Shown here one piece after another: positions 1 to 64,000 of a stretch of 64,000 nt of DNA. Made by a program: the position numbers and the translations under genes. The DNA is from Climacium dendroides (lineage: Eukaryota; Streptophyta; Bryopsida; Hypnales; Climaciaceae). Every line of letters begins with the position of its first letter. Positions within the stretch are counted from its first letter, which is position 1. The notes under the pieces were generated by a model. The model was not told the origin of the DNA. It ran no database searches and saw nothing but the letters and a program-made list of their open reading frames with translations. Where the stretch lies: assembly GCA_950106755.1 (NCBI GenBank), contig OX467084.1, forward strand, positions 35,405,213 to 35,469,212. Direction: 5' to 3'.

Positions 1-434
1 ACACTTAAAAAATAAGAAGTCAAATTTGAAATACTTATTAAATTTGTTTGATTATTTCTTGATGTTGTAAGCAAGTGTGAAATGTTTTCCTATGACAAAA
101 TAAAATGAAGTATAATTAGAGATTTCAACAATTTATTCTATTTTAAATGGATATCAAAATATAGATTCAACTAATTGTACTAAATTTTTGAAAAATAAGA
201 GTATATTTTTATTTTTTCTTTGATTTTTAATAAATGATTGGAGTTTTCATAAAACTTTGACGGAAAAAATCTTGGTTTTAAACTTTCATTGAAGGAATTT
301 AACATATAGAATAAAATAAGGATCCACATCAAGAATTGTACATTATTTGTTATTACAATAAAAATAAGTATAATTCAAAAATTATATTTTATAACTATAA
401 TTTTAACTTATATATGTAATGTTTTGTTGAATAC
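1..434 (-). other. Start of dynein intron 2 (no coding seen)
   Basis: AT-rich sequence directly after the predicted donor (GTATTC at 434 on the minus strand). No continuation of the dynein tail is readable in any minus frame, so the next exon lies outside the window. Confidence 0.55.
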
Positions 435-1341
435 CTACTTCTCCATCTCTGAAAAGCGTTACACCTTTACAACTCATTGTATAGAAGTATGGTCCTTCAA
501 GATTGCAATATCGAACAATCTCTAGGTCATAAGGATCATATTTTGGTGATTTGGGATTTTTTGGTGGTTGTAAATATACAAATTCGGGCCTTATTGGATC
601 TTCTTTCAAGGACTCTGCATGCACATATTTTAGTTAAACACATTTCTTAAGCAAAAATAATAGATTAGAAACTAGATTGAACAACAAATTATTATTGCAA
701 TGTAGTTCTTTATATGAAAATTAATCTCATAAGAGTAGATTGATCAAAATAAAAGATTTTTTTAAGGCAAAAATCAAAATCACTCCATATATTACCACAA
801 AATATTATATTATTTCTATGAAAAATCCCTATTATGGTATATATATTTTATAAAACATAATAATGTGCATTTGCTATGAATAATACAATTTTTTCTATTC
901 TAATAGTTGAATGGATTTTGAGTTGTTTCATGTGAAAAACTTATTGTATATATTGCAAGTAATGATGATTAAATACAGGTGCAATAATACATGATGGAAT
1001 TTACCAAAAAATGGTAACCACATATAATCTGGTTCAGATTCAGGAGTTGCAAGTGCAAACTTTCCTTGCCTTCTTTTCCATGCTTCTTTATTACTTGTGC
1101 TACTTGTTTTCTTCCCAATATGTTTTTGTGGAGGAAATGCATCTGCTAACTCGGGCATCTCTAAAACTAAAGGGTGACTAAGATGAACATCTTTATTGGG
1201 CCCTGATGGATAAGTTTTAATAGTAGGCCCTCTAAGTCTTCTTTCAATAGAATTTTCAGTGATTTTATGTTTCTTGGTTTCCAAATTATCATCTTCTTGC
1301 ATTATTGAATCTTCAACCATCTTTCCACTTTTTGGATCCAT
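435..1341 (-). CDS. Axonemal dynein heavy chain, N-terminal exons (5' partial gene, continues past left edge)
   Basis: Two exons on the minus strand join cleanly. Exon 1 is 1341-1005 (ATG at 1341, preceded by an in-frame stop) and exon 2 is 614-435, with GT/AG borders and a phase-1 junction that turns ..LPFF|E into one frame; 172 codons lie in the window. Exon 2 encodes PEFVYLQPPKNPKSP, KYDPYDLEIV and YFYTMSCKGVTLF..DGEV, a block I recognise from the N-terminal tail of inner-arm axonemal dynein heavy chains, where it precedes the EFT..EQWE segment. That segment should be the next exon, beyond position 1. The product would be a ciliary motor subunit of about 4,000 residues acting in sperm flagella. 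The first exon is basic and low in conserved sequence, as usual for dynein N-termini. I cannot assign the exact DNAH class (DNAH1/3/7/12-like is likely). No internal stop is seen. Confidence 0.75.
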
Positions 1342-3998
1342 TATTTACTTGATAATCTTATGAATATGCTTACAGTGAATTAATAGACTTTTTCATTTCA
1401 ACAATTTTCAATATTTTACTCTTAAGCTCAAACAATTCAAAACTACATCAATTGCCTTTACAAAGTGCCAACTCCTATTAGATCCAATATTCAAATATCA
1501 AAATGATCAAAGTACTACAAGGTATATATGTAGAGTGTTGGTTCTTCACAAATTGAATTATTTGGAAAGAATTAAGTCATATATTAATATGTAGGCTCAA
1601 ATCTATATTGTTTCTAGTTCATATTAAAAATAAAAATTTACAAAAATAAAAATATTAATGGTTGTAATGATTTTTAATTTTTTTATATTCAAGTAAAATT
1701 TGTGGTTTAAATAAAATCAGATTGTAAGATAAAAATTGTATGATTCTTCTAATCTTCATCAATGTTGTACTCAATTATCATAAACCAATAATTTTTAAAA
1801 AATTACCTTAGAATAATTATGTATAATTATTCCTCTGAAATGTGATAAGTTTAAAAAATATAAAAGTATATTCATTCTTGAAGAATCATTTATCAAATAA
1901 TGCAACTTCAAATATTGCATTTTGGAGATTTAGCAAAGTATATTTAACATGAAAATAAATGTTTTCAAGTACAAGAAACCTATAAATTTATTCAAGAAGA
2001 ATATAAAAATTAAATAATGTGTAAAATGTCTTTATGAAAATCAAAAAAAAATTTCAACACTTTTTAAAGTAAACACAAATAAAGAGTTTTCTTGTTCAAG
2101 ATTTACACCAAAGTTAACACCATTGAGGATTATTTCAAAAAAGACCTAATTTAAGAATCTATATTTATAATTAAATCCTCGATTTAATAGTATCACTCTA
2201 TTATACAAAAAATTCCAATAATTTTTTATTGTTTATAACATCTATTATTCTAATGTGCCAATATTATAGAGAATTTGTGAACAACAAAATATAATTTACA
2301 ATAGTGAAGGTACAACAAGGGTTTTAGAACCCTAAGTTTTTGATAAAAGGCACATAACATAATTAGGGTTTTCCTTGCTCTCTATGCTACCAATGACGCC
2401 CTACTAAAGATTTAGGCTAACTATTTCTAGCTTTGGAGACCATAGCAATGATAATTTGCATGGATATCTCTAATGTTGCCTCAAAAGTTTGATTGTTGAT
2501 ATTTACTGATTAAAGAACTACATGAACACCCCTTTGTCAATGAAGTATCAATGAACCTTGTAGCTTTGCCTCTGTAGATAGTCGACCCATTTTCAACCTA
2601 TAGATTGCCTTGTTTTTATGAAGCTGTGGCATAGCTTGAGGAGTAGTTGTGGCGCATTATGATTGGCTACAAAGTTAGGTTGATTTTGCAATCAGTCTAT
2701 GGTTAGAAATAGAAAGGTCCATATGACCATTATAGGTTGAAGAGAATTTTCTATTAAAAAATTCATAATGAATATGTTTCGTGTAATATAATTTGGAAAA
2801 ATATGCAATCCTTCCAAATTCTATTTTTGTACATGGGGAAAATTCCACACACAAAAAATATGTGTAATTGTTTAAATGGGTCATTTGCCTTAGTTTGATT
2901 TTGTACAATTGGATTGAAATCCTTTCCTCAAGGATAAAACCTTGGAGTCTACTTCGTGACTATAAAGTGGGTTTGAAGTCACTTGTAACTAAAATAATGG
3001 AATGAAATTAGGACAAAAGTAATGAAAATTTGAAGACACATATGGAATAATGAAATTTTGAAGTCAAGGCAAAAATAATAGAATTTTGAAGCCATGACTA
3101 TATTAATGTAATAAAACCAAGATAAAAACAATAAAATTTAGAAGCCATGATAAAAATAATAGAAATTTGAAGTGAAGACAAAATTATAGAATTTTGATGA
3201 AAAAATGATTTAATAAGATTCTTAATCAAGATTTTTTTTTTCAAAAATCTTACACTCAAACCATGCATCTAAAATTGACCAAATAAGCATTTAGGATATT
3301 TGGAGGTTTAATTGATGCTTCAATTTATACTATGTAAATTACCTACCTATTGTTCCAGAAAATGAGGGTTGCAAAATCACATTGAATCTCATAGATAGTT
3401 GCAAAATGAAGTTTTGAAAATTATCATAGTTTCAAAAATCTTTCAATTCTCTTATTTATTTAAAATTATAAATTTTTCTAGTCTTTCTTTCAAAAATTAA
3501 TTGAACTGCAAAAGTTTTCCATTGGTTCTCTAAAACAACTTTTTTACTCCTTCAATTGAAAATACACATAATAATTTCTTGGCTTTAAATTTGGTATGTG
3601 ACTTTGAAATTCAATTATTATTGTTGTCATTTCAAAATTTCATTATTTTTAACCTCGCTTCATGATTTGGACCTAATATTTGTCAATACAAAAATTCAAA
3701 GGTCACTTCAAAAATTGGCTAAATCAAGTCCAACCTAAGGGTCATTACTAGAATTTTTTTATTAGGATTCAAATCTACATTGGAATTTCAGCAACATGCA
3801 TTTTTATTTATAAGAGGTTGGTTTTCAATTCTAAAAATATTTATTTTCAATATGTGGTGTCTTATGTTAATTTAGAAACCTTGAGAGGAAAAGAGTTCTT
3901 TAGTGGATGATTTTAGGAAAATCTTGAGGATGAAAAAAAACAATTTCCCATCCAATTTTCCATCCAATTTCTTAATTAAATTCAATTTCAATTCATGG
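1342..3998. other. AT-rich intergenic DNA upstream of the dynein gene
   Basis: Homopolymer-rich sequence with no ORF that reads like protein. It holds the dynein promoter region (right of 1341) and one degenerate tandem repeat (about 2993-3200). Nothing else can be supported. Confidence 0.6.
2993..3200. repeat. Degenerate tandem repeat, unit about 28-30 bp
   Basis: Seven to eight imperfect copies of a unit like AAAAATAATAGAATTTTGAAG followed by a short variable tail (CCATGAC, TCAAGG, TGAAGAC and similar). Copies drift strongly. No function is suggested. Confidence 0.65.
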
Positions 3999-4331
3999 TG
4001 TTGGATATTCTATCCTAATAATCTTGAACTTTCCTATATAAACGAACAGAAATCCACATACTATATTTGAAAATTTATGATATTTTTTCTTGAAACATAA
4101 AAATGAATATTTAAAAATATAAGTCAAACTAATAAAAGGAAGCGTATGAAGTGTTGTCAAGGCTACAATCTTGTAGCTCTTGTAACTCAAGATGAATAAG
4201 AGTGATCAACAATCAGAATATATATATAGTCATTAAACCCTATTTTGGGTTAGGTGGCACCTTGAGAGAGTTGTGTGAGTAACTAAGTTAGTTTTCATCT
4301 AAAGGATGAATACCTAACTGGCTAACTAGCA
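3999..4331 (-). repeat. 3' LTR of the Copia element
   Basis: On the minus strand a purine tract (AAGGGGGGTAT, 4332-4342) follows the RNase H region. It is followed at once by TGCTAGTTAGCC, and the block ends 333 bp later in ATCCAACA, so the segment has the TG...CA ends of an LTR. A TATATATATA stretch near 4210 could be its TATA box. The bases beyond (CATGG, 3994-3998) would be the target duplication, but no 5' LTR is visible in the window to compare. The boundary is inferred from polypurine tract and TG/CA ends only. Confidence 0.6.
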
Positions 4332-5318
4332 ATACCCCCCTTCAATCAAGGATTGCAAAGTATTCTATGTAGATTTTGTGATGTGGTGTTAGAAACTGGA
4401 AGAACAGATTGCAAATGACACAAGGTGAGGATCAAGGTATATGAGTTCTCTACAAGTTGGTTAGAGAGGTGTTGTTGTCTAGATTTGTTGGGCTGATTAT
4501 GTGGATTGGGCTAATCATGTGGATGTATTGCATGTTCTTGGTTCGATTGTTAGAGGTGTGTTTCGGTATCATGAATGCCGTAATTGGAAAGCGTCTTGTT
4601 TGTGTTGGTGACAAGGAAACCGATCTGGTGGAGTGTGCAAAAGCTAAGGTGAAGTGTGGAACTGGTGGTGAGGTACAGAGTAAAAAAGCCTCAAGGAAAG
4701 CGTTGTTCAAGGCATAGAGGAACATAGGAGCAGGTTTTAAGTATTACGTTGTAAAGAAAGGTCAGACACTAGGGTTGTATTTTTCTTGGTTAGGTTGTTT
4801 GAAGGAAGTGATAGGGCCTAATGGCTTAGAGCATAAGAGCTTTAAGTCATTGGTTGATGTTGAGGAGCACTTGTTGTAGGCTATGAAATCCTAGAGTTAA
4901 GATTAAAGTCAAAGCTAGAAATTCGTTAGTCCTATGTCAAGTTCCCAAAGTTGTGAAGTCTAAGTACTATATAGTGTTGGAATTTCAACTGTCCTAAGGG
5001 TTTTGTAAGTGCATTTGCGGGTTGCAGATTGGTATGAATATATTTGAGCACTATTTCTCCCTCCAAGATTCATTCTTTGATGAAGTGATAATAGGTTTCA
5101 ATGTATTTGGATTGAATATGGAATACTGAATTGTGGGATAATTTGATCATACTTTGGTTGTTACAGTGAATTGTAACTTTGTCATTTGGATGGGCAACAA
5201 TTGTTGTGGTAGTATTGGAAACATCAGATGGCTTAGGATGCAAATTTTTTTGGAGAAGTTGGCGGAACCAGACCACCTCTTGTGCGCCATCGCTAAGTGC
5301 ACGATACTTGGATTCTGT

Positions 5319-5508
5319 TACTAGTAGAAAACAACATTTCAACCAACATAATTCAATTGATGTTTTTTAAAAACTGCATTCCTGCAAACACATTTTTCGA
5401 AACTGCGCTGGCTATAACGTAGTTTCAAAAATTTTGCGTTCGCAGGAACGCAATTTTTAGAAAACATCAGTTGAATTATGTTGGCTAAAATGTTGTTTTC
5501 TACTAGTG
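5319..5508. mobile_element. CACTA-type foldback MITE (190 bp) inside Copia RNase H
   Basis: Terminal inverted repeats TACTAGTAGAAAACAACATT / AATGTTGTTTTCTACTAGTG; the arms stay complementary over about 60 bp (AATTCAA..TGATGTTTT against AAAACATCAG..TTGAATT). The ends fit CACTA (left end C changed to T). The flanks carry a perfect 3-bp duplication TGT (5316-5318 and 5509-5511), the length expected for CACTA elements. It interrupts the Copia RNase H just before ESKYRAL. No coding capacity. Confidence 0.85.
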
Positions 5509-6260
5509 TGTGGATGAGCAGGAGACCATCAATTAGCACTTGCTTTGCCATGTTACTCACTAGGATAAAAATGTATACTTCTATGGAAATCCGTGTTTCA
5601 GAATAGGATTCCTAGTCCGCATCTATGTAGCCGGATATGGAGAGATGAGTGTCGACACAATACAAGATTCCATGGTCGAGTGTGCCTTGTAGGTAGCAAA
5701 GTAGATTCTTGATTGTATTAAGGTATACTTACAGGTTTGCCATGTAGTTGCTGAGCCTGCTCAATGCGTAGGTAACATTAGGCTTGGTTATTGTGAGAAA
5801 AATTTCCTACAAGATGACAGTATGACATAAAATTAGTTAGCAGGGATTGCATGTCTGTGATAAAGATTGTGCTTTCATAAAGAGGGATTGGGTCTGGTTT
5901 GCAGTTGCTCATGCTAAATTCTTGGAGAATTGATGTCATATAATCACGTTGATGTAGGAGGATGCCAAAGATGGTGTACTTGAAGGAGATGTCGAGGTAC
6001 TTGCAAATGTGCTTGAGGTTTTTATCTCAAATTTTGGGTGTAAGAATTGTTTGATCCACGATGTGCTAGTTTGAATTGCTTATGATGATTAGGTCATAAA
6101 TGTATAACATGAATACGAGTGTCTCGCCATCCTTATTTACGTAGTATAGGTTTCTATTGGAGGTGCTGCATTGTAGGCTGGTTTGGCGTAGTGCTGCATT
6201 AATGCAGTCATACCATGTTCTAGGACTTTGTTTGAGATCATATAAAGACTTGTAGAGTCT

Positions 6261-6410
6261 CACTACTACAAAATTTTGTTTTTATGTTGTTTTGGTCGCG
6301 TTGATCCGGTCAAAATCTGACAGAAATCTGTTGATTTCAACAGATTTCTGTCAGATTTTGACCGGATCAACGCGACCAAAACAACAGGAAAACAAAATTT
6401 TCTAGTAGTG
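6261..6410. mobile_element. CACTA-type foldback MITE (150 bp) inside Copia RT
   Basis: Nearly perfect full-length palindrome: CACTACTACAAAATTTTG on the left pairs with CAAAATTTTCTAGTAGTG on the right, and the centre (TGTTGATTTCAACA) has no loop. It is flanked by the 3-bp direct duplication TCT (6258-6260, 6411-6413). The transcript would fold into one long hairpin, a possible small-RNA source. It belongs to the same family as the copy at 28162-28310. Confidence 0.9.
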
Positions 6411-7470
6411 TCTGCACACAAGAGTCTCCTTGTTGTGTATGCAGAAGCCAAGTGGTTGATGCATGAATACTTTCTCCTTGAGAAGGTCGTGTAAAAATGA
6501 TGTGTGTACGTTGATGTAGTGTATATCCCAACGACAGATAACTATGAAGGCTATAGCAATGTTTAGTATGGTCTATTTGATAACAAGTGCATATGTATTG
6601 TTGAAATCTACTCCTTTGCGTTGCTCAAACCCCTGTACTATTAACCAGTTTTTTCTATCATAGACTGTCTTGGGAGTCCGGAATTGAGCTTGAATATCCA
6701 TTTGTAGGTGATTGCTCGTTTGTTGGGCGAGAGCGGTTCGAGATCCCATGTTTGATTATGCCATATGGAATCCATTTCTTCCTGCATGGCAAGTGGCCAG
6801 CTAGGGTCCGTCTTCGCTTCTTTGAATGTGATGTTGGCTTGATCAAGTTTTATTGAAGTAACTTGTGGAGCGGTAGTAGTGATGGTGCAGATCTCGAAAT
6901 CCATGGTGGAGAGGCATAAATCATATATGTCAAACCTAATGTTTTGCTTTTAGGGTTGTATTGAGCGCCAAAGGGCTAGTTGGATTGGAAGAATTGGTAT
7001 GGGTGTTTAAGAATTTGTTGGGGGTGGTGGTGCAAATATTGGACCAGAGACGATTGGAGAAGATGGGGGGAGGGTCTGTGACTGAGGAGGCAATAGAGTT
7101 TGGTTGAGGTGGGATATATAAAGTTTGGGGTAGGAGAGGGCATGTAGTAGCAATTAAAGTTGTGTTGGGGGGGAGTAGTTGGTCGAAGAATGGATTGTCT
7201 TCTAGTGTTTCTGTCATTTCCGGACAGATGTAATCAAAGGAAGTTTCATTGAATCCAATCTCTTGATTAATGACAATTTTTCTAGTAGGGGGGTGATAGC
7301 ACCGATAAACTTTATTGTTTTTGTCATATCCTAGTAGGAGAATAGTGATGGCCTTGGGATCGAATTTCTATTGCTTGGTGTTAGGGATGTGGCAGTAAGC
7401 TATGCAAACTAAGCACTCATAAGTGTCCTAGGTGAGGTTTGATTCTCGTAAACATTTCCTTTGGTGTTTT

Positions 7471-7479
7471 GTTTTTAAG
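7471..7479. repeat. Left 9-bp target-site duplication of the MULE
   Basis: GTTTTTAAG, identical to 20685-20693. Removing everything between the copies plus one copy rejoins the Copia integrase in frame (..ALKN|KTPKEM..). Confidence 0.95.
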
Positions 7480-7533
7480 AGGGGATTGCTATTATGTGAG
7501 CCTAGAACGGTGAGCGGTGAGCAGTGAGCAGAA
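7480..7533. repeat. Left terminal inverted repeat of the MULE
   Basis: Begins AGGGGATTGCTATTATGTG, then CCTAGAACGGTGAGCGG and two further TGAGC copies. It pairs with the reverse complement of the right end. The GGTGAGC direct repeats resemble subterminal transposase-binding repeats, by inference. Confidence 0.75.
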
Positions 7534-7941
7534 ACAAATGAGTAATTTTGAAATATTTTTTCTGTGAAAAATGAATATACCAGTGCCTATGGCTGTGAAT
7601 TTTGACACATTCTTTAAGATGAAACCTATAACCGTGGGATGACCATTAGGGAATTTGTAGATCATTTTTATCCATCTCAGCCATTGGACTATGTTGAATC
7701 CCTTGTCAGAGATGAAATTGAAGGAACAAATCTTGAAATGTTAGATAGTTTGGATACTCAAAACATTTAGAGAAATAATAAACATATATTAGGTACTAGA
7801 CATGATACAATGGAGTAGGAAAAATATGTAAAACATATATAATGTGCGTATATGAAAATCAAATCAAAGCCAAATCACATCCAAGTGTGACCAAGTCTAA
7901 CCCATACCAAATCCAAATAAAAACAAATGCAAATCATAAAA

Positions 7942-10900
7942 CTAACTGTAGATGCTAGAGCTAATGTCTTCGTCTTCAGAACTACCTTCGTTGGCCTCTA
8001 CATCTACATATTGCATAACACGCCTATCATATGAGCGCTTGGATCGCCGTTTAGGTAGAGATGTCGAAGCTGCCATCACCATCGCCGTATCTGCTGCATA
8101 GCAAGGAAGAAATAGGCTGGCTGATGGTGTAAACATCATAGGCATCAATGCAGCAGGAGATGAGGGTAATGCTGAAGCTCTGCAAAGTAACTAAAGAATA
8201 AGAAACCAAGTTGAGACCATAAAATGTAAGAAATATAACAAATTCATAAGTAAGGGAAGAACTTACTCATAAGAAGGAACGCAGTTGAGTTTTAACTTCT
8301 TCTCTGCACGATCTCCCATGCCTCGCTGCACAGCTTTCCTCTTCTGAACTACAGAAGCAGGAATCGAGGTGGGAATGAGGGGTTCCAAAAGAGCCTTGAA
8401 GATCTCCGAGTCTTCCTCAAAGGCCAAAATGTGCTTGCCAAGAGATTGGCAAGCACGAATGGAAGCACCTGCCGTAGAAATTGACTGTTAAAACAAATAT
8501 GATATGATTCTAAAATGCAAGATTAGAAACTGAAAAAATTGTAGCAAAAAAAGAATGAAAGTAAGAAGTAACCTGTAGAGGCATTCCAATCCAATATAAT
8601 ATCTCCAACTTTGGAGAGAGCCTCAATATAGGACTTCACAAATTCCGGATTTTTCTCCCGAGGCCCTCGCCATGGAACACTCCCATGCATGAGTTGTGAG
8701 TCAGAACTCACAAAGTTGTAGAAGTAGTCATGGTGTTCAAAATTCTCACCAATGGAGAATTTGGATTGGACATTGCCACTCCGTACGAATAATTGAACCC
8801 AAAAACGGGTGCATTGCCAAAACAAAATTTTCACTAGTATATATAAGAAAATATAAAGAAAAAAGAAAAAAAGAAAAAAAAAAGAAAAGAAAAAAATTGA
8901 ATGGATGATAACTAAAAGAAGAGATAAAGATGACAATTACCGTAGTAGATGGATTCCGTGGAGAAGCCAATGGAAGATCATTCATGCCCCACCAATCACA
9001 CTCCAAGCGAAAGTTGTAAGTCTCCGCACACTCCTCTACGTCGATAAGAACATTGCGGTCATTTGGATGGAAAAGGAGAAGTGCTGCATCGTCATGCAGG
9101 TAAATCTCTGCAAATTCAAAGATGGTATCAACATACTTCTCCGGTCAAACATTCCAAGGTGGAATGACCGTACTAGATACAGAAATCCCAAGCACTGGCA
9201 AGTTCTCTGGGATGTCTGCAATGAGAAAATCAATCCTAGTGTGCTTGCATTTGTCATTAGACACATGACGGGACCTCCCTGTTCCAACCTGGAAAAGAAA
9301 TTTGAATTAGAAAATAAATTGGAACATCAATGACACAATTAGGAATAAGAAGTAAAAAAAATTGTAATATCAATGAACTAGCAAAATAGAAGAAGGAAAA
9401 AATTGTAGATCAAGGTTTAATAAAAGTACCCGAGAGATGAAGTCATGCAGTTGGGTCCAAAGCGGAGGAGGACCATTTGGATCTCCTAAAGAATCCATGA
9501 TGGAATGCACTGAGGCATTTTGAATGAATGACTCAAAAGAGGTAGCAAGAAGTGGTGCAGAAGACCTAGACACAGTAGGCACGCGCTGCATGCGATTGTG
9601 CACTACGTTTCGACTGGTCTCCATGTAACTTGACCCTGCTGCATGTGAGTCCATAATAGGGGGAGAGTAACTAGAAATATCAACAGGTACAGAGATATCT
9701 GAAGAAGAAGGCAAAGGAACACCGTTGGTAGCAGCCACTTTTGCAAGTGCCTCTGCCACAGCCCTCTCGACAGCTGCAGCTTGCTCCTCTGCATCTCTAA
9801 CTAACTTCTCCTTGTTCACCTTTTCCTTGTCAGCCTTCCTTAAGCGCTTCCTTTTTGAGGAGGTGCCATCTTCTGTTGTAGCATGAGGTGATTGTGAGAG
9901 GTCCAAGAATACAACCTCATCCTCAGTATCTAGAACTAGAAGTGGAGATATAGTGCAAACAATGCTATTGCGGAGCTCCACCTCTTCATCCGGAGTGAAG
10001 ATCACAAGGCACTCCAAATACCAACCACCACCATGGAGATGAGCAGTAGAAAACTTCTTCAACTGCATGGGCGTGAAGATGCAAAGATCTGAAGATGGCT
10101 GAATCCATGCTCCAAAGAATGGAGGGCAATTGTTATCTCCAAGTGCATTCTTAGGCATGAGCTCTCTTATTACATACCTACAACAGAAAAACAAAAGAAA
10201 ATGAGAATAGAAGTAAATAATCAGAGAAGAAAGTGAAGTAATTGCAAATAAAATACAAAACATAAGAAGTGTGTAGTATATTGAGAATGAGTAAAATTCC
10301 CAACAAATGATGAAACAAAACACAAACCTGTAATGTAGCCGTTTTATAGCAAGGTCTGCTGATGGGACATTGTCAAGCCTGGTACTCTTTAAAAAAGGAG
10401 GCTTGATGTTTGGATGAAGGAATGGTAAGAATGCTTTCTCCCACAACATGATACGCCACCTCTCAACATAATCTGAGGGCTTCAATAATCCAGGAGAGGC
10501 CTCCCAATTCACCAAAAGCTCGCCCCCCCCACAAAGTTCTTCGAAATGCACAATAAACATTTCCTTGAGCTACGTAGTGACAAAGAAAGAAAAAATTAGA
10601 TATAGAGTGGCATCGGTAAAAGTAAAGAGCCAAATAGAATGACAACTATGTATTTAAATGAAAAGTGGAGGAAATACCTGAGCCCAGAATGTAGCTCAGT
10701 TGAGCCAAGTATCCAAGATGCTCTCCTTGACATCACCAACTGGGAAGCAAAAAGAGGCTCGAAGAATAGAGCTGGAGTTCCACCAGTGGAGCCAGCGCGC
10801 CTTGAAGCGTGGTTCAACTGTTGCAGTTGCTACCTTTTGCAACTTCTCAATTGTCATTTCAGTCTTCTTGAAGAGGCTGAAATGAGAATTGATCTGTTTA

Positions 10901-12404
10901 TGAAAGACAACTAGAGTTAATAAAACCCGGATAAAAAAAACCATGAATGCGATGAAATTGAAGAAAAGAAAGATATGAGATAATAATGAATTTACCTCAT
11001 CAAAGAAAGTCTCGCCATTCTTGGGGTTTGCAATGGCGAGATACTTTACAAAGTCCTTAGCTTTTATGGCTTTCACCATAGTGTTTGTAGCCAATGCCAT
11101 AGCATCCCAAACTCCCTCGGCTGATATCTTCTCAACTGGTGTCGTTCTGTGATACTCAGTGGCCGCATCATCGGCAGTACGAGATATATCTTGTTGAAAA
11201 AATGAAAATAAAATAAAATTTAGAACACAATGACAATAGCAAGAGATGAGAAATGTATTTTAAGACGATATAGTAAGAATAATGAATTAATAGAATCACT
11301 TACTCGGTAAAGAAAAGAGATGAACACGTCAATTGTAAGAGGAAACCAGGTGGGACGCGACTTCTTCACTTTGAGACATGTATTGAACTCCTCCTCGGTA
11401 AGCAAGTCCTTAAAATTGTCAAGGTTAAGTCCATCATAGTACCGAATTCGTTGCAACTTAGCAATTAAACTAGTCTTGACGTGATTGTGTTGAGTAGACC
11501 TGAAAAATAGAGTTGTTAGAGTGAACTAAACAACATATGAAATAGAGTATAAGTGAAATAAAGTCTAAATGAAAGAAATGTGCTCACCAATTGACATCGT
11601 GCATGCAATTGAGCAACGATGTTATACGTCCTTTGGAGTCGAGAATAATGCAAAACACGGAATAATGCCATCGAAGATCATCGACATGTTGAGCATTGAT
11701 GTGGCGCCACCAAGCTGTGAACCTGTGATTGCCATCCCACACAAAAAACATCTTTCCTCGGAATGCAGCATAGTCGGGATTAGACTGAAGTTGATTTTCA
11801 AAACGCTCATTGACATCATGCCAATGAAGGTCCCAAGAAGCTATGCGCTCCTCAGTGACATCCGTAGATGACATATGGTCATAAAAAATGGATATGTACA
11901 TGGCACGGTCACCGTCGATGTAGCCCCCCTCAAATCGTTTTTCCAAGGTAGCGACATCAACCTCTTGAATTGGTCGGACTCTTGGAAGAGGACTCATCCT
12001 ACAGAGGAGGACATAGAATCGACCTAATGGGATGCGCATACTATTGAGAACCTTCACAAAATCAGACTTTTGGTGAAGCCTCCTTGCTTGCTCTCCTGCC
12101 TTTGAGTCTTGCAGCCCGATTGGACATTTCGGAATAGTAGAATCCTTAGAATCAGAAAGTGACAAATCTTGGCATGCAATTAATGGCAATGCAAATTATG
12201 AGAAATAAAAAACTTGGACAAGGCACATACTTCATTAAAATCTATGTACAATAAAGATTTAATACCCAAAAAAAATGTATGCCCAAAGATTATGCCACAT
12301 TCCCAAGAGCTAAGAATGAAGAGAATTACCTGAATGACATCAAGAACTCTGAGTTGCTCTTCAGATTGAAGACCTTCATGCTCAAGTTGCGAATGCGCGA
12401 CAAC
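7942..12404 (-). pseudogene. ParB-like domain plus DNA amino-methyltransferase-like domain protein, carried by the MULE
   Basis: Multi-exon minus-strand gene. Exons read with GT/AG borders include 12167-11588, 11499-11304, 11189-10996, 10893-10678, 10569-10328, 10177-9430, 9288-8941, about 8810-8573, 8468-8267 and a last acidic exon ending at 7942; 12404-12330 is a likely upstream exon. Exon 12167-11588 has RPIQEVDVATLEKRF, then KMFFVWDGNHRFTAW, the DGNHR box of ParB-type domains. Exon 10177-9430 has a basic KRKRLRKADKEK stretch and a coiled coil. Exon 9288-8941 has IDFLIADIPENLP and YLHDDAALLLFHPND. Then come KNPEFVKSYIEALSKVGDIILD-WNASTG and, after an intron, ASIRACQSLGKHILAFEED. This order (motif IV before motif I) and spacing match permuted N6-adenine/N4-cytosine methyltransferases, but DPPY is DIPE. 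TGA stops in 10893-10678 and 9288-8941 and two phase mismatches mark decay. Function is inferred from motifs read by eye only. Confidence 0.6.
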
Positions 12405-12586
12405 CTACACAAAATTAGAAAACATTTGAAATTTGAGAAACAAGATTCAACATGCGGTTTAGGTTTTGAAGAATACAAATTGAAGAGTGTAGGGGTTTGG
12501 GATCTTAGTCTTACTGTAGAGGAGCTAGCCATTCTACGTGCAAACCAAAGGTGGACAGGCCGAGGGTGCGTGGAATCAGGGTTGGG

Positions 12587-12960
12587 AGCATTTGGCGCCG
12601 AATGCTTACTAGACAGCAGGCGGGTGCAAACAGCTCGAAGGTGCAAACAGTTGGAATAGCAAGCGGGTACAGGCGCAGGTCGACACGGACAATAGGCGGG
12701 CGCTGCAAGCATTCGGCGCCGAATGCTTGCTGGGACAGGTCAAAGGCGCAGCAGACAATAGGCAGGCGCTGGAAGCATTCAGCGCTGAATGCTTGTTGGG
12801 ACAAGTCGAGCGGTCGAGGGCGCAGCGGACAGCAGGCAAGCGCTGGGAGCATTCGGCGCAGGTCGAGTGGGCTGGGAGCATGCGGCGCCAAAGTTGCTGG
12901 GACAGGGACAAGTCGCAAGTCGCCGAAGTTCGCCGGGACAGGTCAAGGGCAAAACCGTAG
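12587..12960. repeat. GC-rich tandem array with GCATTCGGCGCCGAATGC palindromes
   Basis: About five imperfect units of 65-75 bp (GGGAGCATTCGGCGCCGAAT GCTTGCTGGGACAGGTCAA..GCGCAGCAGACAATAGGCAG). Each carries or derives from an 18-bp palindrome: near-perfect at about 12589-12606, perfect at 12709-12726, perfect with paired substitutions (GCATTCAGCGCTGAATGC) at 12775-12792, broken at about 12849 and 12879. The long ORFs here on both strands are by-products of this composition. It lies upstream of the ParB-type exons, probably within their first long intron or promoter. Confidence 0.8.
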
Positions 12961-13710
12961 AGAAGGTGAAGATGGCGGTTTAGGGTTTACCGAAAAGAAA
13001 GTTCTGTTTTTATTCCCCAAATTCCCCAAACTCCCCGAGTTCCACGGGCTTCGCGAGTGAAGCCGCGAGAAGAAGGAGGTTTTTTCAACCTAGTTCCCTC
13101 GGTCACCCATCCTTGAGCTATTCCTCTCTACCTTTGCTTAACTCCAATGTACTTAGCACCCTCCTACCACGGCTTCTAAACCTTGGAGATGTTGAAGACT
13201 TGAAAATTTAGGACTTTGTAAGATGAATGCAAGAATGACTTGTACTACTTGGTGTCACAACTTATTTGCTCAATCTTCATTCAATCACTACTTTTAGAGT
13301 ATTAATGCAAACAAGTTGAAATTTGAAATGAAGGTGCATATGACTACTCCAAACATAATTCATATTTTTCTTATGAAATAAAATAAAAATTACAAGTGTA
13401 ACATATATAAATTAAAAGGAGCCCTCGGTCATATGTTACACTTTTAATTTTTGGAGTTGGAAGTACTATGAATTTGGAGCTAAAATTTTGGGAGGATGCT
13501 ACACCACTTGACCTAAGGATTTCTAAAAACGATAAAAACTCCTTGTTGTAGGCATCTACAAAGTATGAAATCAAACTAGACTATTATCTCATAGAAGAAA
13601 ATTGTATTTTTGAGACTTCTTTCCCATGGAATTCTTAGCAAAGGCCATTTCTTATTGTAATTTTTACATTATAAAAAAAAATCGAAATAAAATTCCACCA
13701 AGTTACCTAG

Positions 13711-14600
13711 GGAGTTCGGCACCAAAGACTCATTGCAAGGCTTTTGTGAACCCCTTCTCAAACTAGTGGGTGCATCCATAGGTCACTGGGTGGACAAGAG
13801 TTTAAAAAACAAGATGGCAACGGGCTTGCCCTAAAGAAGGTTCGGCGCCAAAGCCTCATTTTAGGGGCTCATTTGAGCCTTCTCCTATAGCTGGTGGGTA
13901 TAATTTGACGTCAAAGGTAGGGGACGGGCCTTCAAATTCATACTTAGGACATGCCAAATGAGGTAGTTTTCTTAATTTCATACTTGATACCCCTAAATTT
14001 GTGCTTAAGCCTCTTATTTTGAGAAAAAAGAAGGTCAACATATCGTTGATTGACGTTAGGCGGATTTCAAACGGGCGAGAGGCTAATCGGATGGGCATGG
14101 ATGGATGGGTGGACGGGCGGCCTGTCAAGCGGCTAGACAATCCTAGGCTAGCTCCAAAGAGGGTTCGGCGCCGAAGCCTCATCTAGGGGGCCCATTTGAG
14201 TCTTGTCCTACAACTAGTGGATACAACCTTATGTCAACGGGGGCAGACAAGAGTTCAAAACAACATGGCATCGGGCCCGCTTCAAAGAGGGTTCGGCGCC
14301 GAATCCTCATTTTGGGGGCCCATTTGAGCCCTTTCTTGCAACTGGTGGGTACAACCTAACGTCAAGGGCAGGAGATGAGAATTCAAAAAAAGATGGCAAC
14401 GGACCAGCCTCAAAGAGGGTTCGGCACCGAAGCCTCATTTTGGAGGCTTAGTTGAGCCCTCTCCTAGAGTTGGTGGATACAACCTAACATCAAGGGGGGA
14501 GACAACAATTCGAAACAAGATGGCAACGGGCCCGCCCCAAAGAGGGTTTGGCACCGAAGCTTCATTGTGAGGGCTCAAAAATAAAATAGTGAGCCTTGGT
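13711..14600. repeat. Tandem array, unit about 128 bp, with GGTTCGGCGCCGAAGCC core
   Basis: Unit starts near 13713, 13839, 14162, 14290, 14418 and 14545, so spacing is 126-128 bp except for one degenerate, longer stretch (13930-14160). Each unit opens with a form of TTCGGCGCCGAA (perfect palindrome at 14164-14175 and 14292-14303), followed by CTCATTTTGGGGGCCCATTT and ACAACTGGTGGGTACAACCT. The 12-bp core is shared with the array at 12.6-12.9 kb, which suggests a binding site rather than chance. Confidence 0.85.
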
Positions 14601-14797
14601 CCAAACACTCTAGTTTTATTGTGGACATTTGGCACATGTGAACCGGCCTCCACTGCTCGTGGGTGCTCTTCGATGTTGCGGAGGGGAGGTAAAGCCCTAT
14701 AATTCCGACTACGTGATTTATTCAATTTAGAAGAGGACCTTTGAGGCCTGTAGAGAGATCAAAAAATAGATGAAAGTGCAATGATGGAGTGACTTAC

Positions 14798-15691
14798 TGC
14801 ATCTGAAGCCTTTGAAGGTGTGCTTTGTGCACAATCGTCCAGATCTTCATCGCCTTGGTTGTTCTGTTGTAGCTCGTAGTCATGATTATTCCTGTCTTGA
14901 TCGGTCTCTTGAAATTGCTCTCCATTTGTCTCCTCTATTTGCGCATACTCTGACACTAATGCCGCCTTCTGAAACATTGATATAAGTATCGTCATTTTCG
15001 AGCTTCTAGTAACAAAATCCTATACCCCAATGACTTGGTATTAGACATATCAATGTTAATTCACCCTTATATTATACTTGCAACAGGAACTCGAGCAAAC
15101 CATATTGCAATTGACGTCCAAGGGAGAGGATACGGCCGCAAGATGCAAAGAGTGCCTGAACGTTCTAGTGCATGCGGAGGTAAATGAGCGCTTGGACTAA
15201 AATCCTCTTCTAGTTACTATTAATTCCACAATCAACATCGATATGCTCAAAACCTAAAGAATGATTTGCAACAGACCACATTATTTTGTAGGACATCAAA
15301 GATATTCTTCAGCCAATGGATACTAACTTTGCTTTGTTCTTCACTTGACAACTCTTCTTCGGTCTCGCATTCAGACATGAATGGTTGATTGTCTTGCGAT
15401 CCCGCAAATCTTGATATCTCGCCTTCCAATGGAAGAGTCTCAACAACTTCTTTCAACAAAGCACATTGATATAAAAGTGTTCTAGTTGTACTAGTAAGGT
15501 CTATGCCTGAACGTTGAAGTTGTTGCCTAAACATTCTAGATTTGGCTAGTTGCTTTCTAGATTTGGCTAGTTGCTTTCTAGATGAATAACGAAACCCACT
15601 CCTCCGCTTCTTCTTCCTATCTCCGTCCTGCATTTGGCTCAATAGAACATCATTAAGCTCTCCACTATACTGTCTTCTATTGAGTTGGGGA
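14798..15691 (-). pseudogene. Upstream exons of the MULE minus-strand gene (basic, then acidic/Gln-rich; no known domain)
   Basis: Exon about 15691-15283 encodes ..YSGELNDVLLSQMQDGDRKKKRRSGFRY.. with a 21-bp tandem duplication giving RKQLAKS twice, then an acidic stretch (ECETEEELSSEEQ). Possible ATG at 15633. Exon 14968-14798 (57 codons, clean AG and GTAAGT borders) encodes ..EYAQIEETNGEQFQETDQDR.., Gln/Asn/Asp-rich. They share strand with the ParB/methyltransferase gene, and the donor at 14797 is in the same phase as the exon at 12404, so they may be its 5' exons; the two tandem arrays would then be intronic. Alternatively they are a separate small gene. I recognise no family. Confidence 0.45.
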
Positions 15692-16602
15692 ATGTGACAA
15701 TGCCCTTACTACAGACGTTTCTCAATAACAAATAATTGAATTTGAAATACTCAATCACGGACTCTTTCTCCGTATATCAATCTTTGTTAATACTACTAAT
15801 CATCACGCACATCGAATCTCAATAGTAACTGAAGTGACATTTTCTACATCTTTATGCTCTCGATGGCCAACTGGTGAGTACAACCTTGTAAGCTTGATCT
15901 AGCGGCCACGACAATATTTCCAACAACCCTAAACACGCTCATTCAACGCTCTACTTCAAGTATGAAGTAAATTATGACTACTTGAATACTCCAATTAGAT
16001 GTCTATACTTTTCAAGATTGTTTATTTTATTTAGATTGTCATATCTTTTATAAATAGAAAAGCTATCCTAGCAATCTAACTGTCACCGTCACTTAAAATC
16101 TAGTAGGTCCCTATTACACTTACACTCGCCGCTAGTTCGTTGTCCTTGTAAATTTGAAATCCACCATAAATAAAAGTAATTCAAACTAACATCTACATTA
16201 TGGCCTTTTTTCAAACATGTATTCTCTAATAATGACAAATCTATATAATTGAACCAGCATCTATTGATACTATGGATTAGACTTCATTCACAATTCTATT
16301 GTATAATTATTTCATAACGCCAACACCCTTTATTATTATACTTACAGAATTACAAGCAACCCACCTATCTGACACGCGCCGGCAACTTTTCAAAAATATA
16401 TCCTTTTCATCAATACATGACTCTCGTCATTTTTTCTAATTAAAACGTCTCTTAATCACCCTCTTTATTAATTCTATCTGTCTATGTCTTCATACAGTGA
16501 TGTTTGCATAACCTCTTGCATCAAAATATACCTGCAGAACTCTTGGATTTAAATTCTATTCACAATTCCCATGTTGTCCGTGTCTTTCCTTTCTCCATTG
16601 CA
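15692..16602. promoter_or_regulatory. Divergent intergenic region between the two MULE gene sets
   Basis: About 0.9 kb of AT-rich sequence between the minus-strand exons (right end near 15691) and the transposase ATG (16603). It must hold the transposase promoter and probably the other promoter. No ORF of note. No specific promoter box can be defended. Confidence 0.45.
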
Positions 16603-19600
16603 ATGGCTAATTCTCAAAATCCTCCTATGGTGCTAATTCATGCTGATGGCCAAGGAGTTCCTATTTCTTTTCAAGTAGGAGCTGATGGAAAGTGCACAGT
16701 CAGTGCTCTTCGTTTTCAATTTCTAGAAGGATCTATGCATGTTGATGAGGAGGTCTTTGATATTGATTCCGGAGAACTTCTTCACACTATAGGTCATGAG
16801 TCCTCTATGAATGATCAAGGTCAGTGTTGGATTCTGAAATTGGGGACGTACCGAGTGTATGGATTGAAAGATCCTCTTCAAGGTGCATGCACTAAGATCC
16901 TCACCCCTAGGGTGTCATCTACATGCACCCTGCAAATACCTATGCTCCAAAAGGTTAAGATTGAGCCTTGCAAACGTATCATCCATCTCTTGAGTGATGA
17001 TTCTGAAGATGCGCTCCCCAGTAGATTGCCGTCTTCTACTATTCCAATCTCCAATCCTATTGTAATATGTCACCCTTCGCATGATACAAATTCATCGCAA
17101 GGCAGTCATCCAAGTACTTCTAGGCCTCCGATTCCGCCACGGATTGATGACTATGTGAGCGTTGTTGATTGTTTCAAAAAATTAGCTGCAAGGAAAGGGT
17201 TGAAGTCCATCTTGTCTAAGGTAGACTTTACTAAAATAAAAACCGAGAGAGTGGAATTCCTTCCCCCTAGATTTGATGGCAACGTGATGTTTGAGTTCCC
17301 CCCGCCGGGGAAATATGCATCACAGTCACAAGCAAAGCTCCTTCATGGCATGGACAAACGCCACGATGGCCATGCTTGGACTCGCACCATCACCTCCAAT
17401 ATCAAGAATGACATGGGTTTAACATTTAAAATGTCTTCGTGCTTAGGTCATTTGCAATGTACCAACGCAGCTTGCGATTATTTATCTCGTGTGCACCGGT
17501 CCTCTCAAGCTAACGAAACTGAATGGGATGGAATCTCCTTGTTCACCTTTGAAGTTGGATCTAACCCTCCAAAAAGCTCAACTATCGTGTGTAAAATCTG
17601 CAAGGTTTCTCCGTCATGCTTAGATGGGTGCTTGACTAAGATTTATTATGTTCTTGGTCATGGAAACATGACTCGTGCATGTGTGCACCTCGGAACCCAT
17701 TGTCATCCTGTGAAGATTGGCGAATACAGAGATGTCGCTGAGAAGATAAAGAGCCTCATTGATGAACAAGTAGAGAAGACTCCAACAGCAACTAATTCTG
17801 CCATTGTCCTTGAAGCCAGTAAGGAATTCCTTGGTGAATTGCTTCTTTCTGTAGATGGAGCAATGTAGAAGGAACTTACTCTTGATGAGCTCATACCGGT
17901 ATTTGATAAGTTCAAACACATGTCTTCCCCAAGTATTCGAAATCAAGTCACGACGTTTCGGTATTTGAGACGCTTTGGAGTCATGGACAGCATCACCAAA
18001 CTTAGAGGGTCTAGCTATTGGGCATTTGTCCAGGAGAACAAATTCCCTGGCCAAGGGTCTGAGTCCGACAAGGTCTTTGTTTTCAAGATGTCTGAGGTCG
18101 GGCCAGGAAATGGAGTTGATCTCGTGACAAGAATGCAGCCGGGTGGAGATTTACAGAATGCATGGATGATGTTCGACCATGTCAAGCGTGTAAAGGGCTG
18201 GACTTCCATGGCCTGCCATGTTTATGATGCTACCTATTGTCAGGTAATGACCATTGCAGTGTGTGATATGCAGTCGGAAGATGTTGCCACTCAAATCATC
18301 TTCTAGAAGAACTTGAATGCTGTTGTGGCCAGACACAACGTTTCTAACGTACAATTCAAGGGCTTCATGGCAGACAGTGCACAAGCAAACTGGAATGCAA
18401 TTCGTATTGTATATGGTAGCGGTGATGCTTCAATTCCTATGGAGGACCAAGAACGTACTTGTTTGTTCCATTGGACCCAATCATTGGAGAAACATACAAA
18501 GGCTGACATTCGGGCGGACCTACAATGACAACATCGTCAATTGTGCATGCAATACAAGAATGCCAAGTCGTTAGCAGAGGCTGAGGAGCGGTACCTTGCT
18601 ATCAGATCATGGTGGCTTTCCTCCGGGGCAACGACTGATGAAGGAGTCGTTTGTCTTGACCTATGGCTTGCTTTCTAGCACTTCCGCTATCGCCAATGGG
18701 GTGGTTTCATGGATTTGGTGAGTTCACACTTTGCTTCGGGCCTTTTTGCTTTTAATTTTCTGTAAAGTTGTAACCTCACTCTAAATTATACTACCATTCA
18801 TTTGACATCACAGGCCCTTTCCGAGGATGAGCTTGCTGAAATGCCCTCATGCAATTTAGCGGAGACTGTACACAACAAGTGGCTTCAACAGAGCGGTAAA
18901 CGAGGTAATGACTTGTAAGTGGCAACTGTCGATGATTACGTACGTGCTTTCATGCAAATGGTTGCCTACTACCAGTATTTGAATGGTGAGAGACCGGGTA
19001 CTGGACCTGGAAAAGAAGAATTGTTGCTTCGAGTCGCCCAACGAACCGCCCAACGTTCCGGCAACCTAAAATCGTTTCATCAAGCGCTTCGAAACATGCT
19101 TGGAGCTGCCGATTTTTGCACTCGCGAGCCTCATCTTCAAGGTGAGGAAGTATTTCTCTCCCTCAAGCGCAAAGCAGATCTTTCTCCTGGGTCGGAGTTC
19201 GACTCTCATAGACCTGACAAGATTAGCATCTCTCGCCCTCAGGTACAAACGCGAGCAGGAGGTGCAATATTTTATGATCTCACTTCAGAGGGTGACGCAT
19301 AACAAGAAGCAATTGAAGACTTGCATAATAATCCGGTTCAACTAGAAACACCTACTACAGTTCCAACTATGGAGCATGTGAAGGCTGTACAAGAAACAGT
19401 ATGCAATGAGCATGAATGACACATTGTGCGACTTCCAAAGATGTCAGCGAAGGCTTGCTTCGCTCAACAGGCCATCACCAAGAAGAAATGTGTGGCACGA
19501 ATTTTACAGGATGGAAAGAGTACGGCTACACCAACTTACAACGGCATCATGCACAACAATAGGAAGAATAAATAAGAGCGCATGCAGTTCTTCTTCTGCA

Positions 19601-20265
19601 ACGATGACATTGAGAGGTGCGTGAAGGGTACTCGTCGTAAGTGGGTGGTTTCCAAACCTGCAGTTCCAGAAGTTTGGCCTGTCAAGATTGGCACCAATCT
19701 CACACAAAAGGAAATCCTAGACTTGGAGAACGCTGGTTTTTGATTGGCACCACGTTTAGAGCTCTCTCCAAGGAAGCTATTAAGGGAAGAGGGGTCATTG
19801 GTGGACCTGTCAAAGTATCCTACCCCGGAGTTCTCTAACGACTTTCCAAAGCGTAGATTCGGGAAGAACATCAGGCGGAATCCAAAGGCACCTTCAACGA
19901 AACACGCCAATTCCTGTGCATCTGCTCTTACTGTCATTGGGCAGATTTTGAAGGTTTCTATGGTACCAATTCCTGCCCTGGGTTGCATCATCACCTTTGA
20001 GTCCCGAAATGGTCTCAAAATTTCGCAATATTTAATTACGATTGGTGAATTTTCCAGTTGTTCATGCCTCTTCTTCAAAGACATGTCAAGCAAATCATTG
20101 GGAAAGTGTGGACAATGGACAAATTGTAAGCATCTGTACTACATATTTCATGTAGTTTGTGGATTGGACAGTGAGATAGATGTTTTTATGCACGCTCCTA
20201 GTTTTAGCTTCAATGAAATTAAGCGTGTTATTCAGATGGTGCTACTTAAGCAACCAGCAACTTAG
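16603..20265 (+). pseudogene. MULE transposase (mudrA-like) with SWIM zinc finger, inactivated by stops
   Basis: One reading frame runs from ATG 16603 (G at -3 and +4) to TAG 20263-20265, with one 96-bp phase-0 intron (18718-18813). Part 1 (codons 1-420) has a beta-rich N-terminus and a Cys/His block (LGHLQCTNAACDY.., CKICK, MTRACVHLGTHCHP), probably a WRKY/GCM1-type zinc domain. Next, YDATY (Asp at 18226, about residue 542) and FMADSA (Asp at 18373) followed by RTCLFHW fit the first two acidic residues and the C-x2-H of MULE DDE domains. The C-terminus has CSC (20059-20067) and CKH (20125-20133), a SWIM finger. Premature stops lie at 17866, 18304, 18526, 18676, 18916, 19300, 19420, 19573 and 19741; there is no frameshift. 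An active copy would cut and paste the element in the nucleus. The third catalytic acidic residue was not placed. Confidence 0.8.
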
Positions 20266-20629
20266 AGATGCTATTGAGTCCAAGGGCTACATTGTACAAT
20301 TCTCTTTTTAGATTGAATGAAACAGTGGTGAGACTAAAAGGGCCACCACGAAGTTGTTGTTGTACATTTTGACTACTCATTGAATCATCATTGATATTGA
20401 AAATTTCAAAGGTGTGTACATTTTTGTTCACATTTTGCTGCCATCCTACAGTAATAGTGGTCAAAAGTGCGTGAATAATTTCATTCCCACGGTCATAGGA
20501 GCACCCTTATTCAACGGTAATAGGTCCAAATAATTACTAAATTTGGACCTAAACCTTTTTATTTCTATTTTTGGTAAACTCCCACTAAATGTTCATTATT
20601 TTATTCTTTTTTCTGCTCTATGCTCTCTA

Positions 20630-20684
20630 TTCACCACTCTAGGCTCATCGCTCACCGCTCTAGGCATGCAAACTAGCTTCGTCC
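20630..20684. repeat. Right terminal inverted repeat of the MULE
   Basis: Ends ..GCTCACCGCTCTAGG then CATGCAAACTAGCTTCGTCC. The reverse complement matches the left end, including CCTAGAGCGGTGAGCG. An internal CACTCTAGGCTCATCG shows a second partial copy of the motif. Confidence 0.75.
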
Positions 20685-20693
20685 GTTTTTAAG
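20685..20693. repeat. Right 9-bp target-site duplication of the MULE
   Basis: GTTTTTAAG, identical to 7471-7479. Confidence 0.95.
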
Positions 20694-21255
20694 GGCTTTA
20701 GTGGGACACTTGTTTTGGATATAATTAATAGTTTTGTCTAGTTCTTCCTAAAGAGGTTTAGGAATCTTGGTGCCTATGACAACACTTTGAATTCCTTCTA
20801 ACAAAGTGCAGTTTTTGCGCTCAACAATGCCATTTTGATGCGGTAAATAACCTGCAGTGAGTTGGCGTTTGATGATGTGTTGAGCACAATAAAGGTTGAA
20901 TAAAAAGGAGAGATACTTTCTACCTCAGTCCATGTATAAGGGTGTCAATTTTCAGTAGTGGGGTTTCTACAAGGTAGTGAAACTACTTGAACTCTTGAAG
21001 TAGTCTAAGGTTTGGGATTTCTCTATAATGAAGTAGAGCCATGTTTTCCATTTTTCCTAGTAAAGTCATCTATAAATGTTAGTATATATCTATTATCATT
21101 GCGGGATTTGATTGGCATGGGACTGCACAGGTCGATGTGTACTGACTGAAGTGGACTTGTAGTATATGTTGTCTGTTTCTTGGGGATTCTATCACGAAGT
21201 AATTTCTCTAACATGCAAGAGGCACATACATGTTTCACTAGTGGAATGCAGGGGA
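20694..21255 (-). pseudogene. pol: Copia integrase, N-terminal half
   Basis: On the minus strand: VKHVCASCMLEKLLRDRIPK (end of the GAG-pre-integrase zinc region), then SVHIDLCSPM..NDNRYILTFIDDFTRK (first integrase Asp in DLC and second in FIDDF), and GYLPHQNGIVERKNCTLLEG with the conserved Glu in VERKN. The frame then runs to ..CPTKALKN, where the MULE sits. An in-frame TAG replaces an expected Trp in KPL*EEL. Homology starts abruptly at 21255 next to a CACTA-like terminus. The product would insert element cDNA into chromosomes; here it is inactive. Confidence 0.85.
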
Positions 21256-24200
21256 CACTATAATAAAACATGGTAAGAAAAAACCGCACTCAAAATTGAT
21301 TGTAGTTTTTTTGCAATGGTTATGTGTACTTGATTTCCAATACTGAAGCACATGATTTACAATGAATTCATTCACTGTCAAGTGAATTTTTTGCTCGTTC
21401 TTCATTATATTTTCATTGAATTCAAAATTACATATACATACATTGTATGTGCGCATATGTACATCAATTCATTGCGTGCGTATGTGCATCTATTTTATTG
21501 CATGTTTCATGATGTAATTTGATCTACAAAGTTGTAATTAATTACTACATTTTGTTTAGTTCCCATATGTATGAGCAACCGAAATCGAACTCAGCAACCA
21601 AAGCAGGCAATAAATCAAATGACACATACATAATTTGACTATTATGTTCATGTAGACACATCACATATACACTTCAGCATGCTAATGATGCACTTCAGCC
21701 TGCAAGTATTATCACACACACTACTGCAAGCCAGCTACCACTTGCACTTGTTCCATCTAGCACTTTTTTATACAAAGTGAATTACGGAAACAAGAATATG
21801 GTATTGCTCATTTCTTCTCACAAACTTTTTGCAATAAATTGAGTGACTGCAATGCTGATTCCAAAACACCTTATACTGAAGCAGTTGCACTTCCACAGGC
21901 ATACATCTTGCACTTGTTGAAAGTTCTATTCCCCATTTCCCCTACAATTCCACTAACACTCACTCCTTGTACAATTGTCATACAAATACGCATATGCATT
22001 ACATTTGCCTTCATGGAAGTGAAGCTACAACTACAACTACGTACACTTTCTTTTCTTTATAACAAATGTACTACTCTTCTTATCCACTTGCAGGTTCCAC
22101 CTGCATGGCCTCTGCATTTTCTCCTTGATCGGAAGCCTATCATCCCATTATAGTCAGTGATTTTGCAATGATCACTTCACTTCAACACGCTACTAAATTG
22201 AAAATGGGTGATTACGTGTACTTTTCTCCTTTAAATTTGTTGCACAACTACATCTAAGAATGAGATACACGTGCATGGAATTGAATTGTACCTTACGGTT
22301 TCTTCATGACTTCTAGAACATGGCACTACGTTTAACTGTCTCAATTCTTCATTGCCTCTTTGAAGTTCTTTATTCATGCCACTTCCCTGAAAGATCACTG
22401 TTGAATCCTTTAGATAAAATGAAACCTATAAACTTGAAGTTCTACTAGTTTCATTGACATACTTAAGAAAACAAGTACCAACTTCTTACAATATTATGTA
22501 CATGCCTCCATCCATTGTTTGCCAAATTCTCGTTCACTTCTTTTTTTGCTTTTGCTCTACACTGCACATAAGGCATAGCATGTGAACAAGGACCCTCCAT
22601 GGCTATGAATGACCTTTGTACAAAACCGCCTCCTCTTGACTGCCACTGCCCTAAGGACAAATCGCACCTACATTCATAGCTTGTGAAGGCTAGGCCACCG
22701 ACTAATTGAAATTAGTACCAAGTACTGTGATCAAATTATTTATTTACAAACAGCAAGCTAGAAACATCAATTCACTTGTAACATTCCTTGTATTTGTTTG
22801 CAACATCCACACCAAAAAATGAGTATATACCAATTGCGGCAAACCATTGCGATTGCAAACTGGTGAAACTAACTACATTCTTACGTAGCTATACACTCAT
22901 TTCTACTCTCTATGTATTTCACGGTTCTAAAAAACACGACTACTATAGAAAACAGAACTTCCAAATCTACAATACTCAAATTGTTGTACACAATTGACCC
23001 CCACTTCACAAAATGAGTTCTCTTCTCCTTCCACATCATTGTCCCTGCCTTCATTTCTACGGTACAATTCCTGAAAACAAAATGTATTTTCTAACACTAC
23101 CTCATTCATGGAATTCCTTTACAATAGTTACAATAGTTCCATCATAAGCAGCTACTCGCTATACACTCTTTCCAAGTAGTTGCCGATCTCTCTACGTAAA
23201 TGCAAACATATATGTAGATAAAAACAAAGGTACTAACAAGGGCTTACCTTTCATGTTCCCTGCTTCATTGCACCTACGTCTTCAGAGAAGCAGTCATCGT
23301 ATCCAACACTATTTCTATATTGCCATCAATATGTCCCTGCAAATTTTTATAGTGTCCCATATACAAAACACGTTTGATACCATTGTCTCCTATTATAGTT
23401 CAAGTAAATTTTGTTTATTTTTACACAATCAATGTTGTTAACTATGAGTTGAAAACCTCAACCTACTTTCTAATTGAACACTACTTCATTTCACTAATCT
23501 ACAAATTAGTGGTGAGCAACAACATATACATGACACTACAGCATTTATGAGTACTAAAGTCAACATCGCTATTGCTATTGACAAGCTAATTTGAAATGAA
23601 ACTAAGGAACTTTCACAAAATGCATAGCACCTTACTTTCACCATATCTATCACTTTTGGAAATAACTCATCAAAACCAATGCATTACCATCATTAGCTTC
23701 TTCAGAGTTGCCGCTTAACTTAGCACTGCATATGCCTTTGATAGCTTCATAAGTAGATGGCAAGAAACACTTGAACCTAGGAAATACATCATGAACACGC
23801 CTTTTGCCTCATACGCCATACACAAACTCTATAAGAACCTATATTTTGATTCTAACCTTTTCTGATTACTTCTTCTAACCATTACCTTCTTACATTCTCC
23901 GTTCCTATTATGTGTGTCATTTTGAGCACCATTTGCCTTACACTATGCTTTGTCCCGTAGTTACTCACCTTCCGAAAAATGTGTTCTTGTAGAATTACTA
24001 GCATGTTAACACATTCTAGACAGACTAATGTCAAACGCTCTCATTACACTCTTGTCGACCATTGAAACAATGGTTGTGACACACTTCATGTGTCGTATGC
24101 GTAGTTAGCCGTAAGTATCCTTACAACGACAAATTGTTGCAAGATGACACGAATTATCGTTCCAAGGAACTCTAGTATGGTATTGTTGATTTAGAGTTTT

Positions 24201-25258
24201 TTGGACTATTACTATTTATCTTTTAAACCTTCAATTCACTCATTCTTCTCATCACTCCCTTACTACGTTCTGGAAACTAAGACTTTCCAGATTCCGATCC
24301 GGATCCGAAACACACCTGGACCCTGGTTCCGTCTTCTTCCGTCAATGGTTTTTATTGCCTCTGTTTTACTCTTAGAGGGTTCGCCCTTGATCTGAAAAGT
24401 TATGGGGACTCACCACTCGTTTTTCTAAAGTTTATACATTCTAAATCTAATTAGCAACACACTATGACATAATTATATTATGAGGGGGGGAGAAGTATTC
24501 TTTCACAGTTTCCGGATTGGCCAATCCAAAGACAGGTCACACAAAGGAACTCTCACACTCCCCTTACTACAACAACAGATCCGAATTTCTAGACTCAAAG
24601 GAATAGAATGCCAAGGGAAGATTAGCATTCCGATGCGGAGGTTAGTAGACCTTCCGGAATAGCAGGAGATCTTTCCTTTGGCGGTTGTTTATCTCCGTAT
24701 GGAACCTTCCTGATTCCGGACTCGCAAGGACCTCTACTTCTCTATCCGTATTGCTGTTCCAACGATTTAAAGGCACGTTACACTTACACTCCTTCACTCA
24801 GATTGCATCTCCTCACGGCTATTCCAACACCCCAAGAGATCCGTCCTCCGAGACCCGGATTCCTCCTCACCTGTCCCTTTCTCACTCTAATACTCAGGCA
24901 CATACACACACACTTTGGCTATGATTCTGTTAACAAAGCCAAGCTAGTAGTATCCTAGCTTACTTAGATTAAGAAGAAAATTGAAATGACATACGTGAAA
25001 GCGCTAGGATGGAATGCAAAACAACTAACTTGCCTACCATTAAATACTAACTGAAAACCAAAAAGTCAACACCTAAAAGCCTAAAAAGAAATCCGGAAAT
25101 CCAGGCAACCAATCACTGCACCCCCGAGATATTCGGAAAGATCAGTGCTAGTTGTTTCGAGAAAATCGGAGATTCCTAAACTACTTGCCTAAAATTCCGG
25201 AACCCAGACCCACGCTTGGAAACTCGTTCCGAATTCAAAACTATCCGTCCCAAAAACC
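21256..25258. other. Decayed element DNA without an intact gene
   Basis: Short coding-like minus-strand scraps appear, for example AMEGPCSHAMPYVQCRAKAK near 22.55 kb and RNEGRDNDVEGEENSF near 23.05 kb, but they are too short to name. From about 24.25 kb the composition becomes richer in G+C and in the hexamer TCCGGA, which continues through the gene at 25.3-27.2 kb. Confidence 0.45.
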
Positions 25259-27155
25259 CTAATGCCGCGGCTTCTGAGTCTTCTTCGAGCGACTGCCCGT
25301 CTGATTGGTCGGCGTCCCCTTAATGCTCCTCATTGGAGTTGTCTTTGTTACTGCTTTGGTCCAAATGTGGTGCCGCGCTGGAGACAGATCGCTATCCCCC
25401 TCCGTTCTGGACGTAGAATGGGCGCGTTCTTCCTCGCAGTCCTCAATGACTTGGATTGTTGTCTCCTTTTTCGGCGGCGGCTCCTCCAAGTTCATTGGTT
25501 CGTTCTTCTTCTTTGGTGTAGTCTCCTGCATGTGTGGGAAACTCTCCGGATTCATTCAACCCAAATTGGTCATTCCTACAATCCACTCAACGAGATCACC
25601 CCTAACTCCCTTCCCCGAAATTCCCCTCAAGAGGTTGGATGTTGTCTGGGCTTTAGGGGGTTGCGGAGTTGAAATCTTGGGCAGCACCGGAACGGACTTT
25701 GTGTTGAACTCGTGCTCCGGATCCGAGGTTGGCCTTAAGTTCAACTCCGTCATCCGCATCTTGCTAGAAGTGGGCTCGGCCGGTGAGAGAATCTCCTTCA
25801 GTCTTTCCGTCTGAGTTGCACAATGCGCCAATGGCTGCCCTAGAGTACCTGTGACAAAAGAGATTTCTGGAAAGTTTGAGAAATCTATTAGCTGGTTTAG
25901 ATCTAAGGTACTCAATAGGTGTCGTATTTCTCCTAGGACCCGCTCTATTCGTGCGGCGAAGTCTATCAAGATTGTCACCACCTTAGTTCCGGTTATGTCA
26001 CCCTCTTGTATTAGTCTCGCATCGAATAGAGCCACTTTTGTGACGACGTCCACTGTGATGTCGACTGCCCTGGATAGATTTTTGACAAGGACGAGAGTCT
26101 CCTTCTCCCTTTGCTTTGCGGCTATCAGCTCTTCTTCCGCCCAGTTCAGTTGAGTCTGGATTTGATCTCATTCCATCTCTAACTCATGAATTCGGTCCTC
26201 CTTGACCTTCAAGTCTTCTGGTTTGGATAGTTGCTTGACTGCTTCTACAATCTGGTCTGGTTCTACCTTCAGAACTTCTGCCGTATCAATCACCAGATCC
26301 GCTAGGCTGTCATGGAGCACCTGAGCCTCTCGCACCCACTCAAATCCGGCATTGAAAAATGCCGATCCGTGTCCTTCTCTCGGATCCTTGCTTGACTCCT
26401 CTTTCTCCATCACCGGGGGTTTGATCCGTGACCCCGAATCCGTCAACTTCCGTTTCTTCGTCCTTGGGTCGGTCAGAGGTTCCTCGGGTACCTCTTCCGG
26501 TTCCGACTTGACCGGCTCTTCTGGCTCTTCTCTTGAAAGTCCATATGTTAGAATAGCCTTTCCGGTATTGTACTGGACCATCTCCACAGCGCTCAAGAGT
26601 TTCTGCTGGTGGTACAGATGAAATAAGTAAGTGCTAACTGGACTAGCCTTTGCTCGGGTCACATGCTCAACTAATTTAGAGACTATTCTGGCTATGACCC
26701 TATCCCAGTGGACAATCCTATTCTCCATGGCCCCAAAGACTATGTTAGCCATCGTGACCGTGACCTAGGTAGGTTTTTTTGGGTACAAGATTGGGATGAG
26801 AAATTCTAGGACTCTTCTATGTCTCTCGTCCTGTACACTTTCCGGCTACAAAACGATTCGTCCTAGATGCTAGTCCAACTCCGCTCTTTCGGAACTGGTA
26901 TATGTCCGCCCAAATATCTTTTGTCCACGTGACTGGCCGTCCTCTCAGAGTGAGCTCGTACTGATTCGGAACCCCGTGGATCAATTCTTGAATCATACCC
27001 TCACTCTTTAAGCTCCATGGTTGGCGCAACAACCCAACACACCCTAGACAAGTCAAGTCCTCTTCTAACTGCTTGTACTGTTCCGTGTTTTCCGGGATGG
27101 CCGGAGAAATGATCCGAGCAGACACAATTATCTTCCGGACAGGTCCCGCCGCCAT
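25259..27155 (-). pseudogene. Unidentified plant transposon-type protein gene with coiled-coil, Glu/Lys-rich C-terminus
   Basis: Starts at ATG 27155 (MAAGPVRKIIVSARI). The N-terminal half (..GCVGLLRQPWSLKSEGM.., GRPVTWTKDIWADIYQF.., KCTGRETG.., FLIPILYPKKPT.., TMANIVFGAMENRIVHWDRV.., TYLFHLYHQQ) resembles the uncharacterised plant transposon/mobile-domain proteins found in many plant repeats; I cannot name the family. The second half is charged (SREEPEEPVKSEPEEVPEEP), then helical with heptads (about 26200-25850), and ends Lys/Arg-rich. One frameshift near 26830, a TAG near 26774 and TGA stops at 26168 and 25556 break it; otherwise the frame is kept to TAG 25259. There is no polymerase or integrase beside it. 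Its role is unknown. Confidence 0.6.
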
Positions 27156-28161
27156 AAAGCTGAATGGAAATGAGGGGAGAAAAGAAAAACCTAAAGCGGT
27201 CACTATCTCACCACTCTTTCTCTCAACTACTCACGCAGAAGACTACCGAGCAAACAAGAAAGTGAAGAAGGAAACCCTACATAGACAACTTAAGTACTAG
27301 ATCGTCTCCCTACGGTCATCGGGATAACGGCTACAGGACCGTTTTACGAACGGTATCCTATACCCATAGCCCTAATGGTCTATACTGTAGGCTCCTAAGT
27401 TCCGACTATTTATGGATTCCGGATCCGGATAGGATCCGGTTACCGACTTTGCCGAAATATCTATTTTCTAATTCGGGTTTTATTAAACTAAATCCAAGTT
27501 CTAGCTAGATTTTTTTTGAAATTTTTTACTTCTTTCCACCTATTTCTTTCCAATCTAATCCGTCCCAAGATTCCGAATTCCCACATCATGTGCTATGCCC
27601 ACCTAAAAGTCATTATTCCAACAATTCTTAGAAGTGTTCAAGCTTCTTAAGTGTCACTCAACAAACATGTTGGTTCACAAAAAATGAAATGTACATTACT
27701 ACCGGATATTTAAGAAGTCCACGAAACTTACCTGTGATAGTTGTCACTACATATATCATCTTTAAAGTGGTCAACGAGGTCGTCCACCACATCTATTTGT
27801 GGGACGACTATCATGTCCATACCCATAACAACTTCACGTGGTGTAGATGATGATACATTCCGTGATCATAAGCTTCATTTCCAACTCTTTTCAGTTAATG
27901 GAATTCTTGAGGTCACAAAATTTCCTACACTTCTCTCAACGACATGCACACAAACCACATTTCTCTAGAAGTTCACGAGAACCAACACCATTTCCAAAGA
28001 ACTTGGGGTGCTCCCAATAGTAATGAAGCACTCTTGTCATTTTCCAAATCTAGCCTAACTAATGTTCTCACTCTTGCAACCACTTTAGAACAAGGCAATC
28101 CCTTGGAAACACACGTACACTTGCATTTTCTTTTACATACTACGTCACTTGAAACAACTTC

Positions 28162-28310
28162 CACTACTAGAAAATTTAGTTTTTCTATAATTTTGGTCGC
28201 GTTGATCTGGTCAAAATCTGACAGAAATTTGTTAAAATCAACAAATTTCTGTTAGATTTTGACCGTTCAACACGACCAAAACAATAGAAAAACTAAATTT
28301 TCTAGTAGTG
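28162..28310. mobile_element. CACTA-type foldback MITE (149 bp), second family copy
   Basis: CACTACTAGAAAATTTAG pairs with CTAAATTTTCTAGTAGTG. The internal GTCGCGTTGATC / TTCAACACGAC and TCAAAATCTGACAGAAAT arms match the copy at 6261-6410. The flanking triplets (TTC, GAA) are not a direct duplication, so the target site has changed or the element rearranged. Confidence 0.85.
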
Positions 28311-28784
28311 GAAGTCATTCACATTTCGTGTTATTGCAATACTTAGCTTATACAAACTCACTCCCATGTATCTGACATTTACAAGTCCCATACATATTAA
28401 TATTGGATGAGAACTTCCTGTCCATTACTTCGAAATGCACTAATACACGTTTGATGTTTTGATTTTATATATACTACAAAATTCACGGTGCTCTTTTTCT
28501 ATAAAAAAACATCTGGTGCGGCATTACAATTCAGGCTCATAAATACACCATACATGACACATTCAAAACCAAAGATGCGTTCCCTTACATTCATAAAGTC
28601 CTCATGCAGAAAGTAGTACACAACTCACAAACTCACATCCTATAGTCCCTTCACATGTGATCGCTCAAACATCTCCTGCATAGTAGGGTGTGCATCAATT
28701 TCGATCTCCATTAGGTAATGGGTTGTACATGGCATTGTCGTTTATTCCGTCCCAATTTATGCCAAGATCACATACATCTTCCTC

Positions 28785-29041
28785 CTTTTACCACTTCCCA
28801 TTACTTTCGCTTAGCCCACTATCGTCTAAGTCAAAAAGAACCTCAGACACCTCACAGATTGATGCAAACTCCTCTTTCGCTGCTTCTATCCACACAATAT
28901 TACTTGATTGAACTTCATCTAATAGCGCCCTCATAGTGCGACTTTCACATTCCACTTCATATCCAATTATCCACGTATAGCTTCGTCAAAGCGCGACAGA
29001 TAATCACGCAACTCCTCGGCGGTGCGCGGAGTCATTGTCAT
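28785..29041 (-). pseudogene. Coding-like fragment of unknown family
   Basis: ATG at 29041 opens MTMTPRTAEELRDYLSRFD; after a one-base shift near 28975 a second stretch reads GYEVECESRTMRALLDEV.. and FDLDDSGLSE.. and stops near 28785. The codon pattern is protein-like, but I recognise no domain. It probably belongs to the decayed element around it. Confidence 0.4.
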
Positions 29042-32000
29042 TCTAAGATAAATAATAATTGCAAATATGATGCAGCGACGACTCTAACTTCCTCATAAAC
29101 CACAACCAATAAAACCTCTACACAATAAAAACTCATACTACAATTTAATGTAGTGAACACACATTGGATTCCCCTACACATCTAATGTACAACGAACACA
29201 TAATTCACTACGTAGGCACTATACGCTATATGTGCAACATGTCCGCTTTCAAGTGTTCCAAATCGGAGCCCATGACTAAATGAAACTCACATGCCTTTGT
29301 GTGTGCCGAGAAGGTTGGTACATGACTGCTACTGTCTACATTACCTATACCATGCTAAGAAAACTAATCATGGAACACTGACTTGTATGATAGTACGATT
29401 GCACGCCTTCATAGCCTTCCCGTTGCCACTCTTGTCACCAAACACTATCTACATAGCTATGACCTGCACTACTCATAGTATTATAATTTTAACCTTATAA
29501 AATCAGTGACTAAGAATTCATAAAACTTTAAATATGTAAAATGCGTTGCTTCTGTGAATTCCCATTGCTTCTAGAAACTATTTTTCTAATTTTGGTGCTC
29601 ATAATTGGATCTACAATGTCCTCACACATTTCAATCAAATGATGGGGCATTCAATCTTATAATCACAACAAATGTTTTCCTCTTCCTTAGCTTATTAGTC
29701 ATTACTGATAACTTGTAACTACACTTCCTTTTTGACTTCTTAAATGATACTCATGCTTCGTGTTTAAGTAAAGTGATCCCCTGATACAAAATTCTATCAC
29801 GTAAATTACCAAATTCAATATGTTCAACAAAATGGCGAAAACCTCTAGCCATAGCATCCGCTTCCCAAGAAGAAAACTTCCTCCCTACAAAGGTTCTTGA
29901 CCTCAAACCCCTCAACCCATTTTTAGGTCATTGATCAGCACACAATACAAGAGAATTGCAAGACATAGAGTAGGAAACAATTTGATTGTTGGTGTCTTCA
30001 TAATTCATATTTCATGTCCACAATGTCAGATGTCAATATGAATTTTTGTTCATACTTGGCCAAGGATCCTCAAACATTACGAGAATGGCATACTAGTCTT
30101 CAAACCGATAAGGTTGCCATGCCCTCCATTCACCTTTTAACATGTTAGTAAACTTCCTATACTTATATTTGGGTCTTTGTATCAAGTATTCAACATGTTC
30201 CTCTAACTTCTTGTGTAATCCGTCATCAGACAAGGCTGTACATGTCACACAAAAATATTCAAATCTATCACAATAACAATTTTCTCATGCAATATAAACA
30301 CAAATCAATTACTTGAAATTGCACTTGCAATCTGGATCCTCTTGCATGCTTGCCTTCATGTCTTTCCATGTCAAATCATACCAAATTGAAGGGCATGTCA
30401 AACACCAAGTGGCGATATCCAAGGGAAAAAGTGTGTGCAAAAACTCCGTCTTCTTTAGAAAAAGAAAACCTTTCTTTAACATCTGGTACTCATTCACCAC
30501 TAAGCAAGTATGACATAAACAATGGTCACTCCCTCTTTGGCATTGCCAATTTTACAAATGAAATATGTAGAAGTATCCCAAACACATGGACCATCATATT
30601 CATTTGCAAAAGATTCCTACGGTCACACACCTACATCCGTTGATTCTTAGCCTTTTGTCCTCCTCCACTGTTCTTTCTAAGTTATTTTCAAACATGATGA
30701 AATATTTCTTTGTGTACTCATTTGGATGGTTCTTTAGGTATTTACTTTAGTCTTTGTAGCTCTAATGCCACTGTCATCCGTCCAACCTTGTAGCCACAGT
30801 TTACCAAAGACAAGACATTACTACCATTTTCTGAAAATCATTCTATCTCATTAACAAATTATGTAATAGACAAAAACAAACTTTGAAAACTATCAAAATT
30901 TTGCATAAAAATCTTCACCTCACCTCAAAATACATTTTCCAATTGGGGGTTTTCTATGCTTGTCCATTTTCTGTAATACCAATTACAATGTATGCATGCT
31001 GAAATTCCAAACAAGCCGCAGCATAGACCTTTACTACACACATATATCGCACAAATTCAATCTTCTTCATATGCCGCAAAATTCTCACCTACCCCTTTGA
31101 CCACCATATTTGAAATAAATTTTTTGCAATCACTACAAACATGAGAAAACCCTACTGTAACATGAGGTCAATGGGACCAGAAATTAACAACTTTTGCCAC
31201 ACCTTTCTTCTTAAGAGCAAAGCAACGGTCACTGAAATTTCGTATCTGCAATTCCGCAGACACATGAATACGAGCAAGTAAAAGAGTGCGTGGAGGACGT
31301 TGGTACAAAAACTGATTTCTATGTCTCAATCATAAATACACATGAAAAAAGTAAATACCAAAAAATTTTGCTCATAAGTTTAGTAAATACTATTATGCAT
31401 AGCATGGTCACATTTGTACTTGGAAGGAAATGTACTCCCTCTCTTCAACACTACCATTTGATGAGCCTTCATCTGCTTTCACATCCTCAACCTTGTCCTC
31501 TGAGCTCCTATTCCTCCCTACTTTCAAAATTGTGGGAAATTACCAAACACTTTCTTTAAGGACTAATCTGCTAAATCGCTTGTACAAAGGTCACCTTCAA
31601 GGATCTCAAAGTTTGTTGCAATGCTCAAGTTATGGACACAATGCAAAATCGCATAGACAAACATCTAATTCCAATTGCTAACTAATAATTCTTAAATGAA
31701 AGTATGTAGTTGCAAATTAGCATTTACAAAAGACAAGAGGGATGGATTCAGTGTACCACACCACCTATTCATAAGAGTTCAACCAAACTGCACCACATCA
31801 ACACTTCTTGTGTTGTTCACATCATGTTTTTGTTGGCTACTTTAATCATCTTACCAGTTGTTGCTAGAAATTATGAGAAAACAACTTCATGTTGTAGTAA
31901 ATGAACGACCAACACCACATTATAGTTGCCGATGTATTCAACACCTTTGTCCATGACATTCTTACAAGTTGATTCAATTCAATGTTCATCAAAAGATATA

Positions 32001-32779
32001 TTTAACTACACCTTCTATTACGTCAAATACCTTCCTTCATATAATATCAACGGTACCCTTCACCACAATTCACCTCCAACTTTAACCAACATTGTACCTT
32101 CCATACATTGTTGATGTTGTTTCCTGACATAATATAAATGAAACTTCACCAAATCATTTTCATTGCAACTTCCTATTCAGCACATCTTGTGTCGTTGTTT
32201 CTGGACATTTACAAAATCTTGCCCACATATATCTACTACAAGCCATATAATATTCATCTTGCAATGATGCACGCAGGTAGTCCTTTTGATACAAATATCC
32301 AACAAGTTTCTTTTCCTGTTCTTCTTTGAATTTGACATCGGATGTCAACAACAAAAGAAGGTACTTTCTCAACAAATGTCATGTACACAAATTTGAGAAA
32401 ATGATGTGTGTGGAAGATGATAATTCCCATACTTAGTTCATGACAAATAGTTCCACCTACTTCTGCAACTTTTTCAATTCCTATGCTACCTGTGAAAGTA
32501 ACTTCAGTAGAAAATAGAAAATTGAGCTCCTAATTCAATCGTACCATTCCTGAACACCCTCATGTATACACTTGCATCCCTTCCTCCACAAAACCACATA
32601 ATGCATAGGGTGAGGAATCTCTTTTTTTATAGTCACTATCTCAAACAGTGTACGTTAGACATTCGTACATTCATTCACAACAGGATTCCACTAAGACGAT
32701 CCAATACTATGCATTAGCGTCCAATAGGAGTTCACCATTTCTTTAGTCAATCCCTTTGTTGTTGGCCTTCCCTATGAAT
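29042..32779 (-). other. Decayed element DNA with scattered minus-strand coding remains
   Basis: Readable scraps on the minus strand include KYLKNHPNEYTKKYF / ENNLERTVEEDKRLRINGCR (about 30.62-30.75 kb), LFPLDIATWCLTCPSIWYDL (about 30.4 kb) and KVGRNRSSEDKVEDVKADEG (about 31.5 kb). All share strand and general order with the CACTA transposase fragment to the right, which suggests one long former gene or gene pair. No intact ORF. Confidence 0.45.
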
Positions 32780-33070
32780 CCCCATTCGCCTCCACCTCAG
32801 CATATTCTGGCCGTTTGGAAGTCGCTTACCATTCACTAGCGCATTCAATCATGCAACTTCAGCTTCCGGTACCGCTTCACCATCAAATCTAATTCCCGGT
32901 GTGAATTCAAGTGCATTCAAGTTCACCGGCAAGTTCAATCCTTCGTATGCTCCTGATATGCCAAGAATTTGTTCATCCTCTACATCCAGCACCTGTCTTG
33001 AGCAAGGTTCTTTTTGTAGAACAATCTTCCACCCTGGTTGCCTCCAATTATCAATGAAAAAAACCTATGT

Positions 33071-34010
33071 ACAGTAGGGTCCCAATCAAATTGGCGTTTT
33101 CGAAATCGCAGTGAAGAAAATTTCACTGCAGCCAACTTTGAGAGGCTCCCGAGAGCTGAAAAATTGGTATTTTACTACGAAATTTTTACCACAGATTGAT
33201 CTTTATGTTAATAACACATGGTCCAAATTTCAAGGCCAAAAGATTCACCATTTAAAAGTTATTCAAAATCTACCAACATGGGTAGTTGTGGAATTTTTTT
33301 CACTTCTACCAACTTTCACAGCCTCCCAAGGATTGGAATTTATTTTTTTTGCCATGAAATTTTTGGAACAAAAACTAATATATGATTTCAACATATGGTC
33401 CAAATTTCAGGTCCAAAAGATTAATACAAAAAAAGATATTCACAATCTACCAACATGTATTGTTTTGAGAAACACTTGTGGAAACCATTTCACTACTACC
33501 AACTTTGGCACCCCTCCAAGGGCTAAGAAATTGTCTATTTACCGTGAATTTTTTGTCACACAACCCTTTCTATGTTAATAACATGTATGCCAAATTTCAA
33601 GGACAAAAAAATATTACAAAAAAAGATATTTAAAATCTACCAACATGGGCAGCTTTGAGAAACCATTTTTCTATTTCCATCTTTGACACCCTTCCAAGGG
33701 CTGATATTTTTTTTTATTTTTCATGAAATTTTTTCTATACAATAATTTCTATGTTAATAACATGTGTGACAAATTTTAAGGTAAAAAAATTTATAATAAA
33801 AAAGATATACACAATCTACCAACATGTGTAGTTGTAGGAAACATTGGGAGAAGCCATATCACTACTACCAACTTTGACACCCTCCCAAGGGCTGAGAAAT
33901 TGTCTATTTACCATGAAATTTTTGGCACAAGATATATTTTATGTTAATAACAAGTGTGCCAAAATTCAAGGTCAAAAAATTTATACAAAAAAAGGCACAC
34001 ACAATCTACC
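33071..34010. repeat. Left 940-bp terminal inverted repeat of the Tc1 element, built of five tandem units
   Basis: The arm is a tandem array. The landmark CCAACTTT (or CCATCTTT) recurs at 33132, 33309, 33499, 33677 and 33868 (spacing 177, 190, 178, 191). Each unit repeats CAAGGGCTGAGAAATTG, TTACCATGAAATTTTT, TTATGTTAATAACA, CAAATTTCAAGG and ACAATCTACCAACATG. Short ORFs here are chance frames in the repeat. Confidence 0.9.
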
Positions 34011-34289
34011 GATATGTGTAGTTGTGAGAAACAGTTTTAGAATATATTGAGAATATTGTAAGAATATGGACACTCATGCTTTTGGTCTAAAATTGTCCAA
34101 ATGTCCAAATCCCCATACATAAATGCTTCTCAACAAAATCAAGGATACCCAAATCTAGATGTGTGCACTTGTCACATTTAAAAGAATGCACTTGTTTAAA
34201 ATTTGAACACCATATGTGCATGAAGAAGCTTTTCTTCTCAATATGAATGCTTGCTTTCAAAATTGAGCATTACAGGAGGTAGGATGTGT

Positions 34290-34650
34290 GCTGAGGCAAG
34301 TAATGGGTGATTATTTTTCCAATTAGAGGATTGAAGATTTTGGGGACATGAGTGCATGAAGGATGTGTTGACTGAATGGGTGAGGCTATGTGCTGTGTGG
34401 TTAACTGAAGCTATGTGATGACTGAGTATGATTGTTTGATGAGTGAGGCTATGTGAGGCTATGTAAAGGTTGCATCATGGTGACTTAGTGAATGTATGTG
34501 ATGAGTAAGTGAGGCTATGTGAGGGTTGAATTATAGTCACTGAGTGAGTGAATGAAGGTTGGATCATGGTGAGTGAGGTAATGTGGTGACTAAGGGAGGT
34601 AATATGGAGATTGAGTGAATGAGAGTTGGATCATGGATGGTGGGTGATTA
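34290..34650 (+). repeat. GTGAG-rich degenerate minisatellite in the Tc1 5' region
   Basis: Repeats of GTGAGGCTATGTGA, GATGAGTGAGTG and GGTTGGATCATGGTGA lie between the left inverted repeat and the transposase. No coding. It may be part of the element's promoter leader. Confidence 0.65.
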
Positions 34651-34740
34651 CTAATTAAGGTTTGATTAAGATTTGAGTGCTCCAAACATGAGGTTAGTTA
34701 GTAATTTTTTTGGATCCAATTACCATTTTGAAAGTTGTAG

Positions 34741-35751
34741 ATGATGGCTATTTCAGTTGAAATTCGTGCTCGCATTATAGGTTTGAGTGAGTGAGGAAAG
34801 ACAGGAGTTGATATTGCAGCTATTGTTGGAGTCCCTGTTAGAACAGTTCAGAGGTTGGTGAAGAGATTTCGAGAAGATGGAACCTACAGAAGCAAACCTT
34901 GTGGTGGAAATCATGCTAAGAAGCTTAGTGATAGAGATGTTCGTATTATTAAACGTGTCTCACAAGCTAATCGTCGCTTAACGCTCTCAGAGATTACTAA
35001 TATGTGTCCTACTCAAGTGTCTAGAAATACTATTCGAAGGGCTTTACATAGGAGTGGCATTTATAGTCGAATTGCAGTCAAAAAACCTTTTTTGACACCT
35101 CGTCACATGTCTCAACGATTGGCTTTTGTTCAGAAGTATTGTAGGTGGAGTGTAGAAGAATGGGAGCGAGTTGTTTGGACAAATGAGTCTACTTTTGAAG
35201 TTGGAAAAAATTCTAGACAAATTCATGTTTGGAGAACTGCATATGACCGCTATGCATCAGATTGTATAGTTCCAACTTTTAAGAGTGGGAGAACTTCTTT
35301 GATGATTTGGGGTGCATTTGCTGGAGGACAAGTTTCACAACTTGTTTTTATGCCTAAGGATCGACGCTCTGCTAAGGATTTTGTTGAAGTGGTTTATAAT
35401 GGCGAGTTGCTTCATTTTATGGGTAGAGTGCCACAAAGATTGCTTATGGAAGATGGCGCACCTGTCCATCATAGCAAACTATGTGGAGAATGGAGACAAT
35501 CACACCTTTTGGAGAAGCTTGATTGGCCTACAAACTCTCCCGATCTCAATCCAATTGAGAACCTTTGGAAGATTCTGAAAGATGTAGTGCAACATGACCC
35601 AAATAGGCCTAGAAACTTAGATGACATGAAGACAATTATTGAAAGACAGTGGAGGTTAATTAGTGATACAAAGCTCCTCCAATTATGTCATTCTATGCCT
35701 TCTAGGTTACAAGCAGTGATTGAGGCAAATGGAGGACATACACATTGGTAG
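34741..35751 (+). pseudogene. Tc1-type transposase, 336 codons, nonsense and active-site mutations
   Basis: ATG 34741 begins MMAISVEIRARIIGLSE, then TGA (34792-34794, codon 18) in place of a codon such as CGA; the same frame continues to TAG 35749-35751. Two helix-turn-helix units follow: about codons 23-55 (VDIAAIVGVPVRTVQRLVKR) and about 65-115 (LTLSEITNM.., RNTIRRALHRSGI..). The catalytic domain shows WTNES (AAT at 35182, residue 148) where Tc1 enzymes have Asp, MEDGAP (Asp 238) and SPDLNPIENLW (Glu 273), with 34 residues between the last two: DD34E spacing. The first Asp is therefore lost. A downstream start would give 298 aa and drop part of the first HTH. The stop codon lies just inside the right inverted repeat. 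The protein would cut and paste the element at TA sites; this copy should be inactive. Confidence 0.92.
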
Positions 35752-36684
35752 ATTGTGTGTGCTTTTTTTGTATAAATTTTTTGACCTTGAATTTTGGCAC
35801 ACTTGTTATTAACATAAAATATATCTTGTGCCAAAAATTTCATGGTAAATAGACAATTTCTCAGCCCTTGGGAGGGTGTCAAAGTTGGTAGTAGTGATAT
35901 GGCTTCTCCCAATGTTTCCTACAACTACACATGTTGGTAGATTGTGTATATCTTTTTTATTATAAATTTTTTTACCTTAAAATTTGTCACACATGTTATT
36001 AACATAGAAATTATTGTATAGAAAAAATTTCATGAAAAATAAAAAAAAATATCAGCCCTTGGAAGGGTGTCAAAGATGGAAATAGAAAAATGGTTTCTCA
36101 AAGCTGCCCATGTTGGTAGATTTTAAATATCTTTTTTTGTAATATTTTTTTGTCCTTGAAATTTGGCATACATGTTATTAACATAGAAAGGGTTGTGTGA
36201 CAAAAAATTCACGGTAAATAGACAATTTCTTAGCCCTTGGAGGGGTGCCAAAGTTGGTAGTAGTGAAATGGTTTCCACAAGTGTTTCTCAAAACAATACA
36301 TGTTGGTAGATTGTGAATATCTTTTTTTGTATTAATCTTTTGGACCTGAAATTTGGACCATATGTTGAAATCATATATTAGTTTTTGTTCCAAAAATTTC
36401 ATGGCAAAAAAAATAAATTCCAATCCTTGGGAGGCTGTGAAAGTTGGTAGAAGTGAAAAAAATTCCACAACTACCCATGTTGGTAGATTTTGAATAACTT
36501 TTAAATGGTGAATCTTTTGGCCTTAAAATTTGGACCATGTGTTATTAACATAAAGATCAATCTGTGGTAAAAATTTCGTAGTAAAATACCAATTTTTCAG
36601 CTCTCGGGAGCCTCTCAAAGTTGGCTGCAGTGAAATTTTCTTCACTGCGATTTCGAAAACGCCAATTTGATTGGGACCCTACTG
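35747..36684. repeat. Right terminal inverted repeat of the Tc1 element
   Basis: Reverse complement of 33071-34010 with few differences, including all five tandem units. The inner edge begins GGTAGATTGT and contains the transposase stop codon. Confidence 0.9.
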
Positions 36685-38041
36685 TACATCCATGGAAGCC
36701 TCATAATAAAACCTTAGCTTAAAAATAGAAACTAAATAACCCTATTGCCAACGCGCTAACCCTATGCTGCATTTTTTACTGTTTCTTCAATTCTGTCTTC
36801 AGGTTTCTTCTTCTCTTCTTCATTTCATATAACTTCTACAAATGTTATACTCTAAGTTCTTTAACATGGATGACCCTTGCGTATAATAGAGAACTTACAT
36901 ACACATGCAAGAAAATCACTTGGTGCATAGTCGCCAACAAAACATACGGTTCACGACCAGCTGCAACTCTGTCATTGTAACGGATTGTCATGAATCCATA
37001 CTCGTCCACTTTTGTTGATGACCGCTCTCCTTCACTGTTTCCAATCCAAGAAGCTCGCATTACAACTCTTCTTCTGGCACTATATCGAACCACTATTATA
37101 TCTTTCAAAACACCGACCATATTTACTGCAATAGTCCGCCTTTCATCCCCACCAAATACGCATGCTATTCCATAGTCTTGTGTTACGAAGCCAAGGAGTC
37201 CACCCTCTTCATGAACTTTGTAATGATTTCCATGTACCCACATGTGCTTGTAAGATTGGGTTTCTTGGCTCAGTAATTTAGATAGTCTTCTCAGTTTAAG
37301 GTCTACTCCACCTACTCCATGCAATCGGATGAGACTTGATGTGTAATTATTGAGCCACTCCACAAAATCTAAAAGATCATCTCAAATGTGTGTTAGATAA
37401 TTACATTGCTGCCTTCATGACATCCCTCTCTGTGCAATTTCTCTCTCATAGTCATCACCCTCCATTGCAATTTGTCTTGTTCCTTGTTATACAATCTACA
37501 TTGCCGCAAAATACTTTAAAATTTGAACAATCTAAAGTAACTGTACTTGTCATTCCTTCTGCTCATGAATTAATATATGGATTATCATCAATATTCTCTC
37601 TTGTTTTTAGTTATAGAATGCGTGTACCTATCTTCTCATCACTACACTAGACGATCAGCACTATAGTTAGCCATGCTCTTTCCACAATGTCTTCTTTCCA
37701 TTGAATATGCAAACACAAAACATTTCCATTTTCATCAAACAAATGTATTACCTCCATGGCTCTACAGTTGCGATGGAATTCCATATAATCCAAGAATGAA
37801 TTGTCCTACACTATTCAAGTGATAGCAATTTGTCCTCTGCCCTACCCATCAATACTTCCCCACTATCGATTGGTTCCTCATTGTCATCCCACACTCGTCC
37901 TTCCCTAGTATACATTCTTAAAAAACTAGTGAGAGCACGCATCCATAGGTTTAAAGAACACAAGGATTTGAGTTGTGAGTCAAATATTGTGGCTCGTCAA
38001 AGTTGGAAATGTATCAATCACAAACTAAAGGTGTGGGATAT

Positions 38042-38147
38042 GGTCATGTTGATTTGGTTCACTTTTTTGTTAATTTCTATCCAAATCAACAGGTTATTGT
38101 CCTAATCAATGTGAACAAATCAATAGAAAAATTGAATTTTCTAGTAG
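38042..38147. repeat. Terminal fragment of a CACTA-family element
   Basis: CAATAGAAAAATTGAATTTTCTAGTAGTA resembles the right end of the MITE at 28162-28310 (CAATAGAAAAACTAAATTTT CTAGTAGTG). Upstream GTTGATTTGG and CCAAATCAAC form a short hairpin. It may be the true right end of the large CACTA region or a separate MITE relic. Confidence 0.5.
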
Positions 38148-41100
38148 TAATAGGGCAACCCATAGGTTGTTGAAAAACTAATGAGACAAGGATTTGAGAA
38201 TGCTAAGGCTCATAAAGAGATTATCAATACAAAATTATGGATAAATAAATGATTTAAAATCTTAGAGAATTTAGACTGTACATCTCTTAAGGGACTAAGA
38301 CCTTTGAAAGGCCATAACTTGCTTAATGCTTATTGCATTTGGAAAAATGAACAATCTATAACGATTTATTGAAATATTAGTTTAAAAAAATGAGCTTGCA
38401 ATCTAGATTTAGATTCCAAAGCTAAAAGTTATTATTACGATAGGAAGATTGAGAAGCCATTAGGGCTCGATTTTGAGATTAACCCTAAAATGATCATTGT
38501 CCCTTTGGGGGACAAAAGGAATTTCGGGCAAGTCTCTATGGGTTGAATTTTTTTCATGATTTTTTGAAATTTTTTTGAAGATAGAAAAATTGATTAGTTT
38601 CATGGGAATATAATTTTTCTTCAATCAATGCTTGGGAACAAGAATTACGCCCAAATAAGCTCAAAACGTGGGTGAGGAGGTGGCAAAATGAAATTTTAAA
38701 ATTTGAATTTCCAAAAAAAAATTCATAAATTATATTTTTGTCTACATGGAAAGTTTTGATTCATTCCCTTTGGGTTTATTTCGAGAAAGTTATAGACAAT
38801 CTTGTTTTGGGGGCAATTAGAGCATCTTCTTGAAAAAATAACTGGTACAAATCACTTCTGAATGCAATTTTTACAAATTTATAAAAAAAAGTTCGACATG
38901 GTTTAGTTTTTTTCCTATAACAATCTTGCCATTGGGATTAGTGTATTTTAATTCCACTTTAGAGATATTAATAATTTAAATTTCCCTTCAATATCATATC
39001 TACTTCTTCTTAAACAATTTTTTTAGGAATGAAAATAAATTTTTTTTGAATTTTTTTTTCTAGACTCTCAACTCTATTCTCAACCATAAAGATTTAAACT
39101 TCAAAACTTTGTAGTGCAAAAAATTTAAGTCAAAAAGTTTCAAAGTCAAAAAAGCTAGTCCCTCTACGTGCTGGAAAACTTGTTTTTTCACTTTAAAGTT
39201 TAAACGCCTATACCTTGCAATCTTTATAGTCAAAATTTATGAAATTTTTTCTGTACATTTTTGTACTACTTAGGTGTAATATAATGTAGTTAGATGTGAA
39301 AAAAAATAGTTTTCAAATTTGTTTTACTCTTTGCTAAAGAAATGGTAGTTTCAAGTATGTTTTGGTAGAAAAAAGGCCTTGGTCCTTTAGAGGTTAAAGC
39401 ATGGAAGCAAAATGGTCTTTGATGAAAGAAATTTGTTTGAGATGTCTTGGAGACCTATAAGAGAGTAGGTTGAATTCCACAACGAGTTCCATGAGGAAGA
39501 GTGGTCTTCCTCCTCCCTCTTGAATGGTACCATTGGAAACTATAGTGGCAACAGATAGTGAGGTTGGTGATAGAGCCTCACCACCGCCTTTATGTTTACT
39601 ATGGAATGCTTTTGAATATTCTTTTATACCTATTGGATGATATCCCATTCCACATGTTAGGCCATGATGTGAGTTCCAAGTCCCAATTGCTAAGTCCTAA
39701 GATGTAAATTATAAAGTGAGATTGCATGGGCCTAATTGGAAATTGTTGTTTAAAGGCAGATATTGCCAGTGCCAGTACATGAATTGAAGGTTTGCCCCAT
39801 GTCATCAAATCACATGCCCTGTGTCTTGTCAGAGTTAAGTGATGGAAGCATGGAGAATAGAGACCTTATGACTAGAGTACATGTACACTACACGTACAGA
39901 GTATGTGCAAGTGTTATGTGATCATGATCCTTGATGTCACTAAAAGTAAAATGTCATATAAGTGCTTTGGGAGAACTTGAAGAAGTAAGTATTACTAAAA
40001 GGTATGACAATCAAATTATAGTTGGATACAATAACTTTATAGATTGCGTCTTGTACTTTTCAAATATATTGTATAATTTAAAATATAATTGGTATTTTTG
40101 TCTTGCATAATTAACATTCAATTCTTGAGCAATACCAATCAAGTACTCCAAATTTAGTTTAAAAAAATAAAATTCTATTTTAAATAAATTAGTTTAATTA
40201 ATATTTATAATAATTGATTGAAAATATTGGTGACTAATTTTTTTATTTGATTTCATGAATACATGGGAAACATCTATATGCTCATTTTTCCTTCAATAAG
40301 AATCTAAAAAAATTGAAATTCCTTCTATAGAGTTTTTTAATGTTTAAATTTTGTAAAATGGGTATCTCTCTATTATCATTAGATTTTGGCAACGTAATTG
40401 TACCATTATGCTCAAATGTACAAAATGAGTTATCATATGAGGGGCAAATGCCAAAATCTAATAAAAACAAAGAGATACAAAATTTAGGCATTATCACCCT
40501 TATATTGAAATCTCTACAAAGGGAATTCTAAAACTTTTTTGGAGATGCTTGGTAAAGGAAAGATGTGCATATAGATGTTCTTCAAATATCCATGAAATCA
40601 AAGTTAAAAGACCATCACCAATGTTTTTCAATCAATTATCATGAATATTAAATGAAATAATTCACCAAAAATGGAGTTTTATTTTTTTGAGTTTGAAATT
40701 TGGTATGGTTGATTGATATTAGAGACAAACATCGTAGTATTGCACCACAATTGTTTTAGCTATCTTGTTTATCCAATGATAGACAAAAATGTACCAAAAC
40801 AATTCTGGCTTCAAATTTTGTTGCATGGCTTTAAATTTTCATTTTTTAAAATTTCTCACTTCACTTCAAATGAAATCAATTGATAGTCCCTCAAAATTTT
40901 AAAAATGGACCATATATATGTCAATGTGTAAAGCAACAAGCTATGACCCAAAAATTATCATTAGAATTATCAAAGTCAAATGGTTTTATAGAAAAAGACT
41001 AAAAAATATTATTTCATTAAATAAAAGATACTAATAACCTAAATATGGTTCAATTGCATTGCTAGAAGAAAACCTCATTAACCTTCAAAGATTAATTTTG

Positions 41101-44100
41101 TTTTTGGATAATACACAAATGAGCTACAAAATATAAGTTCTGTAATTTTGAAATTTGTAACAAAGAGACATTGGTAAACTACATTAAGGGTAGAAACTAT
41201 CTGCATGGTCAAATTTTTAGAAATATAATCCATACATCCATTTCAAATCATTATTGAAGATTTAACTCTAAAAATTTATTAAAAATTTATTTTCTATAAT
41301 TGGTCAAAATTCAATATCAATTGATTTTTGAAAAAAAAAATTCAATGATGAAAAAAAAAAACATTCTCTAAATAATAAAATTTTACAACACTAGACAAAA
41401 AGACATATGTTTAATTGTTTGTACTATAATCACCTACAATGCAAGTATCTATAATATAGGACATCAACCATAGGACATCTACTTCTATGTATGCTCAAGG
41501 CTTATAGGCTCAATTTTGATGTTTAGTTTTTAGTGTTGACACAAATAGTAAATGGTTGAACTTTTGATGACCACCATTCTTTATGTATTTCTTTAAAATC
41601 AGCTTAGATTTTTGAAAATCTCATGAGTTCAACTTTAACATTAATCTAAACAATGTTTAGACTTTTATTTTTTTAAAGCCTCTCAGAGACTTTTTATACT
41701 TGAGGTTTAGAATTCAAAAGTACTTAGTTGTATTAGTTTTCTAAAAAACAAAAAAAACAAAAAAGGCAATCTTGTAATTCAAATGTATTTAGTTGCATTA
41801 GTTTTTATAGCAATCAAGGGCATTAAGATGGATAATAATAAATTTTATTAACAAATTCTTGTGCTACAAGCAAAATAACATGCATATACAAATGCTTTAC
41901 AACTTTCAAGATTCTTCAATTTTGCAATTTTGCAAAAATGATATATTGGTTGTTAGTTCAAGCATTTGACCTATTTGTTGTGTTGATGTGAGTTTCAAAA
42001 TTAAAACTTTGCTTCTTAAAACTTTATCTCTTTATTCAACTTCAATCTAAATTATCTTTTTATTAAGATCATTCTAATAAAAATTTACAAAAAGTTCAAG
42101 GGTAGGTAAAAAATGTTATGAAATTCATTAATTTGAAATTTTCTTTTCATCTTAAATTTTTTTGAGGGACTTACATTCTTTTTTTTTTCTACAATTTAAG
42201 TTAAGTTTTATATGCCAAAATCCCCCAAAGAGTGTTAAATCAAAGTAGATATGCTACATGTCAATATGGTATTTGTTCCAAATATGGTAAAATACCTAAA
42301 ATAATCCAAAATCTTGCATTTATTTATGTAGACTAAAAACCCAAAAGTAATAGAAATTATGAATACTTTGTAAATGTTGGCCAAAATGCCTAAACCTACT
42401 TCTTATACAAAAAAGATTGGCTAAAATAGTCCAAAGGAACTCCAATGAGATCCCTCAATTGATTCCCCAAAATAAATTTTAGTTTTTTAGTAGTTTTGAG
42501 AAATAGTAGAACCCCCGATCATTAGCTTGTAGGTTTCAAAAACTCAAAATGGGCCAAAGGACAACATCTACAATAGAAGAAAGGTGTTATAGAATTGAAA
42601 TTGTGCTAAGATTCCTACAACAAAATTGATTTGCCAAGATTTTCCTTCATGAAAAAATTCTTTGATTTTTGATAATTAAAAGAAATAATATGATTTTTTT
42701 TCTTTGAATGTACAAAAAAACTGAAAGCCTTGATCATCTTTTATGGGATTCCATTAAAGGTTCCATAAAAATTTCTAGAATCTTTTAATTTAAAGAAGAC
42801 CCTTTTTAAGACAATCAATTGCTCAAACAAACAATTAAATATTCCTAGAAATTATTTAGGTTGAAATAAAAATTTATTAAAAATCAAAATAACTTCTTTT
42901 ATACTAACAACACTCCTTAACAAGTTTCAAGACATTCCAACATTCAATAGTACACAAGTTGACAAGTTTTTCCAATTCAAGTAAAATTGGGAATCATTTA
43001 TGGAGTTGACTAGTGTTCCATGAACATACAAAATTGGAATGAGGCCAAAGTGGGGGCTTTTTATACTATGTCACACCTACCAAATAGCATAGGTTACTTA
43101 ATTTTTTTTAAAAGTATACTCCAATAGTTGAATTTTTTTTCCCATTTCTATTTAAAATTGGTGCTAGCTTTTGGTGAGTTTTTTGCAATTGAAAAGGAGA
43201 ACAAGGTCTTCTTTCCTACAAAGTGACAATTTGTTTAAGATTTGGAGTTTTTCTCTAAAATTTAGGGTTTTGACTAGTTTAAAAGTGAAAAATTCTAAAA
43301 TTTAGATGGTAATTTTGAGTGATAAAATTTACCACTAGGTAGAAGAGAGGGAGGGGTGTTTGTTAAATATGTATATAAGAACATCCTTCTCCTTCTCAAA
43401 CCATCCCTTGTTTATGTTTTGTACCCGTTGAACCCATGTTAGTGGTTTTTTTGGCTATTAAACTCAAATTTGCCAAATGGTTCAATTAGGAGCAATTTAA
43501 TTCCATTGTTCTTGTTTTTCAAGCTAATTTTAAAGGACATTGGGGTCTAAAAAACCTTAATTGATGTTGTTTTTGTACTAACATTTGTATTTGAGTTCTT
43601 TGTACTAATCTTGTACTAACCATGGAGATAAGCCCCCCTATACCTTAGTAATGCTGCTCGTGGAATCCCTTTAGTGCATGTTGTTTTTTTGTTGTTTTTC
43701 ACACTCCTTTGGTGAAAAATACCTTGTGAGATTTTCCCTAAAATTTGTGTAGTTGTGTCATACTAATCAAAGTTTGTGTTACGTAAAGTTAAGTGATTGT
43801 ATTAACACACATTGTTTATTTCCTTTGAATAAACACCCCCTTTGATGAATAGAAGTGTTCAATTACTTTAACAACAATCTATTGATTACCTATAATGACC
43901 AATGGAATCCCATGATGTAGTGCAAAGGGCACAAAAAATAATTGTGAGGACATCCAAGTTGTATGTTAAAATTCTATAAATCACAAGACTACAAATAAAA
44001 AAGCAATGAATTTACAAAAGCCCAATTTTTTTTGAAATATACTTTGTCTCTAAAATCCCACTCATAAATCTCTCAATTAATTGCATCATCAAATCCTATT

Positions 44101-46914
44101 TTTTTTTTGAATAGCAATGCTAGCAAGGCGTTATATATGTCTTTCTATTCTTCAAGAGTAACAATATGTTTATAATATAGAATACTAGACAAGGATTGAG
44201 ACTCTTCCAATTTAGAGTTCATAAGTATCTATTTTAATTTAGTACTAGTTTCTATTTCAAGTTTAGGTTTAGATACTTGTAGATGATTTCTAGATCCTTT
44301 CAAAAACATATAATACTAAAAAAATGAGCTAAATACTAAAGGATAAAGTTTGGAATCCAAATTGGATGAGAATTAGTGAAATTCATCTAAATAAGATAAG
44401 AAAGGAAATTTAGAACCTAGTTAAAATTCAAAGTCTAAAAGTTCAATTAGAAATAAATATCACATTATAGATTAAAGGTAAATAGTGGATGAAGTTTTCA
44501 AGTACCAATTAGTGGTCAAACTTCATCTGCTTATAACTTTCACTAGAAAAGTCTAAACTTTAAGTGTCTTGGCATTCTAGATAGGTGATTTTAGGCCCTA
44601 CAAGGAACACCCTCTTAGCTAGTGTCTTAGAAATGATATAGATAGTAATCTAAAATCATTTGGAGGTAGTTAAGCAAAAATTAGAATTTACAATCAAATG
44701 GTGTGTTCAAATTTAGAGGAAGACTCGCTATTGAACTCACAAAAATTTCCAAAGTATTGGTGGTCTAGGGTTCAAGTAAAGGAATCATTAGATGGGGGAA
44801 CTTGGCCCAATGGGGTGGAGGTATGTATTAGCCATGGGCAAACATGGGCATAATTAGCAAGGTTGGGTCCAACCTTTGGAATGGAAAAAAAAGTGGTTGA
44901 AGACTTTTGGCGCACTTTTAGATAGAAATGACATGTGGTAGGCTATATGGGGAGCATTTGGGGATAAAACCGTTATTTAAAAAAATGAGCTATTGGACAC
45001 TTGGGATTCAAATGGAGTCCTAGCCTAAACCGTTCATGGCCTTTTTTTGATGAAGTTCTCAATAATAAATTAGACCTAGAGTGGTAGTGCCCTTACCCAT
45101 TTTTAAACTCTTCTTAGTGTGTGGGTACAAAAAACTATTGGAATACACATCTTGCACTATTGGAATACACATCTTGGATTTGAGCCATTTTTCAATTTTT
45201 TTTTCCCATTGTGTATCTTTCCTTGTATTCTTTCACTCTTCTATGCTCAATCTTGAATTTGGCTTAAGATTTGTAACAAATTTTTCATTTATCTCATAAT
45301 TTTTTGAAATTTAACAATGAAGTGGTCACTGCTACTAGACCATTTTTTCACTCATCTTTAATCCTAAAGATACAAGTCTTATTTTCATATATGTGGAACT
45401 TGCTTACCATAAGAATGACCATAGAATGCCAACTTTTTGAAGTGTTATATGTCCTAAAAGCCAATCAAAGCACAATTTTAGCTATGCCAAAACATTGATA
45501 TCCTTGATAAAGACCTCAAGACTCTCTACAAGATAAGACAGTCAAGTTTGCCTCAAATGACTCATCTTTCTTTGAGCTTCAATTCTTTGTAACTTAAAAA
45601 AATAAAAATTTAAAGCACCTTGAAAATGGCTTAAAATTTTAAGCGTCAAATTTAATAATATAATAATATTGGTATACAAGTTTATTCATATATTTGTCCA
45701 AATATGAATACATTCATTTCAAATAGTGTAATTCTTTCTCAAGATTTTGTAGCAATTTAGAGAATTCATCCATTGCAAAAGAAAAAACATATGCCTAAAT
45801 ATTCCCTTGAGAATAGATTTAATGTATTGTTTTTGAATAATATAAATTGCAACAAAAAATTTGTAGGATGAATGACTAGAGATTTGGACTATGTAATAAA
45901 TATAAACACGTGATGTATTGGATACTTGTCTATTACTAGATCTATTGGCAACTCAATATCAATTTAAATATTTTTTCAATTTCATATTGATGTTCATTTG
46001 ATTCAAACCAATTCTCATTTATTTAATGACCTTCGAAGTTTGACAACATAATGATAGCAAGTAGTCAATTCACATCTTTTTATTGACATTTAAAGTTTGA
46101 CAATATAATAATAGTAGTAGTTGGCATTTCAATTAAACTCTAAGACTCAAGCAAACCAAAATAAATTATATTGTAAAGGGAATTAACAAGAAAAAGGACA
46201 TATAAATGACTAATAAGAAAAGAAAAGAAAGGATTCAAGAGAGTAATTTAAGTAAATTTCATCCATTAGATCAAATTTCATTAGATTTATATTAATTTTT
46301 GTTTGAATTACATCAATTCCCAACCATTTAATTACATTTTGAATTCAACACTCAATGTGTTAGCAATTGCTTCTTGAGCTAAACTCTAGGACCGATACAA
46401 ATTAATATAAAATCATATTGTACAAGAAGAAAAGATTGAAAAGGACTAGTGAATGACCAATAAGAAAAAAAAAGAGAAAGGCCCATAAAATGGGATTGCC
46501 ATATTTTCAGTGATTTGACTAAAATTCATCATATTCATATTAATTTTCATTTATTTCACATCAATTGTCATTCATTTAATTTACTTTTCAAATTTGACTA
46601 CATAATAATGCTAGTAGTCAATTCTCATCCATTTAATGACATTCAAGTTTGACAATACTATGATATTAGTCATTGCCACTACCACAATACTCTAAGATCA
46701 AAATAAACCCAAAACAATCATTTTGTAAGGAAATAAAAAAATAGAAAGGAAGGATGAATCTATGGAGGATATTGCCATATTTCATCTACTTGACTAAATA
46801 TTATTAAATTCATAATAATTTTTGTTTAATATAAATCCATCTACCTAATGACAATTCAAGTTTGATAATACAATGATATTGGTAATTTGATAAAACAATG
46901 AAACCGACACAAAA
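38148..46914. other. AT-rich intergenic DNA without supported genes
   Basis: 8.8 kb of AT-rich sequence. The only longer open stretches that look somewhat protein-like are on the minus strand at 39394-39808 (for example GGGEALSPTSLSVATIVSNG), with no domain I know. It includes a hairpin repeat (40305-40540) and a 22-bp direct duplication (ACTATTGGAATACACATCTTG) near 45137-45178. Otherwise nothing is seen. Confidence 0.6.
40305..40540. repeat. Imperfect hairpin repeat (MITE-like), about 235 bp
   Basis: The left arm (TTGAAATTCCTTCTATAGAG.., TTTAAATTTTGTAAAATGGG, ..ATTAGATTTTGGCA) pairs with the right arm (TGCCAAAATCTAAT.., GAGATACAAAATTTAGGC.., CTCTACAAAGGGAATT). No clear target duplication and no CACTA end, so the family is unknown. 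Confidence 0.65.
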
Positions 46915-47285
46915 TATGAATGAATTATACCAAACATTGATGAAACATGCCAAATGTGGATCCAAATGTAAATGAAATATACGAATTATGGATGAAACAT
47001 ACAAAATGTGGATTCAAACATGAATGAAACACACAAATTATGGATGGAACATACCAATGTAGATAAAAATATGCCAAAGATGGATGAAACACACCAAATA
47101 TGGATGAAACATACAAAATGTGAATCCAAATGTGGATGAAACACATCAAATGTGGATGAAACACACCAAATATGGATGGAACACACAAAATGTGAGTCCA
47201 AATATGGATGAAACACACCAAATATGGATGGAACACACAAAATGTGAATCCAAATGTGGATGAAACACATTGAATACGGGTGAAA
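46915..47285. repeat. Minisatellite, units of about 19-35 bp (ATGGATGAAACACACCAAAT)
   Basis: At least a dozen imperfect copies of ATGGATGAAACA(C/T)ACCAAAT with an alternating spacer GTGAATCCAA. The apparent 120-140 aa minus ORFs (His/Phe/Ile-rich, repeated CFIHIW) are products of the repeat. Confidence 0.85.
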
Positions 47286-48063
47286 TATGCCAAACATAGA
47301 TGTTAACCCATTTATCCATCCAAATGTGCATACATTCATCCAAAATGAATTGATACTTTCCAAAAATTTTGTGCAACAATTTTCCCATTTCATCCAATCC
47401 CCCAAAAGAAAAAATCCCTAGCTATTTCATCCCAATTTTTTATTTTTATTTTTTGATTACCATAATTACCATAATTTACCATAAAGAAAACCAACAAGAA
47501 AAAGTATAAGGAAGGGAAAGGGCCGGGTCCGGGGGGATTGCTGATGAGGAGAGAGAAGCGAAGGAGAGACTTGTGCAGGCGTCGTCGTCGTGGCGAGCAC
47601 ACATAGAAGAAGCCCCCGCGAGCGCGAACGCCAGCAACCTGAGTTTGGTTTTTCTGGACACAGAAGGAGAGAGGGAGAGAGAGAGAGAGAGAGCGCCTCC
47701 TGTAGGGGAGACAGACTGGAGAGCCGTCCGGGCGTGGTTTTGGAAGAAGAAGTGGAAGCCAGAGCAGCAGCAGTCATTTGCTCCGCCCTATTTGTGTTCT
47801 TTTCTGTGCTGTTCTTCATCTCTCTTTTGGCGATTATTAACCTCTTTCTTTTCTTGCACTCCACGGGGATAGCCATTCACGCCGTGGACGGCCCTAACTT
47901 AGCCGGACTCACGGAGTTTTTGTACCAAACAAGCCAGCAAACCCTGGGGTGAGAGGAGAGGAGAAGCGATTTGAGATCATTGACATGCGTGGTAGATAGG
48001 GGAGACGAGGGGGGGGGGGGAGCGGTTTGAGCGGTGGTAAGAGGAAGCCACCAGTTGGCCGAC
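47286..48063 (+). promoter_or_regulatory. Promoter and 5' leader region of the HECT ligase gene
   Basis: Composition rises sharply in G+C from about 47.5 kb. The leader contains a GA/GAGG microsatellite (47666-47693) and a run of G at about 48010. GA-rich leaders are common in housekeeping plant genes. The transcription start was not located. The long minus ORFs in this region (47.4-48.6 kb) are Pro/Ser/His low-complexity reflections. Confidence 0.5.
47666..47693 (+). repeat. GA microsatellite in the 5' leader
   Basis: Nearly uninterrupted GA/GAGG dinucleotides directly upstream of the gene. Confidence 0.85.
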
Positions 48064-51000
48064 ATGAAGGCGAAGAAGAAGCGCGGGGTGGAGGCGGTAA
48101 GTTGGTTGGGGCGGCCGTAGTTGTTGAGGACGGTGGGGTTAAAAGGGGGATGGTGTGGTGTGGTTAGGGGGGGATGGGGATGGTGAGGGGCGGGATGAGA
48201 GCGGATGTGTCTGGATGTGCGATTGGGGCCGGGTTGGGAAACAATTGGCCCCGCGGGCGGGGGTTTCCAGATGGCTAGGGTTTTGCGATGCTGTGCTGGT
48301 TGATGGAGCTGCTGATCGGGAAAAGAAGCGGTGTAGATGTTGTTTGCGAGGCGCGATTGGAAAAGACGATTGGCCGATTGTGCTTTTGGTCTTTGGATGA
48401 ATTGGCTTGTGGTTGTGGTGTGGTGTGAGCTCTTGGGGGTGTAAATTGTGGTGTGGTGTGGTGTGGGAATGGCGCGCACGATGATGTCGCGGTGCTGCCA
48501 GACCGAGAGTGAAAATTTGGTAGGTTTTGGTTATTTTGTGGGGCATGGTTTGGGTTCGGTTTCGTGCTGTGGTGATAGAGGTTTGATTTAGTCGATTTAG
48601 TGAGGGTGCAGGGAGGGTGCATGGGTTGTTGTTTTTTATTGTGAGAGGAGCGTGTAGGATGTTTGAGAGAGGAGAGTGTGTGCGTGTGTGTTTTGGATCT
48701 GTTCGTGGTCTTTGAGGTTAGCTCTGGAGCTTGATTGTCTGAAGACGGAGCGTTCGGATTGATTTGATCAGGATTTCTGTGTGGTATCTTGGCGGTTCAA
48801 TGTGGCCGGTAGACACCGCTGTGTTAGGTTTGGAAATTGTGAGACGATGTTTGAGACAACGTGATGCATCTCGTTGGAAAGAGAGTGAGTACTCGCAGTT
48901 TGGAGTGTGCTCTGAAAGTTTGGCGTGATCCCGTGAGCTTACCCTGCAGTGTTGTAGCCTTGGAGGAGGTGTTGGATTGATTTAGTGTGTCAATACATAT
49001 CGTGGGAACTTAGTGCCAGTGTGTGAACCTGTATCTTGACAATTGGTACAACCTTTCCAACAACTAGCCGAAGCGCTCTTATCGTTTTTGTCACCGTTGA
49101 GGATGACTCAAGGGTAACTTAACCGATTAGTATGCAGCATTTTAATGGGGGGAGATCGGGTCTTTTCAGGGTTGCGTTTCTGTTTGTATCGTCGGTCATG
49201 GAATGGTCCTGCATGATTTGCGAGTGGTATTCGTTTTGTACGCTTGTAGCTTTCTTGCGTTGAGATGACTGTTGGCATAGCTCGTCGTTGACGTAAGTCC
49301 TAATTTTAGGGTTTTGCTATTCGGTATGATTTCGGGTTAGGAACCTCACGTAATGATCATCCAGGTCTGTTTCGGCCATAATTGGAATTAGGCCTACGAG
49401 GGTGACAAGTTTGTGAGTAGCAAGGGCTCTGCATGCCTGTTACAGAGCCAAGGTGGTTCCCAAGGTGCGTACTGTGAACTTAGCGGCTTGTGGATGCTGA
49501 CTTTGTGTTACTTTGTCGTGTTGTGGCAGCCACCTAGAGTGAAGGCATTCATCACCAGCGTAGTAAGTACGCCGCTAGATAACATCGACGTTCCTCTTAG
49601 CAGGTTCAGTTGGGAATATGAAAAGGTGTGGTTCATTCCCTCATTTACTCACGCGTGAGGATGCTTCCTTGTGTATATCCTTGCTCTGTTTTCGTCCTAC
49701 TTACGTTTGGTACTCGTACTGTACAGGGAGAATTTTATCATTGGGTGGACTTGTTCAATCACTTCGAGGTTTTCTTCGAGCAACATGTAAAGTCAAGGAA
49801 AGACTTGCAATTGGAGGGTGATTTTTTGGAAGGAGATGGTCCATTTCCGAAAGAAGCTGTATTGCAAGTTCTCAGGGTTACACGCATTATATTAGAAAAT
49901 TGCGTGAATAAGTACCTATACAGCAGCAACGAGGTACTAACTCAGTGTCTTGCAGCGATTCTGTTGTCTTTACAATATTAAGAGGTTTCAGTCTTCTGTA
50001 TTTGTGTGTGCGTGATGCCAGAGTTTTATTGGTCCTTGATGTTTAGAGACTCTTTTCTGCCATTTCATATCCCCTTTCTCGAGAAGTTGTCAGTTAGGCA
50101 GGTATTCTTAAAGTGAAGTAGACTGCTTGTTTGTGGTATTGCATGCTTAATTGTGACAAGAGTATCCTAATAATTGTAGGACTAATCGTATGAGGGGATT
50201 TGGGGCTGGTGGCAGCATGTATCATTGATGTTTGCTTCGACAGACCCGGACATAGTTATCGCAGCTTTGCAAACTTTAGCAGCGTTCGTGAAAAAACCTG
50301 TGCAGTCAAATCGAGCTATGAGATGGCATGGAGACACAACTCTCAATGCTCGCCTGTTCTCTTTGTCACAGGGTTGGGGTGGCAAGGAAGAAGGACTAGG
50401 TTTATTGGCGTGTGCTCAGGATAATGGTTGTGATGCTAATGCGTGTAAACTAGGGGCTACCCTTCATTTTGAGTTTTATGCAGAAAGCGATTCTTCTTCC
50501 CTTCATGGGGAGACCAACACCTCTGGGCTCAGGGTGATACACATTCCTGACGTTCATCTTCGGCAGGAGGGGGATCTACAGTTACTTAAACAGTTAGTTG
50601 ACCAACATCAAGTACCTTCCAACCTAAGATTCTCTCTGCTTACTCGCATTCGTTTCGCTCGGGCGTTTGCTAACCTTGAAACGAGGAGGCAGCACATACG
50701 CATAAGGCTGCTTGCATTCACAGTTCTTCTTCAGTCAAATCCTGATCATGAAGACCTGACGGCCTTTTTCATAAATGAGCCAGAATTTGTGGATGAATTA
50801 GTGACGGTGTTGCGATATGAAGATACCGTTCAAGAGGAGATCAGGCTATTGGCGATTCTTGCGCTAGCGGCCCAATCACAGGACAGGCCTAGACAATCAA
50901 ATGTGTTGAATGTTATTAGTGCTGGTGGTCACCGTGGCATTCTACCGAGTCTTATGCAGAAAGCTATTGGGTCGATCACCGAAGGATCATCAGGATGCTC

Positions 51001-54000
51001 CGTGGCATTTGTGGAAGGACTTCTTTCTTTAGTGACTGTTTTGGTCTCTTCATCATCTGGATGCGCTGCCCTGAGAGAGGCTGGATTGATTCCCACACTT
51101 CTCCCTCTCCTGAAGGATATGGATCCGCAACATACACATTTGGTTAGTGCAGCTGTACATATATTGGAGGCTTTTATGGATTACAGCAACCCAGCTGGCA
51201 CTCTGTTCCGTGATTTGGGTGGGCTAGGTGATACTGTTACGAGGTTGAAAGTGGAAGTCACTCGTGTTGCTGAGGGAGTCAAGTTTGAAAGAGAAGAATC
51301 GAAGCCGAGTTCTAAGGGCAAGGCTGCAATGGTTTATACACCTCCGCTATATCAATTGGGCTATGAGGATGTGGATTCTCAATCTTCGCAAGTGACCGGG
51401 CAGGCAGAGACTCTTATACCTTATCATCAAAGATTATTGCTGAAGGCTTTATTGCGTGCTATTGCCCTCGGCACATACGCTCCTGGAAACTCTACGAGGC
51501 TCCATATTTCAGAAGAGAGCGATTTGCCATACTGCCTTTGTACCATTTTTAGGTGAGGGGCTTTTTTTTGCGGCAAGCTACGCGCTTTTAATGTCTGCGT
51601 CTTTTATTAGTTATCCTACGCTTCTTGTATGTTACCTCTTTCTATTGTTACGTATTTTAAATCATGGGTTCTCATGGTTAATTGGTTTCAGGCATGCTAA
51701 GGAATTTGGGGGAGGTGTTTTCTCGCTGGCAGCATCAGTTATGAGTGATCTTATCCATAAAGATCCAACTTGTTTTGCTACATTAGATGCTGCTGGGTTA
51801 CCATCAGCCTTCCTAGATACTATAACGGCCGGCGTGCTGCCATCTTCTGAGGCAGTTGGATGCATACCAAACAGCTTGGATGCCCTGTGCTTGAATATCT
51901 CAGGTTTACAGGCAGTTCGAGATCGGAATGCTCTTGGTTGTTTCGTCAAGATTTTTACATCAAAAGTATACGTTCGAGCTCTTGCAAATGACACGCCTGG
52001 ATCTCTCGCTTCAGGCCTCGATGAGTTGCTTCGACATGCACCTTCGCTGAGAGGTCCGGGTATAGACATGTGCATCGAAATTTTGAAGACCATTGCAGCT
52101 ATTGGTGGTGCGCCAGTTGAACCAGCAGTGCCTGTAGATACCCCCGATTCCAGTAGTGTGGATGCACCTGTGCCGATGGATACAGATGTTGAGGAGAGGT
52201 CCAGTACAACACCAGACAATCTACCCAGAGCATCAGCGTCTCTTCAGCAGCCACAAGATCCTGGAGCTGACAGTAACTTGGAAACTTTCTTACCTGATTG
52301 TATAAACAATGCAGTACGACTACTGGAAACAGTACTTCAAAATGCAGATACTAGTCGTGTTTTTATAGAAAAGAAGGGAATCGAGGCTCTACTACAGCTT
52401 TACACTCTTCCGCATCTACCTGTTTCCTTTGGAGGCTCTTCCACGGCACATAATATGTCTGTTACTTTTCGTGCATTCTCCCCTCAACATTCGACCGTAC
52501 TGACTAAATCAGTTTGTGGTGCCCTCAATGAGCATTTGCAGGTAATCTCTACAAAGATTTTTTTTTTTTTTTTTCCAAATCTGCCTTTATTTACATGCGT
52601 TTTATCTCGTTTCAGATCTAGAGAAGTATGGACAGGTCGTTTTGAAATCTCTTTATTTATCTCAATATGGATTCGAGAGTGATGGACTGTGTTAACCCAG
52701 AACATTATGATGCAGGCAACTCTAGATCAGCTAAAGCTTTTATCAGGGACAAAACTTTCTGATTTGGACACTGGAGAAAGGAACAAGGTTGTTCGTTCTC
52801 TCTCGGCTGCAGAATGTTATTTGTCTCTGTCGTCAGTCTTAGTGCGAAGCTCGAACGCCATGATGACCGAGTTGAGCTCAGGAACTCCTGAAGCCCTCAG
52901 TAACGTTGGCATAGTTCATAGGGAGGTCCTATGGCAAATAGCGCAGATTGATGATGCAAAGGTTGAGTCAAAGAAGGAAGCCGAAGGCAGTAGCAGTACT
53001 CCTGCAAGTGTAGGTGTGGGAACAGCGACGAGAGAAGGGGAGGATGTAGCGGAGCCTTATCCAGTGGTTAGGTATGTGAATCCTGTACATATTCGGAATG
53101 GACCGTCTTCTCATTGGGGCGTGGAGCCCGAGTTCTTACCTGTGCTTCATGCAAGTGATGGGCCCCATCGAAGAAGCCGAAGAGATCATGCGGCTAATAC
53201 CGAAGCTCTGACTCAGATTGCTCGCTTGGGTCGATTGGCTCGCCAAGCAGATGCTACCCAGGTTGATACAGAGGGCGTTGCAGGCCTTTCGGAGTCCCCT
53301 CCTGCCACGGAGGTAGCCAAACGAAAATCTCCTGAGTCGATGAATTATGACATGATGACTAGGCTAACGGCAGCGGCTAGGGGACTATACGTGGCGTTGG
53401 GGAAGGCCATGTTGATGCCATCGCGTAGGAGGGATGATACTGTTCCGTTGACTATCGCTGCTAAAACGGTTGCTGGGAGTCTAGCAAAACTTCTTCGCGA
53501 CAATCTCAGCTTCAGTGGGCGCAGGGAGGCTTCACAAGGAGAGCTCTCTGTCTCTGTCAAATGCCGATACTTGGGGAAGGTAGTGGAAGATATATTAGCT
53601 GTAGTCTTCGATAGTAGACGAAGAACTTGTAACACTGTCTTATTGAATAACCTCTATGGTCATGGAGCAATCAAGGAGCTATTGAAAACATTCGCTGCAA
53701 CTAGCCAACTGCTATGGACTTTGCCGCAAAGTTCTGGAGGTTCCCCAATGGAAACTGAGAATGGGAAATCGAAGGCTGAAAAATCTGAAGAGAAAGCAGT
53801 GGCCAATTCCTGGCTTTTAGACACTTTGCGTAACTATGCCCGCTTGATGGAGCACCTTGTTACTTCCTCGCTGTTGCTGACCCCCGCCCCAATGGCACAG
53901 ATATTGATACAACCTGTGGCTGGTGTATCAGACACCTTGGCCAAGGATCCTGAGGCCTTTGTCCGGAGCCTGCAGGCTCAAGTTCTGGAAGTTATTTTAC

Positions 54001-57000
54001 CTGTGTGGAATCATCCCCAATTTGCACAGTGTAGTGCAACTTTCATCACATCAATAGCTTCTATTATTACGAATGTCTACACAGGGGTTGGGGATGCGAA
54101 GACAAGTCGTGCAGGAGGAGCTGCTGGTGCAGGTGCTCGCATGGCAGGGCCCCCTCCTGATGAATCTTCTATCTCAATGATTGTCGAAATGGGTTTCTCA
54201 CGCTCCAGAGCGGAAGAAGCACTTCGTCGTGTTGGTGACAACAATGCAGAAATGGCAGTGGAGTGGCTATTCAGCCATCCCGAGGAGGCAGCTCAGGTAT
54301 GGGCTGATTTCAATCTGTTGACCTCCGAACCTTGGGTTGGATAACCTCCTGTGGCTGCTTTTTCTTCTTCATTTTCATTCTGCGTAACTTTTATCCGTTC
54401 ATTATTTTCTTCAGACTGTATGTGATCGTTGATTCCTTGTTTGGATACATATCTGCAGGAGGACGATGAGTTGGCTCGAGCATTAGCACTGTCATTGGGC
54501 AGTGACGGTCCATCCAAAGAAGAATCAGCACCAGATAACCAGGATAAGGAATCTGCTGTCGATCACGAAGTCAGTCAAGTTCCTCCAGTTGAGGATATGC
54601 TCTTGACATGCATGAATCTTCTCCAGAACACAGAAGCTGTTGCCTTCCCTCTTACAGATTTGCTGGTGACTATGTGCAATCGTAACAAGGGTCAGGACCG
54701 CACTCAAGTCATATCTTATTTGATTCGACAGCTGAAAAGTTGCAAAGTAGACGGATCAATGACCGACACATGTCCGCTATCAACCATTTCACACACCCTT
54801 GCTTTAGTTTTGAGTGAAGACAGCACGGCCCGGGAGATTGCAGCAGAGAATGGAGCAGTGAGCATTGCATTAGACGTTCTTGAACAATTCAGACCAGTGA
54901 AAACTTCTCTGAAGAACGAGATCCCCAAGTGGCTTACCGCTCTTTTGCTAGTTCTGGACCACATGTTGGTCTGCAAGCTGAAGATTACTTCTGATCAACC
55001 TAGTGGGTCAGCGACTGCTGCTACCGCCAGCAACAGCATGGGCGTTAGTTCTGGTACACCTGCAGTAGTGGAACAACTCTCTGAAGCTTTGAATATGCAG
55101 AAGGAAACTACTGCGAGCCCGTTCGCTTCAGTACTTGGGAAACCATCTGGGTATATGTCAGAGGACGAGCAGAGAAGGGCTATGTCCGTGGCTGCCGGTT
55201 TTCTTCAGATGCAATTGCCATCTGCAACAGTTCAGGCTGTGCTGCAGCTATGTGCCCGGCTGACAAAGTCGTACCCTATTGCCTCTGCTTTCTTCGATTC
55301 AGGTAAGTAATTCTTAGACAGTTCAATTGAGCATCTAGAAATTTGCACTTCCATGTTATAGCTTGTCTATGTTTGACGAGCCATCAGTTTCTTGTGCGGT
55401 TTTGGCATTATTTAGGGATATTTTCTTGACAATCTTTGCGCACAAGGATATGATCGCAAAATTATTGTGTATTTCAGGTGGTTTGGCTGCCCTTCTGAGA
55501 CTTCCACGGAGCTGCTTATTTCCTGGATTCGATACGGTAGCTGCTGCTATCATCCGTCACCTCCTTGAGGATCCACAAACATTACAACAAGCAATGGAAA
55601 CAGAAATTCGACATACCCTTATTACCACTCTGTCACGACACAATGGTCGGGTTTCTCCACGGATGTTCTTAACTGCAATGGCCCCTGTCGTGTCTCGTGA
55701 TCCTGCCATATTCATGCAAGCTGCTTCTGTTGTTTGCCAACTAGAGACAGTTGGCGGTCGCCCCACAATTGTCCTGGCCAAGGAGAAGGAGAAAGACAAA
55801 GACAAAGATAAGGAGAAAGAAAAGGAGAAGGAGAAAGGACAGGAAAAAATTCCTGAGAAGTCGAGATATGATCTAGATATGAGCACAAAAGTTCACGAAT
55901 CTGGGAAGATTGCTAGAGGCCACCATCACAAGAAGGTCGTGCCCCACAGCTTCTCATTGGTTATTGACCAGTTGTTAGACGTTATTCTTCACTATCCTTC
56001 TGCTACTGCCGACCCTGTACATGATAAGGAGGAAGATTTGTCAGTGAAGGATAATAGCACTGCCATGGATGTTGATGACACAGAAGTGAAGGATAAAGGA
56101 AAGGGTAAGGTTGAGGACCTTGGAAGATCAAAATCAGAAGGCGATTCAGATATGTCAGAAAGTTCCGCAGCTTTAGCCAAAGTAACATTCATCCTTAGGC
56201 TTATCACTGATATCATTCTAATGTACTCCTCGGCTGTGAGTGTGGTCCTTCGAAGGGATTTAGAGAGCAGTCAAGGAAGAGGCCCATCACAGGGTGGTGT
56301 AGAGGTTGTTGGTCACGGAGGTCTTCTCTACCACATTCTTCACAGGCTGCTTCCTTATCCTGGTGAGAAGGTCAACGATAAGGTGAATGAGGAAGAATGG
56401 AGGGAAAAGTTATCAGACAAGGCTGCCTATTTTGTGATGGCAGTTTGTGTGAGATCAGGAGAAGGCAGGAGAAGGGTTGTGGTGGAGATTGCACGTGCTC
56501 TTACATCTGCCTCGCCGACGTCATCAGGACTTGATTCTGAGGGTTCAAAAGGTTTACAGTCCCCAAGCAGGAAAGTGCGGGCATTTGTGGATCTTGTGAA
56601 TTCTGTCCTTTCTTCTCATTCCCCTACTGGAGGTGCCCAGGCTCCTGGATTTTCACAGGACATGGCAAAGTCCATGATGGATGCGGGCATGGTCCAAGCA
56701 CTTACTCGTACTCTTCAGGTAGTTCTCTTCATCCAACTCCCATGGTACTACATTCTCTGCAATTTGTATAATCATACCTCTTGGTGACTTCTATATCTTA
56801 TGTTACAATTTTTACACTTAAGTTTGTGTTTTTCTATATTGTAGACAGTACTGAACAAACGCTCATGCTGTCTAATTACCAGACCCAGGTCTCGCAGGAG
56901 ACTTTCTATCGAAAATTTGCCTCGTAAGTTAACTCTGCGACTTACCTCCCAAGTTAACTGTTTAATCGCTTTGGGATGCAGGTAATCGATTTGGATCATC

Positions 57001-60000
57001 CCGATGCGCCCAAGCTGGTGAACTCTATATTGAAAGCTCTTGAAGCTCTTACAAGGGCAGCCAGCATGACAGAACGTGCTTATGGATCTGATGGGGCTGC
57101 TCCCAAAAAAGTTACTGAAGAGAGTACTGAACAGCCGACACTTGAAACTGTTCTTGCTGAGACTGAAACCAGAGCAGATGATAGTGCTCAGCCTCAGGCT
57201 AGGGACGAAACAATGCGGGACTCCGTGCCTCAGGATACGTCAGTTCCAGAAGTAGGACCTTCGCTTCCTGACAGTACAGAAATAGTGCGCGAGGAGCAGA
57301 TGGAGCATGACGACGGATTTGAGAGAGATCCTGCAGAAGAGGTACATGTTATGTTGGTTGTTGTGCAGTCAACGGATTTATCATGTGCAGAGTTCTGACG
57401 TAGTGTGTTTTATTCTAGGCGTGACTGTGATTATTAATCATGCATGTGCGTTGTCCTGTCTGTAAAGAGTCCCTAGTCACTTGATATTTCATGTTCATTG
57501 TCTGAGTACTATTGCAAGTGACTCTAGATATTTCAATATCGGCGTGCTGTGTGCTGCCCGCTGTTTATCAAAGAATTGTATTTGTGTAGGCTTGCCTTGA
57601 AGCAGAAGCCGAGGAAGAGTTCATGCGCGAGGCAGCCGAGGATGCTGCCGAACTTGAAGATGCTGCTGTCATGCATTACAGGATGGAGCATGGACCAGAT
57701 GACGAGATTGTGGATGAAGAGGATGAGGATGAGGAAGACATGGACGGTGACGAGGGGGAAGATGATGGGGAAGAAGAGGAAGAAGACGAAGATGAAGATG
57801 ACATGAATGGTGATGAAGGTACTAATCATTTATGTTTATTTCATTGCGTTTCCCGTAGTTTTACCGCCAACTGTTAGCTCGGTTGCTACGGCGATGTGTA
57901 TTGTTGTGTATGTCTTAGATACTAGAGTATATTCTAGCTTGTACTGCCATGTTTCTTGAACTGGTCTAAAATATTGGAATGAAATTTCATTAGACTGGGT
58001 AACAGGCATCATGTGTGCCCTATTATGTGCGGTGGTTGACACATATGAAATATTCGATAATTTGTGTGTTGTATTTGTCTAATCTGCTTATTATCCTACT
58101 TTTTGAAGTTTGGTATGACAGACTTCTGCAGGCAGGTTGTTAATACCACTTGTAAATTTGGGTTCGTCCTGAATTTACAAAGATATGTTCATGGATGCAG
58201 GGGTACCGCACCTTTCACCACCTGACACTGATGTCGAGGATCACGAAGACAATGGTTTGGGTGATGAATATGAAGACATGGTTCAGGAGGAGGATGAAGA
58301 TGAGGATGATGATTGGCGCGAAGATCGGGTGATTGAAGTCCGGTGGCGTGATGGCCTAACAGGTCTTAGCCATGTTCAGGTAACTATCAGCAGGATTTCC
58401 TCGAGTCAAGGTAATTTGAATTTTGTGTCCAATATGTTGTATCTGACATTATGCGACATAACCGGTACTTTTCTTTTAGTTCTTATCTTTAACCATAGTT
58501 CAGGATGTAAAAGCTTCTAGTTGTCTCTTAGATTATTTAGAAGACTGCTTCTGACTTTCTGGCGCTGATTTCTCACGTGGTGTTTTGAGGTACTAAAGAA
58601 CAGATGAATGTAGTTAATTAAGCTTGAATGATTTAGTGGTAGAATTGCACCGATTTCTTCTATTAGTGAAGGCCCAAAATTGTCATTGAGAATTCACTAC
58701 GAAAATATTTTTTGGGTGAAAATTTGCACAATGCAGTACTATTTCTGTTTAGTGTGAATATAGTGTGAATTTGGTAAATAAGTGCACAAGCACGAATAGG
58801 ATAAATCAGTCGATTTAGAGAGTCGGTAATGCTGCATAATTGTGACCCTTGACCTTTTAGATGTAGTTGACGCTAAGCATTGTATATTTTATGCAGGTCT
58901 TGGGTCATACGGGTGCCAGTAATTTAGTTGATTTCCCAGGAGACCCTTTTCAGGGAATGAACATGGATGATGTTTTTGGATCTTTTCGAAGACCTGGAGG
59001 CAGCGACCGTCGGCGGACAGCAACCTACAGACCGTTCCCTGACCGACCGGGTGGTGAGCGTGGTGGTGTTTTCCATCACCCATTACTTACCAGACCGTCT
59101 GCAACCCCAGGGGGTGGCGTCACTACAGCAATTGCAAGCAACTCGCTGTGGAATAGCACCAGCAGTATCGTTCGAGACGCAGAGGCTATGCTTGGGGGCA
59201 TTGGTGGGGGAGCCTTGGATGTTACTCACTTTTACATGTATGACGCGCCTATGATCACTGAGCATACTGCAGAAGGTCTTTTTGGAGAGAGGGGGCTCGG
59301 AGGTGCACCACCCCTTTTAGACTTCACAATGGACCCAGTGTACCTGATGGGTAGGCGGGGCGGTAGGACTGAGAGTCGTTTGAGTAGTTGGACGGACGAT
59401 GGTCAACCACAAGCAGGCGCACAAGCTGCAGCCGTAGCACAAGCTATTGAAGAGCAATTTATTGAACAGCTTCGTCTGCTTGTTCCCAGTGCTGAACCAG
59501 TGGCAGTCCAATCTCCCGCTGTGGCTGCAGAATCTGCTGAAGCAAGAGTTCCTGTTGCTGCGCGTAATATCGTTGAAGGAGATGACCCACAATTCCCTAC
59601 CCCAATAGCTCAAAATACTATGGGTGAGCAGCCTGGTGAAGTAGCAGCCGACCCACCCAGTGAGGGAGGTGTTGGGAGTACAGGGCGTGATGTGACCGGC
59701 AGGCTGGACAGTGGAAGCGCAACAGTAAACCAAAGCTCTGCTGACGTTGATGTTCAAATGCAAGATGAAAGGAGTGAGCCTGTGGCTCGAGACACTGAGG
59801 CAAACAGCCAAGACAGTGGAGGAAGTGGGGCAACTGTTGGAGAGAGCCTCCGAAGTTTGGAGGTTGAGATAGGCAGCGCAGATGGTCATGATGAAGGAGA
59901 TCGTCATCCTGGGCCAGAAAGGTTGGTTGCAGGTGAGTTGCAGCCTTCGAGTGGAGCTGAGAGGGTAACTAGTAGTTCTAGAAGATCAGAACAGGGAGGT

Positions 60001-63000
60001 GACATCGATGAAGATATGGAAGGTACAGGCACAGCTGGAAGCCATCAAGAAGGCGGAGGAAGTGCTGACGAAAGACCATCTAATCGTAGTGGGGAACAAG
60101 AGGTAGCACCAACTGCAGCAAGTGGTGCAGCTCAGGGCTCAAGAGATCCTGTTGAGAGACCTGACGCGAATATGAGTTCCATTGATCCTACTTTCCTCGA
60201 GGCTTTACCTGCTGATCTTCGTGCAGAGGTCCTTGCTTCTCAGCAAACACGAGCTGTAAGACCACCAAACCCTGCACCTCCTGCACCACCAGAGGAAATT
60301 GACCCTGAGTTCCTTGCTGCGTTGCCTCCTGACATCCAAGCGGAGGTTTTAGCACAACAGCGTGCTCAGCGTCAGACAATAGCTCAGACAATAGAGGGAC
60401 AACCTGTGGAAATGGACAGTGCATCGATCATTGCCACCTTCCCGGCTGAACTTCGTGAAGAGGTCAGATTCACGTCTACTGACTGTAACGAATCTTTGGA
60501 TTTTTTTTTCTGTCTGACTTTGGCACTGTCTGTGCTATGGAGTTTTTATTTTTGTTCTCGAAGATTCTGGGTTTGCTTGCTTGCACTTAAAGATATGATC
60601 ATGCTTTCCTGGAGTAAATCTTTTCAGTTTATCGGTTTATTTTTCTACAGTCACATATATGTGGTGAAAGTTTTTCTGTGACAAGGAATTGACTTTGCAT
60701 GTGCAACAGGTATTATTGACCTCGTCTGAGGCTGTACTAGCTGCCTTGCCTCCAGCTCTTTTAGCTGAAGCTCAACTTCTACGCGAGAGGGCCATGAATC
60801 AGTATCAGGCAAGAGGTCTTTTTGGGGGTGCTACACATCGCATTACACACAGACGCAATACGCTAGGAGTTGGAGCGGGAGCGGGAGGAGGGACCGGAAC
60901 TATGGATCGAGGTCTGGGATCAGGGGCTGGACTTGTAGTAGGTCGGAGACCAGTTGCTCTCAGTAGCAACTCAAAAATGAAGGAAGCTGAAGGCAAGCCT
61001 CTTGTGGACATAGCTGCACTGAAAGCGTTGCTTCGTCTCCTAAGATTGGCACAGGTATTTGTTCGCGGGATGTTCTGTGTGATGTTATCGAGTTCTTCTA
61101 ACGTATGTACCAGCACGAGGAATCACAGTACATGGGTATGAGCTTCTTTCATGATCCCTTATTCGTTGTTTTTGACTGGTTGTGGGTTTGTGTTGCAGCC
61201 TTTAGGGAAGGGCCTTCTTCAGCGACTGCTTCTAAATTTGTGTGCACATAGCGTGACACGCCTGACGCTGCTGCAGCTTTTGCTGGACATGTTACGCCCA
61301 GAAGCAGAGGGGATTTTAACAGGGGGCATATCTGCCGATGGCGCCCAATCTCAGCGCTTATACGGTTGTCAGTGGAATGTCGTCTATGCACGATCTCAGA
61401 TGTCAGATGGTACTGTCCGCTTCTTCCACGTTGCGAGGATCAACTACACTGTTAATGATGATTTTCAGATTAGAGGCATTGATTTCATGTTTATTCCAGC
61501 CAACCTCATCTGTTGTTTCGTCGCTTATTTTCTCGGTAAAGATGTTACATCGTTATTTTTATTAATTTTGCCCATTGATTTGACTTTAAAGGTATCTGAT
61601 TACTCATTAAGTTTGTGTTTGACGAGATCGTTCCAGGAATTCCACCTTTGGTGTCACGGCGGGTTCTGGAGATCTTGACTTACCTTGCTCGCAACCATTC
61701 CTCGGTTGCTAATCTGCTCTTGTATTTGGAGCCATTAGCACAGTCTGCCTCAGCTTCCGTAGAGGTTTCTCCTCAGAAAGTCAAAGAAAAAGGGAAAGCC
61801 AAGATTGTTGAAATTCCTGTAGATGAGAAGCGTAATGTGAAGGGAGAAAGCCCTCTCATATTACTCTTGAAGCTGCTGAATCAGCCACTCTACTCTCGAA
61901 GCAGCGCTCACTTGGAACAGGTATGGTTGGGAATTACATCTGTCTGAATCGCCACATTTTAATGTCTTTAAGGAACCTTCTTTTTCCTAAAACTGGCTTT
62001 CCTCTAAATTTCTACTGCAGGTTATGGGGTTGCTTGAAGTTGTTACAAGCAATGCTGGAGCAAAAGCAGATGCAAAGGCTAAGGTGAAAGCTAATGAAGC
62101 TCGTTCTCAACCTGCAAGCACTGATGGAGCTGCTGTTGAAACCGCTCCAACTACTGTCACTCCACCTGCACCGTCGGGTGTAGAGGCCGAGACAGTTACG
62201 AGTATGGTTGATTCTCCGCAGCCTTACGTACATACCGAAGCTTCAAGACCTGATGCCTCGGGTGATGCCACTGATCCTGCTGAGGAGGAACTGGGGCATT
62301 CTAGCTCTGGTTCAGGTCATAAATTTAATGCATCTGCTATCCTTGCCAACCTGCCTGAACCAGAGCTTCGAAATTTGTGCAAGCTTCTTGCTCAGGAAGG
62401 GTGAGTACTATTGTCAAACTCTTTTCCTCATTTTCTGCTTTACACTGAGCGGGATCAGATTTTTTAGCTTTTGCTTTTCCACTTCTTAAGACAAGTTGCG
62501 TGATGAGCTGCCTCAACGACCTGATGTTTCGTCTTGTGCAGACTGTCAGATACAGCCTACCAGCGTGTTGCAGAGGTTTTAAAGAAACTGGCAACTGCAG
62601 CTCCAACCCATCGGCGACTATTTGTTGCTGAACTTGCCGTGGCTGCCAGGCATCTCAGTGGTCCTGCTGTGGATGAACTTGATCGATTAGGTGATGCAGA
62701 TACTGTTGCTGTGAGCACGACTTCTATGGCTGGGGCCGCTCTTTTAAGGGTTCTTCAAGCTCTTAGTGCCCTTACCTCGGGTATTGGAAGCACATCTGAA
62801 CAGGACGCAGGAGGGGAAGAGAAAGAGCGGGAAGATGTGTTGTTGGTGAGGGATTTGAACGGAGGGTTGGAAATGCTTTGGCAGGGATTAAGTGTTTGTG
62901 TCGGGAAGATAGAAGGTCGACTTGGCAATTCCACGGCCCTCGGTGCTCCCTCTAGCAGTACTTCTTTGCCTGCAGCTGTTGTTGGGCCAGGCCCTGGCAG

Positions 63001-64000
63001 CGTCGCGCCTCCCCTTCCACCAGGGACTCAGAAGCTGTTGCCTTTCGTTGAGGCATTCTTTGTGTTGTGTGAGAAATTTAAGACTGGCGCCTCTCAGTCT
63101 GGACAGAATGAACCGCACAGTGCGACAGCAAGTGAAATTAAGGAAGCGGAAGCTTCCCATTCAACAGACCTAAATTTCTCTCCACTGTCCCCTCGGTCGC
63201 CACGGCACCCTTTAAAAGCCTTGAAATCGGAGAGTGAGAAAACCATGACTTTCATAAGGTTTGCTGACAAGCACCGGCGCTTGTTGAATGCTTTTGTGCG
63301 GCAAAATCCTGGTTTGCTTGAAAAATCACTTTGTCTCCTATTGAGAACTCCCCGATTAATTGACTTTGATAACAAGCGAGCATATTTCCGATCTCGCATT
63401 CGGCAGCAACATGAGCAACAGCACTATTCTCCACTTCGTATCCATGTGAGACGGGCGTATGTGCTCGAAGATTCATATAATCAGCTGCGAATGAGAACGC
63501 CGGATGAGTTGAAGGGTCGTCTCACTGTCCAATTCCAAGGAGAGGAGGGTATTGATGCCGGTGGCTTAACCCGTGAATGGTACCAATTGCTTTCCCGCGT
63601 AACTTTCGACAAGGGTGCCCTTTTATTCACGACTGTCGGAAACGAATCTACGTTTCAGCCGAATCCAAATTCAGTTTATCAGACAGAGCATCTATCATAC
63701 TTCAAGTTTGTTGGCCGAGTGGTAAGTCGTCTTTCTTGTGCTCTGATTTATTGAAGGAGTGCCTGTCCTTCATGGTTTGTTGGGTTCTCAGACGAAATCC
63801 TATTGTTTTCCTTTTCTTCTCTGAACTTTGACTAAAATTTTTACTACATAAATTGGATCCAGGTTGCGAAGGCCCTCTTTGATGGACAACTCCTCGATGT
63901 TTACTTCACACGATCTTTCTATAAGCATATTCTGGGAGTGAAGGTGACTTATCACGATATTGAGGCCATTGATCCAGACTACTTCAAGAATTTGAAGTGG
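48064..64000 (+). CDS. UPL1: Giant HECT-type E3 ubiquitin-protein ligase, UPL1/UPL2 class (3' end outside window)
   Basis: Eighteen exons in one continuous frame, all GT/AG: 48064-48096, 49530-49625, 49727-49933, 50216-51552, 51692-52541, 52716-54296, 54459-55302, 55478-56718, 56982-57341, 57590-57818, 58201-58379, 58897-60462, 60710-61054, 61199-61409, 61637-61920, 62021-62400, 62542-63721 and 63863-64000; 3,687 codons. The start MKAKKKRGVEA|PPRVKAFI parallels the plant UPL1 N-terminus. In order: armadillo-like DUF908/DUF913 region (residues about 100-800; FSLSQGWGGKEEGLGL), UBA (about 1323-1368), UIM (1369-1386), acidic stretch (about 2200-2320), DUF4414 (about 2749-2815) and the HECT N-lobe (about 3550 on; GRLTVQFQGEEGIDAGGLTR). 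The catalytic Cys lies beyond the edge. It transfers ubiquitin from E2 to substrates. It is already as long as all of Arabidopsis UPL1 (about 3,680 aa), so the full protein is near 3,950. UPL1 and UPL2 cannot be told apart here. No stop or frameshift. Confidence 0.95.
48097..49529 (+). other. Intron 1 of the HECT ligase gene (1,433 bp, longest intron)
   Basis: Begins GTAAGTTGG after an 11-codon first coding exon and ends GTGGCAG. The first half is very G-rich with GGTGTGGTGT runs (about 48418-48470). Long first introns after a tiny coding exon often carry expression-enhancing sequence; that is only an inference here. Confidence 0.75.
54160..54512 (+). other. UBA domain and ubiquitin-interacting motif of the ligase
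   Basis: The end of exon 6 encodes ISMIVEMGFSRSRAEEALRR and NNAEMAVEWLFSHPEE (UBA, with the MGF loop). Exon 7 begins EDDELARALALSLG, a UIM (acidic lead, then A-L-x-x-S-L). Both bind ubiquitin and are separated only by intron 6 (54297-54458), so the pair is encoded across an exon border. Confidence 0.92.
57590..58379 (+). other. Acidic segment of the ligase (exons 10 and 11)
   Basis: Exon 10 encodes a run of Asp/Glu (EEDEDEEDMDGDEGEDDGE..); exon 11 continues with DTDVEDHEDNGLGDEYEDMV and VIEVRWRDGL. The same acidic block precedes the DUF4414 region in plant UPL1/2 and animal HUWE1. Confidence 0.9.
60184..60380 (+). other. DUF4414 region of the ligase
   Basis: Two related repeats, IDPTFLEALPADLRAEVLAS and IDPEFLAALPPDIQAEVLAQ, followed by IIATFPAELREEV across the next exon border. 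These D-P-x-F-L-x-A-L-P-x-D-[LI] helices are the ubiquitin-binding type found in HUWE1/UPL1. Confidence 0.9.
63440..64000 (+). other. HECT domain N-lobe, partial
   Basis: From HVRRAYVLEDSYNQL through GEEGIDAGGLTREWYQLLSR, FKFVGRV|VAKALFDGQLLD and SFYKHILGVKVTYHDIEAID. The E2-binding part is started; the C-lobe with the active-site Cys is outside the window. Confidence 0.95.

Follow-up and report, generated by a model that had tools for sequence, protein, structure and literature searches.

A ParB-like, methyltransferase-fold accessory gene in a decayed MULE-like transposon of Climacium dendroides, with palindrome arrays upstream

Known systems and the present locus

How transposons escape silencing by their hosts is an open question, for which the VANC proteins are a leading plant example. 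The closest described counterpart of the gene reported here lies elsewhere: a 1104 aa ParB + methyltransferase gene, encoded opposite the transposase, was described in 2025 from a brown-algal Sola1 transposon, in a paper that also cites examples from green and red algae (PMC12477816). The architecture is thus already known in transposons. By its published description alone, Sola1-1_Ec32 of Ectocarpus resembles the present element in the length of the gene (1104 aa, against ~1,096 aa in the window and 1136 aa in an intact relative, L006), in its same two domains, in its position on the strand opposite the transposase and in being a large DNA transposon, whereas it is a Sola1 element and the window element is MULE-like (PMC12477816). 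In size, domains and strand the window gene agrees with the algal accessory family as there described. Streptococcus phages Javan447 and Javan424 also encode an N-terminal ParB domain and a C-terminal methyltransferase in which motif IV precedes motif I, but the first protein is 310 aa long, its final 71 aa lying in a separate frame, and the second 418 aa; both lack the long middle region and have DPPY at motif IV.

VANC, from Arabidopsis VANDAL MULEs, is likewise the product of a transposon accessory gene; its targets are tandem repeats in the non-coding parts of the element, and the motifs vary between related elements (PMC5735166). It is described with the domains DUF1985 and DUF287 in place of ParB and methyltransferase, and its motif YAGTATTAY is non-palindromic (PMC5735166). 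METTL14-type pseudo-methyltransferases share with the present family a methyltransferase fold without the motif IV aromatic, but METTL14 belongs to the MT-A70 family, is a subunit in a complex that methylates RNA and reads EPPL in place of D[IV]PE (PMC5023411).

To the known architecture the present analysis adds 33 related protein pieces and the intact L006, a glutamate in motif IV in ten of ten sequences, and palindromes upstream of the gene at two loci. The preferred reading, held at a probability of about 0.45, is that the accessory protein is a putative self-recognising factor that probably counters silencing and whose methyltransferase fold is atypical or non-catalytic. Over its ~1,100 aa, the protein would begin with a ParB-like domain, continue through a middle region and end in a permuted N6/N4 methyltransferase fold. 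The ParB-like domain would bind the palindromes arrayed in the same element, perhaps clamping there under NTP control in the manner of ParB, and by loading there the protein could keep the element active, as VANC does from tandem-repeat motifs. The methyltransferase fold would probably be a cofactor-binding or interaction module, not a normal amino-methyltransferase. Countering host silencing is the best guess for the function of the gene, with the palindrome arrays as candidate target.

If this is true, the accessory family would be a second anti-silencing system, unrelated to VANC: its recognition domain would be of bacterial style, its candidate target array is visible in the sequence, and its methyltransferase site is altered. 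A broader proposal would have eukaryotic DNA transposons possess their own parB–parS-like self-recognition, in which the ParB-like domain co-evolves with a private long-palindrome array beside the gene and a methyltransferase fold that has lost catalysis acts as the effector keeping the element unsilenced or organised; this is speculative and on balance improbable.

The transposon and its accessory gene

The window, by which is meant the whole 64,000 nt stretch analysed, contains a decayed 13.2 kb DNA transposon within a Copia element. The nesting is supported by identical 10 bp flanks (ATGCAAACTA, 7402–7411 and 20666–20675) and by terminal inverted repeats, of which the left (GCCTAGAACGGTGAGCGGTGAGC, 7500–7522, plus strand) matches the right (20643–20665, minus strand) at 21 of 23 bp. 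MULEs are recognised by a target duplication of ~9–11 bp together with terminal inverted repeats; both are present, although 88 bp of unexplained sequence (7412–7499) separate the left repeat from the left copy of the duplication. A decayed transposase gene (16603–20265, plus strand) is divergent from the accessory gene. Read by eye, its frame 1 contains D542, D591 and C620xxH623, with AETVHN one exon on and CxC..CxH close to the terminus, while the pieces matched no transposase model in Pfam. The MULE label, already given in the first-pass annotation, rests on the 10 bp duplication, the terminal inverted repeats and the eye-read D/D/CxxH/E and CxC..CxH motifs.

The accessory gene runs on the minus strand from 12532 to 7942 in ~12 exons, encoding ~1,096 aa. 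A splice model tentatively places a first exon with an ATG at 12515–12532, covered by no relative found, and a second at 12330–12404. The ParB-like region (RMSPLPRVRPIQEVDVATLEKRF ... VWDGNHRFTAWW ... LLNCMHDVN) occupies 11588–12144, and is followed by exons at 11304–11499 (splice model), 10996–11189 (its frame not continuous with that of the preceding exon), 10678–10893 and 10328–10569 (both by splice model and comparison with L006). A linker exon with a charged stretch (9430–10177), laid out in the same way in P0009, P0011 and P0013, was ended at a GT donor that preserves the frame. The motif IV region ADIPENLP falls in exon 8941–9288 and the motif I region DWNASTG in exon 8573–8833, whose 5′ end is tentative and which is out of frame with the preceding exon. 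The next exon (8267–8468) extends from after motif I through an acidic, motif II-like FEED and is matched by P0006, P0007 and L006; the last (7942–8179, splice model) holds the stop codon. VWDGNHRFTAW, LIADIPENLP, KNPEFVKSYIEALSKVGDIILDWNASTG and ASIRACQSLGKHILAFEEDSEIF were all found on the minus strand at the positions first reported, and the 8573/8468 junction is GT–AG and, as had been claimed, in phase.

Two in-frame stops and two frame breaks damage this copy, a point absent from the first-pass annotation. One TGA each is present in exons 10893–10678 and 9288–8941, and the frame is lost across the joins 11304/11189 and 8941/8833; the full protein is not producible from the window copy.

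All 33 related pieces came from a database of 5.8 billion proteins. The C-terminal part yielded 14 relatives among 294 candidates (identity down to 32 %), and the ParB-like part 19 among 118 (down to 40 %). The full spliced protein as query had no match among 5244 candidates where shorter queries succeeded, probably because the relatives are stored as single-exon pieces. A scan of genome contigs returned L006 alone from 101 stretches, and no relative was found in the viral contigs scanned. L006 is intact, with 1136 aa, seven exons and six GT–AG introns; no transposase was seen on its contig. It is 32 % identical to the window protein over 1053 columns, the whole architecture is common to both, and five of its introns coincide with window introns in both alignment column and phase. 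The proposal that one MULE lineage had privately acquired the gene fails on this diverged, intact relative with its shared architecture and five shared intron positions, and also on the gene published for Ectocarpus Sola1-1 (PMC12477816). The accessory gene appears to be a member of an old eukaryotic family.

Gene capture is common in MULEs, and this commonness, like the broken state of the window copy, would suit a chance Pack-MULE capture, in which the gene, taken from the host or a foreign source, would play no part in the element. This reading is very unlikely: the diverged L006 is intact and keeps the whole architecture, and the same kind of gene stands opposite the transposase in the brown-algal element (PMC12477816). 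On the intact L006 and the brown-algal counterpart, capture was rejected as the main reading.

A methyltransferase fold with an altered motif IV

The first-pass annotation had described a ParB-like domain joined to a DNA amino-methyltransferase-like domain inside the transposon. Profiles uphold the second part, whereas the first is ParB-like by motif and only weakly by score. The C-terminal domain is a genuine permuted N6/N4 methyltransferase fold. It matched PF01555 at E 3e-5, its 24.5 bits falling slightly short of the Pfam cut-off of 26.7, and, among PHROG methyltransferases, phrog_6952 at E 3.5e-6. In a profile–profile comparison, the window copy, L006 and six relatives matched five phage methyltransferases, selected from the 20 listed of 57 records that were themselves matches of the same query, with a probability of 98.3 (E 2.3e-14, 198 columns); with the window columns alone the score was 105.8, and 100 column shuffles reached 22.2 at most. 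Among four relatives scanned PF01555 matched in P0006 only (E 0.022), an NCBIfam scan returned CcrM at E 0.023, and sequence searches of the PDB gave no significant match (DpnA and CcrM at E 0.35–0.71). Motif IV precedes motifs I and II, the order found in permuted N6/N4 methyltransferases.

The catalytic motif IV of N6/N4 methyltransferases is [DNS]PP[YFW], with the aromatic at position 4 normally stacking on the target base. Within its methyltransferase fold the present family conserves a non-canonical motif IV. Position 4 is E in all ten sequences covering the motif, which include 8 of the 14 methyltransferase-part relatives, and none reads [DNS]PP[YFW]; nine have D[IV]PE and one DIFE (DIPEN in the window, P0001 and P0008–P0013; DIFEN in P0014; DVPED in L006). 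This glutamate makes ordinary catalysis doubtful. For motif I, the cofactor loop of which is FxGxG, the family has DWNASTG, EWNASTG, DWKASTG, DVNAGVG and variants, and DITASTG, with the D replaced by E in P0001, P0002 and P0004.

The protein could instead be an active N6-adenine or N4-cytosine methyltransferase, its ParB-like domain guiding the marking of the element's own DNA. For the Ectocarpus protein its authors predict 4mC or 6mA, and they propose that proteins of this kind may bind their own transposon and modify it epigenetically (PMC12477816). Around motifs I and II the family aligns with the phage enzymes, and phage enzyme L003 has ADIPY, so that isoleucine at position 2 does occur in annotated methyltransferases. 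However, all ten sequences have E where an aromatic is normally found, and the motif I replacements in three relatives also argue against activity. METTL14 (EPPL) is likewise without the aromatic, and its site is described as degenerate (PMC5023411). An active enzyme is therefore regarded as unlikely, and the marking of element DNA first proposed as doubtful; such genes should not be assumed to write 6mA or 4mC.

ParB-like region and upstream palindromes

The ParB/Srx hallmark is a GxHR box following a conserved N-terminal strand–helix–strand. GNHR is present in 14/14 rows of alignment A3, which omits six of the 19 ParB-exon relatives (P0021, P0025, P0027, P0031, P0032 and P0033; seemingly truncated or frame-shifted), and also in L006; in alignment A2, which keeps those six, P0021 reads DENYR at the site. 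The region's motifs RMxxLPxVRP, DVxxLExxF, GNHR and LLNxMxDxN stand in ParB order if one insert is allowed. Against 12 phage ParB domains, our own choice from 40 listed of 269 records, the profile scored 19.3 in local mode with the presumed insert removed (best of 150 shuffles, 18.1), and 5.3 in global mode, below the 9.6 reached in shuffles. Pfam ParB (PF02195) matched neither the window exon nor the 14 aligned members nor L006, and the ParB exon searched against phages gave no match. The structure prediction suggested at first pass gave AlphaFold models of mean pLDDT 49 and 32 for the two domains, with no usable fold, and a fold search with the ParB-region model found no match at E < 1.

It is quite unlikely, though consistent with several of these results, that the N-terminal domain has a non-ParB fold, with GNHR arising by chance and the palindromes being ordinary tandem repeats. 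The absent Pfam and PDB matches, weak profile score and low-confidence model point that way, as do two matches to function-unknown families (E 0.066 and 0.099) when nine members were scanned against PHROGs. Against this, the sole PHROG match of L006, the most diverged member, is to phrog_1033, a ParB-like partition family, over the GNHR site (E 0.25, not significant), and the motif order, with its one insert, is that of ParB.

Two palindrome clusters lie upstream of the gene. Cluster 1 (12591–12892) has four sites with at most two mismatches from TTCGGCGCCGAA, and perfect palindromes of 26 nt (12705–12730) and 22 nt (12773–12794); cluster 2 (13709–14577) repeats this core at six sites, in units spaced 126–128 bp with one 323 bp gap. 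All ten sites within two mismatches of the window core fall in 12591–14558, against 0.59 expected. In length, the 26 and 22 nt palindromes exceed every other perfect palindrome of the window, and they lie 173–262 bp upstream of the putative ATG; simulations of the window reached 22 nt in 4 of 100 and never exceeded it. L006 has two perfect 30 nt palindromes 185–536 bp upstream of its ATG, within a ~107 bp repeat whose array extends to the contig end, and a palindrome of at least 22 nt appeared in 1 of 500 simulations.

Both loci with readable DNA therefore have long perfect palindromes directly upstream of the gene, differing in sequence between them; the link is drawn from these two loci, and the window core was picked after inspection. 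Their position is as would be expected of candidate parS-like or VANC-like binding sites, and the L006 array hints at a self-recognition system.

Plasmid ParB proteins bind palindromes for partition, and accessory genes are present in MuDR and other autonomous elements. With these precedents, and with the sites located between two divergent genes, the protein might be a transposition helper that binds internal palindromes for the transposition complex, or for replication or partition of an excised circle, instead of influencing silencing. This too is unlikely: the window core, at up to two mismatches, has no copy near either terminal repeat, and no ParA-like gene stood out when the window ORFs were looked over.

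The palindrome copies were also inspected for compensating changes. At window site 12778 both arms are changed, yet both changes are of the CpG-decay type. L006 offers a single case: between copies 1 and 4 one symmetric pair of positions differs, and each copy remains a perfect 30 nt palindrome.

Coding capacity of the accessory gene

The accessory gene carried by the MULE-like element was modelled on the minus strand as 12 exons (window 12532–7942), with a tentative first exon at 12532–12515 and with donor 9430 shifted by one base relative to the initial exon model. Its introns are bordered by GT-AG, the acceptor preceding the exon that ends at 8573 being uncertain, and the read-through product is ~1,096 aa. 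The motifs quoted in the first-pass annotation were all found here on the minus strand, and the frame is kept across the 8573/8468 junction; the window copy is disrupted by two in-frame TGA codons and two joins out of frame.

Near its C-terminus the protein matches PF01555 (E 3e-5, slightly under the curated cut-off), and its C-terminal part matches DNA methyltransferases in PHROG (E 3.5e-6). In a tblastn search of phages 57 records matched this part, with a best E of 6e-4 among the 20 of 57 listed. A profile of the window sequence, its intact diverged relative L006 and six further relatives matched five phage methyltransferases across the domain (probability 98.3, E 2.3e-14), and the window columns alone scored 105.8, while 100 column shuffles reached at most 22.2; these five sequences were drawn from matches of the same query, thus the Pfam and PHROG results are the independent tests. 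PF01555 was detected in one of the four relatives scanned (P0006, E 0.022). A PDB profile search with relatives of the methyltransferase part found no methyltransferase; many of these pieces end at motif I. Motif IV lies ahead of motif I, so the domain fits the permuted class.

The exon at 12144–11588 and its neighbour have 19 relatives among 118 candidates. GNHR is invariant in 14 aligned rows (six poor rows excluded) and its surroundings are nearly so; L006 reads KYFYIWDGNHRHFAW at this site. Given one insert, the motif order resembles that of ParB. Pfam gave no match to this region, and a profile of it compared with 12 phage ParB domains narrowly exceeded shuffles in local alignment (19.3 versus a best of 18.1 in 150) and fell under them in global alignment (5.3 versus 9.6). 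Modelling its structure gave low confidence (pLDDT 49), and a fold search with the model matched nothing. The sole PHROG match of the L006 exon was a ParB-like partition family (E 0.25); two other members matched families of unknown function (E 0.066 and 0.099). Of the fusion originally proposed, the methyltransferase half is upheld, while the N-terminal domain is, from its motifs, probably ParB.

Shared introns and a changed motif IV

L006 (CADCWO010000058.1, 4691 bp) was found by one genome-contig scan and is filed under a cyanobacterial (Synechococcales) metagenome-assembled genome. Because it carries a spliced gene with six GT-AG introns, the contig is almost certainly a eukaryotic stray, apparently mis-binned. 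Its 1136 aa product is unbroken and shares 32 % identity with the window product over 1053 columns. Five of the six introns are common to both genes in alignment column and phase (window/L006: after DVN/DLN, FLYR/MHE, FFDE/FFKE, FWAQ/FWAG and NAST/TAST); the sixth matches a window intron in phase, four columns off in a poorly aligned tail. From these common positions and phases it follows that both genes descend from an intron-bearing ancestor, rather than from a gene lately passed by bacteria to a single element; this argues against the earlier suggestion that the gene was acquired, as a prokaryote-type one, by a plant MULE lineage.

In the profile alignment, phage motif IV D[PI]PY corresponds to DIPE in the window. 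Motif IV is covered by 8 of the 14 database relatives (DIPEN in seven, DIFEN in one), and the intact L006 has DVPED. Position 4 is E in 10/10 sequences, window counted; the changed motif is therefore not decay of a single copy. Several forms of the motif I region occur (DWNASTG, EWNASTG, DWKASTG, DVNAGVG and variants, DITASTG). Judged by sequence, a normal amino-methyltransferase reaction appears doubtful, and with it the proposal that the protein marks element DNA by methylation; cofactor binding would still be possible. The pseudo-methyltransferase METTL14 has the motif EPPL without the stacking residue and a site described as degenerate (PMC5023411). Our reading also departs from that of the Ectocarpus protein, a ParB–methyltransferase gene product of the brown-algal Sola1 transposon compared by description only, for which 4mC/6mA activity was predicted (PMC12477816).

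Palindrome arrays and a possible role

The two longest perfect palindromes of the 64-kb window (26 and 22 nt) lie close to each other at 12705–12794, just upstream of the accessory gene. The core TTCGGCGCCGAA, picked after inspection, occurs at 10 sites with ≤2 mismatches versus 0.59 expected by shuffling, all within 12591–14558 between the divergent genes; six lie in repeat units spaced 126–128 bp apart, interrupted once by a 323-bp gap. L006 has, in the 450 bp that precede its gene, four copies of a ~107 bp unit (spacing 106, 107 and 109) centred on GGGTCTCGGATCCGAGACCC, two of the four being perfect across 30 nt. Simulations with local dinucleotide content gave 22 nt palindromes in 4/100 runs for the window, none longer, and reached 22 nt in 1/500 for L006. 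The palindromes of the two loci are unrelated in sequence. As candidate recognition sites the arrays are a strong lead rather than proof, since the core was chosen post hoc and arrays are known from two loci. By eye, 10 of the 11 substitutions separating the ten window sites from the perfect core are of CpG-decay type, as would be in keeping with earlier methylation of cytosines in the array.

The fold, the family, the motif change and the arrays are observed; array binding, anti-silencing and loss of catalysis are inferred. The simplest account, and the one preferred, is that the accessory protein may be a self-recognition protein that loads onto the palindrome array beside its own promoter and, once loaded, keeps the element active, the methyltransferase fold serving as an atypical effector. 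Fusions to N6/N4 methyltransferases in phages are listed in a 2025 survey of ParB folds, which names sulfiredoxin as the most common eukaryotic representative; no word beginning with ‘transpos’ was found in its main text (PMC12704722). Among the matches listed from the open-access literature, there was no account of a ParB–methyltransferase gene in a MULE-like element.

The element and neighbouring sequences

An identical 10-bp ATGCAAACTA lies on both sides of the insertion (7402–7411 and 20666–20675), flanked left and right by Copia-type reading frames; the right-hand piece, searched with a stray prefix in the query, matches rve (E 0.025). The terminal inverted repeats match at 21/23 bp, the left one 88 bp inward of its duplication. 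The transposase gene (from 16603, plus strand) is decayed like the accessory gene. Inspection by eye shows a pair of acidic residues at a spacing of 49, CxxH 29 residues past the second, AETVHN in the following exon and CxC..CxH close to the end, a layout which we take to be the MULE pattern. Pfam transposase models gave no match to it, and the MULE assignment, favoured by the duplication, repeats and motifs, is therefore likely but not proven. The Copia-type region also holds an inverted repeat (6261–6410) with 74 nt arms, 96 % complementary and 2 nt apart.

Elsewhere in the window, a Tc1-type transposase ORF (34795–35751, plus strand, 318 aa) is open, without a stop, and matches HTH_Tnp_Tc3_2 (E 3.6e-15) and DDE_3 (E 6.9e-13); an open Tc1-type transposase would be unusual in a plant-like host. 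A long multi-exon gene (50186–63754, plus strand), one piece of which has a weak HECT match (E 0.2), presumably resembles the plant UPL1/UPL2 HECT ubiquitin ligases.
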